DNA of 64,000 nt from an uncultured Litoreibacter sp. (lineage in GTDB: Bacteria > Pseudomonadota > Alphaproteobacteria > Rhodobacterales > Rhodobacteraceae), in the NCBI GenBank assembly GCA_947504205.1, contig CANNGL010000002.1, forward strand, positions 744,001-808,000. The letters run 5' to 3'. Positions 1 through 64,000 of the stretch are shown here, piece by piece (within the stretch, counting starts at the first letter, position 1; each line of letters starts with the position of its first letter). A program made the translations under genes and the position numbers. Below the pieces are notes generated by a model, which was given only the letters and a program-made list of their open reading frames with translations, was not told where the DNA came from and made no database searches.

Positions 1-1
1 G

Positions 2-988
2 GCCGTCGATCTTGCAGATTCTGGACTTTTTATCGGGGTTCTCTCCCGCAACGAAGACGCTGATGTCGCAGCTATGTTCGCATCGGGCCGTATGCAACTG
101 CCGCTAGAAAAGGTTACTGATCGTTCAGTTAGCTGGGGACATAAGGCTGATGGAATGGCCAAGATCGCCACAAAACTACGCATTGGCTTTGATTCGATCC
201 TGTTCGTGGATGACAACCCCGGCGAGCTGGCAGCGGTCGCTTCTGCCTGTCCCGGTATAAAGCTGCTGCACGCGGCACCCGATCCCCTAGAAACACGTGC
301 GGCTTTGAAGTATTTCCCTGGGCTATTTTCCTGGGGCGTAGATGAAACCGATTTGCTTCGTTCTACAGATTTAGCGACCAACGACGCGCGTCAGGAGTTG
401 CGTTCAACTACAAAAAGTGAGGTCGATTATCTCTCCTCGTTGCAGTTGGAAATGAGAGTAGCGGTCGACCCTGCCGCACATCAAGAACGACTCTTTCAAC
501 TTTCACAAAAGACGAACCAGTTTAATACTGCTTTGAAAAGGCTAAGCACGCCCGATGTTGCAGAGGTTCTTGAGCGCCCAGATAAACACGCTGTTGCAGT
601 CTGGTTGACTGATCGCTTTTCTGACTCCGGCTTGATTGCGGCGATGTTTGTCAGCGTCAACAAGGCTGGGAAGCTAAGCGTAGATGAACTTTGCGTTAGC
701 TGCCGCGCACTTGGTCGAGGTATAGAGGATGCAATGGTTGTTGCGGCCATCAATGCTGTGTCCGAGACTCGAACTCAAGCGGGCGAAAAACCAATCAGGT
801 CGGTGACGTTTGCCCTACAGGAAGGGCCGCGCAACGGGCCTGCCTTGACTTGGCTAGAGAAATTCAGCGGACAATCCCTGGCAACCAAAACCTCGGTTGA
901 GTTGAGCAGGACAGACACATCTCATTTCGACAAAACACGAACCCTTCCCATTCGCTTCCTAAAAGGTGAGCCAGATGAAACCCGCTGA
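2..988 (+). CDS. FkbH-like HAD-superfamily protein, 5' end outside window
   Basis: The reading frame is open from base 2, so the gene begins upstream; the first internal ATG (74) is not the real start. The FkbH-type HAD region is recognisable from LFIGVLSRNEDADV and from FDSILFVDDNPGE, whose DDNP holds the acidic HAD residues. A GNAT-like C-terminal half follows (SDSGLIAAMF, CRALGRGIEDAM). FkbH proteins load a glyceryl or short acyl unit from a phosphorylated donor onto an acyl carrier protein, and the next gene is such a carrier, overlapping by 14 bases. The likely role is supplying an acyl substituent for a surface glycan; the exact donor cannot be read from the sequence. Confidence 0.85.
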   Translation, partial: AVDLADSGLFIGVLSRNEDADVAAMFASGRMQLPLEKVTDRSVSWGHKADGMAKIATKLRIGFDSILFVDDNPGELAAVASACPGIKLLHAAPDPLETRAALKYFPGLFSWGVDETDLLRSTDLATNDARQELRSTTKSEVDYLSSLQLEMRVAVDPAAHQERLFQLSQKTNQFNTALKRLSTPDVAEVLERPDKHAVAVWLTDRFSDSGLIAAMFVSVNKAGKLSVDELCVSCRALGRGIEDAMVVAAINAVSETRTQAGEKPIRSVTFALQEGPRNGPALTWLEKFSGQSLATKTSVELSRTDTSHFDKTRTLPIRFLKGEPDETR

Positions 989-1217
989 GATAGATAGAAG
1001 AGTGCGTGAGACACTGACACTAGCACTTAAGAAGCAAGTGCCACCGACAGGAGGGTTTTCGCGGGAAGAAAATCCAGAGTGGGACTCGCTGAAGCATGTC
1101 GAGATGATCTTCATGCTGGAGGATGAGTTTGATGTGCAGTTTGCTGAAGACGATTTTCCCAAAATGAGCAGCGTTGCCGAAATTGTAACGTTGGTAGAAA
1201 CTCGCCTTGAAGCATGA
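975..1217 (+). CDS. Acyl carrier protein
   Basis: This 80-residue acidic protein has the carrier-protein signature WDSLKHVEMIFMLEDEF. The serine of DSL is the expected 4'-phosphopantetheine attachment site. I chose the ATG at 975 because AGGTGA lies just upstream; a GTG at 966 is possible. It overlaps the end of the FkbH-like gene and the start of the GNAT gene, so the three are probably translationally coupled. It is too specialised in context to be the fatty-acid ACP and probably carries the unit loaded by the FkbH-like protein. Confidence 0.88.
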   Translation: MKPAEIDRRVRETLTLALKKQVPPTGGFSREENPEWDSLKHVEMIFMLEDEFDVQFAEDDFPKMSSVAEIVTLVETRLEA

Positions 1218-1788
1218 GATTAGCCTAGCTGATGCGGCTTTCTCGATCCGCCCTGTAGGCATCGAGGACGCCGCAGCCATTGTCACCCTGCGGTCTGATC
1301 CTGCGCAGGCACGATTTGTGCATTCCATTTCTCCGCGTGTTGAAGATCAGATATCCTGGTTAAACGAATATTTCACGCGAGATGGGGATTTTTACTTTGT
1401 TGTTGAGCGTGCTCGTGATCACCGCTTTGAAGGAACAATAGGCATATACGATGTAGCGGATGGCCGTGCAGAGTGGGGTCGTTGGTTTCTGACGCCCGGA
1501 TCTCTTGCAGCACCCGCCTCTGCTTTGCTGATATACACAGCCGCCTTCGAGGTCCTGAAACTGTCTGAGGTTTACTGTCGGACGGTCGCAGAGAATGAGG
1601 CCGTCGTCTCATTCCATGACAGCTGTGGGCTGAAACGTGCCGGTCGGCTGGAAAAGGCCTTTCATCTCGCCGAAGGTCCGGTAGATGCGATCGAACATCG
1701 CTTGCCAATGGCCGACTGGCCAAGCGTCTCCGCTGTACTTGCTTCCCAAGCAGACAGAGTGGCAAGGTTGGTCAATCGTGGTGTGTAG
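1207..1788 (+). CDS. GNAT-family N-acetyltransferase (RimJ/PseH-like)
   Basis: The protein is 193 residues. FSIRPVGIEDAAAIVTLR starts the GNAT fold and ENEAVVSFHDSCGLKRAGRLEK resembles the acceptor-side motif of RimJ/PseH-type enzymes. The start is a TTG inside the end of the ACP gene. Its place next to an ACP and near FdtA/FdtB-like genes suggests it transfers an acyl group onto an amino sugar, either from acyl-CoA or from the neighbouring ACP. The substrate is inferred from context only. Confidence 0.8.
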   Translation: MKHEISLADAAFSIRPVGIEDAAAIVTLRSDPAQARFVHSISPRVEDQISWLNEYFTRDGDFYFVVERARDHRFEGTIGIYDVADGRAEWGRWFLTPGSLAAPASALLIYTAAFEVLKLSEVYCRTVAENEAVVSFHDSCGLKRAGRLEKAFHLAEGPVDAIEHRLPMADWPSVSAVLASQADRVARLVNRGV

Positions 1789-1804
1789 CCTGAAAGATAG
1801 CCCG

Positions 1805-2215
1805 ATGAATCTCGACACTGACATTTTCCAATTTCATCATATTGGTGTTGCCTGCCGCCGAATTGACTCAGAACAACGTGGTTGGAGTGCCTTCGGATAT
1901 GCACCAGAAGGGGGCAGGTTCGAAGATCCGTTGCAAGGAATTGCTGGGCTCTTCATGACGGGACCCGGACCGCGTATCGAGCTGCTAGAGGGGTTACCGG
2001 GCTCTAACACTTTGACACCTTTTCTTGAAGCCGGAACAAAGATGTATCATCAGGCCTTCGAGGTCCCCGAATTGGAAGAAGCGATTGACTTCCTTCAGCA
2101 GCAGCGCGCAAAGACCCTGTCGCCGCCTAAGCCAGCGGTGGCGTTCGGGGGGCGCAAGGTGGTGTTTATGATGATGCCAACCCGATTAATTGCTGAGCTA
2201 ATTGAAATGGAATAG
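1805..2215 (+). CDS. VOC-superfamily protein (glyoxalase/methylmalonyl-CoA epimerase-like)
   Basis: The sequence begins FQFHHIGVACRRID, the typical first beta strand and metal-binding His of a VOC domain, and later has KMYHQAFEVPELEEAI and LIAELIEME, the second and last strands with another His and a terminal Glu. It is about 136 residues, the usual length of a single-chain VOC protein. I chose the ATG at 1805, since the upstream extension does not look like protein. Small VOC proteins of this kind occur in FkbH-ACP runs, but the reaction is unknown. Confidence 0.75.
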   Translation: MNLDTDIFQFHHIGVACRRIDSEQRGWSAFGYAPEGGRFEDPLQGIAGLFMTGPGPRIELLEGLPGSNTLTPFLEAGTKMYHQAFEVPELEEAIDFLQQQRAKTLSPPKPAVAFGGRKVVFMMMPTRLIAELIEME

Positions 2216-2254
2216 CTTCGCCGGGCAGCCGGCAGCTAATAATGGAGTTTGAAA

Positions 2255-2965
2255 TTGGACGAAACAAGCGCGCTTGAGGGAATTGCGCAGAATTCCCTAT
2301 ATGCTGCCGGTGTGAACACCGACACGGTTCTTTATAGCTATGAGGTTTTCAAAAGGCACTTTCGCGGAACGACCATGCTGGAAATGGGACCCGCAGAAGG
2401 CGTCATGACGCGACTGTTGGCGCAAACCGATTTCGAACTTTCAGTGGTGGAGGGCGCTGAGTCATTTTGCAACGACCTCAGGGAGAGATACCCGGGCATG
2501 GAGGTCAATCACAGCCTTTTCGAGGATTTTGCGCCCACTAAAAAATATGACAACATCGTTCTAGGTCACGTATTGGAACATGTTGAAGACCCTGTTGATA
2601 TTTTGTCTCGCGCTCGTGAATGGCTGACCGAAGACGGTATCATCTTGGCGGCTGTGCCTAATGCGCATTCTCTGCATCGTCAGGCGGCAGTGATCATGGG
2701 CCTGCTGACACACGAGCAGCAAATGAATGATGCGGATCGTCATCATGGGCACCGTCGGGTTTATACGTCCGAAGCGATACGTCATGACTTCATGCAAGCA
2801 GGTCTAAACATCGAGGTGTTTGGCGGCTATTGGATGAAACCAGTTTCGAACAAGCAAATCGAAGACAACTGGACTCCGGAAATGTTGAACGCCTTTATGA
2901 AGCTTGGCGAGCGGTACCCGGATATCGCTGGCGAACATTACGTTGTGGCGTCAAAAAGCACTTAG
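2255..2965 (+). CDS. Class I SAM-dependent methyltransferase
   Basis: A Rossmann methyltransferase of about 236 residues. Motif I is MLEMGPAEGVMTRLLA, followed by the acidic post-I strand (LSVVEGAESF) and motif IV-like VLGHVLEHVEDPVDIL, typical of the Methyltransf_11/UbiG-like group. Translation probably starts at the TTG at 2255, seven bases after GGAG at 2244-2247; an in-frame TTG at 2249 is too close to that site. It probably O- or N-methylates a sugar or lipid-linked intermediate of the polysaccharide made by this cluster. Confidence 0.83.
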   Translation: MDETSALEGIAQNSLYAAGVNTDTVLYSYEVFKRHFRGTTMLEMGPAEGVMTRLLAQTDFELSVVEGAESFCNDLRERYPGMEVNHSLFEDFAPTKKYDNIVLGHVLEHVEDPVDILSRAREWLTEDGIILAAVPNAHSLHRQAAVIMGLLTHEQQMNDADRHHGHRRVYTSEAIRHDFMQAGLNIEVFGGYWMKPVSNKQIEDNWTPEMLNAFMKLGERYPDIAGEHYVVASKST

Positions 2966-2978
2966 CACGTTATTGGAC

Positions 2979-3006
2979 GTCTGGCCTCAGAGTTGCGAGG
3001 CCAGAC
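2979..3006. terminator. Strong stem-loop between convergent genes
   Basis: A perfect 10-bp stem, GTCTGGCCTC / GAGGCCAGAC, encloses an 8-base loop. It overlaps the last codons of the minus-strand aminotransferase gene and lies 14 bases after the methyltransferase stop. There is no T-tract on either side, so intrinsic termination is not assured; a transcript-end stabilising hairpin is equally possible. Confidence 0.4.
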
Positions 3007-4090
3007 GGTTAACGGCCTCAATCACCTTGTCCTGCGCTTCCCGCTGCATTTGCGGCCCAATCGGAAGGCTCAGCACGTCATCTGCAAATTGCTCAGCAAG
3101 CGGGAACGCTCCTTTGTCGTGCCCACGATCTGCATAGGCTTGCTGCAAATGTGGCGGTATTGGATAATGGATCATTGTGCTGATCCCCTCCTCGGCCAAC
3201 TTGGACATGAGTATGTCCCGTGCATGATGTCGAATGACAAAGAGATGCCAGACTGGGTCGGCCCAGTTTGGGACATGCGGTAACGTCACTCCCTTCAAAT
3301 TGTCCAGATAGTTGCTGGCCAGATTTCGCCGCCGAACAGTCCAATCATCCAGATGCTCGAGCTTGACACATAAAATAGCGGCTTGGATTGGATCCAAACG
3401 ACTGTTGGTTCCCTGTTCTTCGTTCACATACTTGGCCCGCGAACCATAGTTGTGCAGCGTTCTGATACGGTCTGAAAGATCAGTTCTGTTGGTAGTGACC
3501 GCGCCGCCATCGCCCATCGCACCAAGGTTTTTGCCCGGGTAAAAACTCCAGCACACCAAGTCAGCATGCGCTCCAACCCTAGTGCCGTTGTAGGTAGCCC
3601 CATGTGCCTGCGCTGCGTCTTCGATAACCGCCAATTGATGGTGTTTCGCTTCGGCCAAGATGGGATCAAGGTCGGCTGGTTGGCCGTACAGATGCACCGC
3701 AATGATGGCCCGGGTTTTCGGTGAGACAGCAGAACCGATCTTAGTGGGATCGATATTGTAAGTCAGTGGATCTGGCTCCACCGGCACAGGTATAGCGCCC
3801 ACAGCAGACACCGCCAGCCAAGTCGCTATAAAGGTGTTGGACGGCACAATCACCTCATCACCCTGCCTTATATCAAGAGCCCGCAGCGACAGTATCAGCG
3901 CATCAAGACCGTTGGCGACGCCGACACAATGTGCGGCTTCGCAGTAGTTGGAGAAGGCTTGTTCGAATGTCTCCACTTCAGGTCCAAGAATGTACCAACC
4001 ACTATCGAGGACCCGAGCGACCGCGGCATCAATCTCTGGCTTTAGTGAATGATATCCAGCGCGCAGATCAAGAAAAGGAACAGCCTGCAT
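2987..4090 (-). CDS. DegT/DnrJ/EryC1/StrS-family PLP aminotransferase (FdtB/QdtB-like)
   Basis: A 367-residue sugar aminotransferase. FLDLRAGYHSLKPEID at the N-terminus, the PLP-lysine region FYPGKNLGAMGDGGA and HNYGS are family hallmarks. The ATG at 4090 is preceded by TGGAG at a good distance. The FLDL/GWYILGPEVETFE style is that of FdtB/QdtB, which aminates C3 of dTDP-3-keto-6-deoxyhexoses. An FdtA-like isomerase at 7352-7765 and a GNAT gene nearby complete the FdtA/B/C set for an N-acylated 3-amino-3,6-dideoxyhexose. The sugar assignment is inferred. Confidence 0.87.
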   Translation of the reverse strand: MQAVPFLDLRAGYHSLKPEIDAAVARVLDSGWYILGPEVETFEQAFSNYCEAAHCVGVANGLDALILSLRALDIRQGDEVIVPSNTFIATWLAVSAVGAIPVPVEPDPLTYNIDPTKIGSAVSPKTRAIIAVHLYGQPADLDPILAEAKHHQLAVIEDAAQAHGATYNGTRVGAHADLVCWSFYPGKNLGAMGDGGAVTTNRTDLSDRIRTLHNYGSRAKYVNEEQGTNSRLDPIQAAILCVKLEHLDDWTVRRRNLASNYLDNLKGVTLPHVPNWADPVWHLFVIRHHARDILMSKLAEEGISTMIHYPIPPHLQQAYADRGHDKGAFPLAEQFADDVLSLPIGPQMQREAQDKVIEAVNRLASQL

Positions 4091-4248
4091 GGACACTCCA
4101 TATGATAGCCGAGGTCGGTTTAAGTGACGGACCCTAGCATTCTCTGATGCAGTTACAACTGAGAAACCATACCTTATCGCCACAGTCCTTTACAGGTTCA
4201 ATGATCCCCCCTACGTAAAAGGACTTATGAGAGCCGGATGCCGTCAAA

Positions 4249-6012
4249 ATGACCAATAGCAGTCAGGAAAAAATCAACGGCGATATGCTACGCCGCCTGT
4301 TGCGCGAAAACCTCCGCGAGCAATCCGTGAGTTATGGCGTCGCGATCGTGGCGATGGTTGTGATTGCCATCATGACGGCCCTGACCGCCTGGATCATGAA
4401 GGATATCATCGATTCAATGGTGGCGGCAGGTGACCGAGCGAAAGTATTTGCGGTTGCAGGTGCAGTGGCGCTGATCTTCGTGATCAAGGGTATTGCAACT
4501 TACGTCCAAGTCGTCGCCCTCAGTCGCGCGGGAAATCGAATTGTCGCAAACCAGCAGCGCAAGCTCTACGACAGATTGCTGAAACACGGAGTCGCGTTTT
4601 TTAACACGCTCGACTCGTCAAATATTCTGATGCGCGTAACTACCTCAGCCCAGGCCGCGCGCGGCGTCATCGACACTTTGATCATGGGATTCGTGCGCGA
4701 TCTTCTCACGCTCGTTGGCCTGGTGATTGTGATGATCTATCAGCAACCGACCCTATCGCTCTTTTCACTGATCTTCGGCCCATTGGCGATTTTGGGCGTG
4801 CGTCAAATCCTTAAACGTGTCCAAGGTATCGTAGAGGCCAACATGATCTCAACGGCAGAGATCATCAAAGTGGTGCAAGAAACCTCAACAGGCATCCGCG
4901 TCGTGAAAGCCTTCGCGCTGGAAAAGCACATGGCGAGCCGAATGAATTCGGCCGTCTCGATAGTGGAGAGCCGCTCAAACGCTATGGCTAGACTATCGGG
5001 CGCGACAAGTCCTCTGATGGAAACACTGTCGGGATTTGCCATCGCATCCGTAGTCGCCCTCAGCACTGTCAGCATATTTGGCGATGACGCCACATCGCCC
5101 GGTGAGTTGATGTCTTTTGTCACCGCGCTCCTGATGGCTTATGATCCCGCCAAACGGCTTGCGCGCATGCGTGTCGGCATCCAAGCCGGTCTTGTCGGGG
5201 TTGGCTTGATGTATCAAATTTTGGATACGCCAATTGCAGTAAGCGAAAATGCGGACGCCAGACCCCTGCCCAACGGCCCAGGTAAAGTTACCTTCAAGAA
5301 CGTCAGCTTCAACTATGAGTCCAACAAGCCATTGCTGCGCAATTTGGGCGTGATTTTTGAGGCCGGAAAAACGACAGCGTTGGTAGGGCCCTCCGGTGGC
5401 GGTAAGTCGACCATTATCAATCTGATTCTAAGGCTCTATGATCCTGTGGAAGGCAGCATCGAAATCGATGACTTCGATCTGCGCGATGCCACTTTTGCCT
5501 CACTACGAGACAAGGTTGCGTTTGTAGGGCAGGAGACATTTCTGTTTGCAGGAACGCTGAAACAAAACATCGCGATGGGCCGCGAAAATGCGACGGACGA
5601 GGAGATTATTGCCGCAGCAAAAGCGGCGAATGCCCATGAATTCATTCAAAGCATGCCCCAGCAATATGAGACAGATGTAGGTGAGAACGGCGGCAATCTA
5701 TCCGGGGGCCAACGCCAACGCATCGCAATCGCACGCGCAATTCTTCGCGATAGTCCAATTCTGATCATGGACGAGGCAACCAGCGCGCTTGATTCGGAAT
5801 CCGAGTTTCTAGTTAGTGAAGCACTGCGACAGCTATCCAAGGGCCGTACGACAATCGTAATTGCGCACAGGCTGTCTACTATTTTAAGCGCCGACAAGAT
5901 CGTCGTGATCAAAGAGGGCGATGTTGTTGAACAGGGCTCGCAAAGCGAACTACTTTCGCAAAACGGCGTTTTCAGGACACTCTACGACAGACAATTCAGT
6001 ACATCCGAATAA
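4249..6012 (+). CDS. ABC transporter, fused permease and ATPase (MsbA-type exporter)
   Basis: A 587-residue half-transporter. The N-terminal ~330 residues hold the six-helix exporter domain and the C-terminal part the ATPase: Walker A GPSGGGKST, Q-loop around FVGQETFLF, signature LSGGQ, Walker B ILIMDEATSALD and the switch His in VIAHRLST. The ATG at 4249 follows the divergent promoter region shared with the aminotransferase gene. Set among glycosyltransferases, it most likely flips a lipid-linked saccharide or exports a polysaccharide precursor across the inner membrane. It should act as a homodimer. Confidence 0.88.
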   Translation: MTNSSQEKINGDMLRRLLRENLREQSVSYGVAIVAMVVIAIMTALTAWIMKDIIDSMVAAGDRAKVFAVAGAVALIFVIKGIATYVQVVALSRAGNRIVANQQRKLYDRLLKHGVAFFNTLDSSNILMRVTTSAQAARGVIDTLIMGFVRDLLTLVGLVIVMIYQQPTLSLFSLIFGPLAILGVRQILKRVQGIVEANMISTAEIIKVVQETSTGIRVVKAFALEKHMASRMNSAVSIVESRSNAMARLSGATSPLMETLSGFAIASVVALSTVSIFGDDATSPGELMSFVTALLMAYDPAKRLARMRVGIQAGLVGVGLMYQILDTPIAVSENADARPLPNGPGKVTFKNVSFNYESNKPLLRNLGVIFEAGKTTALVGPSGGGKSTIINLILRLYDPVEGSIEIDDFDLRDATFASLRDKVAFVGQETFLFAGTLKQNIAMGRENATDEEIIAAAKAANAHEFIQSMPQQYETDVGENGGNLSGGQRQRIAIARAILRDSPILIMDEATSALDSESEFLVSEALRQLSKGRTTIVIAHRLSTILSADKIVVIKEGDVVEQGSQSELLSQNGVFRTLYDRQFSTSE

Positions 6013-6040
6013 ATCTCGAAATACCCATATTGGATCAACC

Positions 6041-7306
6041 ATGGGTCATAAATTTATACTAAACGAAAGAATTCTGAAGTCGCTTACAGAGCTCGAAAAG
6101 TCGCGAGGATTTGGGGCCATGTTCGCGCGGGCTGTCTTCCGGACAGCTAGGCTTTCACTTGGTCGAACCGGTCCTTATGCGGATGGTGCTGCCAGCGTTC
6201 TTACACCTTTGCGCGGAGCGACTACTTCCCACGTAGTGGCCCCGCGCTGTATGGGGGAGAACAAGAGGATTAGCGCCGAGAAACTAGAACCAGTAGCACC
6301 GTTGGTTTTTCGAGATGCACAGGTGACCGGCGGTTCCTCGGTAATTGTCACGCGAGACGGCGCCTTCTTTCCGCAGCTCTATCATACTAAAAAGTCCCGC
6401 ATTTATCCTACGCCAAAGAGCGCATACCAAGTCATGGAAACTGGTGATCTGATAGCAACCCGAAAACGTCACAAAATGGTTGTCGATAAAGGAATCTGCG
6501 TCTTTGGAAGCGGTGCGAACAACTGGTTTCACTGGCTGATCGAGGCAGTGCCTCGAGCTCTGCTGGCGCAGAGCTTGCCCGCTGAATACAACGACTACCC
6601 GCTGTTGGTACCGATGAGCTGTCGCGACCGGTCTTCCTTCGAGGCCGCTTTGACGCCCTTTGCAAATGGTCGAAAGATAATTCGCATACCTGACTCAAAA
6701 TCGACTTTGGTGCGCGAGCTGATCCAGATAGAGCCACCGACCTTTGCACCAGCGCATGTTCATGACAATGCCTGGCCCGAGCCAGGGGACTATCGCCAAG
6801 ACGTTGAGTTTTATAAAGACTACAGACAGAAAATTCTTGATTTTCATCAGATCAAATCGGGCGATGGGCCGAAACGCATTTTTCTTGCTCGAGAACGAAC
6901 AAATTCCGAACTTCACCGCGACTTCAATCAGGATGAATTGCTCAGGATTGCAAAAAAGTCGGGCTTTGTCGTAGTGCAGCCGGAAAAGCTGTCTTTTCGC
7001 GAACAACTGCAGCTTTACTTTGACGCGGAATTTGTGATTGGCGCTTCGGGTGCCGCTTGGACAAATACGCTCTTTTGCAGACCGGGTACGCGTGGATTGA
7101 ATTGGGCCTTGAACGTCTATGATGGTGCCTGTGTGTTTTCGAACTTCACTGAGGTCTCAGGTATAGAACTTTTTCACTTCTTCGTCGAACCAGACCAGCC
7201 TGTCAGGAATTCGGATGACGCGTTCCGTGCGAACTACAAGGTTGATCCCAAAATTTTCGCGCGTGAACTAGAGAGGCTCTTGAGCGATAACTATATCAAC
7301 CCGTAA
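6041..7306 (+). CDS. Glycosyltransferase family 61 (DUF563) protein
   Basis: The protein is about 421 residues from the ATG at 6041. VFGSGANNWFHWLIEAVPRALL and the C-terminal FREQLQLYFDAEFVIGASGAAWTNTLFCRPGT are the two conserved blocks of DUF563/GT61 proteins, common in alphaproteobacterial capsule loci. It starts 28 bases after the ABC transporter gene and is probably cotranscribed with it. The acceptor and donor sugars cannot be inferred. Confidence 0.83.
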   Translation: MGHKFILNERILKSLTELEKSRGFGAMFARAVFRTARLSLGRTGPYADGAASVLTPLRGATTSHVVAPRCMGENKRISAEKLEPVAPLVFRDAQVTGGSSVIVTRDGAFFPQLYHTKKSRIYPTPKSAYQVMETGDLIATRKRHKMVVDKGICVFGSGANNWFHWLIEAVPRALLAQSLPAEYNDYPLLVPMSCRDRSSFEAALTPFANGRKIIRIPDSKSTLVRELIQIEPPTFAPAHVHDNAWPEPGDYRQDVEFYKDYRQKILDFHQIKSGDGPKRIFLARERTNSELHRDFNQDELLRIAKKSGFVVVQPEKLSFREQLQLYFDAEFVIGASGAAWTNTLFCRPGTRGLNWALNVYDGACVFSNFTEVSGIELFHFFVEPDQPVRNSDDAFRANYKVDPKIFARELERLLSDNYINP

Positions 7307-7351
7307 CTTTCTTTCTGAGAACCCTACTACCCAAGTGGATTTTCAAGTAGC

Positions 7352-7765
7352 TTAGACGTCCTGCTTCAGTGCATCGACATACGCATCCCAGTCTCTGATA
7401 TAGTCATTCTCATCATAAACTGCCGATGCCATTACCATGCAAACCGCACCAGATGAAAAGTTATCCAGATACCGCCACATCATTGGACATACATAGATAC
7501 CGTAGTAAGATCTGTTCAGATGAAACCGGCGCTCTGCTGATCCATCATTAAGCAGCAGATCAAAACTGCCTGACATGCAAATGACGAACTGATGCAGGTT
7601 TTTGTGAGCATGTGCACCTCTGTCCGATCCACCTGGTACATCGTAAAGATAATACACCCGCTTGATATCAAATGGGATGTGATTGCCGCCTTCAACAAAT
7701 GTCAGATTTCCACGTTGATCTGCTATTTTAGGCAATTCAATTTGACGGCAATCTGACAGTGGCAT
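7352..7765 (-). CDS. fdtA: FdtA/QdtA-like dTDP-sugar 3,4-ketoisomerase (cupin)
   Basis: A 137-residue single-domain cupin of the WxcM/FdtA type. Characteristic stretches are LPKIADQRGNLTFVEGG, RVYYLYDVPGGSDRGAHAHKNLHQFV (catalytic and structural His residues) and the C-terminal YDENDYIRDWDAY. FdtA and QdtA move the keto group of dTDP-4-keto-6-deoxyglucose from C4 to C3, the step before transamination. The FdtB-like aminotransferase is at 2987-4090, also on the minus strand, although the two are not contiguous. Distinguishing FdtA (galacto) from QdtA (gluco) needs a tree. Confidence 0.85.
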   Translation of the reverse strand: MPLSDCRQIELPKIADQRGNLTFVEGGNHIPFDIKRVYYLYDVPGGSDRGAHAHKNLHQFVICMSGSFDLLLNDGSAERRFHLNRSYYGIYVCPMMWRYLDNFSSGAVCMVMASAVYDENDYIRDWDAYVDALKQDV

Positions 7766-7891
7766 TGGACAACACTCAAATTTCGATGGTCATGGGCTAC
7801 CTTATGGGAAATTTGCTGACAACCTTGCTTGCAGTGGAACAGCAGAAATTATCTACTAGCCAGCAGATTGGCAGGTAAGGACATACCAGAG

Positions 7892-8845
7892 ATGGCGAAT
7901 GATCATATCCCAGGCCGCTGCTCAATGATCTGCGTCTCCTATAACCACGAAACCTTTGCAGAAGCCGCGCTTCAATCTATTTTCCAGCAAGACTATCCGG
8001 ATATTGAGATCATTATTGTCGATGACGGGTCAACTGATCAAACAGTCCAAGTTCTCGAAAAAGCTCTCTCTGAAAGTCCTTTTCCGTCTGATCTCATTGC
8101 ACAAGAGAACACCGGCAACGTCGGATTGAATTGCAATCGAGCCTTGGACCGGGCGCGCGGCGAATTCATCGGCTTTCTATCATTTGATGATATTCTAGTG
8201 TCAGGTTCGATCAGCAAAAAAATTGCGTTGCTTCATCCTGACCCAAATCTTGCCTTTGTCGCCAGCACTCGCAACTTGGAGATCGATGCCAACGGCACGG
8301 TTTTGGACGAAAACCATCTTTCACCTGCCTATAAAACAAAGGTCTCAGATCCCGTTGCGTTACTCGATTTGGAATATGAACAACTCGGAGCATTCTATGC
8401 ACAAGCGGGAATCTACCGCGCGAGTGTTCTGCAAGCCATCGGCTGGTTCGACGAAGATATGATCGGAGACGATATCGTCTTACGAACGAAACTGCTCCGC
8501 TATCTTATTGAGCACCCCGAGCAGTCTTTTGCGCTCACGTCTGAGCCTGGTTTCGGATATCGCACGCACGGTCACAACCTGCATGGAAAGACCTGGCGTC
8601 AAATCAAAACGGTTATCGAGTGGCGCAATCGTTACTTCCCTGAACGCCCCTTACCGGCTCTCGCGAAAGGCTGGATCGAGCATTTCCTTAAGAAATGCGC
8701 AAAGCAAGGCGATACTGAAAGTCTTCGGACTGCCCTCACATACGACGAGCAAATTGCGCTTCACTACGAGAGTTACCGAAAAAGCTGGAAATATCGTCGT
8801 GCAAAGGTTCGGGGAGCGCTCAAGCGCGGATTTGGAAAAGCGTGA
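7892..8845 (+). CDS. Glycosyltransferase family 2
   Basis: A GT-A fold transferase of about 317 residues. It begins CSMICVSYNHETFAEAALQSIFQQDYPDIEIIIVDDGSTD, the GT2 nucleotide-binding start, and has the metal-binding FLSFDDI region near residue 100. I use the ATG at 7892, which leaves the usual short leader; an upstream TTG at 7829 in frame is possible. Hydrophobic membrane helices are not evident, so it should act at the cytoplasmic face of the inner membrane in assembly of the polysaccharide unit. Confidence 0.85.
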   Translation: MANDHIPGRCSMICVSYNHETFAEAALQSIFQQDYPDIEIIIVDDGSTDQTVQVLEKALSESPFPSDLIAQENTGNVGLNCNRALDRARGEFIGFLSFDDILVSGSISKKIALLHPDPNLAFVASTRNLEIDANGTVLDENHLSPAYKTKVSDPVALLDLEYEQLGAFYAQAGIYRASVLQAIGWFDEDMIGDDIVLRTKLLRYLIEHPEQSFALTSEPGFGYRTHGHNLHGKTWRQIKTVIEWRNRYFPERPLPALAKGWIEHFLKKCAKQGDTESLRTALTYDEQIALHYESYRKSWKYRRAKVRGALKRGFGKA

Positions 8846-8980
8846 TCCAGCGACCGTTCGTATACGATCAGGGTACATATGAGTATTTGAAACCATCCGG
8901 AAATCTCGGCTTCAAATTGAAATTTACAATTCTTAAACACTTAGAACCTAGCCGTTAACCAAGTTTTCTTGTGAGGCGGC

Positions 8981-10480
8981 ATGGTGTCGACGGTCAATAC
9001 AGTTGCGTTCGAAGGCATCGAGGCGCGACTGGTCGAGGTGCAATGCGCGGTGACCCCAGGTTTGCCGTCTTTCTCTATCGTAGGGCTTGGTGATCGTGCG
9101 GTGAGTGAAGCCAAAGATCGGGTGCGATCTGCATTGACAGCCATGTCTATCGCGATGCCTCCAAAGCGCATTACAATTAATCTTTCCCCAGCCGATCTTC
9201 CCAAAGAAGGCTCCCATTTCGACCTGCCAATTGCCTTGGCGCTTCTCGCGGCTCTGGACGTGTTGCCCGGCGATGAACTTGCCCGAACCGTAGCATTGGG
9301 TGAACTCTCCCTCGATGGATCACTTGTCTCGGTAATCGGTGCGCTACCTGCGGCCATGACTGCCGCAGAGGAAGACTGCCAGTTGATTTGTCCAGACGGA
9401 TGCGGCCCGGAAGCGGCTTGGGTCGATGCGGCCTGTGTGATCGCAGCGCCATCTCTATTGGCCATTACCCAGCATCTAAACGGGCAATCTGTTTTGTCGC
9501 CGGCAGAGCCGGGTGAGGTCAGTAAAACTCAATCTTCGAAAGATCTCCGAGACGTAAAAGGGCAAGAACGCGCAAAGCGCGCGCTGGAGATCGCCGCTGC
9601 GGGCCGGCATCATCTTTTGCTCTGTGGCACGCCAGGATCCGGCAAATCGATGTTGGCGGCGCGTCTGCCCGATCTCTTGCCGCCTTTGTCACCGGCCGAA
9701 GCGCTGGAAACCTCGATGATCCACTCTCTGGCTGGGTTGATCGACGATGGGGGGATATCTCGCGTTCGCCCCTTTCGTGCCCCGCATCACACCGCCTCCA
9801 TGGCTGCAATAGTTGGTGGCGGTCGCAACGCCAAACCAGGTGAAATTTCCTTAGCCCATAATGGCGTGCTCTTCATGGATGAATTCCCGGAATACCCGCG
9901 GGCAGTTCTAGAGACCCTGCGCCAGCCGATTGAAACGGGTGACGTGGTCGTAGCGCGTGCCAATGCTCACGTAAAATATCCGTGCAAGTTCATGCTAATC
10001 GCTGCCGCGAACCCTTGCAAATGCGGGTATATGACGGATCCGGATCGGGCCTGCACCCGCGCACCGAACTGTGGTGAAGACTACATGGGTCGCATCTCGG
10101 GGCCACTGATGGATCGTTTTGATATTCGTCTGGACGTGCCGCCGGTGAGCTTCATGGACCTTGATTTACCAGCAAATGGAGATAGTTCGGCCGAGGTTGC
10201 AAAGCGGGTCGAGCACGCGCGCGCCATACAGTCAGAACGATATCGAAACCTGCCAAACGTCCGCGTTAACGCGGACATCGAAGGTGAGATGCTGCGTAAT
10301 TACGCTGAACCTAACGAAGCCGGTCGTGACCTGCTGGCGCAGGCCGCGGATCGATTTGGGTTATCCGCGCGCAGCTTCCACAGAATAATGCGGGTTTCAC
10401 GGACAATCGCAGACTTATCGGGTGATCCGAGTGTCACCGACGTGCATGTGGCGGAAGCACTTAGCTACCGTGGTGTTTAA
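8981..10480 (+). CDS. comM: YifB/ComM-family Mg-chelatase-like AAA+ ATPase
   Basis: A full-length (499-residue) YifB/ComM protein. The N-terminal ChlI-like domain starts VNTVAFEGIEARLVEVQCAVTPGLPSFSIVGLGD; the AAA+ module has Walker A CGTPGSGKSM, Walker B NGVLFMDEFPEY, and a C-terminal ChlI domain with SARSFHRIMRVSRTIADL. ComM is a hexameric helicase that promotes branch migration during natural transformation. The gene ends converging on gshB with a 4-base overlap of stop codons. Whether this species transforms is not shown here. Confidence 0.92.
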   Translation: MVSTVNTVAFEGIEARLVEVQCAVTPGLPSFSIVGLGDRAVSEAKDRVRSALTAMSIAMPPKRITINLSPADLPKEGSHFDLPIALALLAALDVLPGDELARTVALGELSLDGSLVSVIGALPAAMTAAEEDCQLICPDGCGPEAAWVDAACVIAAPSLLAITQHLNGQSVLSPAEPGEVSKTQSSKDLRDVKGQERAKRALEIAAAGRHHLLLCGTPGSGKSMLAARLPDLLPPLSPAEALETSMIHSLAGLIDDGGISRVRPFRAPHHTASMAAIVGGGRNAKPGEISLAHNGVLFMDEFPEYPRAVLETLRQPIETGDVVVARANAHVKYPCKFMLIAAANPCKCGYMTDPDRACTRAPNCGEDYMGRISGPLMDRFDIRLDVPPVSFMDLDLPANGDSSAEVAKRVEHARAIQSERYRNLPNVRVNADIEGEMLRNYAEPNEAGRDLLAQAADRFGLSARSFHRIMRVSRTIADLSGDPSVTDVHVAEALSYRGV

Positions 10481-11418
10481 GCGCGCTTTGCTTCGATAAC
10501 CTGCCAGATTTTCTCTGCCACGTTGATCCCATCAAAGCGCTCCAACTCCTGAACCCCTGTTGGAGAGGTCACGTTGATCTCGGTCAACCAGCCGCCAATG
10601 ACATCAATTCCAACAAATACCTGTCCGTGGTCTTTCAGATCACGGCCGATCCGCTCGCAAATTTCCCTGTCACGATCGCTCAGGTCCACAGGTTCTGGCC
10701 GACCACCAACATGCATGTTCGACCGTGTCTCACCTTTTGCCGGAACGCGATTAATTGCACCGACAGGTTGGCCATCGACAAGGATTATTCTTTTGTCTCC
10801 CTTGGAGACGTCAGGAAGAAACATCTGCATGATCAAGGGTTCCCGATTTATCCCTGTGAACAATTCATGGAGCGAATTCAGATTTCGATCTTCGGGTGTA
10901 AGCCTGAAAACTCCAGCCCCACCGTTGCCATAGAGCGGTTTCAGGATCACATCGTCATGTACATCTTTGAAAGCCTTAAGGGCATAGATATTTCGCGCAA
11001 TTGCGGTTGGTGGCGTCAGGTCCGGGTAGTCGAGAACTTTTAGCTTTTCCGGCCAGTTCCGCACCCATGTCGGGTCATTTACAACGAGCGTTTCTGGATG
11101 AATGCGGTCCAAAAGATGGGTCGTCGTAATGTAGCCCATATCAAAGGGCGGATCCTGCCGGAGCCAAATCACATCGAACGTGCTTAAATCTACTTCGCGC
11201 TGCTCGGTTAGATCTGCGTGATTTCCGTACTCGCGACGCACTTGCAGGGTAGCGCCTTTTGCCAAAACCTTTCCTTCGCGAAACATCAAATTGTCAGGCG
11301 TATACATAAACAGCGAATGACCGCGCGCCTGTGCCTCCTCGGCCAGTCGGAACGAGCTATCCGCATCGATGTCGACGGCATCAATTGGATCCATTTGAAA
11401 TGCGACGGAAAGCGACAT
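10477..11418 (-). CDS. gshB: Glutathione synthase
   Basis: A 313-residue ATP-grasp enzyme that joins gamma-glutamylcysteine and glycine. It opens VAFQMDPIDAVDIDADSSFRLAEEAQARGH, as GshB does, and carries ILKPLYGNGGAGVFRL, the ATP-binding loop, and the C-terminal VGIDVIGGWLTEINVTSPTG with metal-binding Glu and Asn. The ATG at 11418 follows AGAGGA. It lies downstream of rsmI and yraN on the same strand, with a short gap, a common alphaproteobacterial order. Confidence 0.94.
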   Translation of the reverse strand: MSLSVAFQMDPIDAVDIDADSSFRLAEEAQARGHSLFMYTPDNLMFREGKVLAKGATLQVRREYGNHADLTEQREVDLSTFDVIWLRQDPPFDMGYITTTHLLDRIHPETLVVNDPTWVRNWPEKLKVLDYPDLTPPTAIARNIYALKAFKDVHDDVILKPLYGNGGAGVFRLTPEDRNLNSLHELFTGINREPLIMQMFLPDVSKGDKRIILVDGQPVGAINRVPAKGETRSNMHVGGRPEPVDLSDRDREICERIGRDLKDHGQVFVGIDVIGGWLTEINVTSPTGVQELERFDGINVAEKIWQVIEAKRA

Positions 11419-11482
11419 GAGCAGGTCCTCTTTTTATTAAGTCTTCATGCGCAATGATTTAGAAAGAGGCAAGGGTAGCAGA

Positions 11483-11842
11483 CTAAACTGAAAGAGCGTT
11501 CTCTATCACATCAATGTGCCCCGCTTCATCAACCAGAGCGACGTCGAACCTGCAATCGCTATCCAACCCACGTTCGTCTCCGTCCAGAAATTCAGCAGCG
11601 GTGATCATGATCCGATCAATTTGACGCGCCGATAATGCATTCGCAGCTTTCGCGTGTGACTTGCTCTTTTTAACTTCAATGAAAATGATCTGTGCGCCGT
11701 CCTGCATAATCAGATCAATTTCTCCCGAAGACCCACGGAATCGGTGTGTCACGAACGTGTACCCTTGGCGAAGATAGGCACGCGCGACCGAGCGTTCTGC
11801 TTCCAGCCCGGCATGATATCGGGCCAGCGGTGATTGGCTCAT
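11483..11842 (-). CDS. YraN family protein (UPF0102)
   Basis: A 119-residue endonuclease-like fold protein: AERSVARAYLRQGYTFVTHRFRGSSGEIDLIMQDGAQIIFIEVKKSK is the UPF0102/YraN signature, with the E..D..EVK arrangement of restriction-endonuclease-like folds. Its ATG overlaps the rsmI stop in ATGA, so it is translationally coupled to rsmI, an order conserved in many proteobacteria. Its biochemical role is not established. Confidence 0.9.
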   Translation of the reverse strand: MSQSPLARYHAGLEAERSVARAYLRQGYTFVTHRFRGSSGEIDLIMQDGAQIIFIEVKKSKSHAKAANALSARQIDRIMITAAEFLDGDERGLDSDCRFDVALVDEAGHIDVIENALSV

Positions 11843-12699
11843 TTCGCAAGCTCCAGCGCAACTTGGTACACACGTCGGCGCGGCAGTTTGAACGATGTGC
11901 TGACCAGTTGTATCGCATCCTTCTTGCTCATCGTTTCCAAAGCCTTCGCCAATTCCGTTGCTATATCATCTTCGGTCAGTTCCACGACTGCAGGACGGTC
12001 AACTAAGATCACGACTTCGCCTTTCAAAGTTCTGTCGCTCAGGCTGTCTTGCAGGTCCACAATGGAACCGCGCAGAACCTCCTCAAACTTCTTGGTCAAT
12101 TCCCGAGCTACGACAGCCTCCCGCTCGCCACCGTAGATATCGGCCAAATCATCTAACATCGCATGAACGCGTTTCGGAGACTCGTAAAACACCAGAGTTC
12201 CGGGTACTTGAGCGAACTCTTGCAAAAAACGCTGTCTTGCAGACCGTGTTGACGGTGCAAATCCGGCGAAGAAAAATCGGTCTGTACCGAGGCCAGAGTT
12301 GGTTAGTGCCGCAAGAAGTGCTGAAGCGCCCGGCGCTGATGTCACCAGATGTCCCGCATTCGCAACCTCGCGCCCCAATTGAAATCCTGGATCAGCAATC
12401 ATCGGCGTTCCAGCTTCTGCAGCATAGGCGACCGACTTGCCGGAAGCGACGGCGGCCAACACCTTCTCACGGTCGGCCTGATTGCTGTGATCATGGTAGG
12501 AAAACAGCTTTCGCCCGTCCAAAGCGATTCCGTGGATTTCCATCAGCCTGCGCAAAGTCCGGGTATCCTCCGCAAAAAGAACATCCGCAGAAGCCAAAAT
12601 ATCGAGCGCGCGAAGCGTTATGTCCCGTGCAGAACCTATAGGTGTAGCCAGAAAATAAAGGCCCGGGGCCAGCGCTACGCGGTTTACAGCCATTGCCAT
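11839..12699 (-). CDS. rsmI: 16S rRNA (cytidine(1402)-2'-O)-methyltransferase
   Basis: A 286-residue tetrapyrrole-methylase-fold protein. LAPGLYFLATPIGSARDITLRALDIL at the N-terminus, FAEDTRTLRRLMEIHGI and VAYAAEAGTPMIADPGFQLGREV are RsmI signatures. It 2'-O-methylates C1402 in the ribosomal P site, using SAM. Start candidates are ATGs at 12699 and 12693. It is divergent from the LpoA-like lipoprotein gene, with about 90 bases between them holding both promoters. Confidence 0.94.
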   Translation of the reverse strand: MAMAVNRVALAPGLYFLATPIGSARDITLRALDILASADVLFAEDTRTLRRLMEIHGIALDGRKLFSYHDHSNQADREKVLAAVASGKSVAYAAEAGTPMIADPGFQLGREVANAGHLVTSAPGASALLAALTNSGLGTDRFFFAGFAPSTRSARQRFLQEFAQVPGTLVFYESPKRVHAMLDDLADIYGGEREAVVARELTKKFEEVLRGSIVDLQDSLSDRTLKGEVVILVDRPAVVELTEDDIATELAKALETMSKKDAIQLVSTSFKLPRRRVYQVALELAK

Positions 12700-12788
12700 G
12701 GAATAACCTAACCCTCACATTTACTTGATCGCTTGGACCCCTTAGATTGCGGATTAAGCTGGGAAATCACTGGGGTACGAGGAATTTA

Positions 12789-13970
12789 ATGATGTTCAAC
12801 TTTTTTGCTGCGGCTCGCAAGAGCAAGCGTATCGTGCTTGGCCTTGGATTGGGACTATCGCTTGCGGCATGTGATGTTGATCTGAGCCAGATTGGCGGAC
12901 CAAGTTCCAACAACGGAAATTCCGGTGATACCGTGAATGTCGCCCTGCTTCTGCCCTATGGATCCGGAGCAGCCGGGGACGAGGCAATTGCGAACAGCTT
13001 GGAGAATGCCGCACGGCTCGCGGCTTCCGACCTAAAAGGGGCGACCGTAAACATCACTGTGTACCGCACTGCAGGCAACGCTGGAACGGCTGCGAATGTA
13101 GCAGATCAGGCAGCTGTCGATGGTGCAGATGTTATCATTGGTCCGCTGAGGTCCGACACATCTAACGCGGCTGCGGTCGCGGCTTCCGACGACGGATTGA
13201 ACGTTCTGAGTTTCTCCAATAATCCGTCGATCGCAGGCGGTAATCTATTCATCCTGGGCAACACATTCGACAATATTGCACGGCGTTTGATGCAGTATTC
13301 GGGCGCGCAAGGACGCAATCGCGTGGTGGTTGTCTACCCTCGCACCACGGTTGGTCAGATTGCAAAGAGCGCTATCACCCGTGCTGCGGCCTCCACCTCT
13401 GTTCAAATTGTGGGGGAAGGCGCTTTTGATTTTTCTCAGGAAGGCGTGACAGCGGCAATCCCGGCGATTGCGAGCACGATCAAGTCGTCGGGCGCGAATG
13501 GCGTGATGCTGACATCTGACAGCACTGGTGCGCTGCCGATACTCGCGCAGCTCTTGCCTGAGCAGGGTGTCAGCCCGGCCATTACCAAATATCTGGGCCT
13601 GACTCGTTGGGATATACCGCCTCAGACTTTGGCTTTGCCCGGGTTGCAAGGGGGATGGTTTGCCCTTCCTGATCCCGCGGCGAACGGACAATTCAAAGAT
13701 CGGTATCAGGCGACGTATGGCACTGCACCTCATCCTTTAGCGGCATTGGCCTATGACGGTGTGGCAGCGGTCGGGTCACTCGCGTCGAACGGGAAAGCTG
13801 TAAACCAAGCAAGCCTGACGCAATCCTCTGGTTTTGCGGGCGCGAACGGAGTATTCCGTTTCCTATCCGGGGGCACAAACCAGCGTGCCTTGGCGGTAGC
13901 CCAAGTGACAAACTCTCAGGTCCAGATTATTGACCCCGCTCCAAAATCCTTCCGCCGCGGCGGTTCTTGA
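12789..13970 (+). CDS. LpoA-like lipoprotein, penicillin-binding protein activator
   Basis: The protein is about 393 residues. A signal sequence ends in the lipobox LSLAAC, so Cys is the acylated residue and the protein is an outer-membrane or periplasmic lipoprotein. The rest is a periplasmic-binding-protein fold: VNVALLLPYGSGAAGDEAIANSLENAARLA and DGADVIIGPLRSDTS match the LppC/LpoA C-terminal domain, but the N-terminal TPR domain of enterobacterial LpoA is absent, as usual in alphaproteobacteria. ATGs at 12789 and 12792 both fit. It is divergent from rsmI. Confidence 0.82.
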   Translation: MMFNFFAAARKSKRIVLGLGLGLSLAACDVDLSQIGGPSSNNGNSGDTVNVALLLPYGSGAAGDEAIANSLENAARLAASDLKGATVNITVYRTAGNAGTAANVADQAAVDGADVIIGPLRSDTSNAAAVAASDDGLNVLSFSNNPSIAGGNLFILGNTFDNIARRLMQYSGAQGRNRVVVVYPRTTVGQIAKSAITRAAASTSVQIVGEGAFDFSQEGVTAAIPAIASTIKSSGANGVMLTSDSTGALPILAQLLPEQGVSPAITKYLGLTRWDIPPQTLALPGLQGGWFALPDPAANGQFKDRYQATYGTAPHPLAALAYDGVAAVGSLASNGKAVNQASLTQSSGFAGANGVFRFLSGGTNQRALAVAQVTNSQVQIIDPAPKSFRRGGS

Positions 13971-16737
13971 CCAAACAGATCCAGCGCCAGATGACCTGAT
14001 TTGTCCGGCACCATTGATATTCGATGGTGGTGCCGTGCAAGCGCTGATTGATGCATCTGCAGCAAAAAATCTTGATGCAAAAAGTCTCCGAAGTGAGGTC
14101 GTCAGCATCATATCCGAGGCGCAGAAAACAGGCCGCGCCGCGATAGCTAATGCGTTTGCTTTGGCGCCACTTGCGTCGGCCCCGCTGACCCGGTCCTACA
14201 CCTACCTAACTGACAGCATCATCCAGGCAGCCCTATATACAGCAAAGACGCATCTGCATGTGATCTCGAATCCCACAGAATCCGAACGATTGGCCCTGAT
14301 GGGCGTTGGTGGCTATGGCCGCGGAGAGATGGCACCTTTCTCGGACGTCGACCTGCTGTTTTTGACACCGTACAAGATAACTCCCTGGGCTGAGAGCGTC
14401 ATAGAAAGCACGCTCTACATTCTGTGGGACCTGAAATTAAAGGTCGGTCATTCCAGCCGAACCATCAAAGACTGCCTCAGGCTCGCCCGCCAAGACTTCA
14501 CCATTCGGACGGCACTTCTGGAACATCGTTTCCTGTTTGGCGACGCGACCCTTGCCGCAGAATTGGATGAGCGCCTCTGGAATGAGCTGTTCAAAAACAC
14601 CGCGTCGGAGTTTGTAGAGGCGAAGTTGGATGAACGTGCCGAGCGGCTGCGAAAACACGGCGGCCAGCGGTACATGGTCGAACCAAACGTCAAAGAGGGC
14701 AAAGGGGGTCTGCGCGACCTTCAATCGCTCTTCTGGATTGCAAAATATGCCCGTGGCGTCCGCGCAGTTGAGTCTCTGGTGAAGCTCAAAGTCTTCACCC
14801 AGGACGAATACAACAGCTTCCTAGAAGCGGAGACCTTTCTGTGGGCAGTACGATCGCACCTGCATTTGGTCGCGGGCCGTGCCATGGAGCAGCTCACATT
14901 TGATCTACAAGTCGAAGTTGCCGAGCGTATGAACTACACGGGCGACAAGGGCAGACGTGGTGTCGAATATTTCATGCAGGATTACTTCCGCCACGCCACC
15001 CGGGTTGGGGAATTGACGCGCATCCTTCTGACGGACCTTGAGGCACAGCACGTCAAGCGCGCACCAGATATCATCGGGATGCTACGGAACACCCGTCGCA
15101 AGCGACTGAAGCCGGGGTACGTTCTCAAGAACAACCGCTTGGATGTGCAGCGCCCCAAGACATTCCTCAAGGACCCTCTCAACATTCTGCGAATATTCGA
15201 GGAGGCGTTGCGGACCGGGTATTTGATTCACCCTAATCTTATGCGTTTGGTTTCGAGGAATCTGGACCTGATTGATGATGATCTGCGTAGCAACCCGGAT
15301 GCCGCGAAAATCTTTCTGGATACGCTGCTGAAACATGGCAATCCGGAGCGCGCTTTACGGCGGATGAATGAGCTCGGCGTTCTTGGCGCTTTCGTTCCCA
15401 ATTTCCAGACCATCGTCGCGATGATGCAGTTCAATATGTATCACCACTACACTGTGGATGAACACACAATCCAGGCGATTTCACATCTTGCCCAGATCGA
15501 GCGTGAGGAGCTGGAAGAAGAGCTACCGGTAGCCTCCAATATTCTGAAGGCAGGGGTAAACCGAAAAGTTCTTTATGTCGCTCTTCTCGTGCATGATATC
15601 GGCAAAGGACGGCCTGAAGATCACTCGATATTGGGTGCGAAACTCGCGCGAAGCATCGCGCCGGCACTTGGCTTGAACGCAGAGGAATCCGAGACTGTCG
15701 AGTGGCTCGTACGCTACCATCTGCTGATGTCAGATATGGCCCAAAAACGCGACATTGCGGACCCAAGGACGGTTCGTGATTTCGCGAAAGCGGTGAAAAC
15801 CGTCAAACGTCTGGATCTGCTGACCGTACTGACTGTTTGTGATATTCGGGGCGTGGGACCTGGTGTCTGGAATAATTGGAAGGCCGTTCTGATCCGGGCG
15901 CTCTATCGGCAAACACGGACCGCGCTTGAAGAAGGGATGGAAGCCCTAAATCGAGAGAACCGGGGAGCCGAAGCCAAAACCAAGCTGCGCGCCGAGTTGT
16001 CACAGTGGGATACAAAGACACTTCGACTGGAGACAGGGCGCCATTATCCCCCTTATTGGCAGGGCCTTCATATCACCGCGCATGTCGACTTCGCGAATAT
16101 GCTGCGCGACATCAAGGACGATGAAGTAAAGATCGAGGCGACCCCAGACGAGGATCGCGATGCCACACGACTTTGTTTCGCAATGGCGGATCATCCGGGT
16201 ATCTTCTCTCGCATCTCCGGCGCTCTGGCCCTTGTCGGTGCCAATGTCGTAGACGCCCGCAGCTACACCACGAAAGACGGTTATGTGACCGCGGCATTCT
16301 GGGTGCAGGATGTTGAAGAAAAGCCATATGAGGCGGCGCGCTTACCGCGCCTCAAAAACATGCTGATGCGGCTTCTGAAAGGGGAAGTTCTTGCACAGGA
16401 CGCCTTCAAGGATCGCGATAAGGTCAAGAAACGCGAAAGCAAGTTTGACGTGCCGACCTCGATCACTTTCGACAATGATGGCTCAGAAATTTACACTATC
16501 ATCGAAGTGGATACACGCGATCGCCCCGGACTGCTTTATGATCTCACCCGCACGCTGGCGAATGCCAATATTTACATCGCATCGGCGGTGATCGCGACAT
16601 ATGGCGCGCAGGTCGTCGATACCTTTTATGTGAAGGATATGTTCGGGCTGAAGTTCCACTCCAAATCCAAACAAGCAAGTATCGAGAAGAAATTACGCGA
16701 AGCCATTCTCCTGGGGACCGAAAGGGCGCTCGGGTGA
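13930..16737 (+). CDS. glnD: [Protein-PII] uridylyltransferase / uridylyl-removing enzyme
   Basis: A 935-residue GlnD with its full domain set: nucleotidyltransferase with GVGGYGRGEMAPFSDVDLLFL, the GlnD linker (KEGKGGLRDLQSLFWIAKYARG), HD domain with LLVHDIGKGRPEDHS, and two C-terminal ACT domains (AMADHPGIFSRISGALALVGANVVDARS; DTRDRPGLLYDLTRTLANANIYIASA). It modifies PII proteins according to glutamine level. The TTG start at 13930 overlaps the previous gene by 41 bases, unusual but consistent with the conserved N-terminus; a later start would remove family sequence only partly. Confidence 0.95.
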   Translation: MTPLQNPSAAAVLDQTDPAPDDLICPAPLIFDGGAVQALIDASAAKNLDAKSLRSEVVSIISEAQKTGRAAIANAFALAPLASAPLTRSYTYLTDSIIQAALYTAKTHLHVISNPTESERLALMGVGGYGRGEMAPFSDVDLLFLTPYKITPWAESVIESTLYILWDLKLKVGHSSRTIKDCLRLARQDFTIRTALLEHRFLFGDATLAAELDERLWNELFKNTASEFVEAKLDERAERLRKHGGQRYMVEPNVKEGKGGLRDLQSLFWIAKYARGVRAVESLVKLKVFTQDEYNSFLEAETFLWAVRSHLHLVAGRAMEQLTFDLQVEVAERMNYTGDKGRRGVEYFMQDYFRHATRVGELTRILLTDLEAQHVKRAPDIIGMLRNTRRKRLKPGYVLKNNRLDVQRPKTFLKDPLNILRIFEEALRTGYLIHPNLMRLVSRNLDLIDDDLRSNPDAAKIFLDTLLKHGNPERALRRMNELGVLGAFVPNFQTIVAMMQFNMYHHYTVDEHTIQAISHLAQIEREELEEELPVASNILKAGVNRKVLYVALLVHDIGKGRPEDHSILGAKLARSIAPALGLNAEESETVEWLVRYHLLMSDMAQKRDIADPRTVRDFAKAVKTVKRLDLLTVLTVCDIRGVGPGVWNNWKAVLIRALYRQTRTALEEGMEALNRENRGAEAKTKLRAELSQWDTKTLRLETGRHYPPYWQGLHITAHVDFANMLRDIKDDEVKIEATPDEDRDATRLCFAMADHPGIFSRISGALALVGANVVDARSYTTKDGYVTAAFWVQDVEEKPYEAARLPRLKNMLMRLLKGEVLAQDAFKDRDKVKKRESKFDVPTSITFDNDGSEIYTIIEVDTRDRPGLLYDLTRTLANANIYIASAVIATYGAQVVDTFYVKDMFGLKFHSKSKQASIEKKLREAILLGTERALG

Positions 16738-18275
16738 ACCAGCCAATACGGCTCTTCCGCGGTTTCGCGACGGTTGGCACCTGGACGTTGCTAAGTCGTA
16801 TACTGGGCTTTGTTCGTGATGTGCTGATCGCAGCCACGCTTGGCGCAGGTCCTGTGGCCGAGGCTTTTGTTGTGGCCTTTTCACTGCCCAATATGTTCCG
16901 TCGGTTCTTCGCAGAAGGCGCGTTCAACATGGCCTTTGTGCCGATGTTCTCCAAAAAGGTTGAGGCCGATGATGGCGCGTTGACGTTTGCCCGAGACGCT
17001 TTTTCAGGCCTTGCAAGTTTGCTCATCGTCTTCACGTTGATTGCGCAGATATTCATGCCTGCGCTTGTCTATCTGATGGCTTCCGGGTTTGCTGAGGACC
17101 AGCGTTTCGATCTGGCGGTGCTCTTTGGACGGATAGCTTTCCCGTATATTTTATTCATCTCGCTCGCAGCTTTGTTGTCCGGAGTACTGAACGCAACAGG
17201 GCGGTTCGTAGCCGCCGCAGCAGCCCCAGTCTTGCTGAATGTGCTGTTCATCGCAGCGATCTTTCTGGGTTACCTGCTTGGCTGGGACTTTGGCCTGACA
17301 TTGGTGTGGACCATTCCCATCGCGGGGATCGCGCAGATGGCTTTGGTGTGGTGGGCCGCCTCTCGTGCTGGGTACAAACTTACCCCTGCGTTGCCAAGGA
17401 TGACACCAGAGCTGAAGCGTTTGGCCATCATCGCGGCTCCGGCTGCGCTGGCAGGTGGTGTTGTTCAGATAAACCTACTGGTTGGACGGCAGGTGGCCAG
17501 CTACTTTGATGGCGCGGTCGTCTGGCTTTATAACGCGGACCGCCTTTACCAACTTCCCCTTGGTGTTGTCGCTATTGCAATTGGCGTGGTGCTGTTGCCC
17601 CAGTTGAGCCGACGTTTGCAGGCCGGCGATACAGCGGGGGGGCAAGACGCATTCAATCGAGCCACCGAAGTTGCACTGGCCCTCACCCTGCCCTGCGCGG
17701 TCGCTCTAATGGTCATTCCATTGCCGCTGATTTCCGTTCTGTTCGAGAGGGGTGCTTTTACCTCGGACGATTCCGCAGCAACGGCAATCGCTGTCGCGGT
17801 TTACGGTGCCGGGCTGCCTGCCTTTGTCTTGCAGAAGGTCTTTCAGCCGCTGTATTTCGCGCGTGAAGACACAAAGCGCCCGTTCTATTTTGCTGTTGCG
17901 GCCATGGCTGTGAACGCCGTCGTTGCGATAGGCCTCGCGCCTGTCATCGGTTATATCTCCGCCGCCTTTGGTGCCACTTTGGCAGGATGGATCATGGCCT
18001 GGCTTCTCTGGATTAATGCCAAGAAATTTGGGGAGGCCGCACGCTTTGATGCGCGAATGCGCCAAAGGTTGCCTCGCATAATATCTGCGGCGCTGCTTAT
18101 GGGTGTCGTGCTGTATTTCGGCTTTCTGACCCTTAGCCCGCTTCTGGGCGTAGAGGGTTGGCGCTATGTCGCGCTGACGATCCTGTTGGTCGTGGGTGGT
18201 GTAAGCTACGGGCTCTTTGGCCAGTGGTTTGGAGCTTTCCGGATCAACGACTTCCGGGCTGCAATGCGGCGCTAG
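16734..18275 (+). CDS. murJ: Lipid II flippase MurJ
   Basis: A 513-residue polytopic membrane protein with the MVF family features: RGFATVGTWTLLSRILGFVRDVLIAATLGAG at the N-terminus, FSLPNMFRRFFAEGAFNMAFVPMF, and QLPLGVVAIAIGVVLLPQLSR. It moves lipid II across the inner membrane for peptidoglycan synthesis. Its GTG start overlaps the glnD stop by 4 bases (GTGA), so the two are co-translated, a common alphaproteobacterial pair. It converges on the rhomboid gene with overlapping stops. Confidence 0.95.
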   Translation: MNQPIRLFRGFATVGTWTLLSRILGFVRDVLIAATLGAGPVAEAFVVAFSLPNMFRRFFAEGAFNMAFVPMFSKKVEADDGALTFARDAFSGLASLLIVFTLIAQIFMPALVYLMASGFAEDQRFDLAVLFGRIAFPYILFISLAALLSGVLNATGRFVAAAAAPVLLNVLFIAAIFLGYLLGWDFGLTLVWTIPIAGIAQMALVWWAASRAGYKLTPALPRMTPELKRLAIIAAPAALAGGVVQINLLVGRQVASYFDGAVVWLYNADRLYQLPLGVVAIAIGVVLLPQLSRRLQAGDTAGGQDAFNRATEVALALTLPCAVALMVIPLPLISVLFERGAFTSDDSAATAIAVAVYGAGLPAFVLQKVFQPLYFAREDTKRPFYFAVAAMAVNAVVAIGLAPVIGYISAAFGATLAGWIMAWLLWINAKKFGEAARFDARMRQRLPRIISAALLMGVVLYFGFLTLSPLLGVEGWRYVALTILLVVGGVSYGLFGQWFGAFRINDFRAAMRR

Positions 18276-18961
18276 CGTTGCCGCAGTTTAGCGACGACGC
18301 GTGTCCAGGCCCCCGGGCTGATAAGAAACGACAGCCCGAACCCCGCGAAGAAACCAGCAAGATCAGCAATCCACGTGGGGTCGGGGCCAAAAAACAATCC
18401 AAACACCAACTGAATACCCATCAACACGCCGATCAATGTGAAGGCGCGCATCGCGTTTGCTCCGACGGCCGCCAGCTTGACCCACAACAGAAATGTAAAG
18501 GCACCAATCAGGCCGTAAGCGCCCGGATACCCGCCAAAGAGCGGATACTCCGTATCGATGAGAGTGCCGAAGGCTATCGCCCCTACAGCAGATGCTACAA
18601 AGAAGGTGACGAGAAAGGCGACGGGAGAGAACACCTCTCCGACCGCCTTGCCAATGGCCAATACGATAACCACCGCAAAGGCCGCGTGGGTGAATGAGCC
18701 GTGAACAAATGGGAAGGTCAAAAAGCGCAGCAGATGTTCATTCGGGTATCTGCCATTGGTCACCATCCAATCCCACACAGCGTCTAGAAAGGCATAAGAC
18801 CGGACCGCCTCCAGCCGCCAACCCACAGCCTCTGGCCCACCGACGAGCCCCATGGCGCCTGCTTGAAACGCCAGTTCGACGAGAGCCATCGCCGCTGCAA
18901 GGACCATGACTACAGGTGGCAAGGGATTGAATGGGGATTGATCCGCGTCTGGATTGAACAT
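18272..18961 (-). CDS. Rhomboid-fold membrane protein, probably proteolytically inactive
   Basis: About 229 residues from the ATG at 18961, with six or so membrane segments. FPFVHGSFTHAAFAVVIVLAIGKAVGEVF is the rhomboid loop and second helix. In place of the GxSG nucleophile motif it has GGYPGAYGLIGAF, with Tyr where Ser is expected, and in the last helix ADLAGFFAGF has Asp where the catalytic His (AHLGG) should be. The fold therefore seems kept but the Ser-His dyad lost. An alphaproteobacterial pseudoprotease role in membrane protein quality control is a guess. It is divergent from trpS. Confidence 0.8.
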   Translation of the reverse strand: MFNPDADQSPFNPLPPVVMVLAAAMALVELAFQAGAMGLVGGPEAVGWRLEAVRSYAFLDAVWDWMVTNGRYPNEHLLRFLTFPFVHGSFTHAAFAVVIVLAIGKAVGEVFSPVAFLVTFFVASAVGAIAFGTLIDTEYPLFGGYPGAYGLIGAFTFLLWVKLAAVGANAMRAFTLIGVLMGIQLVFGLFFGPDPTWIADLAGFFAGFGLSFLISPGAWTRVVAKLRQR

Positions 18962-19049
18962 CGTGCCTGCTCCGGGTCTTGGTTTGGTTGACCTCTTTAT
19001 CCCCCATGGGTAAGCGAGACGGGCCAAGAAATCCAGATGGAGAACGGAC

Positions 19050-20066
19050 ATGGCCGAAGCGGCCTTCACCAAACGCGTATTCTCAGGCATCCAGCCTTCT
19101 GGCGGCTTGACCCTTGGGAACTATCTCGGTGCGATCAAGCGCTTTGTAGATATGCAGGAAGACGATTACGAGACCATCTATTGCATGGTTGATCTGCATG
19201 CGATCACCGTCTGGCAAGACCCGGCAGAACTGGCCCGGAACACCCGCGAGCTTTGCGCAGGATTTATCGCGGCCGGTATCGATCCGTCGAAATCAATCCT
19301 GTTCAATCAAAGCCAGGTGCCAGAGCACACCCAGCTTGCATGGATTTTCAACACCGTCGCCCGCATGGGCTGGTTGAACCGTATGACGCAGTTCAAGGAC
19401 AAAGCTGGCAAGAACCGTGAGAACGCCTCGGTCGGGCTGTTCGCCTACCCTGCTCTGATGGCGGCCGACATTCTGATCTACCACGCGACTCATGTGCCTG
19501 TAGGCGAAGATCAGAAGCAGCATCTGGAACTGACACGCGACATCGCCGCAAAGTTCAATCACGACTACGGCGTCGACTACTTTCCAATCACCGAACCTGT
19601 GATCGAAGGGGCTGCTACCCGTGTTATGTCTCTGCGCGACGGGTCCAAGAAGATGTCGAAGTCCGATCCGTCCGACATGTCTCGGATCAACATGACAGAC
19701 GATGCTGATGCGATCGCTCAGAAAATTCGCAAAGCGCGGACTGACCCGGATGCCTTGCCGTCAGAAGTTGACGGACTGTCTGAGAGGGCCGAAGCACGCA
19801 ATCTGGTCAACATTTACGCAGCACTCACAGACCAGTCGGTCGAAGATGTTCTTCGTGACGTAGGTGGCAAGCAGTTTTCCGAATTCAAGCCAATCCTTTC
19901 TGATCTGGCGGTGGCAAAGCTGTCGCCCATCTCGTCGGAGATGGCGCGCCTGATGCAAGACACCGCCGAGATAGATCGGATTCTTCACATCGGGGCTGAG
20001 CAAGCGCGCGAAATCGCGACACCAATTCTGAGCAAAACCTACGATATTGTCGGCATGGTCCGTTGA
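19050..20066 (+). CDS. trpS: Tryptophanyl-tRNA synthetase
   Basis: A 338-residue class Ic synthetase. [23 protein letters not shown] contains the HIGH-equivalent motif and [13 protein letters not shown] the KMSKS motif; [34 protein letters not shown] is the tryptophan-site region. It charges tRNA-Trp in the cytoplasm. Single gene, starting at the ATG at 19050, divergent from the rhomboid gene. Confidence 0.97.
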
Positions 20067-20364
20067 TCTGCGCCTGAGGCTTTACAGCAGTTCAATGCAG
20101 TGTTCCGCCTTGAGGTACCTGATCGCACGCGTTCGGCTGTCATAAATCTGAATAGATTTGGGCCTAACCTGCGACCACGTCAGGTGTCTGGCGTTGTTGT
20201 GGGTGGCCTGGTTGAGCGCAGGCGTTTCCATGATCGCATTCGCACGACCGTTTCCCCGACGGTTGATCGGACTGCTTCCACCTTTCCCGTGTGGGAGCAA
20301 ATCTCGGCTCTGCCCCGCGGGCTGATAATGATCCAGCGACTTGATCCATAGCGCTGCCTCTTTC
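20067..20364. other. Intergenic stretch without a confident gene
   Basis: About 300 bases between trpS and a strong plus-strand terminator. Short open frames exist on both strands (for example minus 20300-20082, TTG start, 72 residues), but none has a convincing ribosome site or recognisable sequence. It could be a long trpS 3' UTR or a small RNA ending at the terminator. Confidence 0.4.
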
Positions 20365-20393
20365 CCCCCGGCTCATCAGGGCCGGGGGTTTTT
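20365..20393 (+). terminator. Rho-independent terminator
   Basis: An 8-bp GC stem, CCCCCGGC / GCCGGGGG, with an 8-base loop is followed at once by five T residues. It reads on the plus strand and insulates the aminotransferase gene at 20472 from upstream transcription. Confidence 0.85.
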
Positions 20394-20471
20394 GTCGCCA
20401 AATATCATGAGCTTGGCCACTGGACGCTCGTGCCAAAGCCACATAGCCTGCGGGCGAACGGGAGATGAGCG

Positions 20472-21338
20472 ATGGCAACCGGAAAAAATATCCGAACCTA
20501 TTTCAATGGCGATTGGCATGACGGGGATGTTCCTATCATGCGGGCGGCGGATCATGGGTCCTGGTTGGGCACGACGATTTTCGATGGCGCGCGGTACTTT
20601 GATGGGGTCGCGCCGGACCTTTTGTATCATTGCGAGCGGGCGAACCGGTCGGCGGAGGCCTTGATGGTGACGCCGACGGTCGCTGCGGAGGATATGGCTC
20701 AGATCGTTTGGGAAGGGCTGAAGCGCTATCCCGTTGATTCTGCTGTCTATATTCGACCGATGTATTGGGCGATCGACGGCGGCGATCTGGGGGTTGCACC
20801 GAAGGAGAATTCCACCGGGTTCTGCATCTGCCTGGAAGAGATCCCGATGGCGCCTCAAAACGCTGCAAGTACCTTATGTAAAACGAGTTTTCGGCGTCCA
20901 GTGCTGGAATCCTCGGTTGTGAATGCGAAGGCGGGGTGCCTCTATCCCAACAACGCCAGAATGCTGGTTGAGGCGAGAAAACGTAACTTTTCCAATGCCT
21001 TAGTCACTGACGCCATGGGCAATGTGGCGGAGACGGCAACGGCGAACATCTTCATGGTCAAGGATGGAGAGGTGCTGACACCTGTACCGAACGGCACGTT
21101 TCTGGCCGGGATCACCCGCGCACGGCATATGAAGCACTTGAGCGAGAACGGCCACACCGTCACCGAAAAGGTATTGACTTACAAGGACTTCGAGGATGCC
21201 GACGAGGTCTTCATGTCCGGCAATATGATGAAAGTCACGCCCGTGACGGCGTTCGAGGACACGCAATATCAGGTGGGTCCCGTGACCCGCCAAGTGCGCG
21301 AAATGTACTGGGACTGGGCGCTGTCAGAGGCCAAATAG
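20472..21338 (+). CDS. ilvE: Branched-chain amino acid aminotransferase (class IV PLP)
   Basis: A 288-residue fold-type IV aminotransferase. RAADHGSWLGTTIFDGARYFDG is the N-terminal class IV block, VNAKAGCLYPNNARMLVEA holds the probable PLP lysine, and MGNVAETATANIFMVKDGEVLTPVPNGTFLAGITRA the PLP-phosphate region of BCAT-like enzymes. It interconverts Leu, Ile and Val with their 2-oxoacids. It has its own terminator upstream and GGGAGATG before the ATG. The family also includes D-amino acid and 4-amino-4-deoxychorismate enzymes, but length and motifs favour BCAT. Confidence 0.85.
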   Translation: MATGKNIRTYFNGDWHDGDVPIMRAADHGSWLGTTIFDGARYFDGVAPDLLYHCERANRSAEALMVTPTVAAEDMAQIVWEGLKRYPVDSAVYIRPMYWAIDGGDLGVAPKENSTGFCICLEEIPMAPQNAASTLCKTSFRRPVLESSVVNAKAGCLYPNNARMLVEARKRNFSNALVTDAMGNVAETATANIFMVKDGEVLTPVPNGTFLAGITRARHMKHLSENGHTVTEKVLTYKDFEDADEVFMSGNMMKVTPVTAFEDTQYQVGPVTRQVREMYWDWALSEAK

Positions 21339-21472
21339 CCCACCGCCAGACCGCGTGTGGCAGAGCGTATGGCGGGGCGTATGGCCCGCGTATGGCAGCT
21401 GCGCGCGGTGCCAAAACGCCCTGTTAACCTGCTTCAGCACATCCTGCTGCCCTCTCAATTCGCGGGGGCAAG

Positions 21473-22012
21473 ATGCCAATCAAGGACTACCGGAAACGCA
21501 ATCCGAAAGAAAAGAAGCACAGCTCTCTGATGGCCGATGCGCTGCGGAAGCTGGAGTTTGACGTGCTGTCTGCCGTCATCGACGCTAATGGTCTGCCGGA
21601 GGACTGGCAGCAGATCGTCTCCGACCCCGAGGACACGATGGTGCGCGACAAGATCACCATGCGACTGGATCGGGACATTGTCAGGTTCTTCAAGGCGATG
21701 GGCCCCGGCTATCAGATCAAGATGGCCCGCGTGCTGCGCGCCTGGGTGCATGGACGGCTGGCAAAGGTGGTGGCGGGGCCGGACACGACGGATATTGTGC
21801 TGAGAGCTGACGCGGTTGCAGATCAGGTCGCGGCCCTCCCCTATTGGGGCGAGGATGGTGTGCAGGCCGGCGTGCAACGGTTCGTGGAGGGCGTGCGTTT
21901 TTATCAGAAGATGAACATGGCCAGAGCGCAGGGAGAGCCCGTGCCGAAAGGCAAAGCCTTCGAGGCTGCCGTGCTGGAGGCGGCACTGCGGGGGTTGGAC
22001 TTGGAAGAGTGA
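21473..22012 (+). CDS. BrnA-antitoxin-like protein (COG3514), no toxin partner seen
   Basis: A 179-residue protein. DKITMRLDRDIVRFFKAMGPGYQIKMARVLRAWVHGRL is the BrnA/DUF4415 ribbon-helix-helix-like motif (usual form: TLRLDPDVVEFFRA.GPGYQTRIN..LRAYV). True BrnA is under 100 residues; this one has extra N- and C-terminal parts. No BrnT-type toxin reading frame lies within 350 bases on either side, so it is probably an orphan DNA-binding regulator. It marks the left edge of the accessory part of the window. Confidence 0.7.
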   Translation: MPIKDYRKRNPKEKKHSSLMADALRKLEFDVLSAVIDANGLPEDWQQIVSDPEDTMVRDKITMRLDRDIVRFFKAMGPGYQIKMARVLRAWVHGRLAKVVAGPDTTDIVLRADAVADQVAALPYWGEDGVQAGVQRFVEGVRFYQKMNMARAQGEPVPKGKAFEAAVLEAALRGLDLEE

Positions 22013-22367
22013 GGAAGGGAAATATTTTATAAGTGTTTTCTTTGTAGGGCGGAGCTGGCGTTGGACTATTGGTCAGCTATGACAGCTCGCAGACCGAAGC
22101 GGACGTAACCGTAAAGCACGCCGGGCGGAGAGCGGTCGTTCGCTGCACAGCAATGCAATCTCACCAAGACGACTAAGAGCGGACGTCTAGATAGTGACTT
22201 CGGTTCGGACTCAATGGAAATGCTGGCGACAGAAAGCATGAGAGGCACCTAGGGGTTAAAGCAGGACAGTGGGATTTCCGTCGCTTGGCGAACAGTTTGA
22301 ATCGCAGGTGGTGATGCACGCGAGAACATCTTATCCTGCGAACAAACTGATATGAGAGACTCCCTAG
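22013..22367. other. Intergenic stretch before the GHKL ATPase gene
   Basis: No credible gene is seen here. Around 22085-22165 the reverse strand reads GCGAACGACCGCT and similar words that recall the left end of the 66-bp repeat family described elsewhere, but the match is too poor to call a copy. Confidence 0.35.
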
Positions 22368-24338
22368 ATGTTTGCGAACTTCGATCCCTTGAACGTCAAC
22401 GATGCGGCATTGCCAGATGAAAGCATCATTCTTAAGCGAACAAAGCGCAGCATCCACTCGATTCTTCATTCTTACGTTGGTTGGTACGACCCGTTTGCCG
22501 AACTCGTTCAGAACGCGTTGGACGCTGTGGAGAAACGGGCTCAGAAAGATGATTTTTCTAAAAAGATCAGTTTAGTTATCGATGAAGAAAAGAACCAGGT
22601 TACAGTTTCCGACAACGGAGTCGGGCTAGATGAGAGTGCTTTCTACAAGTTTTTGGCTCCACACGAATCTTTCAAAGAGAAAGGTGAGCGCGGTAGTAAA
22701 GGTGTCGGCGCAACTTTTCTTGCATATGGCTTCAACTACATTCGCATTGATACAAAGACCAAGCATTTTGAAGCTCGCGGTGAGATGGAGGATGCAAGGA
22801 AATGGCTTCACAACGACAATGCAAGTTCAAATCCAGAAGTGTTTCCTACCGAAGAGCCGCACATTGATAGCTTGTTTGATGAGTTTTCTTCAGGGGTTTC
22901 TATTTCGATACGTTTTGACGAAAGTACAAAGCCGTCAAAGCTATCGTGGCCTGGGCTAAAGTCCGCTGAAATTTGGCTCATGGCATTGTCCGTGAAAACT
23001 GCTCTGGGTGCAGTAGCACAACATACTGAAGTAGAAATAACGATTACGCACATTGATAAGAACGGCAACAAATCTGAGACATCTGCGGCTAAAACGGGCT
23101 ATCTACCGCCCCACAGCCACGTCAAAAAAGTGGTGAATTACGATGACGTAATCGCTCTGATTGACAAGAACGTACAGAAAAACGGTGCAGCGGCTAAGCT
23201 GCCAGCAAAAATTAGAAATTTAGATGCAGTCTCGATATCCTGGGATAGTAATGACGTCGTAGATAAGATCGATGGCCTCGACGATGAGGATATAGCTTTT
23301 TGTAGAAAGCATGATGTCAACATCATTGCTTCACTTATGTCAGGCGCGAAAATTTGGAAACGATTTGCAGAAAAGCAATTCGGTTATCGGACAACAGCGA
23401 AAATTTACGAATCCGGGCTTCAACTAGCGGCCGACAACATGCCGCAAGGAGATATGCTTCAAATTCCATTGGTGCGTTATACAGGTAGGCAGAACCAAGT
23501 TCACGTCGTAATGCATTTCAAGGACTGCGTAGTTGACCTTGGGCGAAAAGGTTTTGACAAGTCATTCGTGGATTTCGCGAAGAAAATTTCACGACTACTT
23601 CTAGAGAAAAATTTCACGAGGATACGGGATTGCCTTCGGAACGAAGACAACAAGAGCAAGAGTCTGATTAAGAGCGACAAAGTGGACGGCTGGAAAAAAC
23701 AGCTCGAACAACACGAGATCGAAGCTCCATTGCTTCTCAAGAATGCTAATTTCTTTGTACCGGTCAACGAAATATCAATTTCCGCGGAACCATCGAGGGA
23801 ACAAGATGTTATAGCTCTATTCAACCAGCTAATTGCAGGCGGAGTTGTGCGCGGGATTAAAGTGGTTGGCACTAACGAGATGAGCACTTACGATGGTGCT
23901 TATCGCGTAAAGGTCGGACCTGACTACGAAAACCATATTTTTGATGAAGACTCCAATCCACTCGGTGTGACAGATGAATTATCTGCTGATTTTGAAGAGG
24001 ATCATCCTGGCGGCTTTCTTTCTAACAAACTAAAAGTGTTGGAGTACAAGTTTTCATTGGATGGGTTGATTTCAGACCTAACCACTGGCGACAAGCAGGC
24101 CTCAGATATCGATCTAGTGATCGCGTGGGAGGCTGGAGAAGACTACATACAACTCTTTGGCCTTAGCTCACTGCTCATCGACGAAGGTAGTTCCGATCGT
24201 GAGTACCACGGTATTACTCATACTTTGTCCGATGAACACGGTAACCACGTTATGGACGTAATATTGCTGCGTGATTTAATCGCCTATTTGAACGATCCGC
24301 AAGCGGAAGCTGAAAGGCAAGCAGATTACGAGAGTTAG
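22368..24338 (+). CDS. GHKL (HATPase_c) ATP-binding protein, possible defence gene
   Basis: A 656-residue protein with a GHKL ATPase at the N-terminus: N-box ELVQNALDAVE (about residues 45-55), G1 SDNGVGL (81-87) and G2 GERGSKGVGAT (106-116). This arrangement is that of Hsp90/MutL/MORC-type ATPases, not of histidine kinases: no H-box or receiver is present. The remaining ~500 residues are not recognised. Codon use and base composition are clearly AT-richer than neighbouring core genes, and it sits between an orphan BrnA-like gene and a decayed recombinase. Large GHKL proteins of this kind are frequent in phage-defence islands; that role is inferred. Confidence 0.75.
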   Translation: MFANFDPLNVNDAALPDESIILKRTKRSIHSILHSYVGWYDPFAELVQNALDAVEKRAQKDDFSKKISLVIDEEKNQVTVSDNGVGLDESAFYKFLAPHESFKEKGERGSKGVGATFLAYGFNYIRIDTKTKHFEARGEMEDARKWLHNDNASSNPEVFPTEEPHIDSLFDEFSSGVSISIRFDESTKPSKLSWPGLKSAEIWLMALSVKTALGAVAQHTEVEITITHIDKNGNKSETSAAKTGYLPPHSHVKKVVNYDDVIALIDKNVQKNGAAAKLPAKIRNLDAVSISWDSNDVVDKIDGLDDEDIAFCRKHDVNIIASLMSGAKIWKRFAEKQFGYRTTAKIYESGLQLAADNMPQGDMLQIPLVRYTGRQNQVHVVMHFKDCVVDLGRKGFDKSFVDFAKKISRLLLEKNFTRIRDCLRNEDNKSKSLIKSDKVDGWKKQLEQHEIEAPLLLKNANFFVPVNEISISAEPSREQDVIALFNQLIAGGVVRGIKVVGTNEMSTYDGAYRVKVGPDYENHIFDEDSNPLGVTDELSADFEEDHPGGFLSNKLKVLEYKFSLDGLISDLTTGDKQASDIDLVIAWEAGEDYIQLFGLSSLLIDEGSSDREYHGITHTLSDEHGNHVMDVILLRDLIAYLNDPQAEAERQADYES

Positions 24339-24354
24339 CTTGTGTAAGGTGCAC

Positions 24355-24420
24355 GAATGACCGGTCTGACGGGCCGCACCGCAGCGACAACATTCATTGC
24401 CAAATGGCAGCTTAGGGCCG
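24355..24420 (+). repeat. 66-bp dispersed repeat, copy 1
   Basis: Begins GAATGACCGG, carries CGCACCGCAG at columns 21-30 and ends CTTAGGGCCG. It aligns without gaps to copies at 39431, 46289 and 49885. It lies 16 bases after the GHKL gene stop. Confidence 0.75.
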
Positions 24421-24663
24421 TCCTGACAGACGCGATCCGACCTCGGGCATAGAATGGTGCGTTCGCTCTGATGGCCGCCAAGATCCCAACCTGTGAATTC
24501 GATATTTTCACTGCTTGCGCACACAGCAAAAAGATTTCCGCATATGCACTATGGAGAGCAACATTGAACTGCAAAGGAAGCGGCCGTTCAAGATATGCTA
24601 TGTCCTTGCCGTCAGCGCTGTGCTGATGACTGAGTGCGGAGGGAGGATTGGAGGGTATGAATA

Positions 24664-25074
24664 ATGCCAAGAGTCCAACTTCCCGCTGTCACGCCAAAAC
24701 ACAGAGCCTGAAACAAGGGGCGCATCATCGGTCAAAAACGGCCGCTGATACCGAAGCAAGTCTGGGCCATTCGGACACGTCTAGAGCTCGCGGGCCCTTT
24801 CATGTTCCCAAGTAGCTTTCACGATCGGCCACACATATCGACGCGCCAGTACGGTCGGATTGTACGCGATTGGGTGACTTCCATTGGGTTAGAGCCAAGT
24901 GGATATGGCACGCACTCATTGCTCCGGACAAAGGCAGCGGAAATCTATCGCAAGACCGGTAATCTACGTGCCGTCCAACCGCTGCTAGGTCACATTAGGG
25001 TCGACAGTACCGTTCGTTACCTAGGTGTCGAACTAGAAGATGTTCTGAGTATTGCAGAGCGGATCGACATCTAA
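24664..25074 (+). pseudogene. Tyrosine recombinase remnant (stop codon and internal deletion)
   Basis: Reading from the ATG at 24664, the start gives a degraded form of the N-terminus of the intact recombinase at 39519-40151, with a TGA in place of the Trp codon of its RPAWNKGRI motif. NKGRIIGQKRPLIPKQVWAIRTRLELA follows, then about 100 codons are missing and the frame resumes at FHDRPHISTRQYGRIVRDWVTSIGLE. The end, LLGHIRVDSTVRYLGVELED, keeps the catalytic Tyr, but the HxxR motif reads HSLL. It cannot encode an active enzyme. It is on the opposite strand to the other two copies. Confidence 0.85.
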
Positions 25075-25086
25075 CTTACCTTGGCG

Positions 25087-25112
25087 AGTGGCGCTGTCGT
25101 TCGCCACTTTTT
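25087..25112 (+). terminator. Probable Rho-independent terminator after the recombinase remnant
   Basis: A 7-bp stem, AGTGGCG / CGCCACT, with an 8-base loop is followed by four T residues. It lies 12 bases after the recombinase stop and would also separate it from the catabolic operon that converges from the right. Confidence 0.6.
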
Positions 25113-25215
25113 GGCGGTTGTTGGTGCTTCGTGTAGCAATCACCGATACCGAACTAATGACTTGGCAGCGCTGTACAGATCGCAGGTGTTCTAACTTCAG
25201 GAAATTGCATGCCTC

Positions 25216-26493
25216 TCAGGTCGGCAAAATGGATCTCGCAGCCTGCTCAACTGCGAATTTCGTCTTCTCCAGGTCCTCTGCGGTGATCACGAGTGACGGA
25301 TAGAGTTTACCCGGCGACTTGAATATCCCGTGCTGACGCAGCGCCTTATTGTAGGTTGCATTCTGTGCGGGATCGTCATGCTTGGCTGTGCGGTAGTCGC
25401 GGCATGCGCCTGTCGTGAAGAGAATATCAAAAAGGGTCTCGTCCCCGCAGATTTGATGCGGAATCCCTGCTGCGTCGAGCGCACGGCTTTGCATGTCCTG
25501 CAACCTGCGGCCGTTGTCGCGGAGGCGATAATACTGGCCGTCGCGTTTCAACACTTCCATGGTCTTGAGACCCGCCGCCGCCGCAATCGGATTGCCAGAA
25601 AGTGTGCCAAGTTGCATCAGCCATTTATCACCACCTACGATAGATTTGTCGAAGTGCTGCATGATCTCGGCGCTGGCCCCGAGGGCAGCAAGCGGAAACC
25701 CCCCGCCAATAATCTTGCCCAGCGTGCAGATATCCGGCGTGACGCCATAGCGTTCCTGTGCCCCGCCATAGGCCAGCCTGAACCCCGTGACGATTTCATC
25801 AAAGATCAGCAATACGTCGTGCTTGTCGCACAGATCGCGCAGGCCTTGCAGGTAACGGGGTGCGGCGGGGATGATCCGTTGCAGCGGTTCGGCGATGATG
25901 GCGGCAATGTCGTTGTGTTCGCTCAGCAGAGCCTCAACAGCGGCGAGATCGTTGAAGGGCGCGATCAACATCTGATCGGCAACGCTTTGCGGGATGCCCG
26001 CGCTGTCCGGCACGGCTTGAGGGAAGTTAACGCGCCGCTCGGGCGCAAGGCTCATCTGTGCCTCCGCGCTCATGCCATGATAGCCGCCTTCAAACTTCAG
26101 GATTTTGTTGCGCCCCGTATAGGCGCGCGCGAGGCGGATGGCATACATATCTGCCTCTCCACCCGACGCGACGAACCTGACTTGCTCACAACAGGGCACG
26201 GCTTCGACGATTGCCTCGGCTAGAGCGATGCCTTTGGCGTTGTTGGCAAAGAACGTCATGCCCTTCGGGAGTTGCTCCAGCACCGCCTCCATCACCTCTG
26301 GGTGACCGTGGCCGAGCAGCATGGGGCCGGAGCCGATCAGGTAGTCGACATATTCGTTGCCATCTTCGTCCCAAACACGGCTGCCCTCGCCCCGTGCGAT
26401 GATGATGCCTGGGTCAAAATTGCCAAATCCGCCCGAAGGCAGGACGGATTGAGCGCGGGCGATCCACTCGGCTTGGCTTGTCAGTTTTTGCAT
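25216..26493 (-). CDS. Class III PLP aminotransferase (glutamate-1-semialdehyde-aminomutase-like)
   Basis: About 425 residues from the ATG at 26493, which overlaps the previous stop in TGATG. RVWDEDGNEYVDYLIGSGPMLLGHGHPEV, VRFVASGGEADMYAIRLARAYTGRNKILKFEGGYHG and LLIFDEIVTGFR are class III hallmarks; the PLP lysine is in TLGKIIGGGFPLAALG. GSAM-like enzymes outside haem synthesis often transaminate omega-amino acids or beta-amino acids. As the last gene of a nine-member operon for amino-compound breakdown, it probably removes or shifts the amino group near the end of the pathway. True HemL elsewhere in the genome is expected. Confidence 0.85.
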   Translation of the reverse strand: MQKLTSQAEWIARAQSVLPSGGFGNFDPGIIIARGEGSRVWDEDGNEYVDYLIGSGPMLLGHGHPEVMEAVLEQLPKGMTFFANNAKGIALAEAIVEAVPCCEQVRFVASGGEADMYAIRLARAYTGRNKILKFEGGYHGMSAEAQMSLAPERRVNFPQAVPDSAGIPQSVADQMLIAPFNDLAAVEALLSEHNDIAAIIAEPLQRIIPAAPRYLQGLRDLCDKHDVLLIFDEIVTGFRLAYGGAQERYGVTPDICTLGKIIGGGFPLAALGASAEIMQHFDKSIVGGDKWLMQLGTLSGNPIAAAAGLKTMEVLKRDGQYYRLRDNGRRLQDMQSRALDAAGIPHQICGDETLFDILFTTGACRDYRTAKHDDPAQNATYNKALRQHGIFKSPGKLYPSLVITAEDLEKTKFAVEQAARSILPT

Positions 26494-27596
26494 CAATCAA
26501 TCTCCAAGATCGGTTGGTCGAGGATGTCCATATCGGGGGTCACACCCAGCCCAGGCCCATCGGGCGGGGCGATGCGGCCATCTTTGCGCGTGGGGCAATC
26601 CGGGGCGACCCGGGGGCCGACGTAGCCGGATAGGTCACATACATTCAACAGTGCGCCATGCGGTGTAGAGGCGGCAAAGTGCAGCGACGCGGCGGTGACG
26701 ACGTCAGACCCCCAAGTACATTCGGCGCAGATTTCCGCGCCAAGATGCACGGCCAGATCGCGGGCGCGGCGCATCGCAGATAAGCCGCCGAACTTCGAGA
26801 GTTTCAAGGCGACTGCGTCTAGCACGCCCAACTCTGCCGCGCGCATCAGCGAGGCAAGATCGTAAGCGCCTTCGTCGATTTTCATGGGCAGACCGGTGGC
26901 ATTTCTGACGGCAGCGCAGTCTTCGAGCGTCTTGCAGGGCTGTTCGAGCATCACGTCGAGATGCGCTACGGAACGGCCTGTACGGGTGGCTTGCAGTTTG
27001 GTCGCGCCGCAGTTCCAATCGCCATAGACCAGTGGCCCCGCGCCAACAGCCTCGCGCACTTTGATCAGACGTTCTGCATCTGCTTGCCAATCCGCGTCGG
27101 CACCCAGCTTGACCTGAAACTGGCGGATGCCCGTTGCGTAAGCCTCTTTCGCGATCCGCGCCATCTCATCCGGGGCAATGCAGGTGATCGAGTGATAAAG
27201 CGGCATATCGGCCCGCGTGCGCCCGCCCAGCAGAGCATAAAGCGGTTGCCCCGTCGCTTTGCCGAACAGGTCCCAGAGCGCCATATCGACAATGGATTTG
27301 GCATGGAGGTGTCCTTGCAGAAAACCATCAAGCTTGCGCATGGTCGCGTCGACGCCAAAGGGGGTGATCCCCAGGATTTCCAGCGCCATTTCGGTGATTG
27401 CACTGGGCACGCCATCGGCAAATGCGGGCAGGTAATGCGGGATCGGGCAGACTTCGCCCCAGCCTTGCAGGCCGGTGTCAGTTTCGAGGCAGAGCACGTG
27501 GGTTTTGACCGTGTCACAGGTCTTACCCTCGGCCATGTAGTAGGTTTCATGGCTGGTCAGATCGACAGACCACAGGGTGATGCGCGTGACCTTCAT
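26493..27596 (-). CDS. Enolase-superfamily enzyme (mandelate racemase/muconate lactonizing type), paralog 1
   Basis: A 367-residue MR/MLE protein: N-terminal capping domain (KTHVLCLETDTGLQGWGEVCP), then the barrel with FQVKLGADADW (catalytic Lys of the KxK position), metal ligands in YGDWNCG, LEQPC and IDEG, and the second Lys in VALKLSKFGG. Members racemise, dehydrate or cycloisomerise carboxylate substrates through an enolate. Start ATG 27596 overlaps the preceding stop by 4 bases. It is closest in style to paralog 3 (28696-29802). Confidence 0.86.
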   Translation of the reverse strand: MKVTRITLWSVDLTSHETYYMAEGKTCDTVKTHVLCLETDTGLQGWGEVCPIPHYLPAFADGVPSAITEMALEILGITPFGVDATMRKLDGFLQGHLHAKSIVDMALWDLFGKATGQPLYALLGGRTRADMPLYHSITCIAPDEMARIAKEAYATGIRQFQVKLGADADWQADAERLIKVREAVGAGPLVYGDWNCGATKLQATRTGRSVAHLDVMLEQPCKTLEDCAAVRNATGLPMKIDEGAYDLASLMRAAELGVLDAVALKLSKFGGLSAMRRARDLAVHLGAEICAECTWGSDVVTAASLHFAASTPHGALLNVCDLSGYVGPRVAPDCPTRKDGRIAPPDGPGLGVTPDMDILDQPILEID

Positions 27597-28699
27597 GTGT
27601 AGACCGCCACCGGATCGCCCAAGGTGTCTTCATCGGGATGAACACCGAGGCCGGGCTCTTCTGGCAAATGCAGGTGACCGTCCGTATTGCGCGGCCCACG
27701 GCCTCCTGCAATGTCGATGGTGATCATATCCTGACAGGCCCAGACTGCATGGCAGTTGGCGTCCGGTATTGTCGCCGCCAGATGCAGGGCTTCAGTATCG
27801 GCGAGGACGGTGCCGCCGGTTGCCATAACAAACATGTCGATCCCATGGGAGAGCGCGATGTCGCGCATACGGGCCGCTTTGGTCAGCCCACCGACACGGT
27901 TGAGTTTGATGCCGAAGACCTCTGCCAACCCATCGCGTGCGATGCGGGCGGCGTCTTGCAGCGTGACAAGGCTTTCATCGACCGACACGGGTGCCGCATG
28001 TTTCCCGCTGATGGCCGCGATGTCGTCCAGCGTTTCGCACGGCTGTTCAAACATCACGTTCAGGTCTTCGGTCGCGGACATAACACGCAAGGCCTGCTGC
28101 CGCGTCCAGCCACGGTTCACATCGTACAGGACGATCTCGCCGTCGCGCCGCATGTCTTCGACGTCGCGGATGCGGGCGATGTCCCGCGCCACGTCGCCGC
28201 CAATCTTAACGGAATGAGCGATGTAGCCGCGTTGGCGATAGCGCTCGATCACGGCGCGGGTTTCTTCCACTGTTTTGGCCCCCACGGAGGAGGCGATGGC
28301 ACGCGGGGTGCGTGATCCGCCGCCCATCAGGTCGGCTATCGGCAGACCTGCTGCTTGCCCCGCAATGTCCCAGCACGCCATGTCGATGGGGCTTTTGGCA
28401 TAAAGGTGGCCAGGCAAGGCGAGGTCCATCGCGCGTTCGACATCAAGCACTTTGCGTGGATCAAGCCCGAGGATGAAAGGCGCCATCGTCTCAATCCCCG
28501 CACGAATGCCCGGCCCATGGGCGGGCACATAGGTGTGCCCCCAGGGCGTGCCCTCACCCCAGCCAGTGAGGCCTGCATCGGTCTCGATCTTGACGATCGT
28601 CGCGTCGAGCACCTCAAACTTTAGCCGACCACCAGAGAGCCAATAGGCGTCCTCAAGCGGCAGATCGACCTGAAACACGGAAAGGCGCGTGATCTTCAT
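27593..28699 (-). CDS. Enolase-superfamily enzyme, paralog 2
   Basis: A 368-residue MR/MLE protein. Barrel landmarks are HSVKIGGDVARD, VLYDVNRGW, MFEQPCETLDD, VDESLV and FGIKLNRVGGL, giving two lysines and three acidic metal ligands. It diverges most from the other two paralogs; in particular the C-terminal strand reads MFVMATGGTVLADTEALHLAA in place of ED/ECTWG. A different substrate or different stereochemistry is therefore likely. It is coupled to its neighbours by ATGA overlaps at both ends. Confidence 0.86.
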   Translation of the reverse strand: MKITRLSVFQVDLPLEDAYWLSGGRLKFEVLDATIVKIETDAGLTGWGEGTPWGHTYVPAHGPGIRAGIETMAPFILGLDPRKVLDVERAMDLALPGHLYAKSPIDMACWDIAGQAAGLPIADLMGGGSRTPRAIASSVGAKTVEETRAVIERYRQRGYIAHSVKIGGDVARDIARIRDVEDMRRDGEIVLYDVNRGWTRQQALRVMSATEDLNVMFEQPCETLDDIAAISGKHAAPVSVDESLVTLQDAARIARDGLAEVFGIKLNRVGGLTKAARMRDIALSHGIDMFVMATGGTVLADTEALHLAATIPDANCHAVWACQDMITIDIAGGRGPRNTDGHLHLPEEPGLGVHPDEDTLGDPVAVYT

Positions 28700-29802
28700 G
28701 CGGTATACTCCGCCGCTGGTCCGCCGAGACTGTCAAAGTCCGGCGTAACACCCAAGCCCGGCGCGTCGGGCGCATAAAGCTTACCTGCCTTCGCCCAAGC
28801 GCCGCCCACCCCCGTTGAACGCGTGTTGTAATTCATCAGATCGGTCGTGTTCTGCAGGAAATCGGACGGCGTTGACGCCGCAAAATGCGCCACCGCAGTG
28901 CTTGCGATTTCACCGCCCCACGTATCTTCGGCGACCACCGGAATGCGGGCCTCTACCAAAAAGTCCCGGACGCGGCGGGCTTTCGACAAGCCCCCAAGGT
29001 TTGAGATTTTCAAACAGCATATTTCTGCGCCACGGTCTACGACGATACGCTGGGCGGCGGTCATGCCCGTAACGCATTCATCCAACTTCATGGGCTGTTG
29101 GGCGACACGGCGGACCTGCTGACATTCCTCATAGGTGCGGCAGGGTTGTTCAAGGATGTAATCCAAATCTGCCGTCGCGCGTGCAACACGAATGGCATTG
29201 TCGACGCGCCAGCCCTGATTGGCGTCGGCCATCGCCATTTCCCCAGGCTGAAGCAGCGCAACGCCAGCTTTGATCCGATCAATGTCTGACGTCCAATCGC
29301 CGCCGACCTTGATCTGGAATTGCCGATATCCCTCCGCCCGGTAGCGTTCCATTTCGGCAAGGGTTTCTTCGGTCGCTTTTTGTGGGGCCACCCGGTACAT
29401 CGGTGCGCCGTCCGTAAGTTTGCCCCCGAGAAGCATCCAAACAGGCTGGCCGCAAGCTTGGCCCAGAATATCCCAGCAGGCTGCATCGAACGGGGCTTTG
29501 GCATAGCCGTGCCCTTGCACCGTATGATCCATAATCTGTTCGATCCGCGCGACTTGCCGGGGGTCCTCGCCCAGCAGGTTTGATGCGGCGAGGCGGGCAA
29601 AGGCCTCCACCCCTTCGGAATACGCGACCATGTAGTTTTCGCCACAAGGGGTGAATTCACCGCAACCCTGCAGGCCTGCGTCCGTATCTATGACAACGAC
29701 GCTTGCCTTTGCGATCTTAATGGCATTGCCCGCACCCCAGACATAGGCCCCACCAACGTAAGGCAGATCGGTCTTAAAGACGCGGATGCGGGTGATTTTC
29801 AC
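28696..29802 (-). CDS. Enolase-superfamily enzyme, paralog 3 (cis-3-hydroxyproline dehydratase/betaine epimerase-like)
   Basis: A 368-residue MR/MLE protein with FQIKVGGDWTSD, MADANQGWRVD, ILEQPCRTYEE, KLDECVT and CLKISNLGGLSKARRVRD. These motifs resemble enolase-superfamily enzymes acting on proline derivatives, such as cis-3-hydroxy-L-proline dehydratase and the hydroxyproline-betaine epimerase HpbD, though this is by eye only. It is the first of the three paralogs to be translated. Together with a demethylating flavoprotein and a Rieske oxygenase it suggests epimerisation of a chiral betaine. Confidence 0.86.
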   Translation of the reverse strand: MKITRIRVFKTDLPYVGGAYVWGAGNAIKIAKASVVVIDTDAGLQGCGEFTPCGENYMVAYSEGVEAFARLAASNLLGEDPRQVARIEQIMDHTVQGHGYAKAPFDAACWDILGQACGQPVWMLLGGKLTDGAPMYRVAPQKATEETLAEMERYRAEGYRQFQIKVGGDWTSDIDRIKAGVALLQPGEMAMADANQGWRVDNAIRVARATADLDYILEQPCRTYEECQQVRRVAQQPMKLDECVTGMTAAQRIVVDRGAEICCLKISNLGGLSKARRVRDFLVEARIPVVAEDTWGGEIASTAVAHFAASTPSDFLQNTTDLMNYNTRSTGVGGAWAKAGKLYAPDAPGLGVTPDFDSLGGPAAEYTA

Positions 29803-30905
29803 AGGGCGGATTCCTTGCGCGCCGTCGGCACGACAACAATGTTGCCAGTGTGCTCTTTGGCGATGAAGGCGGCCTGTGCCTCGCGGAGTTGGTCGAGCCG
29901 GTAGGTCGCGGCGAGTGCTGGTTTGATCTCGCCCTGTTCGATGTAGCGGATCAGGTTCGGCATGACCTCGGGGGGGATTACGGTCGAGCCGGTGAAGGTC
30001 AGATCGCGCAGATAGAATGTGCGCAGATCAAGATCGACCATTGGACCCGCGATGGCGCCAGAGCAGGTGTAGCGGCCTCCGCGTTCAAGGACGTCTATGA
30101 GTGTTGGCCAGTATGGACCACCGACGATATCGGCAACGACGGTGATGCGCTCTTCCCCGAGTGCCGCCCGGAGGTCTTTGGGTGCGCGTGGCAAAATCGC
30201 GTCGGCGCCAAGTTTCGCCACCTCACCGTGTTTCGCATCAGACGCCATCGCGATCACCCGCGCGCGGCGGCGTTTGGCCAGTTGCACCAACGCGCCGCCG
30301 ACCCCGCCTGATGCGCCGGGGACCAGCACGGTGTCAGCATGTGTCACCTTGGCACGGGTCAACATGCCCTCGGCAGTGGAATAGGAGCACGAGAACGTCG
30401 CGAGTTCTGCGTCCGTCAGGTCTGAGTTGATGGCAAGAGCATTGCGGGCGGGCGTTGTTGTGTATTCGGCAAAACCACCGTCACGCTCGGACCCGAAGTA
30501 GCCAGTCTTATCAAGGTTATCGAGATCATCGGCGTCCCGCAGCCAACCGTCCGTAATCACCCGTTCACCAATGCGGGACGGATCGATATTTTCGCCGACA
30601 GCGACGATCTCTCCGCAGACATCAGCCCCCTGGATGCGCGGAAATGTGATCGGGGCACCACCCCATGTCGGGTCGTCCTCGCCGACCTCGTTAAATGCGC
30701 CGCCGGTTGTGGCCGCCGTCACCGCTTTGGAATACCATCCTGATCGCGTGTTCACGTCCGTGTTGTTCAACCCGCAGGCGCCCACCTTGATCAGAACTTC
30801 ATCCGGAGCCGGATCAGGGCGCGGCCAAGCGCCGTGCCAGATCATCTGATCCAGATCGCCGTGGCCCATGGTGACCATGGCCCCCATTGTTGTTGGCAAG
30901 GTCAT
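29799..30905 (-). CDS. Medium-chain dehydrogenase/reductase, quinone-oxidoreductase-like
   Basis: A 368-residue MDR protein. DEVLIKVGACGLNNTDVNTRSGWY is the GroES-like domain start and VLVPGASGGVGGALVQLAKRRRARVIAM the NAD(P)-binding fold. The Cys/His zinc ligands of classical alcohol dehydrogenases are only partly present, so a zinc-independent reductase is as likely as an alcohol dehydrogenase. It is coupled by ATGA overlaps with the flavoprotein gene upstream and enolase paralog 3 downstream. Confidence 0.84.
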   Translation of the reverse strand: MTLPTTMGAMVTMGHGDLDQMIWHGAWPRPDPAPDEVLIKVGACGLNNTDVNTRSGWYSKAVTAATTGGAFNEVGEDDPTWGGAPITFPRIQGADVCGEIVAVGENIDPSRIGERVITDGWLRDADDLDNLDKTGYFGSERDGGFAEYTTTPARNALAINSDLTDAELATFSCSYSTAEGMLTRAKVTHADTVLVPGASGGVGGALVQLAKRRRARVIAMASDAKHGEVAKLGADAILPRAPKDLRAALGEERITVVADIVGGPYWPTLIDVLERGGRYTCSGAIAGPMVDLDLRTFYLRDLTFTGSTVIPPEVMPNLIRYIEQGEIKPALAATYRLDQLREAQAAFIAKEHTGNIVVVPTARKESAL

Positions 30906-33349
30906 TCGGCGGCCTCTTTCGCTGCATCTGTGCGCGGTAGCAGGCTTTGCGGGTCATAGGCTGGCTCACCCAGCACCTTGGCGGCGCGCGGTGCGCCGTG
31001 AATAATAACCTCAAGCGCGGTACCGTGTGCTGCAGCCTCTGGCTTGATATAGGCAAAGGCCAGGACCTTGCCGACGGTTGGGCCATAGGCGACGGAGACG
31101 GTGGAGCCGACCACCTTGCCATCCAGCATCACCGCTTCGCCACCGTGGCCGTCCGCAACGCCGTCGGGTTCGATTTCGAGGTAGGCACAAATCCACGGTA
31201 GATCGGCGTTCAGGGTTTGGTCGCGACCCAGATAATCCTTGTCCTTGCGTGCGAAGCGCAGCACATCGGCTTCGGCCAGCGTGACCTCGTTGGTCAGCTC
31301 GCCCGCGCCTTTAAAGCCCTTCTCCATCCGCATCGCGTTCATCGCAAAAGACCCGTAATCAGCGATGCCATGGACCTCACCCGCAGCCCAAAGCGCATTG
31401 TAGACGTCGAGGCAGGCAGCATGCGGCATATGGAATTCCCAGCCCAGTTCGCCCGCATAAGACATGCGGAACGCCCAGTTTTTGTGGCCAGCCACGGTGA
31501 TTTCCTGGGCCGACAACCAGCGGAACCCCGCGTTTGAAAGGTCTGCATCGGTGCAGGCCGCCAGCACATCGCGCGCCTTTGGGCCGTTGAGTGACAGCGC
31601 GCTCCATTCAGAGGACAGGGCTGTGATCGTCACGTCCTCTTCGGCGCGGTTGTGGGCCAGATGATCCAGCAAGCGCTGCTCAAAAAACGCGGCACAAACC
31701 AGATAAAACTTGTCCTCAGCCATCCGTACGATGGTGGTTTCCAGCTCAATCCGGCCGGCGCGATTAAGCATATGGGTGAGAGTGATCGAGCCGACATTCT
31801 GCGGCATCCGGTTCGCGGTGAGGCGATCCAGCAGCGCATAGGCGTCGGGACCAGAGACCAACACCTTGGTAAAGGCGGTCACGTCCATGACGCCAACGCT
31901 GTCGCGGACGGCTTTGACTTCGGCTGCGACCATGTCGTCGACAGGCGTGCGGTTGAAGGAATAGTGGTCTTCCTGCGGGATCCAATTGGCGAAAAAGCGC
32001 GGACGTTCAAAGCCATAGACTTCCTCGTGCACGGCACCTTTGGCTTTCAGCAGGTCATGAAGCGGGGAGGGCTTGATCGGCCGCCCGGCCAGCCGGTTAA
32101 AATGAGGGAAGGGTATTTCGTGGCGCAGGCAGTAGTCTTCTTCTGCTTTCACCACCTGCCAGTCCTTCGTGGCATAGCTGCCAAAACGGCGCGGATCGTA
32201 ATCGCGCATCGAGATATCCGCCGCCCCGTGCACCATCCACCGCGCCAACTCCCGCGTCAGGCCGGGCCCCCAGCCGATGCCGATCTGCGTGCCGCAGCAG
32301 CACCAGTAGTTGCGCACACCGGGTGCGGGACCGATCAGCGGGTTGCCGTCGGGCGGATGGCTGATCGCGCCGTGGACCTCGCGCTGGATGCCAAGGTCCG
32401 CAAAGATCGGCATGCGGTTCAGGCTTTCCTCCAGGTATGGCATGACCCGGTCGTAATCCGCATCGAAGAGCCAGTTTTCATAGTGCCACGGGCAATGGTC
32501 GTGCCAGACGGAATTCGGGTTCTCCTTTTCATAGATCCCGATCAGCCCGCGCTTTTGCTCCATCCGGATGTAGCCCGACACCTTTTTGTCGTCGCGGATC
32601 ACGGGGAGTTCGGTGTCCAGCGCCTCAAACTCCGGCACAGGTTCGGTGACAAAGTAGTGGTGCGTCATGGACGTCATCGGCAATTGCAGTCCTGACCATT
32701 CGCCCATCTGGCGGGCGTAGGTGCCGCCTGCATTGACCACATGTTCGCAGGTGATCGTGCCTTTCTCCGTTTCGACCCGCCATTCACCGGAGGGCAACTG
32801 CGTGATGTTGGTGGCGCGGCACTGGCGGATGATTTGCACACCCTTTTGACGTGCACCGGTGGCCATGGCCATTGTCACGTTGGTGGGGTCGACGTGGCCG
32901 TCATCTGGCGTGTGCAGCGCGCCCAGCACACCGTCGAGGTTATAGAAGGGATGAAGCTCCGCGACTTTTTCTGGCCCGACCAATTCGATGTTGAAACCCA
33001 ACGCGCGTCCGACCGACAAAGTATGTCGCAGCCAGTTCATTTCATCCTCGGTGTAGGCGAGGCGGAACGACCCGCAGCCATGCCATGTGACGGGCTGGCC
33101 GGTCTCTGCTTCCAACCCACTGGAATAAAGCCCGATGTTGTAATCGACGCATTTGCCGAGCCCGAAACTTGAGGTGGAGTGCGTGATCTGCCCCGCTGCG
33201 TGCCAGGTGCTGCCGGACGTGAGCTCTGCCTTTTCCAACAGGACGGTCTCTTCGCCCCAGCCCTCGTGGCCGAGGTGATAGGCAAGGCCAACGCCCATGA
33301 CGCCGCCGCCGACAATGACGACGCGTGCAGTTTTGGGGAAATCAGACAT
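30902..33349 (-). CDS. Dimethylglycine/sarcosine-dehydrogenase-like flavoprotein with folate-binding domain
   Basis: An 815-residue protein. An N-terminal FAD-dependent DAO domain (RVVIVGGGVMGVGLAYHLG; LTSGSTWHAAGQ contains the His that carries covalent FAD in this family) is followed by the FAO_M region and C-terminal GCV_T domains (VKAVRDSVGVMDVTAFTKVLVSGPDA, MRMEKGFKGAGELTNEVT). Such enzymes oxidise an N-methyl group of a secondary or tertiary amine and hand the one-carbon unit to tetrahydrofolate. This is the strongest sign that the locus breaks down an N-methylated compound. It overlaps the DUF2834 gene by 8 bases. Confidence 0.9.
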   Translation of the reverse strand: MSDFPKTARVVIVGGGVMGVGLAYHLGHEGWGEETVLLEKAELTSGSTWHAAGQITHSTSSFGLGKCVDYNIGLYSSGLEAETGQPVTWHGCGSFRLAYTEDEMNWLRHTLSVGRALGFNIELVGPEKVAELHPFYNLDGVLGALHTPDDGHVDPTNVTMAMATGARQKGVQIIRQCRATNITQLPSGEWRVETEKGTITCEHVVNAGGTYARQMGEWSGLQLPMTSMTHHYFVTEPVPEFEALDTELPVIRDDKKVSGYIRMEQKRGLIGIYEKENPNSVWHDHCPWHYENWLFDADYDRVMPYLEESLNRMPIFADLGIQREVHGAISHPPDGNPLIGPAPGVRNYWCCCGTQIGIGWGPGLTRELARWMVHGAADISMRDYDPRRFGSYATKDWQVVKAEEDYCLRHEIPFPHFNRLAGRPIKPSPLHDLLKAKGAVHEEVYGFERPRFFANWIPQEDHYSFNRTPVDDMVAAEVKAVRDSVGVMDVTAFTKVLVSGPDAYALLDRLTANRMPQNVGSITLTHMLNRAGRIELETTIVRMAEDKFYLVCAAFFEQRLLDHLAHNRAEEDVTITALSSEWSALSLNGPKARDVLAACTDADLSNAGFRWLSAQEITVAGHKNWAFRMSYAGELGWEFHMPHAACLDVYNALWAAGEVHGIADYGSFAMNAMRMEKGFKGAGELTNEVTLAEADVLRFARKDKDYLGRDQTLNADLPWICAYLEIEPDGVADGHGGEAVMLDGKVVGSTVSVAYGPTVGKVLAFAYIKPEAAAHGTALEVIIHGAPRAAKVLGEPAYDPQSLLPRTDAAKEAAE

Positions 33350-33656
33350 GATTTACGGTTCGCTCTCTGAGGTAAAGGAAGGCGGGCAGCGCCATTGAAA
33401 GACCGATCAATGGCGCGGCAGGGATCACAAAAAGCCAGCCCTTAAGGCCCGCAAGTCGCGCCTCACGAATGGCAAAGATCCAAAAGACGCCACAGGTCAG
33501 AAAGAAGTCGGTGGACAGACCAGCCGTTGCGCCGTTCACGTACAAGGCCGTCAAGATCGTCACAGGCCAAAGACCGTTCTCGACCAGGAAGGGCAAGAAG
33601 CTGACCCATGGCAGGACCGTCCCAACAATAGCTGCAAGCAGGTAGAACGTCTGCAT
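33342..33656 (-). CDS. DUF2834 small membrane protein
   Basis: A 104-residue protein with about three hydrophobic helices: the start TFYLLAAIVGTVLPWVSFLPFL, a middle helix ending in CGVFWIFAIREARL and the final WLFVIPAAPLIGLSMALPAFLYLRE. This matches the DUF2834 pattern. It is the first gene of the minus-strand operon, directly facing the RpiR gene. Its function is unknown; a small accessory membrane protein is all that can be said. Confidence 0.78.
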   Translation of the reverse strand: MQTFYLLAAIVGTVLPWVSFLPFLVENGLWPVTILTALYVNGATAGLSTDFFLTCGVFWIFAIREARLAGLKGWLFVIPAAPLIGLSMALPAFLYLRERTVNHV

Positions 33657-33702
33657 TTCAAGTTTCCGACTGAATCGTTTCTTTTCTCTCGACAGGCTAA
33701 TC

Positions 33703-33754
33703 GGACAAAAGTACCATCGTCAATCATGAATGGGACAAATGTATCATCAACGAT
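33703..33754 (+). promoter_or_regulatory. Direct repeat spanning the RpiR start codon, candidate operator
   Basis: Two similar ~22-bp blocks, each starting GGACAAA and containing GTAxCATC, lie at 33703-33724 and 33733-33754, exactly 30 bp apart (three helical turns). The second is inside the first codons of the RpiR gene. They sit in the shared divergent promoter region and could bind the regulator; no ribosome site precedes the ATG, so a leaderless transcript is possible. Confidence 0.45.
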
Positions 33755-34613
33755 TCTGGAGCGGCTGGCCGGTGAGCTGTCAGAGCTGACGCCAGAGGCG
33801 CGCAAGGCCGCGACCTACGTGCTGGAAAACCCGCGCGATGTGGGAGTTTCGACAGTGCGCGAGATTGCCGAGGCGGCGAATGTGAAACCGAACACCGTGG
33901 TGCGGATGGCGCGGCAGGTGGGCTTTGAGGGATACGAGGATTTCCGTGCGCCCTTCCGTGACGCCATTCGGACGGGCGCTGCAGATTTCCCCGATCGTGT
34001 CCGGTGGCTGCAGGATATCTCCAAGTCCGGCGAACTTGGCGGGCTTTACGCCGATATGGTCCGCGACGTGATGGCCAATATCGAAGAAACCTTTGCGGGT
34101 ATTTCCACCGAAAAGCTGCAAACCGCGGCACAGGCGATCTGGAACGCCCGCCGTGTTTTCACCTTGGGCGTGGGCGTGAACAACTCTGTCGCGCGGAACT
34201 TCACCTATCTGGCCTCGACCGGCATGACCGAATTCCACGCCATTCCGCGCCCGGGGTCCACGCCGGTGGATGATCTAGCCTGGGCGGATGAGCAGGACAT
34301 CCTGATCGCGATTACCTGCAAGCCCTACCGTTCGGAAGTGGTTGAAGCCGTCAGGATTGCACGGGAACAGGGCATGGTCATTGTCGCGCTGTCCGACAGC
34401 CCTGCGAGCCCCATCATTCGTATGGCCGACCATGGCTTTGTCGTAGCCGTAGAGACACCGCAATTCTTTCCGTCTTCCGTCAGCATCATCGCCTTGCTGG
34501 AAACCTTGCTGTCCTTTGTGATCGCTGTCGCCAGCGATGAGATCCCTGCACGGGTTGAAACCTTCCACAAACGCCGCCACCAGCTTGGCCTGTATCACGC
34601 GGAGGCGCCATGA
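33726..34613 (+). CDS. MurR/RpiR-family transcriptional regulator
   Basis: A 295-residue regulator. The N-terminal HTH_6 domain reads LTPEARKAATYVLENPRDVGVSTVREIAEAANVKPNTVVRMARQVGFEGYEDFR, and a SIS domain follows (ARRVFTLGVGVNNSVARNF, QDILIAITCKPYRSEVVEAVRIAREQGMVIVALSDSPASPI). SIS domains bind phosphosugars or other small ligands. It opens the plus-strand operon, overlaps the Rieske gene by 4 bases and faces the minus-strand operon, so it is the obvious local regulator of both arms. Confidence 0.92.
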   Translation: MNGTNVSSTILERLAGELSELTPEARKAATYVLENPRDVGVSTVREIAEAANVKPNTVVRMARQVGFEGYEDFRAPFRDAIRTGAADFPDRVRWLQDISKSGELGGLYADMVRDVMANIEETFAGISTEKLQTAAQAIWNARRVFTLGVGVNNSVARNFTYLASTGMTEFHAIPRPGSTPVDDLAWADEQDILIAITCKPYRSEVVEAVRIAREQGMVIVALSDSPASPIIRMADHGFVVAVETPQFFPSSVSIIALLETLLSFVIAVASDEIPARVETFHKRRHQLGLYHAEAP

Positions 34614-35689
34614 GCGGGCCGATCAGATCACTGGCCGCGCGGTACTACACCGACCCCTCAGTGTTCAAACTGGAAACGGGCGGCTTGCTCGCCCGGACAT
34701 GGCAGTTCGGATGCCATGCGTCACAACTTGCGAAAACCGGCGACTATGCAACTTTTGAAATTGCGGGCGAAAGCCTCTTTGCGATCCGCGGGCGCGACGA
34801 CAAAATCCGTGTGTTCTACAACGTCTGCCAGCACCGCGCGCATCAGTTGGTCAGCGGAACCGGCACCACGCGCGTTGTCGTCTGCCCTTATCACGCATGG
34901 ACCTATGAGCTGACCGGCCAGCTGCGGGCAGGGCCAAATATCAAAGCCGTTGAGGGGTTCGACACATCCAGCATCTGTCTGACCGAGGTGCGGGCCGAAA
35001 CCTTTCTTGGCTTTGTCTTCGTGAACCTCGACCCGGATGCCGCCCCGATGGAGGACTGGTTTCCAAACGCGCGGGCCGAACTGGAAGAATGGGTACCAAA
35101 TTGGGCTGAATTGAAACCGCTCGAATGGGTTGAGATTCCGGAGAAGTGCAATTGGAAAGTCTCGGTCGAGAACTACTCGGAGTGCTATCACTGCTCCCTC
35201 AATCACCCGACCTTTGCCAACGGTGTCGTCAAGCCCGAGACCTATGACATCCAACCGCAAGGCAAATGCCTGCGCCACACAACAGAGTGTCAGGCGCTTG
35301 ATCAGATGACCTACGACATCAACTCGGGCTTTGCACATTCACACGAATATTCAAGCTGGTTCCTGTGGCCGATGTTCAGCTTTCAGGTCTATCCGGGCAA
35401 TGTGCTGAATACCTATCACTGGCGGGCGATTGATGCGGATCACGTGGTGGTCTGGCGGGGCTGGTATTCGGTTGGCGCCATTGATGATGAGAAGGTCCGC
35501 AAGCTCGCGCAACAGGATCGCGCCACCACTGTGGAAGAAGACATCCACCTCGTTGAAAGCGTTCATCGCGGCCTGAAATCGCGCGGCTATGTGCCGGGGC
35601 CACTTGTGGTTGATCCGAAAGGCGGGGTGAATTCGGAGCATCCGGTGATGCATCTGCAGGCTTGGATGAAAGAGGCGATTGATGACTGA
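34610..35689 (+). CDS. Rieske non-haem iron oxygenase, alpha subunit (quaternary-amine demethylase-like)
   Basis: A 359-residue oxygenase. The Rieske cluster ligands are in NVCQHRAHQ (CxH) and CPYHAW (CxxH); the mononuclear iron site lies in VENYSECYHCSLNHPTF. The ENYxECYHC form is shared with GbcA-, CntA- and stachydrine-demethylase-type enzymes, which act on trimethyl- or dimethylammonium compounds, as opposed to aromatic-ring oxygenases. No flavin/ferredoxin reductase gene is in the locus, so the electron donor must be encoded elsewhere. It likely carries out the first demethylation, releasing formaldehyde. Confidence 0.88.
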   Translation: MSGPIRSLAARYYTDPSVFKLETGGLLARTWQFGCHASQLAKTGDYATFEIAGESLFAIRGRDDKIRVFYNVCQHRAHQLVSGTGTTRVVVCPYHAWTYELTGQLRAGPNIKAVEGFDTSSICLTEVRAETFLGFVFVNLDPDAAPMEDWFPNARAELEEWVPNWAELKPLEWVEIPEKCNWKVSVENYSECYHCSLNHPTFANGVVKPETYDIQPQGKCLRHTTECQALDQMTYDINSGFAHSHEYSSWFLWPMFSFQVYPGNVLNTYHWRAIDADHVVVWRGWYSVGAIDDEKVRKLAQQDRATTVEEDIHLVESVHRGLKSRGYVPGPLVVDPKGGVNSEHPVMHLQAWMKEAIDD

Positions 35690-36515
35690 CTTTGCCATGC
35701 CTGAAAAATGGAGCGCGGAGCAAAAGCTGTTCCCGCATCAGGTGGGCTTTACCTGCCCGCCCTTTGACTACGACGCAGCACCCTCTGACTTTCTGCGCAT
35801 GTCGCCAGAAACGGTCGGCGTGCACGGTTGGATGCTGCATGTGCCGGACTACGCGCATGGGCTCGACCAGCGCAAAGCGAACTTCGGTATGATGGACGAT
35901 TTCGTGCACTGCATGGCGCGCAACGGTGTCGATGTTTGCGGGCAGGTTGGATCGAATTGGGTCCATGCCAGCGGTCTGGGTGTCGAGGGGATACGCCAGC
36001 ACTGTGCCGATCTGTCGGACAAGTATGAAACCCGATTTTACATGGCCGGCTACGCGATGGTGGAGGCGCTGCGCGCGATGAACGTCGAAAAGGTCGCGCT
36101 GAATGGTGCCTATCACTGGCCCGATTGGTGGCAAGGCACCGCAGGGTTTCTGCGCGAAGCCGGGTTTGATGTGCTTTGGGCCGGGAATTTCGTGGATCAG
36201 GGCTGGTTTCCCGATCAGGAGACCGTGAACGCCAAGCGCTGGATTTTCGACGGTGATTTGTTCGAGCGCAGCTTTGGCTTTGTGGCCGACAAGGCCCCCG
36301 GCGCCGATGCCTATCTGATCAACGGCATGTGCAATTTCCGCTCTGGTCCCAACGGCCTGCCCCAGCGCCCCCTCCATCTTGCCCGCGCAATGGAAGCCAA
36401 GCTTGGCAAGCCCATCATTGGGCACGACACGGCGCTTTACTGGCGGATCATGAAGGACCTTGGCATCGCGCCGACCACGCCACAAAGCCAGCTGCTGGAG
36501 AGTCTTCATGCATAA
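35682..36515 (+). CDS. Asp/Glu racemase superfamily protein (maleate isomerase/arylmalonate decarboxylase-like)
   Basis: About 277 residues from the ATG at 35682, overlapping the Rieske stop by 8 bases. MVEALRAMNVEKVALNGAYHWPDWWQGTAGFLREAGFDV and KPIIGHDTALYWRIMKDLGIAP resemble the second-half motifs of maleate isomerase and arylmalonate decarboxylase. One central Cys is present (GADAYLINGMCNFRS), at about the second catalytic-cysteine position; the first site (CGQVGSNWVH) is less clear. It may isomerise or decarboxylate a dicarboxylate formed after ring or side-chain cleavage. Assignment within the superfamily is uncertain. Confidence 0.7.
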   Translation: MTDFAMPEKWSAEQKLFPHQVGFTCPPFDYDAAPSDFLRMSPETVGVHGWMLHVPDYAHGLDQRKANFGMMDDFVHCMARNGVDVCGQVGSNWVHASGLGVEGIRQHCADLSDKYETRFYMAGYAMVEALRAMNVEKVALNGAYHWPDWWQGTAGFLREAGFDVLWAGNFVDQGWFPDQETVNAKRWIFDGDLFERSFGFVADKAPGADAYLINGMCNFRSGPNGLPQRPLHLARAMEAKLGKPIIGHDTALYWRIMKDLGIAPTTPQSQLLESLHA

Positions 36516-37252
36516 GATCATAGCCCTCTGGGCGATCCCGCGTTCCACGTCGACAGCCTTTGAATGGATGGTGCGCCAGCGGGGCGATCTGGACTGCCTG
36601 CACGAGCCCTTTGGAGAGGCATGGTACCAAGGCGAGGACCCGCTTTGGCCGCGTTTCAAAGACGGCGAGAAAACGACGCCGGGCCTTACCATCGAGAGCG
36701 TTTGGGACGACATCCAGGCACGGGCCGCAAGGGGCCCGGTCTTTCTCAAGGATTTCCCGCACTACATCAATCACATGTGGACGCCCGACTTCTTGGCGCA
36801 ATTCACCCACGCTTTCCTGATCCGCGATCCGGCCAAGACGATTTCGTCCGTGTACAACAAATGGCCCGACTTCGATGAACTTGAAGTCGGGTTCCCGGAG
36901 CAGCGCGCCTTGTTCGATTTGCTGGCGGCGTTGAACGGCGCACCGCCGCCCGTCATCGACAGCGACGATTTGCTGGAAGACCCTGACAGCATGGTCGCGG
37001 CCTTTTGCGAGGCTGTGGGCATTCCGTTCCTGCCAGATGCCATGAGCTGGGAGCCCGGTGGCGATCCGTCGGCGCATAGTTGGTGGGATGGGGGGGTCGT
37101 TTCACGCGAACCTTGCCCAATCCTCAGGGCTTAAGCCGCAAGAGCGCCGTTATGTTGAAGTCGCCGATGCGCCTGAGCGGGTTCGCCGCGTGCATCGCCG
37201 TATGAAGCCGCACTACGATCACCTTTATCAGCATCGGATCAAAGTGCGATGA
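36508..37252 (+). CDS. Sulfotransferase-family protein with a +1 frameshift in a G7 run
   Basis: The ATG at 36508 overlaps the previous stop by 8 bases. The N-terminus IIALWAIPRSTSTAFEWMVRQ is the P-loop-like 5'-phosphosulfate site of the sulfotransferase fold. At 37090-37096 seven G residues follow the GAT codon; as written the frame ends at 37134. With six G the frame continues as SFHANLAQSSGLKPQERRY, the usual family C-terminus, and stops at 37252, giving 247 residues and a 4-base ATGA overlap with the next gene, like every other junction in this operon. So the gene was intact recently, or the base is a sequencing error. It may not transfer sulfate; close relatives are simply annotated as sulfotransferase-like. 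Confidence 0.8.
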
Positions 37253-38700
37253 AGAAGACCTATTGGCAAAACTACATCGACGGCACATGGGTCGATGGAG
37301 GTGCGGGGCGGCTCGACGTGTTCAACCCCGGAACGGGGGAGAAACTCGCAGAGCAGGCGCTTGCCGATGCCGCCGACGTGGACCGCGCCGTCATGGCGGC
37401 CCGGTGTGTGCATTTGTCCGGCGCGCTGTCTGATCTGCGCCCGGTGGAGCGGGGCCGTATGGTACAGGCCATGGGGCGCTTCCTGCTCGACCATATCGAA
37501 GAGATTGCGCCGGTTCTGACGCTGGAACAAGGCAAACCGCTCTGGGAAGCCCGGATCGAGGTTGAGGGCGCGGCCCGCTATTTCGAATACTATGGCAATC
37601 AGGCCGAAACCGTCGAAGGCCGCTCGATCCCGCTGGGCAAAGGTTATTTCGACTTCACCACATATGAACCTTTCGGCGTGTCTGCCCAGATCATTCCTTG
37701 GAACTACCCTGTAGAAATGACGGCGCGGTCGCTGTCAGCGGCGCTTGCAACGGGCAACGCCTGCGTCATCAAAACGCCAGAACTCACCCCGCTCAGCAAC
37801 GCGTGGTTCGCCCTTGCGGTCGAAGCCGTGGGCCTACCCAAAGGGGCCGTGAATATTCTCTGCGGGCTGGGGGGTGAGGCGGGTGCTGGGCTCTCAGCGC
37901 ATCCGCACGTCAACCAGATCGTGTTCACGGGGTCGGTTCCGACAGGCGTCGCAATTGCAACCGCCGCCGCCCGAAATGTTGTGCCTTGCGTGCTGGAGCT
38001 GGGCGGCAAATCCGCCGCCATCGTCCATGACGACGCCGATCTGGATGCCTTTGAAAACGACGTGCGCTGGGGCATCTATTTCAACGCAGGTCAAGTGTGT
38101 TCGGCCATGAGCCGTGTGATTGTGCACGAAAGCATCCACGATGAGCTCGTGGACCGTATGGTTGGCGTGGCCAAGTCCTTGACGGTGGGACCCGGCAAGG
38201 ATCAACCCGAATTTGGCCCGACCATGGCTGCAATGGTGTCTGAGGCGCAACGGGATCGCGCCGCGGACATGGTGAGTGCTGCGCAAGGCCAAGGGGCGCA
38301 GGTCGCCACGGGGGGCCGCAAGATGAACATCCCCGGTGCGTTTCTTGAACCCACAATCGTAACGCATGTGACCCCCGACATGGATATTGCCAATGAAGAA
38401 GTTTTTGGCCCCGTCCTGTCCGTTTTGAAATTTGCATCCGACACAGACGCCGTTCAGATCGCCAACGGCACGCCTTACGGGCTGGTTGGCGGCGTGTTTA
38501 CCCGCGATCTTGACCGCGCAACCAGCGCCGCCCGCCAGTTGCGCGCAGGTCAGGTCTTTATCAACGAATGGTACGCGGGCGGGGTGGAAACGCCCTTTGG
38601 CGGTTACGGAAAATCAGGCTACGGTCGCGAGAAAGGCCGCGAGGCGCTTTGGAGCTACGTCCAGACCAAAAACATCGCGATCAAGTTGCAGGGACAATAG
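37249..38700 (+). CDS. NAD(P)-dependent aldehyde dehydrogenase
   Basis: A 483-residue ALDH. IIPWNYPVEMTARSLSAALATGNACVIKTPELTP is the cofactor-binding entry, FTGSVPTG the coenzyme loop, CVLELGGKSAAIV holds the general-base Glu, and FNAGQVCSAMSR the catalytic Cys. It resembles betaine-aldehyde and succinate-semialdehyde dehydrogenases. In this operon it probably oxidises an aldehyde made by the aminotransferase or by demethylation steps. It overlaps the frame-corrected sulfotransferase gene by 4 bases and touches the next gene with no spacing. Confidence 0.93.
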   Translation: MKKTYWQNYIDGTWVDGGAGRLDVFNPGTGEKLAEQALADAADVDRAVMAARCVHLSGALSDLRPVERGRMVQAMGRFLLDHIEEIAPVLTLEQGKPLWEARIEVEGAARYFEYYGNQAETVEGRSIPLGKGYFDFTTYEPFGVSAQIIPWNYPVEMTARSLSAALATGNACVIKTPELTPLSNAWFALAVEAVGLPKGAVNILCGLGGEAGAGLSAHPHVNQIVFTGSVPTGVAIATAAARNVVPCVLELGGKSAAIVHDDADLDAFENDVRWGIYFNAGQVCSAMSRVIVHESIHDELVDRMVGVAKSLTVGPGKDQPEFGPTMAAMVSEAQRDRAADMVSAAQGQGAQVATGGRKMNIPGAFLEPTIVTHVTPDMDIANEEVFGPVLSVLKFASDTDAVQIANGTPYGLVGGVFTRDLDRATSAARQLRAGQVFINEWYAGGVETPFGGYGKSGYGREKGREALWSYVQTKNIAIKLQGQ

Positions 38701-39081
38701 ATGAGCACATTTGACGAAGACCTGTTTCTAAAGGGGCTGGAGCAGCGAAAGGCGACGCTGGGCGCCGACTATGTTGAAAAGAACCTCGCCGCCGCCGATG
38801 ATTTCACGCGTCCGTTTCAAGAGGCGATGACAGCCTGGTGCTGGGGCTTTGGCTGGGGCGACGATGTCATCGACGCCAAGACACGGTCCATGATGAACCT
38901 GTCGATGATCGGGGCCTTGGGGAAAATGCATGAATGGGAAATTCACTGCAAAGGAGCAATCAACAACGGCGTCACCCAGGATGAAATCCGTGCGATTATC
39001 CATGTGATTGGCATTTACTGTGGTGTTCCGCAGGCGCTGGAATGCTTCCGTGTCGCGCGAAAGGTACTCGAAGAGACCTAA
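38701..39081 (+). CDS. Carboxymuconolactone decarboxylase family protein
   Basis: A 126-residue CMD/AhpD-like protein. AMTAWCWGFGWGDDVIDAKTRSMMNLSMIGALGKMHEWEIHCKGAINNGVTQDEIRAIIHVIGIYCGVPQALE is the family core. The AhpD CxxC pair is absent, so a decarboxylase-like or lactone-handling role is more likely than a peroxidase one. It follows the ALDH stop directly and is the last gene of the plus-strand arm. The substrate is unknown. Confidence 0.87.
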   Translation: MSTFDEDLFLKGLEQRKATLGADYVEKNLAAADDFTRPFQEAMTAWCWGFGWGDDVIDAKTRSMMNLSMIGALGKMHEWEIHCKGAINNGVTQDEIRAIIHVIGIYCGVPQALECFRVARKVLEET

Positions 39082-39430
39082 CGTTAGCTTGCGGGACGAC
39101 ACGCGTTTGTCGACACAATGACCTGCTATTCCCACGGAAAGGAGGCATCCGGTGCAATTGTCACCACCAACAGGCACATCGTTGCGCATTCCCAGCTGCA
39201 GTTTCTTTCGTCCGCATCCAGAAGCTCTGACGATGATGTCGCGAAAATTCGATCCTTTGTCGGACGGATGTAGCATCTATGAATGACCGCTCTGGCGACG
39301 CCATTTGCAACGTTACGAAAAACGCGCAGCAACTACAGACAGATGCTGCGTCAGCAGTAGCCGCAGATGCAAAAGTTCGCAAAGTCCGCAGATCGTGGGT
39401 TCGCTCGCAGCGGGACTATGCTTGCGCCGC
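39082..39430. other. Intergenic stretch, no confident gene
   Basis: About 350 bases between the catabolic operon and the repeat/recombinase block. Short overlapping frames on both strands lack ribosome sites and recognisable sequence. GAATGACCGCTCTGG at 39281 resembles the left end of the 66-bp repeat but the rest does not align well, so it may be an older decayed copy. Confidence 0.4.
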
Positions 39431-39496
39431 GAATGTCCGGAAAGCGGGCTGCAAGCGCAGCATCTTGAGGGTTGGACGAAGGTCGGCTTTGGGCCG
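39431..39496 (+). repeat. 66-bp dispersed repeat, copy 2
   Basis: Begins GAATGTCCGG, has GCGCAG at columns 25-30 followed by CAT, and ends TTTGGGCCG. Its last six bases form part of the hairpin at 39491-39512 that follows the recombinase gene. Confidence 0.75.
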
Positions 39497-39512
39497 CCCT
39501 TGCAGGCGGCCC
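39491..39512 (-). terminator. GC-rich stem-loop 6 bases after the recombinase stop
   Basis: An 8-bp stem, GGGCCGCC / GGCGGCCC, lies just downstream of the minus-strand recombinase gene. There is no T-tract after it on that strand, so it is a transcript-end hairpin more than a classic terminator. A weaker version follows the third recombinase copy. Confidence 0.45.
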
Positions 39513-39518
39513 AAGGTT

Positions 39519-40151
39519 TTAGATTTCAATGGCTTCCGCGATAGCCAATGCATCTTCTAGCTCGACGCCGAGATACCGGACCGTGCTATCCATCTTGGTG
39601 TGACCAAGCAGTAGCTGCACCGCTCGGAGATTTCCCGTCTTTTTATAGATCTGCGTAACCTTGGTGCGGCGCATCGAATGGGTGCCATAGGCCGTCGCTT
39701 CAAGGCCGATCGAAGTGACCCAGTCGCGTACGATCCGCGCGTATTGACGGGTCGAAATGTGCAGTCGTTCGTGAAAACGCCCTGGCCAAAGATATTCTGA
39801 CCCGACCATCAATTCGTCTTCCATCCATTTCTCAACTGACGCTCTAGTCCCTTCCGATATCTCAAACCGTACAGGTTTCTGTGTCTTGCTCTGTAACACC
39901 GACGCCCGTTCCTTAATCTGGCTGGATGCCATGACGTCAACCACCTTCATCTTCACGAGATCACACCCGCGAAGCTTGCTGTCGATTGCCATGTTGAACA
40001 ACGCGAGGTCGCGATGGTTCTCGGCCAATTCCAGCCGAACTCGGATCGCCCAAACATGTTTGGGCTTCAGCGGTCGTTTCTGGCCAACGATGCGACCCTT
40101 GTTCCAGGCAGGGCGAAGTGCGCGAATGGCTGGTAGGTTTGGTGTCTCCAT
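39519..40151 (-). CDS. Solitary tyrosine recombinase, intact copy
   Basis: A 210-residue catalytic-domain-only recombinase. The expected residues are present: Arg in SKLRGCDLV, Lys in SKTQKPVRF, HxxR in THSMRRTK, His in LLGHTKMDS and the nucleophilic Tyr in VRYLGVELED. The ATG at 40151 follows GGAGG at 8 bases. The N-terminal core-binding domain of XerC/D or phage integrases is missing, as in the small XerD-like proteins common as multiple copies in Rhodobacteraceae. Damaged paralogs lie at 24664-25074 and 49974-50606. It may move an element containing it or be a remnant of one. Confidence 0.88.
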   Translation of the reverse strand: METPNLPAIRALRPAWNKGRIVGQKRPLKPKHVWAIRVRLELAENHRDLALFNMAIDSKLRGCDLVKMKVVDVMASSQIKERASVLQSKTQKPVRFEISEGTRASVEKWMEDELMVGSEYLWPGRFHERLHISTRQYARIVRDWVTSIGLEATAYGTHSMRRTKVTQIYKKTGNLRAVQLLLGHTKMDSTVRYLGVELEDALAIAEAIEI

Positions 40152-40520
40152 GACTGATCCTCCGATCCGCCGCGCCCTCCACAACGTCAACACGACGTTA
40201 ACAAGGCATCGTATCACGGTCTTGCTGCGCTGCACCCCAGGTTAGGATCGAAGCCATCCTGCGAGTTCAAGTTTCTTGTGGCCTGCGTCCCTAACGTGGA
40301 AAATGCGGCAAGCGTTTGATTATTGGTGCTGCCTTGCTGCGGATTCACACGCTCCAGACAAAACTGCCTTATTTCCTTGCCGTATTTACTCAAGCAGGGA
40401 TGCTGCGCGGTCATGGCGCAAGAATCGCTTTGTTGAGACGGTATTCTCCAAATTGGCCGTTCGTTCACTTTGGTCGAGACTCAGCGTCGCCGAAGCGGTA
40501 CTGTCCTCATCTGAAGCGAT
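40152..40520. other. Intergenic stretch upstream of recombinase and BLUF genes
   Basis: The first ~70 bases before the recombinase ATG are shared with the third copy (GATCCTCCGATCCGCC and an AACGT/ACGTT inverted pair in the leader), so the conserved recombinase unit extends beyond its coding region. The remaining ~290 bases contain short frames on both strands, none convincing. Confidence 0.45.
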
Positions 40521-40997
40521 GTGACCGTGCCTCTACCAAAGTACTTTCATGAATCGCTCAATCCCGCAGGGAGCCAATTCATCACAAATCTCATTCAGAT
40601 CGTTTATGTGTCACAGCCGTTTGGATACGATGAGCCGACATTGGCAGGCATTTTGCTCGATGCCAGACGCTGTAATAAGCGGGATGACGTGACTGGCGCG
40701 CTGGTTTGTCGACATGACATCTACCTTCAACTATTGGAAGGTCCGGAAGATGCAGTGCGCGCGGCCTATGCAAGGATTTGTCGCGATGATCGCCATGCCG
40801 GGGTCAAAGAACTCCTGAATCTCAAGATACAAAGTCGATTGTTTGCAAGTTGGGCGATGCTTCATGATCCTGCGAAGACCTGGATTTGGACGGAAGAAGA
40901 GATCGCAAATGCCGCACTTGATCGCGCTGAACCCGCAGAAATTATAAAAGTATTCAAAGACCTATCGGATCGATCCGGGAAACCGGCTGTGCATTGA
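40521..40997 (+). CDS. BLUF-domain blue-light sensor
   Basis: A 158-residue single-domain BLUF protein. LIQIVYVSQPF holds the flavin-proximal Tyr, RCNKRDDVTGALVCRHDIYLQLLEGPEDAV includes the Asn/Arg flavin contacts and the key Gln in YLQLLEG, and LFASWAMLHD carries the Trp/Met pair that rearranges on illumination. There is no attached output domain, so it must signal through a partner. The start is one of two GTG codons (40521, 40527). It stands alone, 44 bases before the next gene. Confidence 0.88.
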   Translation: MTVPLPKYFHESLNPAGSQFITNLIQIVYVSQPFGYDEPTLAGILLDARRCNKRDDVTGALVCRHDIYLQLLEGPEDAVRAAYARICRDDRHAGVKELLNLKIQSRLFASWAMLHDPAKTWIWTEEEIANAALDRAEPAEIIKVFKDLSDRSGKPAVH

Positions 40998-41043
40998 TGC
41001 AGACCCTTCTCGCATCGACGCAGACGCGAACCATGATCCGTAA

Positions 41044-41607
41044 ATGGTGGGCGGGATGATGGCAGTGCACTCAGTGCCCGATGCGTTCACGACGTGGGAA
41101 TGTGAACGCATCGTTGCGGCAATCGCCAAAATGCCCACCGATGACGCGCTGCTTGTGGGCCGCAAGCGGTATCACAATCTGCGTAATGCGGAACTCGTTT
41201 GGATGGACGATGTCGGAGACCTCAGTTGGGTGATGACCCGGTTGATTGAGCTTGTCAGTCATTCCAATAACCAACGGTTTAATTTCGACGTGCGGGAATT
41301 TGCGGAAAGTCCGCAAATTGCCAGTTATGATGCGGCCAAAGAGGGACATTTCGCATGGCATTCTGACATTGGTCATGGTCCCGCTGCCGGCAAAAGAAAG
41401 CTCACACTTGTGCTGCAATTGAGCAACCCTGACACCTACGACGGGGGTGACTTGGAAATCAGGCCAAGTGCTCAGGTCCTCTTAGCCAATCGGGCGCAGG
41501 GATCTGTAAGCGTGTTTCCGAGTTTTGCACTACATCAGGTGACGCCGATCAAGCGGGGCATCCGGCGCTCGTTGACCGTCTGGGCGCATGGCCCCGCGTT
41601 TCGCTGA
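41044..41607 (+). CDS. 2-oxoglutarate/Fe(II) oxygenase (prolyl-4-hydroxylase-like)
   Basis: About 187 residues. The iron triad is visible: HSD in GHFAWHSDIGHGP and the distal His in FALHQVTPIKRGIRRSLTVWAHG, where Arg in RRSLTVW should bind the 2OG carboxylate. The double-stranded beta-helix core LTLVLQLSNPDTYDGGDLEIRP matches PKHD-type hydroxylases. ATGs at 41044, 41056 and 41059 are all possible starts. Target protein or small molecule unknown. Confidence 0.87.
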   Translation: MVGGMMAVHSVPDAFTTWECERIVAAIAKMPTDDALLVGRKRYHNLRNAELVWMDDVGDLSWVMTRLIELVSHSNNQRFNFDVREFAESPQIASYDAAKEGHFAWHSDIGHGPAAGKRKLTLVLQLSNPDTYDGGDLEIRPSAQVLLANRAQGSVSVFPSFALHQVTPIKRGIRRSLTVWAHGPAFR

Positions 41608-42021
41608 AGGCGGCTCAAAGAGGTCAAGAGCTAGAAACCACGGGCTTTGTTCTGAAAAGGGGCCAAGTCAGCCAGCATTGTAAATTGGGTTCTGGGCGAC
41701 TATATAACGTGTACAAAGTTGTGGTCTTCTTCGGCAGAGGTGCATCGCCTGCCAGAGCCAGCTGCAATTATCTATCACGAAAATTCGACTGTCGCGTGCC
41801 TTTACAGGGGCTCGGCGCTTGGGACGGTTGCCGACTGATGGCGCACGACCGCATCACCCATGCGTCATGTTTTTCCGTCTTGGCGGCCTGACGGACCAAC
41901 GATTTGCGCCCAGGCATTGACTGCGCGCCTTCGATCAAACGACCTCGAAGCTGCTCTGACAAAATGTTTTGTCGGAGCAAAAAACCAGTGAGGCGGCACT
42001 TTCTCCGTCAAAGGATCAAAA
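41608..42021. other. Intergenic stretch with one inverted repeat
   Basis: About 410 bases. Small frames are present (for example plus 41685-41891) but lack ribosome sites and protein-like composition. The only clear structure is the inverted repeat at 41953-41978. Confidence 0.4.
41953..41978. promoter_or_regulatory. 12-bp inverted repeat upstream of the membrane-protein gene
   Basis: GCTCTGACAAAA and TTTTGTCGGAGC flank a 2-base centre, with a single mismatch that would be a G-U pair in RNA. It ends 43 bases before the next ATG and is followed by an A-run on the plus strand, so it does not look like a terminator for either strand. A protein-binding operator or 5' UTR hairpin is possible. Confidence 0.4.
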
Positions 42022-42375
42022 ATGACTTTTCCAGAATGGACGAAACCCGGCCTCTACGGTGCTTTGGGTGGTGCGATTGCGGTTTCTATACTTGGCTTCA
42101 CTTGGGGTGGCTGGACAACAAGCAGCAACGCCCAAACCATGGCACAGGACTTGGCTGCTGAAGAGGTGACTTTGGCGATGGTGCCGGTCTGCCTCAATAT
42201 GTCAGCGGCTGATCCGGAACGCACAGAGAAGCTCGCAACTCTTCAGGATCTCTCTAGTTTTGGCCGCCGCAACGCAATGATGGAAACGGGTTGGGCGACC
42301 CACCCAGGCTCAGATGCGCCGGACCGTGACCTTGCAGACGCTTGTCTTGCGGGGCTTGAATTGGATGGATCATAA
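42022..42375 (+). CDS. Conserved hypothetical membrane-anchored protein
   Basis: A 117-residue protein with one N-terminal hydrophobic helix (PGLYGALGGAIAVSILGFTWGGW) and a small hydrophilic domain, probably on the periplasmic side. LATLQDLSSFGRRNAMMETGWATHPG is the most conserved-looking part. I do not recognise a function. It immediately precedes the cysteine-repeat protein gene. Confidence 0.7.
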   Translation: MTFPEWTKPGLYGALGGAIAVSILGFTWGGWTTSSNAQTMAQDLAAEEVTLAMVPVCLNMSAADPERTEKLATLQDLSSFGRRNAMMETGWATHPGSDAPDRDLADACLAGLELDGS

Positions 42376-42421
42376 TTCAAGCATCACGCTGAAAACTTCA
42401 CCGGCAATTTGCGGGACACCG

Positions 42422-43192
42422 ATGTTCGTGAACGCCCGAATACTTTGGGTCGTTTTCATAGGCCCAATCTTTGCTCTGCTACTCTTTGCAATGCCCGCCA
42501 TTGCCCAAACCATGCCGGAAAACGCCAGCGCAAAGAGCTATGGCGACGGTTGGGAATGCAATATCGGGTATCGGCTCACGGATGAGACCTGTGCAGCAAT
42601 TGTGGTCCCCGAAAACGCCTATGAGACAAACCGAAGCTACGGTTCCGGATGGGAATGTCATCACGGCTTTCGCAAGGTCGACGAGGTGGCCTGCGTTGCG
42701 GTGGTTGTCCCCGATGGTGGGTTCCTGGACCCTTCAGGCGAACGCTGGCGCTGCCTGCGCGGATTTCTCAAAGTCGACGATGCTTGCCTAGAGGTTGTCG
42801 TGCCTGAAAATGCCTATCTGGTGGATGGAACCTATGGGGCCGTTTGGGTATGTGAACGCGGGTTCGAGCAAGTGGATGACAGTTGCTCCGCAATCGCGGT
42901 CCCGGTCAACGGATATCTGAATGGATCGCGCTACGGTCAACCCTGGTCATGCGAACGTGGGTTTTTCGAACAGGACGGTCTGTGCGAGGCCGTCGTGATC
43001 CCTGAGTTCGCATATTTCGACGATGCATCTTACGGTGAGGGATGGAAATGCCAGAGAGGCTATGAAGTTTCTGATGCAGGCTGCCAAGTCATCGAAATCC
43101 CCGCAAACGCCCATCTCGACAGGTCTGGCAACCGTTGGGAATGCAATCGGAACTTTCAAAAAACCAAGGGTCTGTGCGTTCTAAATAACTAA
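42422..43192 (+). CDS. Secreted protein with seven ~33-residue cysteine repeats
   Basis: About 256 residues from the ATG at 42422, with a signal peptide ending FAMPAIAQ. The mature part is seven tandem repeats of about 33 residues, each with WxC, then a D/E-rich stretch with a second Cys, then VVxPENAY or a variant (YGDGWECNIGYRLTDETC in the first; the last is cut short at LCVLNN). Each repeat should form one disulfide. No enzyme motif is seen. The architecture suggests an exported, protease-resistant binding or structural protein. An upstream in-frame ATG at 42365 is possible. Confidence 0.75.
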   Translation: MFVNARILWVVFIGPIFALLLFAMPAIAQTMPENASAKSYGDGWECNIGYRLTDETCAAIVVPENAYETNRSYGSGWECHHGFRKVDEVACVAVVVPDGGFLDPSGERWRCLRGFLKVDDACLEVVVPENAYLVDGTYGAVWVCERGFEQVDDSCSAIAVPVNGYLNGSRYGQPWSCERGFFEQDGLCEAVVIPEFAYFDDASYGEGWKCQRGYEVSDAGCQVIEIPANAHLDRSGNRWECNRNFQKTKGLCVLNN

Positions 43193-43262
43193 GCGCGTCG
43201 CGCCAAGACGTCCGCTTCAACACTTGGTCGAACGACAGCCTCACCACCAAAAGGAAGACAAG

Positions 43263-44453
43263 ATGAAAACCGAAATCCAGACCGTAGATACCGTTCGCCG
43301 TCCCGTCAGGGGCGCTCAAGCGCCTCCCATGATACGTGACACACAGGTACAGTCATCTTCGCTCACTCACATTCCGACAGCGGTTGTCTACTGCGAAGGC
43401 AACTTCGCCAAAATTGACGGTAAGACGGCCAACGGCCTTGTACGTCATTCAGAGGCCTACAGGATTACTTCGGTCATCGACAGCACCCATATCGGCGAGA
43501 ACGCCGGGTGGATTCTTGATGACGTTATCAACGATATACCAATCCTCGAAAGCCTGAACATCGCTATCGCCCGAGAATCCTCCATGCCTGATACTTTCAT
43601 CTATGGCATGGCCCCCTCGACAGGGCGGCTTTCGCCCGCTGATCGTGGCGTCGTGCTGGACGCAATCACGCGCGGTATGAACATCGTCAGTGGCCTGCAT
43701 GAATACCTCAGTGACGATCCCGAAATTGCGCAAGCCGCCTCAGATAGACAGGTCACCATCCGCGACATCCGCAAACCCAAAGCCAGCAAAGACATGCGCT
43801 TGTTCGACGGCAGCGTTGCAAATGTCGGCGCGCTGCGCATCGCCGTTCTGGGGACCGATTGCGCGATCGGCAAACGGACCACTGCGACCGTCTTGGCCCG
43901 TGCGCTGAACGCAAAGGGCATCAAGACTGTGCTGGTGGGCACGGGCCAGACGGGCCTGATGCAGGGCGCAAAATATGGTGTAGCGATGGATGCTGTCCCG
44001 CCCCAATTCTGCTGCGGGGAACTTGAGGGCGAGATTGTTGCGGCCTCAGAGGCAGAGCAACCAGATGTCATTTTGATCGAGGGCCAGGGTGCGCTAAGCC
44101 ATCCGGCGTTCTGTACATCGGCCTTTATCCTGCGCGGCAGCCAACCCGACGCCGTCATCCTTCAGCATGCCCCAAAACGCAGGCATCGCTGCGATTTTCC
44201 CAACATGCCAATGCCCACCGCGGCAAGCGAGATTGCTTTGATCGAGGCCTTTTCTGACACCAAGGTCATCGGCATCACGCTCAACCACGAGGGGATGTCG
44301 GAAGCCGAGATCACAGGTGCTATCGCAGCCCAAAGCGAGGAACTTGAGCTGCCCGTCACTGACGCGCTCAGTAGACCAGCGGCTCATTTGCTGGCGATGG
44401 TTGCTGCGGCCTATCCAGGCCTGCAGCAAGGAACACCCGCGGCCGCGATTTGA
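43263..44453 (+). CDS. DUF1611/DgcN-family protein
   Basis: A 396-residue protein of the DUF1611 family. RIAVLGTDCAIGKRTTATVLARALNAKGIKTVLVGTGQTG is a P-loop-like nucleotide or CoA site, and DVILIEGQGALSHPAF follows. The family includes DgcN, described in marine bacteria as an N-acetyltransferase for D-glutamate that works with an epimerase. The ATG at 43263 follows AAGGAAG. It overlaps the racemase gene by 4 bases (TTGA). Together the two indicate processing of a D-amino acid. Confidence 0.83.
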   Translation: MKTEIQTVDTVRRPVRGAQAPPMIRDTQVQSSSLTHIPTAVVYCEGNFAKIDGKTANGLVRHSEAYRITSVIDSTHIGENAGWILDDVINDIPILESLNIAIARESSMPDTFIYGMAPSTGRLSPADRGVVLDAITRGMNIVSGLHEYLSDDPEIAQAASDRQVTIRDIRKPKASKDMRLFDGSVANVGALRIAVLGTDCAIGKRTTATVLARALNAKGIKTVLVGTGQTGLMQGAKYGVAMDAVPPQFCCGELEGEIVAASEAEQPDVILIEGQGALSHPAFCTSAFILRGSQPDAVILQHAPKRRHRCDFPNMPMPTAASEIALIEAFSDTKVIGITLNHEGMSEAEITGAIAAQSEELELPVTDALSRPAAHLLAMVAAAYPGLQQGTPAAAI

Positions 44454-45571
44454 GCTGCCCTCGGATAGAAGTTGATCTGCGCAAATTGCGACACAACACA
44501 CGAACCGTTGTCGAGCGATTGAAAGGGCGTGGCATTCGGGTGACTGCAGTGACCAAAGCGGTATGTGGGCATCCAGCCATCGCACAGGCCATGCTTGACG
44601 GTGGCGTTACAGGCTTGGCTGAGGCGCGTTTGAGCAATGTGAAGCGGTTACGCCAAACCGGCATGACATGCCCAATCACCTTGATCCGGACGCCAATGCT
44701 GAGCCAGGTCGATGACGTCGTGCAACTCTGTGAGGCAAGCTACAACACTGAGATGTCTGTGATCGCAGCGTTGGCCGCTGCTGCGCTCAGACAAAACAAG
44801 GTTCACGGCATTATCTTGATGGTCGAAATGGGCGATCTGCGCGACGGGATTGTGCCGCAAGACGTTGGCCATATAGGACAGCAAGTCGTCGACATGCCCG
44901 GGGTGGCGCTGAAGGGCATCGGTGCCAACTTCGCCTGTCTGAGCGGCATCGCCCCGACGGCCACAAAGATGCAGACCCTGACCGCGCTTGCCAATGAAGC
45001 CGAGGGGCAGTGTGGCCCGTTCCTCGAGACGGTATCTGGCGGCAACTCTGCAAACCTGCCTTGGGCGTTCAGCGCGCGCGCCACCGGCCGGATCAACGAT
45101 CTGCGCATTGGCGAAGCCATACTGCTCGGCGTGGATCCGATCACAGGAGATCAGATCGGTGGTTTGTTTCGAGACACCTTCACACTTGTCGCCGAAGTGA
45201 TCGAAACCGACACCAAGACAGTGAGCCCACTCTTAGGCACCGCGGATCACGTATCGGCAATAATTCGGCTCGTTTCTACCACCCTCGAGACGACAAGGAT
45301 CATTCTTGCCCTTGGAAACCAAGACGTGGATGTGGAGGGGCTTTCGATGCCTGCTGGCAGTACACTTGTTGGTGCGACAAGCGATCACCTCGTCATTAGC
45401 ACGACAGATCAGAAGCTCCGCGTCGGATCGGAAATGCGGTTTCAGATGAACTATGGCGCATTGATGCGCGCCATGGCCGCGCCTGACATTCAAACGACTC
45501 TACACAATGACCGGCCTCGGTCACAGGTAAACGGTTCGCATGGCCCAAAGAAACACCTGGCATTGGTTTGA
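44450..45571 (+). CDS. Alanine/ornithine racemase-family PLP enzyme
   Basis: A 373-residue fold-type III enzyme. PRIEVDLRKLRHNTRTVVERLKGRGIRVTAVTKAVCGHPAIAQAMLDGG is the start of the barrel with the PLP lysine in VTKAVCG; EMGDLRDGI and SGGNSANLPWAF are further family marks. It is closer to ornithine racemase and its relatives than to Alr/DadX. The start is a TTG coupled to the DUF1611 gene. In this pair it would interconvert L and D forms of an amino acid acted on by the DgcN-like partner, which here is next to a racemase, not the enolase-type DgcA. Confidence 0.85.
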   Translation: MSCPRIEVDLRKLRHNTRTVVERLKGRGIRVTAVTKAVCGHPAIAQAMLDGGVTGLAEARLSNVKRLRQTGMTCPITLIRTPMLSQVDDVVQLCEASYNTEMSVIAALAAAALRQNKVHGIILMVEMGDLRDGIVPQDVGHIGQQVVDMPGVALKGIGANFACLSGIAPTATKMQTLTALANEAEGQCGPFLETVSGGNSANLPWAFSARATGRINDLRIGEAILLGVDPITGDQIGGLFRDTFTLVAEVIETDTKTVSPLLGTADHVSAIIRLVSTTLETTRIILALGNQDVDVEGLSMPAGSTLVGATSDHLVISTTDQKLRVGSEMRFQMNYGALMRAMAAPDIQTTLHNDRPRSQVNGSHGPKKHLALV

Positions 45572-45620
45572 CCGACAGCGTTGGGACCCGACAAAGAGAA
45601 ACCAAAGAGGAAATTATCAC

Positions 45621-45812
45621 TTGGCAAAACTAACAAAAGCAAACGTGTTCAAGGCTCAAACTCCCAAAGCCGAAACACCGATGGAGAAGACCACCCGCAT
45701 CGTTCGCAAGATGGTCGAAGAAGAGGCCGAGCAGCGCCAAGCCAAGAACGACCGTCTTCGCAACGCGCGCCTTGAACGAGAAGCTAACACTCCGACAAAG
45801 CCGTCGCGCTAG
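45621..45812 (+). CDS. Small charged hypothetical protein
   Basis: A 63-residue protein from the TTG at 45621, preceded by AAGAGGA. It is rich in Glu, Arg and Lys and its second half (EKTTRIVRKMVEEEAEQRQAKNDRLRNARLERE) is likely one long helix. No function is recognised. Confidence 0.55.
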   Translation: MAKLTKANVFKAQTPKAETPMEKTTRIVRKMVEEEAEQRQAKNDRLRNARLEREANTPTKPSR

Positions 45813-45919
45813 GGGCGTAGGAAAGGTTCAACCAAGGCGAACCACATCGCAACACCCCACGCTTCGCCTGCGTCTTTCAATCTGCCTGAGCGACCGGACA
45901 CACCAGAAGGAATTTGCCA

Positions 45920-46198
45920 ATGACGCACGCAGACGAGAGCACAACAAAAGTTCACTATATCTGTCAGACATACGTGGAACAGAAGCCGGGGCGCGACGGG
46001 CAAGCGAGCCTGAAGATTGGCAAACAATTTCAGTATTCCACCGCAGCAGAAGCTCAGAACAGAGCGGAACGGGAAGCCCAGTCCGAAGATTGCGTCGGTG
46101 CCGATGCCTATATGATTAGTGAGGACCCAAGCAGTGGCGAAGTCGGATCACCCAGCTTCCTTGTCAGGCTCGGGAATGTCCCGGAAACTGATGACTAA
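45920..46198 (+). CDS. Small hypothetical protein
   Basis: A 92-residue hydrophilic protein from the ATG at 45920, with AGAAGGA upstream. It has two Cys (YICQTYVEQ, SEDCVGADAYMISED) and an acidic C-terminus. KIGKQFQYSTAAEAQNRAEREAQ looks like a conserved helix. No known domain is recognised. Confidence 0.6.
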   Translation: MTHADESTTKVHYICQTYVEQKPGRDGQASLKIGKQFQYSTAAEAQNRAEREAQSEDCVGADAYMISEDPSSGEVGSPSFLVRLGNVPETDD

Positions 46199-46288
46199 TA
46201 GCACTATGCTTATCGCTTGAGATCGTCCATGAAGCATCCCCCGACTATTGGCCGAGCTCGTCTGTTGTACAAATCGAGCATGCACAGC

Positions 46289-46354
46289 GAATGGCAGCAA
46301 TGCGGGCTGCGATCGCAGCATAAATTGATCACGTTGAAGGTCCGCTTAGGGCCG
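46289..46354 (+). repeat. 66-bp dispersed repeat, copy 3
   Basis: Begins GAATGGCAGC, has GCGGGCTGCGATCGCAGCAT in the middle and ends CTTAGGGCCG. Ungapped against copies at 24355, 39431 and 49885. Located in the gap before the convergent histidine kinase gene. Confidence 0.75.
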
Positions 46355-46416
46355 GTTGGACGATCATTCAGTTCAACACGGCACGGGAGAAAGGGCGTAC
46401 AACTCTCTGACCGAGC

Positions 46417-47718
46417 TTACTCGGCCACGGTCAACAAGTCCGCGCTATGTCCAACCACTTCTTTTGTTGGAAGCCGGAGGGTGAATTCGGACCCCATGCC
46501 TGGCCCTTCACTCGCTGCTGTAACTTCTCCGCCATGTGCATGAGCGATTTGGCGAACGTTGTTGAGCCCAAGCCCCGTCGAACTTTCGTCCCCAGTTGGC
46601 TTAGCCGAAAGCGTCTGAAATGCACCGAAAGCCCGTTTCAGGTCATCTCTTGTCATGCCTTGGCCCTGATCGCGAATGATGACGGAAATAAAGTCGCCGT
46701 CGTTCTCGATGCAAACTCTGACCTGTGTCCCTGCGAGCGAATACTTGATAGCATTGCTTATCAGGTTGTCTATCGCTTCGAGGCACAGGCTTTCGTCAAG
46801 AAACGCCGTGCAATCAGCTTCGGATGTCAAAGACAAGCTGATCGTCTTGCGTTCAGCGTTCTCGGAGTTGTTATCAATCGCCTGTCGAACCAATCCTGGC
46901 ACATCGGTCTGCTTGGGACGCAATTGCATCTCAGCGCTGTCACTACGACACCGATGCAGCGTCGCCGATATGATTGCAGAAAGACGCTCTGCGTTATTGG
47001 TGATCTTTTCGAGATCGCTGTCTGCTCTCTCTGCATCGAATGTTGACCGTCGTAGTCGGGCCTGCAAAACCTCGGCTTTCGCCATTATGGCAGAAAGTGG
47101 ATTTCGCAGATCATGGGCAACCATTCCTAGGATACTGGTTTTGAATTGATTTGCGTCGTGCAGTGCCTTGTTGCGCAATTCTATTGAGTGGTTGGCTGAT
47201 CGCAGTTTTTTGATCAATAACTCGCGTTCCTCTAGCAACGCGCGATACTGCATCTCTGCTTCGATCCGTGCGCCAAATATCTTGATGATCTGAGTGGCCA
47301 GCTCAGGTTGTTTGATCGGGTCCTTTGAAAAAAAGGCGAAGTTTCCAACAACCTCTCGATCGCGGTCGCGTATCGGGACCCCGATGTACCCTTCCCACCC
47401 ACTTTCGCGGGGAAATCGCTTTGCCAAGGCCCGTGGAACGGTGAAGACTTCTCCCCCGTAGACACACTCACATGGCGTACCTTTCAATCTATACGCGATG
47501 CTATCGTCTGCGATGCCGTTTCGAAGCGCATATGTCGCCTCGGCGCGTTTGGCAGGTTTGCCGTCACCAATTGTGATCAGAACTAACTGCGCGTCCATCG
47601 CCCAGCTCAATGTATGGACCACGCGTTTCAGAAAAATTGTCCCGATTTCCCCACCGACTCCGTCTGCCAACGCGTTCAAAAGATCGTTTTCTGAGAAATC
47701 GCGTTCTAATGTTCGCAT
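46417..47718 (-). CDS. Soluble sensor histidine kinase with GAF domain
   Basis: A 433-residue kinase. Residues ~20-160 form a GAF-type sensor (CVYGGEVFTVPRALAKRFPRESGWEGYIGVPIRDRDREVVGNFAFF), a coiled coil follows, then the H-box LGMVAHDLRNPLSAI (His about 202), N-box DNLISNAIKYS, G1 IRDQGQGM and G2 ESSTGLGLNNV. No transmembrane helix is seen, so it senses an intracellular cue. No response-regulator gene is adjacent; the partner must be elsewhere. Confidence 0.92.
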   Translation of the reverse strand: MRTLERDFSENDLLNALADGVGGEIGTIFLKRVVHTLSWAMDAQLVLITIGDGKPAKRAEATYALRNGIADDSIAYRLKGTPCECVYGGEVFTVPRALAKRFPRESGWEGYIGVPIRDRDREVVGNFAFFSKDPIKQPELATQIIKIFGARIEAEMQYRALLEERELLIKKLRSANHSIELRNKALHDANQFKTSILGMVAHDLRNPLSAIMAKAEVLQARLRRSTFDAERADSDLEKITNNAERLSAIISATLHRCRSDSAEMQLRPKQTDVPGLVRQAIDNNSENAERKTISLSLTSEADCTAFLDESLCLEAIDNLISNAIKYSLAGTQVRVCIENDGDFISVIIRDQGQGMTRDDLKRAFGAFQTLSAKPTGDESSTGLGLNNVRQIAHAHGGEVTAASEGPGMGSEFTLRLPTKEVVGHSADLLTVAE

Positions 47719-47793
47719 TCCTAATCCATTCTGAAGTCGAGCAGCATAGTGCTTTAAGCGTGGTGCCTTCGGTCGTTTGCACGGGACTTAATT

Positions 47794-47807
47794 CAATTGC
47801 GCAATTG
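47794..47807. promoter_or_regulatory. Perfect 14-bp palindrome upstream of the kinase gene
   Basis: CAATTGCGCAATTG lies 76 bases upstream of the kinase start codon. It is a possible operator; nothing else supports this. Confidence 0.3.
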
Positions 47808-48002
47808 GGCAAGTAACCTGCGTCTCGATCTTCGGAGCCTGCGCCCTTGTCTTGCTCCATGCTGTTGGCCAGTGTGAGGCCGAACTTCGCGACTTAAGTA
47901 AACAGCAGGTCAAGAGTGTTCAGTGTCGTGATTTAGGAATTGAAGAACGGTATTGTCCTGAGTGGTTTCCGTTCGGATCATTCGAGATTTTGCATCCGTA
48001 GC

Positions 48003-48067
48003 AAATGGGCGGTTTGACTGACCACAACGCAGCAATGTCGTCACGGATCAACGGCGGCTAAGGGCCA
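48003..48067 (+). repeat. 66-bp dispersed repeat, copy 4 (65 bp)
   Basis: Reads AAATGGGCGGTTTG at the left, CACAACGCAGCA in the middle and CTAAGGGCCA at the right, one base shorter than the full copies. The rest of the surrounding 440-base gap (47719-48159) holds no credible gene. Confidence 0.65.
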
Positions 48068-48159
48068 GTCTGTATCACAGAATTCACAGCCGTATGACAA
48101 ATACCGCATTGTACCTATGGTCCGCTCCGAGTCCTAAGCTGGCTCAGGATGAATGGCGG

Positions 48160-49707
48160 TCACATGTACCCGTGCGTTGTCTTAGCAACTGACTTATGGA
48201 ACGCGCGGTCCGAAAAGTCCTGTTCGGACAGGAATACACCAAGTCGCGAAGCGTCACCAAATTCCCAACCGATCAAGCTACTTGATGGTATGTCCAGCAC
48301 CACGGCCGTTTCATCAATGCCTGCGTGGCGAAATGCATCGCGAATATCGCCTCCAATAAAGCCAACCTCGACCTCCGCTTGGCGCTTCCAGTAGGGTTCA
48401 AGCTTTCCGCGAATGCGAAGCGGCACCAGCGCCGGGTCTCGCGCGTATTGATGCCGTGCATAGCTTTCATAGAATTCGAAAGTGTCGGATGAACTTAGGG
48501 AAAAAAGAAGCTCGTTTTTTGACCACTGAAGGCCCCGAAGAGGCTGAAAAAGTGCCTGCGCCATTTCGTGGGAATTGGCCGCCGTTTGCTCCACGGCCTC
48601 GGCCTTGGCAAGCAAGTCTTTGAAGAGAATCCCCAGCTCTGCGATTTTTGCGGCATGCTTTTCAAGGTCTTCGCCTTCGCTTGCGCGTTTGTCGAGACGC
48701 CATTGAGGCACGTTTTCTGCCTGTGTCAGAAGATCTAGGCTTTTCTCCAAAAGGGCTTGAACGAGAGGCACATCGAACGGTGCCCAATCTGGATCGCGTA
48801 GATCAAACCCGACCTCATCCTTTGTTATCCAAACCTGATAGAGCGGCTTGCCTTGATCATCCAGCGCGTCTGGGCGCTCTGCGTCGGATGGCGGAGCTTC
48901 TTCCGGCAGGATTCGCACCGGCCAGCGTGCTGTGATTTCACAAGGATCTCCGAATAACCGCTGAAGGGCCGGTATGTTCTTGTAAATATGGGCGACACCT
49001 ATGTTTTCGTATCCAGACGGAAAATCCCGCTCGGACCCAAGCTCTGTTGTATGCAACAGATGTGCGCCATTGCAACCGCGATCCACAAAGATCACCAGCC
49101 ACCCGTCCTTTGGGGCGTGATCTGCCCAAATCCCGCTTGGCAGGTCATGCAATGCAATTTGCGCAATAAATGTTGCTGGTTTCTGATCACGAGTTGGCCA
49201 CAGCGTGCCCGAAGGCAAGGAGGGGCGCCCGCCCAGCCAACTGCTGGATGGCACAGGTGGTACGATAACTTCGACCCGCGCTCTCTTCGGGGCCGGTTGA
49301 CTTTTTGTTGGGATTGTTAGGTTTTGGTTGCCCGATTGCACGACCTCTCGCGCGATCTTTTCGAACGTATCCCCCTTTTTGACGGGGATACCCATGGACT
49401 TCATCATATCCAAGCGCGGGTCGTTTGCCGAATTTGACATGCTGACGGTGGAGTTTGCGCTGAGATTTGGCGCGTGTGCTGTGCCTCGTGCCGCCAAAGA
49501 CCGACCGAGTGCTATAAAAAGTAAGCCGCCGAGGAATAACACCAATGCTGGCAAAAGTGTTTCCGCACCCGCAGACAATAGCTCGCGTCTCCCATTCCCG
49601 GAGGCCATCAGGCCCAAGAACGCGGCAATTACCGCAAGCACTCCTAAAACGTAGGATGATATGGCTAACACTCTCATTGCAATTCTCACAGAAACCTTGC
49701 GGCTCAT
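48160..49707 (-). CDS. DUF1963 (YwqG-like) protein with N-terminal membrane helices
   Basis: About 515 residues from the ATG at 49707. Two hydrophobic helices lie near the N-terminus (ISSYVLGVLAVIAAFLGLMA and LLPALVLFLGGLLFIALG). The rest is a DUF1963/YwqG domain: SSSWLGGRPSLPSGTLWPTRDQKPATFIAQIALHDL and GWLVIFVDRG near its start, and the closing VGFIGGDIRDAFRHAGIDETAVVLDIPSSS. The family has no firm function; it occurs with toxins and immunity genes in some genomes. Confidence 0.72.
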   Translation of the reverse strand: MSRKVSVRIAMRVLAISSYVLGVLAVIAAFLGLMASGNGRRELLSAGAETLLPALVLFLGGLLFIALGRSLAARGTAHAPNLSANSTVSMSNSANDPRLDMMKSMGIPVKKGDTFEKIAREVVQSGNQNLTIPTKSQPAPKRARVEVIVPPVPSSSWLGGRPSLPSGTLWPTRDQKPATFIAQIALHDLPSGIWADHAPKDGWLVIFVDRGCNGAHLLHTTELGSERDFPSGYENIGVAHIYKNIPALQRLFGDPCEITARWPVRILPEEAPPSDAERPDALDDQGKPLYQVWITKDEVGFDLRDPDWAPFDVPLVQALLEKSLDLLTQAENVPQWRLDKRASEGEDLEKHAAKIAELGILFKDLLAKAEAVEQTAANSHEMAQALFQPLRGLQWSKNELLFSLSSSDTFEFYESYARHQYARDPALVPLRIRGKLEPYWKRQAEVEVGFIGGDIRDAFRHAGIDETAVVLDIPSSSLIGWEFGDASRLGVFLSEQDFSDRAFHKSVAKTTHGYM

Positions 49708-49884
49708 TTGTCCGAGGTAAAGTTGCCAATAATATGGCGTGTTTCTGCCGATGAATTTATGAACCAAAAATTGGTTCTAACCACACGGGGGCAACATTTT
49801 AGTGCGCCCGAAAGCTATGTTGATTGAACATTCACTTAGCGCGCGACGTTGATCCTCGACAGTCCGCGATTCGGCACCATGCAC

Positions 49885-49950
49885 GAATGTCCGGTTTGGC
49901 GGTTCGCACCGCAGCATCCCGAACTAACGGCCAAAGTCCGATTAGGGCCG
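49885..49950 (+). repeat. 66-bp dispersed repeat, copy 5
   Basis: Begins GAATGTCCGG, has CGCACCGCAGCAT in the middle and ends GATTAGGGCCG. Its position relative to the third recombinase copy, just after the gene's 3' end, is the same as that of copy 2 to the intact recombinase. Confidence 0.78.
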
Positions 49951-49973
49951 CCGTTGCAGGCGACCCTGTGGCA

Positions 49974-50606
49974 CTAGATCTCAATGGCTTCCGCGATGGC
50001 AAGCGCATCTTCCAGTTCAACTCCAAGATATCGGACCGTGCTATCCATCTTTGTGTGACCAAGCAGCAGCTGAACTGCTCTTAGGTTTCCCGTCTTCTTG
50101 TAGATTTGGGTGACTTTGGTTCGGCGCATCGAATGTGTGCCTTAGGCACTTGCCTCTAATCCAATGGAAGTCACCCAGTCGCGGACAATCCGCGCGTATT
50201 GGCGGGTCGAGATATGCAAGCGCTCATGGAAGCGGCCAGGCCAAAGGTACTCTGAGCCGACCATAAGTTCATCTTGCATCCACTTCTCGACAGAAGCTCG
50301 GGTTCCCTTTGATATCTCAAAGCGCACCGGTTTCTGCGTCTTGCTTTGCAGTACAGATGCCCGTTCCTTGATCTGACCCGACGCCATGATGTCCACGACC
50401 TTCATTTTGACCAGATCACAGCCGCGGAGTTTGCTGTCGATTGCCATATTGAACAGTGCGAGATCGCGGTGATTTTCGGCAAGCTCAAGTCGGACGCGTA
50501 TTGCCCAGACATGTTTTGGTTTTAGTGGACGTTTTTGTCCAACGATACGTCCTTTGTTCCATGCAGGCCGAAGAGCGCGAATGGCTGGTAGGTTAGGTGT
50601 TTCCAT
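49974..50606 (-). pseudogene. Tyrosine recombinase, third copy, interrupted by a stop codon
   Basis: The same length (633 bases) as the intact copy at 39519-40151 and nearly identical in protein sequence, but the Tyr codon in GLEATAYGTHSMRR is a TAA here (50142-50144). Downstream the frame continues with HSMRRTK, LLGH and VRYLGVELED intact. One substitution thus removes the catalytic C-terminus. Nucleotide differences from the intact copy are mostly at third codon positions, so the protein was under selection until recently. Confidence 0.9.
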
Positions 50607-50772
50607 GACTGATCCTCCGATCCGCCATACCCCCCCAACCGACAACACGACGTTGACGGTCTGTCTTATCACGTCATGGGGCGATGCATGTTGTCACGAC
50701 TCCGCTAACTATTGGGCGACAGTTGGTGCTCCAATTTGGACTCTAGACGTTCCAGCCAGAACCCACTTCGAC

Positions 50773-51042
50773 ATGTCGTATCGAGCACGAGTCGATGAGG
50801 TGTTCATAGCCATCCGGCAAGTAGGACACCTTCCGGTCGTCTCCGAACCGTTTCTTAACGGCATCCAGATCGTCCCATATGGATACAAACATCACCATAT
50901 TCTCATCACCTTAGATGCACCGACCAAAGAAGTACCCATCATTTCCCGGATGCCCTTCCACGACCTTCGAAGAAGTGGTCGAGAAGTTCTCATGCAGTTC
51001 CTCGACATGGCCGTCTTTGACTTGAACTTCGAATATTCTTAG
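50773..51042 (+). CDS. Hypothetical protein, weakly supported
   Basis: An 89-residue frame from the ATG at 50773 (ending MAVFDLNFEYS). It is protein-like in composition and there is no competing frame on either strand, but no ribosome site precedes the ATG and the open frame extends upstream into the recombinase leader. No domain recognised. Confidence 0.35.
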   Translation: MSYRARVDEVFIAIRQVGHLPVVSEPFLNGIQIVPYGYKHHHILITLDAPTKEVPIISRMPFHDLRRSGREVLMQFLDMAVFDLNFEYS

Positions 51043-51090
51043 GACTGGTCCGCTACTGGTCATCCTGGTCTCCTAGTTCAACGGGTGGGA

Positions 51091-51600
51091 TCAATGATGG
51101 GTCATCGTTCCGGTCGCGATCCCAAGGTGATGCTCCTGGTGGTGGGCCCCAATCGTCATCAAGCCATGGAACCCTAGTGCTTTGATCATTTGCTGTTCGC
51201 CATTCACTCGGACAACGACAACAGCTTCGTTGGTTTCGACTTCCGTAGTCCATCCAGTTTCAGCGTCGAGGAACGGAGCATGTGCCGGAACCATACGATG
51301 CAGTGCCTCGATCACTTCTTTGCTTCCGGTCACATCGAACTGGACCGCTCCTTCGACCTCCTTTTGCTCAGCTACCGACTGGGTGGCGAGAAGCTCCATA
51401 TCGACCAGATGTCTCTGTAGGGCAGGGATATCCACAGTTGTCCAGTCTGTGTGAGGGTTCTGTCGAAGCATGTCCACGATTTCAGCCAGAGCGGCGAATG
51501 CGGACTGGCCGACCTCTGTCGGATCGGCATGGTTATGAGAGTGCTGCGCCAACGCTGGGCTTCCAAACATCAGTGCGGTGACAAGGGTAAATCTGAGCAT
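51091..51600 (-). CDS. Histidine-rich secreted protein
   Basis: About 169 residues with a signal peptide ending GSPALAQ. The mature protein starts HSHNHAD and ends HHQEHHLGIATGTMTHH, so both ends are rich in His and likely bind metal. The ATG at 51600 is seven bases after GGAG; an ATG at 51612 is possible. It is divergent from a Crp/Fnr gene and lies next to the copper operon, so a periplasmic copper-binding or buffering role is a reasonable guess. Confidence 0.75.
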   Translation of the reverse strand: MLRFTLVTALMFGSPALAQHSHNHADPTEVGQSAFAALAEIVDMLRQNPHTDWTTVDIPALQRHLVDMELLATQSVAEQKEVEGAVQFDVTGSKEVIEALHRMVPAHAPFLDAETGWTTEVETNEAVVVVRVNGEQQMIKALGFHGLMTIGAHHQEHHLGIATGTMTHH

Positions 51601-51649
51601 CTGGGTCTCCATCTATCTCTTTTTGTCTACAACCGATGGAGCCAAGGGG

Positions 51650-51667
51650 ATATGATCAAGATCATAT
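51650..51667. promoter_or_regulatory. Crp/Fnr-type palindrome between divergent genes
   Basis: ATATGATC-AA-GATCATAT is a perfect palindrome whose centre, TGATCAAGATCA, matches the TGAT-N4-ATCA core of Fnr/Dnr boxes. It overlaps the start codon of the Crp/Fnr gene (51666) and lies about 50 bases upstream of the His-rich gene, fitting autorepression and control of that gene. Confidence 0.6.
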
Positions 51668-52232
51668 GATCCCAGCACCCTTTGATATGCTGCCGTCAGA
51701 TCGGCTGAAGAAATTCACCACTCCCAAAGGGATGGTTTTGTTTCGAGAGGGTGATCCTACGAAAGGTCTGTTCCTGAGTTCGACGGCGATGATCAGGATG
51801 GAGCGCATCGGCCCAGATGGAGAGCCCGTCACGATCCACACGGTTCAAGAAGGTCAGTCTTTTGCCGAAGCTTCCGTGTTCGCTGACAGATACCATTGCG
51901 ACGCGGTTGTCCTCGTAGAAGGTGAGGTCATTCGCATCCCCAAGTCCGTCGTCTTGGCTGGATTTGCCGATCCCAAATTTTCCACCGCCTATAACCGCAT
52001 CATGTCTCGCCAGGTCCAGGCTTACCGACAAATCGTTGAGATCATGTCGATACGGTCCGCAGTGGAAAGAGTATACGCGGCTGTGGTCGCTGGTTTGCTG
52101 GACGCCTCAATCATGAACCTCTCGCAGCGCATCGCGCTGACCCACGAGGCGACCTATAGGGCTCTGCGTACACTGGTCAGCCAGGGAAGGTTGGAAAACC
52201 CGAGCCGTGGTGAATACAGACTTCCGAGATAA
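51666..52232 (+). CDS. Crp/Fnr-family transcriptional regulator
   Basis: About 188 residues from the ATG at 51666. The cyclic-nucleotide-binding fold (LFREGDPTKGLFLSSTAMIRMERIGPDGEPVTIHTVQEGQSFAEASVFADRYHCDAVV) is followed by a long dimer helix and a winged helix (LSQRIALTHEATYRALRTLVSQGRLENP). Only one Cys is present, so it cannot hold an Fnr iron-sulfur cluster. An in-frame ATG at 51636 would extend it by ten residues. It ends just 3 bases before the convergent cytochrome gene. Confidence 0.88.
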   Translation: MIPAPFDMLPSDRLKKFTTPKGMVLFREGDPTKGLFLSSTAMIRMERIGPDGEPVTIHTVQEGQSFAEASVFADRYHCDAVVLVEGEVIRIPKSVVLAGFADPKFSTAYNRIMSRQVQAYRQIVEIMSIRSAVERVYAAVVAGLLDASIMNLSQRIALTHEATYRALRTLVSQGRLENPSRGEYRLPR

Positions 52233-52235
52233 CCG

Positions 52236-52670
52236 TCACTGATGTGGCGGGTTTCGTCCGGCTTGAATTCCCCGAACACGTTCTGGCCAGGTTGAGCGGA
52301 TGTAGGCAAGAATATCCCAGATTTCTTCGTCTGAGATAACATCGGCGAACCCCGGCATTCCACTCTTGAAGTTGGTGATGCCTCTTTCCGCCAATGCACC
52401 TTGCCCGCCAAGCTTTGTGTAAAAGAACAGCAGTTGGTTGTCGTGGTGCCAGGTGTGCCCCGTTTCGTCATGAGGAGGAGCAGGCATCGTCCCGTCATCG
52501 TTCTGTCGCTGCCAGTTCGGCTGGCCCTGAAGCTCGGCGCCGTGGCAAGAGGCACACTGCTCCGCGTATAGCGTCTGACCCCGTGCAAGATCACGATCTT
52601 CGAGTTCGTGGGCAGCAAAGACGATTGTGGGCAGCAGGAATGGGACGACGAATGTGAACCGGCTCATCAT
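52236..52670 (-). CDS. Secreted class I cytochrome c
   Basis: About 144 residues with a signal peptide ending TIVFA. One haem site, CASCH, follows RGQTLYAEQ; FKSGMPGFADVISDEEIWDILAYIRSTWPE provides the axial Met and C-terminal helix. The ATG overlaps the oxidase stop by 4 bases, so it is the last gene of the four-gene operon. It probably accepts or delivers electrons for the oxidase. Confidence 0.87.
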   Translation of the reverse strand: MMSRFTFVVPFLLPTIVFAAHELEDRDLARGQTLYAEQCASCHGAELQGQPNWQRQNDDGTMPAPPHDETGHTWHHDNQLLFFYTKLGGQGALAERGITNFKSGMPGFADVISDEEIWDILAYIRSTWPERVRGIQAGRNPPHQ

Positions 52671-53977
52671 GTTACCTCCACCCAGGTTTTCATACCAGTG
52701 GCCGAGTGCCCTAACATGTGACAGTGCAACAACCACTTCCCAGGATTTTCAAAGACGCAGAATATGTCTCTGCTTTCTCGGGCATTGACCAACGACGTGT
52801 CGCGAAGTGGACCGAGTGAGCCATCGTCGGCGACCTCGTAAAAGTGCTGTCCGTGCAAGTGGATGCCATGAGGAAATGATGTGTCGTTTACCAAAGAAAT
52901 CTGAACTGCGGTGCCACGATCCAGCTTCAGCCATGGTTGGTCAGGAAGATCTGAGACTCCGTTGAGAGACCAGATATCCTCTCCCGGATGTTGCCCGCCC
53001 ATGGCCCCGCCTTGCATCCGCAGGGTTTCGCGGCGTTCAGGGTCACCTGTTGGCTTGGCGATACCGTTCGACGGGAGCGGCAGAATCTCGACGCTTCTTG
53101 GGGACGGATTGGAACCTTCGATAATGACGGCTCCCAAGGCGTAGTCATCTTGGCCAGTCCAAAAGCTGAACTCGATGTCATCTACAACGTCGGCGATGAT
53201 GTCGGCCCGTTGGGCGGGAGCCAGGGTGACCGCCCCTATATCCTCAACATCTTCAAGGGGCATCCCGTCCAAAGCAACAAGCTTGCCTTCGATCCCCGTC
53301 ATATCGAGGGGAAAAACCCGGGCGTTCGCCGTGTTGATCAATCTGAGGCGAACGCGATCACCTCTTCGGACGGAGGACTGTGATGGAATGACTTTCGCGT
53401 AGTTCCCCATTCGCCCCCCGTGAGCGAAATGGAACATACCGTCGAAGTCGTCGAAAAAAGTTGCATCTTCGTCCAACCGCCAGTCATCAACAATAACGAT
53501 GATGTCCGCGTCCACGTCCGGCGGCGTGGTCTCTTCCACAATGAGAGGTCCGTAAAGACCTCTGGCAACCTGCTCCCACGACCGGCTATGCGAATGATAC
53601 CAGAATGTCCCTGCATCAGGAGCGACAAAGCGGTATTCGAAGTCTGCCCCATCAGGAACGGCGTCTTGAGTGAGGCCCGGCACCCCGTCCATCTCGTTGG
53701 TTATTCGGATGCCATGCCAGTGAATGGACGATGCTTCTCCCGTCCGGTTCTCGAACGTCACCGCCAATTCTTCACCTTGCCGAACTGTGAGGAGCGGTCC
53801 GGGGGTGCCACCGTTGAAGCCCAGAGACGGGGTTGGTCCGTATTCACGAAATTCCCCAGTCAGAATTTGGGTGAGAACCGGCTCTGCCCGTAAACGATGA
53901 GTAGCGGCCATACCCATCGACGGGGCAAGAACGATAGCCGCTGACGACGCCAGAAAAGTTCTTCTCGATATCGACAT
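52667..53977 (-). CDS. Multicopper oxidase, Tat-exported
   Basis: About 436 residues. The N-terminus ISRRTFLASSA is a Tat signal. Copper-binding motifs are all present: IHWHG, FWYHSHSRS, PHGIHLHGQHF and HCHMLGHSATGM, giving the type 1 and trinuclear sites. The fold is the three-cupredoxin type of CueO/CopA and bilirubin oxidase; no Met-rich insertion like that of CueO is obvious. In a CueR-controlled operon it most likely oxidises Cu(I) in the periplasm. It starts next to the cytochrome c' stop. Confidence 0.9.
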   Translation of the reverse strand: MSISRRTFLASSAAIVLAPSMGMAATHRLRAEPVLTQILTGEFREYGPTPSLGFNGGTPGPLLTVRQGEELAVTFENRTGEASSIHWHGIRITNEMDGVPGLTQDAVPDGADFEYRFVAPDAGTFWYHSHSRSWEQVARGLYGPLIVEETTPPDVDADIIVIVDDWRLDEDATFFDDFDGMFHFAHGGRMGNYAKVIPSQSSVRRGDRVRLRLINTANARVFPLDMTGIEGKLVALDGMPLEDVEDIGAVTLAPAQRADIIADVVDDIEFSFWTGQDDYALGAVIIEGSNPSPRSVEILPLPSNGIAKPTGDPERRETLRMQGGAMGGQHPGEDIWSLNGVSDLPDQPWLKLDRGTAVQISLVNDTSFPHGIHLHGQHFYEVADDGSLGPLRDTSLVNARESRDIFCVFENPGKWLLHCHMLGHSATGMKTWVEVT

Positions 53978-53978
53978 A

Positions 53979-54416
53979 TCACTCACGATAGACCGAATGG
54001 CACGACTTACAATTCGCTCCGAGTGCTCCCATTGCTGCATTCAAGTCCGCCGGGTCAGTAATCGAAGTCGAGAAGCCAATCGCGATGGTTTCAAGCTCAG
54101 TTGCCTTCGAGGCGAAATCCTCGAAATTCGACCAAATCTTTGCCCGTGCCTCTGACTTCGGATCGGTCTCGTTGGCCTCAAACAATCCTGGCGTTGCGGC
54201 AGCATGTTCGGCAATCGCCGCAGCAGCCGACCTGGCTACCGCTGCGTCGAACTCTGTGGCCCCCTTTGACATCTGGCCGAGTGTTTTCATGTTTTCGGCG
54301 ATGGCACTCATCCCGTCCATTCGGGCCTTCACAGCGGGGTTTTGAACACCTTGGTGGGCCAGAGCGGCGGTTGCTGTAGCGAGTAGAAGGCCGAGTGCTA
54401 TGGATTTTCGTTTCAT
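53979..54416 (-). CDS. Cytochrome c' family (class II) protein
   Basis: About 145 residues from the ATG at 54416, with signal peptide GLLLATATAALA. Four helices are predicted by pattern and the haem site CKSCH is at the extreme C-terminus (GANCKSCHSVYRE), the class II arrangement. Cytochromes c' bind NO and other small ligands or carry electrons. It lies between the class I cytochrome and the multicopper oxidase gene with minimal spacing. Confidence 0.88.
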   Translation of the reverse strand: MKRKSIALGLLLATATAALAHQGVQNPAVKARMDGMSAIAENMKTLGQMSKGATEFDAAVARSAAAAIAEHAAATPGLFEANETDPKSEARAKIWSNFEDFASKATELETIAIGFSTSITDPADLNAAMGALGANCKSCHSVYRE

Positions 54417-54429
54417 TATTTTCTCTTGT

Positions 54430-54858
54430 TCAGTTGATGCCGTTGGCTCGTTGCAGTTCACGGACGTAGGCGATGATCATGGTCACGTCTCCTCGGGTTA
54501 ACCCCTCGACCGGTTGCATGTTCCCAAACGGCCAATGATGCTGGCGAACCCCGAGAGACACCGCTCTTTGGAAGGATTCATCAGCGTGGTGCGATGGTTC
54601 ATAGATTTTGTGGACAAGGGGCGGCGCAACATCGGTCTGGCCCACAGCGTTGGAACCGTGACAGACGGAACACTTCGCTTCGAACGCCACTTTCCCGACC
54701 TGGGCGTTTGCCGACAGCGTTTCAGGGATGTTAATCTCGACGATTGCAGACGTCGGTTCCTCGGGCACCTGTGCGACCTGGCTATCCGTATCCATCGTAA
54801 ACCAATAGGCTAAACCACCTACGCCCAGGAGAATGGAGAGAAGTTGCATTGCCCGCAT
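54430..54858 (-). CDS. Membrane-anchored class I cytochrome c
   Basis: A 142-residue protein. An uncleaved-looking N-terminal helix (LLSILLGVGGLAYWFTM) precedes a c-type domain with haem site CSVCH, GSNAVGQTDVAPPLVHKIYEPSHHADES, and GNMQPVEGLTRGDVTMIIAYVRELQ with the axial Met. It is the first gene of the four-gene operon driven by the MerR-type promoter at 54883-54913. Confidence 0.88.
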   Translation of the reverse strand: MRAMQLLSILLGVGGLAYWFTMDTDSQVAQVPEEPTSAIVEINIPETLSANAQVGKVAFEAKCSVCHGSNAVGQTDVAPPLVHKIYEPSHHADESFQRAVSLGVRQHHWPFGNMQPVEGLTRGDVTMIIAYVRELQRANGIN

Positions 54859-54882
54859 TGGTAATCCGTTTTCTTTCTTGTC

Positions 54883-54913
54883 GTTCTAGGGTTTCCAGTA
54901 GGTGGAAGGTCAA
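54883..54913 (-). promoter_or_regulatory. MerR/CueR-type promoter of the cytochrome-oxidase operon
   Basis: On the minus strand TTGACC (54913-54908) and TAGAAC (54888-54883) are separated by exactly 19 bp, the overlong spacer of MerR-activated promoters. The spacer holds the TTCCA/TGGAA inverted repeat (54893-54907). It overlaps the stop codon of the glutaredoxin-MauE gene and lies 25 bases before the cytochrome ATG. Confidence 0.8.
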
Positions 54914-55674
54914 CCGACCAATCCTGACGCTTTCGTGAGCATCCAGATCGCCATTCCGACCATCATCAGATTCTCGGTGAGCGAGACGAACCCAAGTGGC
55001 ACATTGCTATTCCCACCAACACAGGCGCACTTCAGTTCGCGTTTGTCGATGTATACAGCCTTAAACACGCTCACAGCGCCAATACCGGCAACGAAGAGGG
55101 CGACGGGGGCAGACACCCACGTCAACACTCCCGCCATCATGAGCAGCCCCGCACCAGTCTCTGCGAACGGATAAAAATATCCATACCGGACCCACCGTTG
55201 GGCCAGCAGGTCATAGTTCAGGAACATCGTCGCAAAGCCTTCCAAGTCTTTCAGTTTCTGAAGTCCAAGAAGAACCATAGAAATCGATATGAACCATTCG
55301 ATTGTCTGACCCGTGATCATCGTTCCCAGTGAAACCCAGGTCACTGCGACAGCCATCAGAGCCGCTACAGCAAAGAGCGCGATGACTGGTTGGTAGGTCG
55401 TTTCATCTTTGGATTTCACGGCGACCCCAAGATGTTTCGCCAAATCTTCATATCCACCAATGCGTTCTCCGCCGATAAAGGTCTGCGGCGTCGATTTCAC
55501 GTCATATTCCTCTTTGAAGGCGTCAACCGCATCTCTGCTGGTCAGGTGCTGGTCCTCGACGAGGTAGCCGTGACGTTCCAACAAGTCCTTCGACTTTAGT
55601 CCGTAAGGGCACATGTGATCGGACATAAACATCCGATAGAGTTTGGCGGTTTGCGTCGTTGCATCCTTAGGCAT
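54910..55674 (-). CDS. Glutaredoxin-MauE fusion membrane protein
   Basis: About 254 residues from the ATG at 55674. Residues ~1-85 are a glutaredoxin (MSDHMCPYGLKSKDLLERHG; TPQTFIGGERIGGYEDL with the cis-Pro), and the rest is a MauE/DoxX-like four-helix membrane domain (LLGLQKLKDLEGFATMFLNYDLLAQRWVRYGYFYPFAETGAGLLMMAG). Only one Cys is in the glutaredoxin site (CPYG, monothiol), and another pair occurs in KCACVGG. It probably carries thiol electrons across the membrane, or forms disulfides, for copper or cytochrome maturation. It is the first gene after the MerR site at 55713-55743. Confidence 0.84.
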   Translation of the reverse strand: MPKDATTQTAKLYRMFMSDHMCPYGLKSKDLLERHGYLVEDQHLTSRDAVDAFKEEYDVKSTPQTFIGGERIGGYEDLAKHLGVAVKSKDETTYQPVIALFAVAALMAVAVTWVSLGTMITGQTIEWFISISMVLLGLQKLKDLEGFATMFLNYDLLAQRWVRYGYFYPFAETGAGLLMMAGVLTWVSAPVALFVAGIGAVSVFKAVYIDKRELKCACVGGNSNVPLGFVSLTENLMMVGMAIWMLTKASGLVG

Positions 55675-55712
55675 GGCGGGTTTTTTCCGTGGCTTGAAGT
55701 GGCGTCGGTCAC

Positions 55713-55743
55713 TACCTAATGTTTCCAGTAACTGGAAGGTCAA
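55713..55743 (-). promoter_or_regulatory. MerR/CueR-type promoter, divergent from merR
   Basis: On the minus strand TTGACC (55743-55738) and TAGGTA (55718-55713) are again 19 bp apart, and the spacer contains the perfect palindrome TTCCAGTAACTGGAA (55723-55737). The motif matches the site at 54883-54913. It drives the glutaredoxin-MauE gene and could also repress or activate merR. Confidence 0.82.
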
Positions 55744-55754
55744 GGAGCTTTGCT

Positions 55755-56187
55755 ATGAACATTTTTTGCCGCCGCCGATGCTGCCGGATTGCCGGTTAAG
55801 ACGGTCAGGTACTATGCCGACATTGGCCTGGTCGCCGCTCCATCACGATCAACGTCCGGATATCGAACTTACGATGATGCATCGATCCGAAAGCTGGCAT
55901 TCATTCGAAGGGCACGGGAGTTCGGATTTAACATCGAAGAGTGCCGAGAGCTTTTGGGCCTCTATGAGTACCAGAACAGGAGCAGCGCAGATGTGAAGCA
56001 AATCGCATCCAAAAAGCTGGAAGAAATCCGGGCGAAGCAGAAGGAACTCCAGGCACTGCACGACGACCTGTCGCACCTCGTCGATGCATGCAACGGAGAT
56101 CATCGACCAGATTGTCCAATCATGGACTATTTGGGGTATAACAGGCCGCTTCTCGCCGGCAGGCGAAATTATTTCAAGCCGACTTAA
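55755..56187 (+). CDS. CueR-like MerR-family regulator, +1 frameshift in a T6 run near the start
   Basis: The ATG at 55755 has GGAG seven bases upstream, but the frame breaks at the run of six T (55762-55767). With five T it reads MNIFAAADAAGLPVKTVRYYADIGLV, an ideal MerR N-terminus, and ends at 56187, about 143 residues. Without repair only a TTG at 55789 could start, losing half of the first recognition helix. The C-terminal loop VDACNGDHRPDCPIMDYL has the Cys-x7-Cys spacing of CueR (C112/C120), so Cu(I) or a similar monovalent ion is the likely signal. Confidence 0.83.
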
Positions 56188-56190
56188 GTT

Positions 56191-56255
56191 GAACGGCAGC
56201 TTTGCGGGCGCGACCGCAGCATCGGGATGAGGTGGTCAACGGCAGATAAGGGCCG
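56191..56255 (+). repeat. 66-bp dispersed repeat, copy 6 (65 bp)
   Basis: Begins GAACGGCAGCTTTGCGGGCG, has CGACCGCAGCAT in the middle and ends GATAAGGGCCG. It starts 4 bases after the merR stop. TTTGCAAAGTCCGC at 56264-56282 resembles a second motif near copy 2. Confidence 0.7.
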
Positions 56256-56483
56256 TGCTCGAAACTTTGCAAAGTCCGCTTCCTGCGCTCGCTCACAATC
56301 GAACCATCCGTAGTATCCATCACTCTGGGCTCTTAACGGTCATTCCAGTCAAATATTCGGCCGGACTCGAACCGAAGGCGCCGGTTAGCGCCGGACCGTC
56401 TCCGGGGCTGGTGTAGGGGGGTGGTACGCATGAACGCGCACCCTACGGGGTTGTGCGGGATTGGGCGGCGGGGGAGCGCTGCC

Positions 56484-56560
56484 CTACCCTTGGGTGTGGA
56501 AGTGGTCGTAGATGGTCTGGGCCATGGCCTCCGAGACGCCCTCGACCGCCTTGAGATCAA
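56484..56560 (-). pseudogene. uvrC 3'-end remnant
   Basis: On the minus strand the frame reads DLKAVEGVSEAMAQTIYDHF and then HTQG and a stop at 56484-56486. This is the C-terminal helix-hairpin-helix end of UvrC. Only about 25 codons remain; homology ends at about 56560, exactly where the LysR gene stops. The upstream body of uvrC is absent, so this is a recombination scar. Confidence 0.75.
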
Positions 56561-57459
56561 CCAGTTTGCTTCCTACAGCGCTGCGCATAGATCGTGTGCA
56601 GGGCATTGACGAATGCACGACTGACCTCTCCTCTTCCATCGCCGTTCGGAATGAAGTAGCCGATTTCGATCTTCATGCCCGGCTCCCAGTCGACCAACCG
56701 CACCTCTTCTTCCAATTCAGGGTCCAAGGCAATCGGATCTGCAAACGTGAAGCCGAGACCCCGCCGGACCAACCGGTAGGCTGCCGATCCCGATGACACT
56801 TCATGCGCAACTTTCAGCGTGGTTCCCGCGGCCTCCAATTTCTGGTCGGCGATCCGTCGGATGACGGTGGTCTCGTCAAGGGCAACATAGGGAACGTCGA
56901 CAACATCCTCAGGTCGCAAAACGGGGCGTTTGCTCAGTGGGTGGTCTTTGGCGATTGCCACTTTCAGTGGCGCAGAGCCCAGAAGAGCTGGTTTGGGCTG
57001 ATCTATCGGTAACGGCAGTGCGGTGATGCCGACATCATACCTGTCGTTTATCATGCGCCGCCCAAGATCGCGGCGCGGGTAGATTTCAAGCTTTATGGGT
57101 TGGTCGACAAAGGTGTCGCGCAATAGTGCGATTGCAGGGATGACGAGGCCGTTGACGAGCCTTGTCTGAGCAATGATGCGAAAGGGCTCTGGCGCGCCAG
57201 ACTGAATTTGCTGGATGAAGTGCGGCAGACCGTCGATCTGGGAAAGTATCCGCAACGCCTCGGGATAGAAACGTTCGGCCTCGGCGGTCGGTATCAGGCG
57301 GCGATTGTCCCGACGAAAGAGCCGAACCGCGAATTCTTCCTCTAGCAGCTGAAGCAACCGACTTGCCGCAGATTGGCTGAGGTTCATGTTCGTGGCCGCG
57401 CGCGCCAGCGTGCCCTCTTCCATCACGAGCGCAAAGACTTTCAGGCTGCGGAGATTCAT
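56557..57459 (-). CDS. LysR-family transcriptional regulator
   Basis: About 300 residues from the ATG at 57459. The helix-turn-helix LRSLKVFALVMEEGTLARAATNMNLSQSAASRLLQLLEEEFAVRLFRR is typical, with a periplasmic-binding-protein effector domain after it. It is divergent from the TctC gene with 124 bases between, so it should control the TctCBA-CoA-transferase operon. Its last codons lie on the uvrC junction, so the true C-terminus may have been changed by the recombination. Confidence 0.91.
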   Translation of the reverse strand: MNLRSLKVFALVMEEGTLARAATNMNLSQSAASRLLQLLEEEFAVRLFRRDNRRLIPTAEAERFYPEALRILSQIDGLPHFIQQIQSGAPEPFRIIAQTRLVNGLVIPAIALLRDTFVDQPIKLEIYPRRDLGRRMINDRYDVGITALPLPIDQPKPALLGSAPLKVAIAKDHPLSKRPVLRPEDVVDVPYVALDETTVIRRIADQKLEAAGTTLKVAHEVSSGSAAYRLVRRGLGFTFADPIALDPELEEEVRLVDWEPGMKIEIGYFIPNGDGRGEVSRAFVNALHTIYAQRCRKQTG

Positions 57460-57583
57460 TCTTCGAATTTCTCGATGTATAGTTTTGATAATTGCGTTTT
57501 TTCTTACTTTCAAAATGCTTTACCGTCCACTGAAGAACGAAGAGACGTCGGTCAAAAGCACCGACGCACCAAGGGAGGACATT

Positions 57584-58546
57584 ATGAAAAGACGCGATTT
57601 CATCAGAACAGGTTTGTCTGCAGGTGCCTTTCTGGCCGCTGGTCCGGCGTTGGCCGAGTGGACCCCGCGCCGACCGATCAATGCCATACTCCCCTACTCC
57701 GCGGGTGGAGGCACCGATGCGCTGGCGCGTGCCGCCGCCGCGTCGGCAGATGGTATCCTGCCGGTGCCGCTGGTTATCGTGAACAAGCCCGGATCCTCCG
57801 GCATCACCGGGGCGACCGAAGCCGCGGCAGCCCGGCCCGACGGCAGCACGGTCATGGTTACCTCGGCGGGCTCCTTTCTGCTGACGTCGATGTTACGTGA
57901 AACGGATGTGAACCCCTTCGACAGCTTCGACATCATCGCGCAGATCGGCAACCTGACACCTGCGGTCATCGTTCCTGCGGCTAGCCCGTTCCAGACGGTT
58001 CAGGATCTTGTCGACGCGGCCCGTGCCACCCCGCGAGGCCTGCGGTGGGCGCATAACGGGCGAGGAGGCTTCCATCAAGTGGCCGGGCAAAGTTTCCTCA
58101 ACCGCAATGACTTAGACGCGCAGGATGTACCCTTCAAAGGGGGCGGACCAACCCGCGCCGCCGTCATCGGCGCTCAGGTCGACTTCGCCTTCGTCGGCAT
58201 CCAGCAGGCCGCGGGTTTCGAGAATGAGTTGCGCGTGCTGGCCCTTGTCGCACCCGAGCGTGACCCGATCCGCGACGATGTCCCGACTCTGGCTGAGCTT
58301 GGCTTCGATTATGTCGCCGTCTCGTCGCCCATCGTTTTCTTTGCGCCAAAAGGAACCGATCCGGAGATGGTTTCCGGCATGGAGGCCGCCTTGAAGGAGA
58401 TTACCGAAACCCCACAGTTTGCTGACCTTATGCGCGAACGCGGCAACGTTCCTGCCTTCCTGAACGGAGCGGATACCGAGGCTCGGTTGCGACAGATGCA
58501 AATCGACACACAGCCGGTCATCGACGCTTTGAAATCGCAAGGCTGA
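57584..58546 (+). CDS. tctC: Tripartite tricarboxylate transporter substrate-binding protein (TctC/Bug family)
   Basis: A 320-residue periplasmic protein. It has a Tat-like signal (KRRDFIRTGLSAGAFLAAGPALA), PINAILPYSAGGGTDALARAAA as the Bug-family ligand loop, and VNKPGSSGITGATEAAAARPDGST. The ATG at 57584 follows GGGAGG. It delivers a carboxylate to TctBA. The upstream extension of the frame is not coding. Confidence 0.93.
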   Translation: MKRRDFIRTGLSAGAFLAAGPALAEWTPRRPINAILPYSAGGGTDALARAAAASADGILPVPLVIVNKPGSSGITGATEAAAARPDGSTVMVTSAGSFLLTSMLRETDVNPFDSFDIIAQIGNLTPAVIVPAASPFQTVQDLVDAARATPRGLRWAHNGRGGFHQVAGQSFLNRNDLDAQDVPFKGGGPTRAAVIGAQVDFAFVGIQQAAGFENELRVLALVAPERDPIRDDVPTLAELGFDYVAVSSPIVFFAPKGTDPEMVSGMEAALKEITETPQFADLMRERGNVPAFLNGADTEARLRQMQIDTQPVIDALKSQG

Positions 58547-58551
58547 GCCGA

Positions 58552-59019
58552 GTGACCCCTGGGTTTTCTCCCGCCCCTCGGGTGGTCGGACTGGCGCTGA
58601 TCTTGATCGGGATCGGCGCCACTCTTACGTCTCTGACTATCTCGCTCGATCAATATGGTCGCTGGGGCGCGCGGTTCTTCCCGCTGGCTGGATCGCTTGC
58701 GCTGGTCGCCTTGGGCATGGTCGAACTGCGTCGCGCGGGTGGTCCGTCGCTCGATCGCCAGCACTGGTCTGCAATTGCCGGGCTTCTGGCCCTGTCGCTT
58801 GCCTATGTCTGGGCAATCTCGGTCGTTGGATACTTAATCGCAACCGCCATTGCCGCGCCGCTGGCGCTCTGGATATTCGGTGTGCGGAGCGCACTTGGTC
58901 TGTCGGCTGCCGTCGTGCTCTGCCCCGGGATCTATCATCTGGTGTTCTTCGAGCTTCTTGGTGTCTTCCCTCCGCTCGGGCGCTGGTTCGACCTCCTCGA
59001 TATCATCGCCGGATATTAA
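58552..59019 (+). CDS. tctB: Tripartite tricarboxylate transporter small permease TctB
   Basis: A 155-residue membrane protein with four hydrophobic helices, starting with GTG 5 bases after the tctC stop. TLTSLTISLDQYGRWGARFFPLAGSLALVALGMVELRRAG and VVGYLIATAIAAPLALWIFG are characteristic. TctB is poorly conserved in sequence, so position and topology support the assignment as much as the sequence. Confidence 0.85.
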   Translation: MTPGFSPAPRVVGLALILIGIGATLTSLTISLDQYGRWGARFFPLAGSLALVALGMVELRRAGGPSLDRQHWSAIAGLLALSLAYVWAISVVGYLIATAIAAPLALWIFGVRSALGLSAAVVLCPGIYHLVFFELLGVFPPLGRWFDLLDIIAGY

Positions 59020-59023
59020 GCGG

Positions 59024-60529
59024 ATGGATATTTTTCCCGCCCTCGCGAGTGTCGTGACTGACCCTGTCTTGTTGGGCTGGGTGTTTCTCGCCGCTATCGT
59101 TGGGATGATTGTGGGCGCGATCCCGGGGCTGACGGCCTCGGCCGCGATCGCGATGCTTCTGCCGCTGACCTTCTACATGGAACCGTTGCCAGCGCTTGCC
59201 TTTCTATACGTTATTGGCAAATCGGGCCGCTACGGCGGCTCTATCGCTGCCATTCTCTTCAACACGCCTGGCACAGCCGCGTCCGCCGCGACCCAGATCG
59301 ACGGCTATCCCTTGGCGCGGCAGGGCAAGGCCAGCAAGGCGATGAAAGTCGCCACGATCTCATCAGTGATCGGCGATTTCACTGGCGAAATCCTTCTGAT
59401 CGTTGGCGTCGCCTGGATCGCGGCTATTGCGCTCAAGCTTGGACCGCCCGAGCTCTTCGCGGTCTATTTCGCGGCTTTCATTGTGATCGGATCAGTCATC
59501 GGTAAATCGATAACCCGGGGATTGGCGTCCGCAGCTTTAGGTGTGCTGGTCGCGATGATCGGGCTCGATCCAATCAGCTCGACTGAGCGGTTTACCTTCG
59601 GCAGTTTCGACCTGACGAACGGCATCAGCCTTGTCCCGCTGATGATCGGGATATTCGTGTTGGGAGAGGTCTTTGCCCAGATCGAAGAGCGCGGGAACGC
59701 AACGGAGATGGTGCGAGACAGTGACGACCCCGCGCAAAACGGCCTGACATGGGCGGAATACAGGCCTTGCCTGCCGCATGTTGCCCGCTCGTCCTTCATA
59801 GGGGCCTTTATCGGGATGCTCCCCGGCCTTGGCTCCGCTATCGCGGCGTTCGTGGCTTATGGCGAGGGCAAGCGGCGTGCGACGAACCCGGCGGCATGGG
59901 GGCGGGGTTCGCTTGAAGGCGTGGCCGCGCCGGAGGCTGCCAACAATGCCGTCAGTGGGCCGTCCATGGCACCGCTTCTGACGCTCGGCATTCCCGGCTC
60001 GACCATCGGTGCGATCCTGATCGGGGTCTTTCTGATCCACGGCATCCAGATCGGCCCGACGCTATTCCTGACCAGCCGCGATCTCGTCTACGCGCTTTTT
60101 GCCTGCGGGTTGATCGGGATCGTGATTTACGGGTTGATTGGCTACTATGGGGCTTCCATCGTCGGGCGGTTCATCACACGCATCCCGACCCGCGTGCTCT
60201 ATCCGCTCATCTTCCTGACCTCCTTCGTCGCGGCCTATACGTCGCGCGGAAACCTCTTTGATGTCTACGTGATGGTGGTCGCCGGGTTTGCCGGTTGGCT
60301 GATGCGCAAGCTCGACTTCAACCCTGCGGCCTTTGTTATCTCGTTTGTCCTGACGGGTGGTGCGGAAGAGACGTTCCGGCAGGCGCTTTTGCTGTCCGAC
60401 AACGGGCTTATGATCTTCGTCACACGCCCGGTTGCGCTCTTGTTTTTGCTGGTCGGCATTTCCGTCCTCGTCGCGCGGGTGCGTAGCCTGAACAGGCAGG
60501 CCAGAGCCCATGCCCTGGGAGACGTATGA
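59024..60529 (+). CDS. tctA: Tripartite tricarboxylate transporter large permease TctA
   Basis: A 501-residue membrane protein from the ATG at 59024. GMIVGAIPGLTASAAIAMLLPLTFYMEPLPALAFLYVIGKSGRYGGSIAAILFNTPGTAASAATQIDGYPLARQGKA is the first TctA signature, and SFIGAFIGMLPGLGSAIAAFVAYGEGKR the second, repeating the G-x-x-PGLG loop. Ten or more membrane helices. It completes the TctCBA system and overlaps the CoA-transferase gene by 4 bases. Confidence 0.94.
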   Translation: MDIFPALASVVTDPVLLGWVFLAAIVGMIVGAIPGLTASAAIAMLLPLTFYMEPLPALAFLYVIGKSGRYGGSIAAILFNTPGTAASAATQIDGYPLARQGKASKAMKVATISSVIGDFTGEILLIVGVAWIAAIALKLGPPELFAVYFAAFIVIGSVIGKSITRGLASAALGVLVAMIGLDPISSTERFTFGSFDLTNGISLVPLMIGIFVLGEVFAQIEERGNATEMVRDSDDPAQNGLTWAEYRPCLPHVARSSFIGAFIGMLPGLGSAIAAFVAYGEGKRRATNPAAWGRGSLEGVAAPEAANNAVSGPSMAPLLTLGIPGSTIGAILIGVFLIHGIQIGPTLFLTSRDLVYALFACGLIGIVIYGLIGYYGASIVGRFITRIPTRVLYPLIFLTSFVAAYTSRGNLFDVYVMVVAGFAGWLMRKLDFNPAAFVISFVLTGGAEETFRQALLLSDNGLMIFVTRPVALLFLLVGISVLVARVRSLNRQARAHALGDV

Positions 60530-61725
60530 TGGTCGCTCCACTTGACGGCATCCGTATCATCGACTGGACCCATGTCCTCGCCGGCCCCGCCTGTTCCTAC
60601 TACCTCGGCCTTCTTGGCGCCGAGGTTGTCAAAGTCGAGCGCCTGGGACGGGGAGATGCCATGCGTCATAGAGGTGGCACCGACAAGCAGCGGGCCGCCA
60701 AAGGTATGAGCACGGCCTATCTGACACAAAGCGCCGGAAAGCGGTCGCTGGCTCTTGATCTTGAGCGTGAGGCGGGACGAACCGTCTTCGAGCGGCTTCT
60801 CAAAGCCTCCGATGTCCTGGTTGAAAACCACCGCCCCGAAACCCTCGCGCGCCTCTGCCTGGACGAAGGCAGGACACGCGCAATCAATCCACGCCTGATC
60901 CATTGTGCGATGACCGGTTACGGGCGCGGGAACACCATGGCTAACGCAGCCGCTTACGACGTGAATATTCAGGCGATCAGCGGCCTCATGGCCCTGACTG
61001 GCACGACCGAGACCGGTCCACTCAGAACAGGCGCGCCGATCATGGACTACGCTACGGGAATGGCCGGCGCCATGGCCGTCATGGCGGCGTTGATGCGGCG
61101 CGAGAAGACAGGTCAGGGGACGTTCGTAGATGTCTCCATGCTCGAAACCGCCTTCACATTGATGAGTTCCACAATCACCGATTATCGCCTGACGGGACAT
61201 GCCCCCAAACCGCGGGGGAATGCTGCCAATAGCCGCTCACCCTCGTCAGGAACATTTGACTGCGCCGAGGGCCACATAAGCCTGGGCGTGAACGAGGACG
61301 CACAGTTCCAGACCTTTGCACGCGCACTTGATCGAGAAGACTGGCTAACCGATCCAAGGTTCGCCGACCCGGCCAGTCGCAATCGGAACGGCAACGATCT
61401 CGGCGCGGCCATCTGCGATGTCCTGCAATCGCGTACAGCTGATGATTGGGAAAGAACTTTGATGGCGGCCGGTGTCCCATGTGCGAAGGTCCGTACGCTT
61501 CCGGAGGCAATGGAGCTTCCACCCGCGAGAGAGCGCGCTTTCACAAGCCGCGGCCCGGATGGGTTCTGCGGTTTGCCGTTCACGATGCATGGCGTGGGAG
61601 ATCAAAGCTGCGCAGAAGCGCCACAGACGCTTGGATCCGGGTCACACCATGTCCTTACCATGCTCGGCTACGCGCCCAATGAGATACAGGCGCTAGCCGA
61701 CCAAGGTGTGGTCTCTATGAGTTGA
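60526..61725 (+). CDS. Family III CoA-transferase (CaiB/BaiF)
   Basis: A 399-residue type III CoA-transferase. LDGIRIIDWTHVLAGPACSYYLGLLGAEVVKVERLGRGDAMR is the N-terminal motif and GPLRTGAPIMDYATGMAGAMAV holds the catalytic Asp. It passes CoA between carboxylates. Coupled by ATGA to tctA, it most likely activates the acid brought in by TctCBA, for example itaconate, mesaconate, citramalate or a similar acid; no lyase is adjacent to decide which. Confidence 0.93.
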   Translation: MMVAPLDGIRIIDWTHVLAGPACSYYLGLLGAEVVKVERLGRGDAMRHRGGTDKQRAAKGMSTAYLTQSAGKRSLALDLEREAGRTVFERLLKASDVLVENHRPETLARLCLDEGRTRAINPRLIHCAMTGYGRGNTMANAAAYDVNIQAISGLMALTGTTETGPLRTGAPIMDYATGMAGAMAVMAALMRREKTGQGTFVDVSMLETAFTLMSSTITDYRLTGHAPKPRGNAANSRSPSSGTFDCAEGHISLGVNEDAQFQTFARALDREDWLTDPRFADPASRNRNGNDLGAAICDVLQSRTADDWERTLMAAGVPCAKVRTLPEAMELPPARERAFTSRGPDGFCGLPFTMHGVGDQSCAEAPQTLGSGSHHVLTMLGYAPNEIQALADQGVVSMS

Positions 61726-61741
61726 CGACCATGCCTGTCGT

Positions 61742-61806
61742 GGATGTCCGCTTTGCGGAACTGCGCGGCTGCAACCGCAACTTGGTACGGTGTCCGATAT
61801 GGGCCG
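61742..61806 (+). repeat. 66-bp dispersed repeat, copy 7 (diverged, 65 bp)
   Basis: Begins GGATGTCCGCTTTGCGG, has GGCTGCAACCGCA in the middle and ends TATGGGCCG. Its right half is more diverged than in other copies. It lies 17 bases after the CoA-transferase stop. Confidence 0.5.
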
Positions 61807-61885
61807 AACGCGGTGAAAGGCTTTCACCCGAAATCTTGGTTTCGAGAAATTCTTGCGCGAAAAGCCGATTTCGGTTATTTACTTG

Positions 61886-61899
61886 TGGAAACGTTTCCA
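61886..61899. promoter_or_regulatory. LacI-family operator
   Basis: TGGAAACGTTTCCA is a perfect 14-bp palindrome with the central CG step typical of LacI/GalR operators. It ends 13 bases before the TTG start of the LacI gene, so it should mediate autorepression and control of the operon. Confidence 0.78.
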
Positions 61900-61912
61900 T
61901 AGGGAGTGGAAA

Positions 61913-63016
61913 TTGGGTCAGGCTGCTACAATCAAGGATGTCGCGCAGCACGCCGGTTGTGGTGTGGCAACTGTTAGCCGCGTCTTGAACAACACTGGCC
62001 CGGCAAGTGCAGAGATGCGAGAACGTGTTCTGGCAGCCGTAGATGCGCTTGATTTTCAGTTCAGCGAAGTTGGCCGATCTTTGCAAAGCAACACGACGCG
62101 CACGATTGGTTGTGTGGTGCCGTCCATCGAAAACCCCGTCTATGCTGACGCTGTGCAAGGCGCGCAGGAGGTCTTTCTGAACGCTGGTTACCAGATGCTG
62201 TTGATCTGCACCAACTACAACTCGGAGATTGAGACCAATGCGATCCGCACTCTCGTCGCAAAACAAGTCGATGGTGTTCTGCTGACGGTCGCCGATGCGA
62301 AGAACAGCGAAGGGTTGGATCTGATCAAAAGCCGTCAGCTGCCCCACAGTCTTCTGTTTAATGAGGCACCGGACGGGGAGATCAGCTGGTCGGTCGGGGA
62401 TCATGCTGCTGCAGCGCTCGTTGCGGACAAATTTGCCGAAAACAACCACAGGCACACTGGATTTCTGGCACTGAATTTCCTGAACTCTGACCGCGCGCGG
62501 CAACGATATGAGGGGTTTGTTGAAGGGTGTGCCAATAACTCGATGACGCCGCCTGCCTTGCTGGAGGTGGATGATGACGGCCTTGATCTGACGGATCATC
62601 TGAAGGTTTTTTTACAAGACCATCCCGATCTGACCGGGATTTTCGCATCTAACGATTTTCTTGCATTGGCTACGATACGAAGCGCCCGAAATCTATTCAT
62701 AAAAGTGCCACAGGAGCTTTCTATTGTCGGGTTTGATGGCATCAAAGTTGGTCTCATGGTCGAACCCAGTCTTGCAACAATCGAGACCGCGCCGCGCGAT
62801 CTGGGTGCGGGTGCCAGTCAGACCATACTGTCGCTGATCAACGGGACCTCGCCACCTGAAAAGCCGAGCAAAAATCAAACATTCAGTTTCCGTGCCGGGG
62901 GCAGCCTGATGCCCTTGCGCGCCGAAAGCAAAGACGGCGGGAAGGTTGCAGCCCTCCCACCGTCAGACGACCCAACCCACAAGACTGCTAAAATCCAACA
63001 GGAGAGATCGACATGA
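61913..63016 (+). CDS. LacI-family transcriptional regulator
   Basis: About 367 residues from a TTG at 61913, seven bases after GGGAG. The helix-turn-helix is ATIKDVAQHAGCGVATVSRVLNNTGPASAEMRERVLAAVDAL with hinge-helix SLQSNTTRTIG, and the ligand-binding fold follows (GCVVPSIENPVYADAVQGAQEVF; DLTGIFASNDFLALATIRSA). The 61886-61899 palindrome is its likely operator. It overlaps the transport gene by 4 bases (ATGA) and probably responds to the transported compound or its metabolite. Confidence 0.93.
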   Translation: MGQAATIKDVAQHAGCGVATVSRVLNNTGPASAEMRERVLAAVDALDFQFSEVGRSLQSNTTRTIGCVVPSIENPVYADAVQGAQEVFLNAGYQMLLICTNYNSEIETNAIRTLVAKQVDGVLLTVADAKNSEGLDLIKSRQLPHSLLFNEAPDGEISWSVGDHAAAALVADKFAENNHRHTGFLALNFLNSDRARQRYEGFVEGCANNSMTPPALLEVDDDGLDLTDHLKVFLQDHPDLTGIFASNDFLALATIRSARNLFIKVPQELSIVGFDGIKVGLMVEPSLATIETAPRDLGAGASQTILSLINGTSPPEKPSKNQTFSFRAGGSLMPLRAESKDGGKVAALPPSDDPTHKTAKIQQERST

Positions 63017-64000
63017 GATATAAACTTGCTGCTGCGGCCCTGACAATGGCGTTTGCTGCGCCTGCTTTTGCCGAAGATGCCGTATGCTACAACTGCCCAC
63101 CGCAATGGGCGGACTGGGCGTCGATGCTGGAAGCGATCGACAAGGAACTCGACATTCAAATGCCCCATGACAACAAGAACTCGGGCCAGACCCTGAGCCA
63201 GCTGTTGGCAGAGCGGGACAATCCGGTCGCGGACGTTGCCTATTACGGTGTGACAACTGGCATCAAGGCTGGCAACGAAGGCGTTGCGACTGCTTACAAG
63301 CCAGCTGGTTTTGACGAGGTTCCAGAGGGCCTCAAAGATCCTGATGGTAAGTGGTTTGCCATTCACTACGGTACGCTTGGCTTTTTCGTGAATGTGGATG
63401 CTTTGGGCGGGGCTGAGGTGCCGCAATGTTTCGCCGATCTGACCAAGCCGGAATATCGCGGCATGGTGGGTTATCTTGATCCATCGTCGGCTTTTGTCGG
63501 CTATGCCGGTGCTGTTGCCGTGAATATGGCCTTTGGTGGTGATCTGGATAACTTCGATCCGGCCATCAAATACTTCAATGATCTTGGCGAGAATTCCCCG
63601 ATCGTGCCCAAGCAGACCTCGTATGCACGCGTGGTCTCGGGTGAAATTCCGATCCTCTTCGACTACGACTTCAATGCCTATCGCGGCAAATACGAGGAGG
63701 ACGGCAATTTTGAATTCGTGCTGCCTTGTGAGGGGTCGGTCCGCGTCCCTTATGTGATGAGCCTGGTCAACAATGGCCCGAACCCCGAGCTCGGCAAACG
63801 CGTTCTGGATTTCATCTTGTCCGATCAGGGCCAAGCGATCTGGACCAATGCTTATCTGCAGCCCGCGCGCCCTGTTGAGTTGCCTGCCGAAGTCGCCGAA
63901 AAGTTCCTGCCAGCCAGCGACTATGAACGCGCCGTGGCCGTGGATTACGCAAAGATGGAAAAGGCGCAGGCTGGTTTTGGCGAGCGTTACCTGTCCGAAG
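63013..64000 (+). CDS. ABC transporter extracellular solute-binding protein, 3' end outside window
   Basis: The frame runs from the ATG at 63013 (GGAGAG upstream) to the window end without a stop, about 329 codons. A signal peptide RYKLAAAALTMAFAAPAFA is followed by EDAVCYNCPPQWADW and a family 1-like binding fold; GKWFAIHYGTLGFFVNVDAL, GEIPILFDYDFNAYRGK and LGKRVLDFILSDQGQAIWTNAYLQPARP recall Fe3+/2-aminoethylphosphonate/spermidine-type binding proteins. The substrate is not clear. The transporter permeases and ATPase should follow beyond the window. Confidence 0.87.
   Translation, partial: MRYKLAAAALTMAFAAPAFAEDAVCYNCPPQWADWASMLEAIDKELDIQMPHDNKNSGQTLSQLLAERDNPVADVAYYGVTTGIKAGNEGVATAYKPAGFDEVPEGLKDPDGKWFAIHYGTLGFFVNVDALGGAEVPQCFADLTKPEYRGMVGYLDPSSAFVGYAGAVAVNMAFGGDLDNFDPAIKYFNDLGENSPIVPKQTSYARVVSGEIPILFDYDFNAYRGKYEEDGNFEFVLPCEGSVRVPYVMSLVNNGPNPELGKRVLDFILSDQGQAIWTNAYLQPARPVELPAEVAEKFLPASDYERAVAVDYAKMEKAQAGFGERYLSE

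Follow-up and report, generated by a model that had tools for sequence, protein, structure and literature searches.

A divergent, RpiR-associated gene island of Rhodobacterales with a putative role in onium osmolyte catabolism

DMSP is a major osmolyte of the sea, as are betaines, and DMS is relevant to climate. The systems that can be compared with the locus described here are the CntA/YeaW loci, the stachydrine and hydroxyproline betaine loci, and the clusters that contain the DMSP lyase gene dddQ. In PMC7948474, Tyr203 and Glu205 of CntA are given as marks of the group Va CntA/choline oxygenases, with Tyr at position 203 marking a non-demethylating clade and Asn marking the N-demethylating Stc2/GbcA clade Vb. 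A dddQ mutant of Ruegeria pomeroyi gave 97% less DMS and DMSP induces the expression of dddQ. The affinity of DddQ for DMSP is puzzlingly weak, with a Km of 22 mM (PMC5395565). In R. pomeroyi DSS-3, an MDR gene adjoins dddQ, and in Roseovarius nubinhibens the MDR gene of the cluster failed to relieve the sensitivity to acrylate (PMC3338564).

The window analyzed here is a stretch of 64,000 nucleotides from an uncultured Litoreibacter sp. It possesses a locus (25216-39081) that combines a CntA-like Rieske oxygenase (RO) with a dimethylglycine dehydrogenase (DMGDH)-like flavoprotein, enolases and an aminotransferase. We lean towards reading it as a catabolic island that spreads horizontally and is under RpiR control, with a small zwitterionic onium osmolyte as its substrate, a quaternary ammonium and possibly also a dimethylsulfonium compound.

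Layout, recurrence and mobility

The locus consists of 13 genes in two divergent runs that flank a single RpiR gene. The left run is on the minus strand, and the RpiR gene and the right run are on the plus strand. The sequence-only reading was borne out in its gene content, coordinates and family assignments by Pfam and NCBIfam profiles and, for the protein RAC, by a structural model. It had counted fourteen genes with junctions of 0 to 11 bases, and here it needs correction. The divergent gap is 69 bases (33657-33725), and 114 bases separate the end of the sulfotransferase-like gene (37134) from the start of the aldehyde dehydrogenase gene, ALDH (37249). The remaining junctions are overlaps of 4 to 8 bases, or 0 bases for ALDH/CMD, lengths that assume ATG starts for RAC and the sulfotransferase-like gene, where an upstream TTG is possible in the list of open reading frames.

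An ortholog of RO was found in 75 of the 390 genomes from this order, the window's own included, and the locus is not rare. The same gene set turns up again in the 84 related loci that were compared, which makes it more than a chance arrangement. The core is made up of the aminotransferase, an enolase, the DMGDH-like protein, RpiR, RO and CMD, and the other genes are optional. Among the 46 full loci, the DMGDH-like and RpiR genes were each observed in 44, EnA in 42, the aminotransferase in 39, and CMD in 36. Relatives gain or exchange enzymes, chiefly the DMSP lyase DddQ, and also a GFA-family protein (its gene adjoins RO in 12 of the 84 loci; one was tested) and BCCT transporters.

On either side of the locus are traces of tyrosine recombinases (PF00589). 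The left one (24661..25071, plus strand; E 1.8e-7) is a remnant with its middle part missing, and the right one is a gene (39519..40235, minus strand; E 1.3e-16). By blastn and protein similarity, the left copy matches the right copy at 64-69%, and residues 72-141 of the right copy are unmatched. No DNA inverted repeats of at least 25 nt were found at the two recombinase places. The gene set is probably a mobile island.

The RpiR-family regulator (33726..34613; HTH_6 and SIS, PF01418 and PF01380) has a conserved promoter/operator block, TCGACA-17-TACCAT, that spans its start (33686..33741, plus strand). The same block was observed before RpiR in many relatives, as well as in two split modules. 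The genome was scanned for a shared operator with the aim of locating a transporter. The core of the block has one perfect copy in the genome and one further site with 3 mismatches, and no common palindrome was found in the block. The claim that no transporter lies within the locus holds for the window copy. A BCCT transporter gene is located between ALDH and CMD in 3 of the 84 relatives, and a dedicated transporter is absent from the window and from nearly all of the relatives' operons.

The Rieske oxygenase and the other enzymes

RO (34610..35689; PF00355/PF00848) carries the group Va (quaternary amine) motif. Its best PDB match is carnitine monooxygenase CntA (6y8j, E 5.9e-61), followed by 3vca and 4qup at 1e-35 and then by aromatic enzymes. 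The motif NYSECYHC was observed in 113 of 113 loci, and the same loci all have Tyr189 (CntA position 203), the aromatic residue of group Va, and Glu191 (CntA Glu205), the bridging glutamate of group V. The CntA match, this invariant Tyr/Glu motif and the BCCT genes of the three relatives support the earlier claim of a catabolic locus for an onium compound of the quaternary-amine type. If this is true, RO would extend group Va of the Rieske oxygenases by one subfamily. No partner reductase, the part that CntB plays for CntA, was found inside the operon in any of the 84 loci when three oxygenase reductases were used as tblastn queries; such a reductase is present outside the operon in 3 of the 84, and the window's own genome has, beyond the operon, only weak candidates.

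In the RO tree, RO and CntA-like rows cluster with a support of 45/28. A grouping of RO with aromatic-ring oxygenases was not seen, yet it is not rejected, and a clade of RO with the two aromatic rows has a p-AU of 0.336. The trees do not resolve the deep branches, including the place of RO within group V, even after long branches were removed. Such a clade would suit an aromatic or lactone route, with MLE-type cycloisomerases, a carboxymuconolactone decarboxylase and a ring-hydroxylating Rieske protein. The scores of CMD to PcaC and of EnB to muconate cycloisomerase (141.8 bits) point the same way, but both are below the cut-off. In addition, a beta subunit, a ferredoxin and a ring-cleavage gene are all absent among the 13 genes, and the bridging Glu and the Tyr are invariant. 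We regard this route as very improbable.

The left run begins at the divergent gap with a DUF2834 small protein (33342..33656; PF11196, E 5.3e-23). It was found at the corresponding place in 0 of the 84 relatives and looks like an addition to the window copy. The DMGDH-like FAD/folate flavoprotein (30902..33349; DAO, FAO_M, GCV_T and GCV_T_C) belongs to the DMGDH family and matches dimethylglycine dehydrogenase 4pab over its full length (E 7.1e-146). The zinc-type dehydrogenase/reductase MDR (29799..30905; PF00107, PF08240; 28/46 full loci) is the probable counterpart of SPO1593/ISM_14095, as judged from family and neighborhood. At the far end is a class III, GSA-aminomutase-like aminotransferase (25216..26493; PF00202, E 5.3e-65), with 379.4 bits to its best NCBIfam profile, the GSA aminomutase profile NF000818, under the cut-off of 398. 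The NCBIfam equivalog scores of the locus proteins fall below their cut-offs.

Three MLE-type enolase-superfamily enzymes are encoded between MDR and the aminotransferase. EnA (26493..27596; PF13378/PF02746; 318.2 bits by profile) has 4MGG as its nearest PDB entry. EnB (27593..28699; 331 bits; 29/46 full loci) is very close to 3EEZ (746.8 bits), and EnC (28696..29802; 401.8 bits; 17/46 full loci) is close to 2RDX (684.7 bits). The PDB names of 2RDX and 3EEZ give no tested function, and the island provides context for these two solved enolases. K163, D193, E218, D241 and K265 are invariant in an alignment of the three paralogs. We take Lys163 and Lys265 to be the bases on both faces and D193, E218 and D241 to be the three metal ligands. 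By these residues, all three fit the MLE-subgroup enolases that have a base on each face.

The combination of genes had led to the suggestion of a substrate with several stereocentres or several N-methyl groups. It was thought to be one chiral N-methylated compound that is N-demethylated successively, by the Rieske protein and then by the DMGDH-like protein, with several enolases for several stereocentres. The presence of the DMGDH-like protein is consistent with this. However, RO has Tyr where the demethylating clade Vb has Asn (the NNRECYHC row), and its Tyr is the mark of the non-demethylating clade (PMC7948474). The 46 full-length loci hold 0-4 enolase genes, so three are not required and several stereocentres or N-methyl groups do not follow. 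A compound of this kind seems unlikely.

Downstream of RO, RAC (35682..36515; 26/84 loci) has no Pfam or NCBIfam match. Its AlphaFold model (pLDDT 85.8) resembles arylmalonate decarboxylase/maleate isomerase, that is, the Asp/Glu racemase superfamily, with Foldseek matches to 4ix1 (E 2.4e-17) and to the arylmalonate decarboxylase 2vlb/3eis (E 2-3e-11). The RAC alignment has a single invariant Cys (217), with Asn92 elsewhere. Cys217 is presumably near the expected second catalytic place, and Asn92 presumably takes the position in which the first Cys would be looked for. The sulfotransferase-like gene ST (36508..37134, start codon uncertain; PF19798, Sulfotransfer_5, E 1.7e-18) follows RAC in 25 of the 26 RAC-bearing loci. 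ALDH (37249..38700; PF00171, E 7.7e-151) is betaine-aldehyde-dehydrogenase-like, and its top score is to betaine aldehyde dehydrogenase TIGR01804 (408.1 bits, under the cut-off of 668.6). The last gene, CMD (38701..39081; PF02627, E 1e-18), encodes a carboxymuconolactone-decarboxylase-family protein with 117.5 bits to the PcaC profile TIGR02425, under the cut-off of 155.7.

A possible pathway and the link to DddQ

Under the onium osmolyte reading, RO would bind the onium head through a cation-pi contact with Tyr189 and would hydroxylate a chain carbon near the head to yield an aldehyde. The head could then be released as an amine, as by CntA with carnitine, or be retained; with choline oxygenases it stays on. 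ALDH would oxidize the aldehyde. Since the ALDH gene is found in only 25 of the 46 full loci, a step from RO to ALDH is not universal at the locus. The DMGDH-like flavoprotein may oxidize N-methyl groups and hand them over to folate, the enolases may act at the alpha-carbon (racemization, epimerization or dehydration), and the aminotransferase may take off the nitrogen. MDR, RAC and CMD could deal with what is left of the carbon chain. The analysis shows the gene content, its conservation, the active-site motif, the promoter block common to relatives and the linkage to DddQ. Every reaction in this route we infer, and likewise the target of the regulator and the substrate. Homarine was considered as a substrate and dropped, as the literature listings that were searched gave no gene link.

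A linkage to DddQ was observed. In 32 of the 39 genomes that bear both genes, DddQ is within 12 kb of RO, and all 36 of these DddQ copies are on the opposite strand to RO. Roseobacter dddQ genes usually reside in this island. Of 12 DddQ places distant from RO that were fetched, eight lack any cluster gene of at least 60% identity (L142 and L145 among them have only distant RO or MDR homologs, 28-33%), and four have one or more (L136, L138, L140, and L143).

This linkage, the DMSP-induced expression of dddQ and the lowered DMS output of its mutant would also fit a cluster for the catabolism of a sulfonium compound, DMSP or an analogue, whose window version lost or never had dddQ. Against this, DddQ is missing from the 12 kb around RO in 43 of the 75 RO-bearing genomes, it was not found in 68 of the 84 fetched loci (some cut by contig ends), and none was found in the window's own genome at E<=1e-30. 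The rest of the window cluster is orthologous to the dddQ-bearing loci. The DMGDH-like and betaine-aldehyde-dehydrogenase-like enzymes point to amines, and the MDR gene of R. nubinhibens failed to correct acrylate sensitivity. We hold a sulfonium cluster to be improbable, somewhat more so than the chiral N-methylated compound. The sequence-only reading had named an orthologous locus with a known substrate as evidence against itself. Such a tie exists in part, to DMSP and through DddQ only.

The place of dddQ in the island of many relatives suggests that DddQ may belong to a wider pathway. It is conceivable, with the chances rather against it, that DddQ is mainly an accessory enzyme of a Rieske/DMGDH onium pathway. 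A single RpiR-controlled route would then serve onium osmolytes of both nitrogen and sulfur, and the DMS set free by DddQ would stem, in whole or in part, from a side activity or a side branch of amine-osmolyte catabolism. If dddQ does belong to an amine-osmolyte island, which is present in roughly one in five of the genomes sampled from the order, then the substrate of the island is a direct test of the purpose of DddQ.

Comparison with known systems

The stachydrine and hydroxyproline betaine loci also possess a Rieske protein, along with an epimerase from the enolase subgroup to which EnA-EnC belong. PDB entries 4H2H/2PMQ, which we take to be HpbD, the epimerase of the hydroxyproline betaine locus, give E values of 1e-49 to 1e-52 against EnA-EnC. 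The Stc2-type row for stachydrine reads NNRECYHC, with Asn at the 203 position where RO has Tyr, and the Stc2-type gene is followed by the reductase gene stc4, whereas no such gene was found in the RO operon. For RAC, the fold is like that of arylmalonate decarboxylase/maleate isomerase (Foldseek E 1e-11 to 1e-8, TM 0.6-0.7 by query length), with just 15-19% identity.

The CntA/YeaW loci of group Va have an oxygenase of similar length (the YeaW row is 374 aa) that is about 35% identical to RO and has the motif NYxECYHC in common with it. In the Klebsiella stretch that was fetched, the oxygenase gene has genes for a semialdehyde dehydrogenase and a BCCT protein beside it. Unlike these loci, the window has a DMGDH-like protein, enolases and an aminotransferase, and a reductase was not found in its operon.

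The dddQ cluster is that of R. pomeroyi DSS-3 (SPO1593, SPO1596) and Roseovarius nubinhibens ISM, and it is represented here by the locus L066, whose strain bears the name R. pomeroyi. The window is without dddQ, and EnB, EnC, MDR, DUF2834, RAC, ST and ALDH were not found in L066. DSS-3 does carry an MDR gene next to dddQ, which means that L066 differs from it. The DddQ of L066 is almost the same protein as 5CU1, a DMSP lyase of solved structure (432.6 bits over 200 residues), presumably the DddQ protein of R. pomeroyi DSS-3. The aminotransferase, EnA, DMGDH, RpiR, RO and CMD are shared by L066 and the window with 67-91% identity.

Layout and distribution of the island

The RpiR-centred island (25216-39081 in the window, which covers bases 744001-808000 of contig C2; genome size 3.79 Mb) contains 13 genes in two divergent runs. 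From the centre outwards, the minus-strand run encodes DUF2834 (33342-33656, between DMGDH and RpiR), a dimethylglycine-dehydrogenase-like flavoprotein (DMGDH), a zinc-type dehydrogenase/reductase (MDR), the MLE-type enolase-superfamily enzymes EnC, EnB, and EnA, and a class III aminotransferase (AT). The plus-strand run encodes RpiR, a Rieske oxygenase (RO), an arylmalonate decarboxylase/maleate isomerase-like protein (RAC), a sulfotransferase-like protein (ST), a betaine-aldehyde-dehydrogenase-like protein (ALDH), and a carboxymuconolactone-decarboxylase-family protein (CMD). Junctions abut or overlap by 4-8 bases; the exceptions are the 69-base divergent gap and a 114-base space upstream of ALDH. 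The sequence-only reading, with 14 genes and 0-11-base junctions, was slightly off.

An alignment of five RO orthologs was searched against 390 genomes of the order. At E <= 1e-100, an ortholog was found in 75, the window's own included, and in none of the five listed same-genus genomes. Gene content was compared by tblastn in 84 loci, four from plasmids and 80 from species genomes; the latter are the top 80 among 572 confirmed stretches, a selection biased to close relatives. The 46 loci of at least 21 kb were treated as full. Their core consists of RO (46), DMGDH (44), RpiR (44), EnA (42), AT (39), and CMD (36), followed by EnB (29), MDR (28), ALDH (25), EnC (17), RAC (13), and ST (13); counts for outer genes are lower bounds, as some operons extend beyond the 10 kb flank. 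DUF2834 was absent from the full loci and had no match in the 84 relatives compared. Other genes join in some of the 84 loci: a GFA-family gene after RO in 12 (one copy tested), a BCCT transporter between ALDH and CMD in three (all tested), and a beta-keto acid cleavage enzyme after CMD in three (one tested). The island is real and widespread, a modular catabolic unit of presumed onium-osmolyte type. The substrate class first proposed, quaternary-amine/onium, appears right. The chemistry drawn from the number of enolases is unsupported, since full loci hold zero, one, two, three, or four such genes (1, 16, 12, 15, and 2 loci, respectively).

Tyrosine-recombinase copies stand on both sides of the island, their 3' ends pointing at it: a plus-strand remnant lacking its middle on the left (24661-25071) and a minus-strand gene on the right (39519-40235). 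A third copy (49977-50672, minus strand) is 94% identical to the right one, and related copies adjoin AT in two relatives' loci (L012 and L015). Together with the patchy distribution and the plasmid copies, these suggest that the island spreads horizontally.

Several neighbors were also noted. The gene directly left of the island (22368-24338) encodes a protein of 656 aa that has an HSP90/histidine-kinase-like ATPase domain. To the right, a 2OG-Fe(II) oxygenase-family gene comes after one for a BLUF blue-light sensor (40521-41607), and a DUF1611 gene overlaps an alanine-racemase-N-domain gene (43224-45571); as a guess, this overlapping pair may be involved in D-amino-acid metabolism. Tripartite tricarboxylate transporter genes, TctC and TctA, lie about 18 kb from the island (57386-60529).

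Enolases, RAC, and the promoter block

EnB and EnC are 34 and 37% identical to EnA, and K163, D193, E218, D241, and K265 are invariant across all three. EnB strongly matched the PDB entry 3EEZ, and EnC strongly matched 2RDX; the enolases did not reach the NF043002 cut-off. The AlphaFold model of RAC (pLDDT 85.8) is nearest to 4IX1, a hypothetical protein, then to arylmalonate decarboxylase and maleate isomerase, with Asp racemases weaker. The AMDase-like RAC family (RAC and ST together span 35682-37134) has one invariant Cys (217), and Asn92 stands where another Cys is expected. ST, a Sulfotransfer_5 gene, directly follows RAC in 25 of the 26 loci with RAC, and a contig end cuts the 26th.

The DMGDH-RpiR gap measures 60-167 bases between tblastn ends in 66 loci. 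An alignment of 66 rows (65 of these loci and the window) contains a widely common block, TCGACA-17-TACCAT-CGTCAATC-ATGAATG, located at 33686-33741 in the window and conserved among relatives, the first RpiR codons included. Of 79 upstream regions, from 78 loci and the window, 57 match an expression for its core; in the other 22, the core differs or the start is at another place. With the -10-like hexamer ending 8 bases upstream of its ATG, RpiR may be translated from a leaderless message. A simple scan found two promoter-like sites against a shuffle mean of 1.8, no excess, and the weight therefore rests on conservation. A similar ACAAATGTATCA comes next, within the first RpiR codons. The 20-base core has one perfect copy in the genome and one 3-mismatch site. 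RpiR probably binds this block.

Linkage with DddQ

In 16 of 84 loci, the minus-strand run includes a DddQ-type cupin gene (PF16867, confirmed in all three copies tested; DddQ is a DMSP lyase), each time with at least one neighbor gene within 12 bases. An alignment of 13 of the 16 copies shows no variation in two Tyr or in the cupin-position residues His, His, Glu, and His. The copy of L066, from a strain named R. pomeroyi, matched the solved DMSP lyase 5CU1 over all 200 residues given. DddQ was found in 51 of 390 genomes (E <= 1e-30), though not in the window genome, and 39 of the 51 also have RO (Fisher p 2e-22, in a test that ignores relatedness). In 32 of these 39, representing 11 genera, the two genes share a contig and are no more than 12 kb apart, where about 0.2 of 39 would be expected by chance (24 kb in ~4 Mb, our own estimate). 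All 36 DddQ copies within 12 kb of RO are on the opposite strand.

In the seven unlinked genomes, the genes are far apart on one contig (three) or on different contigs (four); twelve further genomes have DddQ without RO. For 12 of these 19 genomes, the DddQ place was fetched. Two places (L138 of G249 and L140 of G333) hold a split-off RpiR-MDR-DddQ-EnC-EnB-AT module that lacks RO and DMGDH (75-90% identity); the same promoter block precedes their own RpiR (scores 73.8 and 73.0, versus 92.9 in the window). Single cluster genes occur at L136 (CMD and MDR) and L143 (ALDH), and the other eight places have no cluster gene at >= 60% identity.

DddQ could be mainly an accessory enzyme of a Rieske/DMGDH onium pathway, with DMS wholly or partly a side activity or side branch. 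This reading is rather doubtful. PMC5395565 reports a Km of 22 mM for DddQ, but also 97% lower DMS output in an R. pomeroyi dddQ mutant and induction of dddQ by DMSP, and the latter two findings speak against the reading. In another study (PMC3338564), R. pomeroyi DSS-3 has a dddQ gene and R. nubinhibens has two, and the clustered MDR gene of R. nubinhibens did not correct acrylate sensitivity. No paper on the whole island turned up in the literature searched, a scope that left out the original dddQ paper. The DddQ link is the part of the island finding worth an experiment.

The Rieske oxygenase compared with known enzymes

In the PDB ranking, RO (359 aa) matched CntA first (E 5.9e-61), then 3vca and 4qup (1e-35), and then aromatic enzymes. 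The ten cluster RO rows form one group in the tree (support 100/99). The CntA-like rows, together with a single homolog from Leisingera, join them with support of 45/28, and a grouping with two aromatic rows was not rejected (p-AU 0.336). Three reductase queries found no oxygenase reductase inside the operons of the 84 loci; the window genome has three weak candidates elsewhere. Another of its contigs carries BCCT genes (four matches).

PMC7948474 names Glu205 as the bridging residue of group V oxygenases and divides the group by position 203: in clade Va (carnitine, choline, benzalkonium) it is Tyr or Phe, in clade Vb (glycine betaine and stachydrine demethylation) Asn. The window's RO has Tyr189 and Glu191, both kept in 113 of 113 loci (84 and 29, collections that may overlap in species). 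The prediction from this motif is that RO forms an aldehyde, by oxidising a chain carbon close to the onium head, and does not demethylate. The window's motif, NYSECYHC, can be compared with NYLECYHC in the YeaW row and NNRECYHC in the Stc2-type row.
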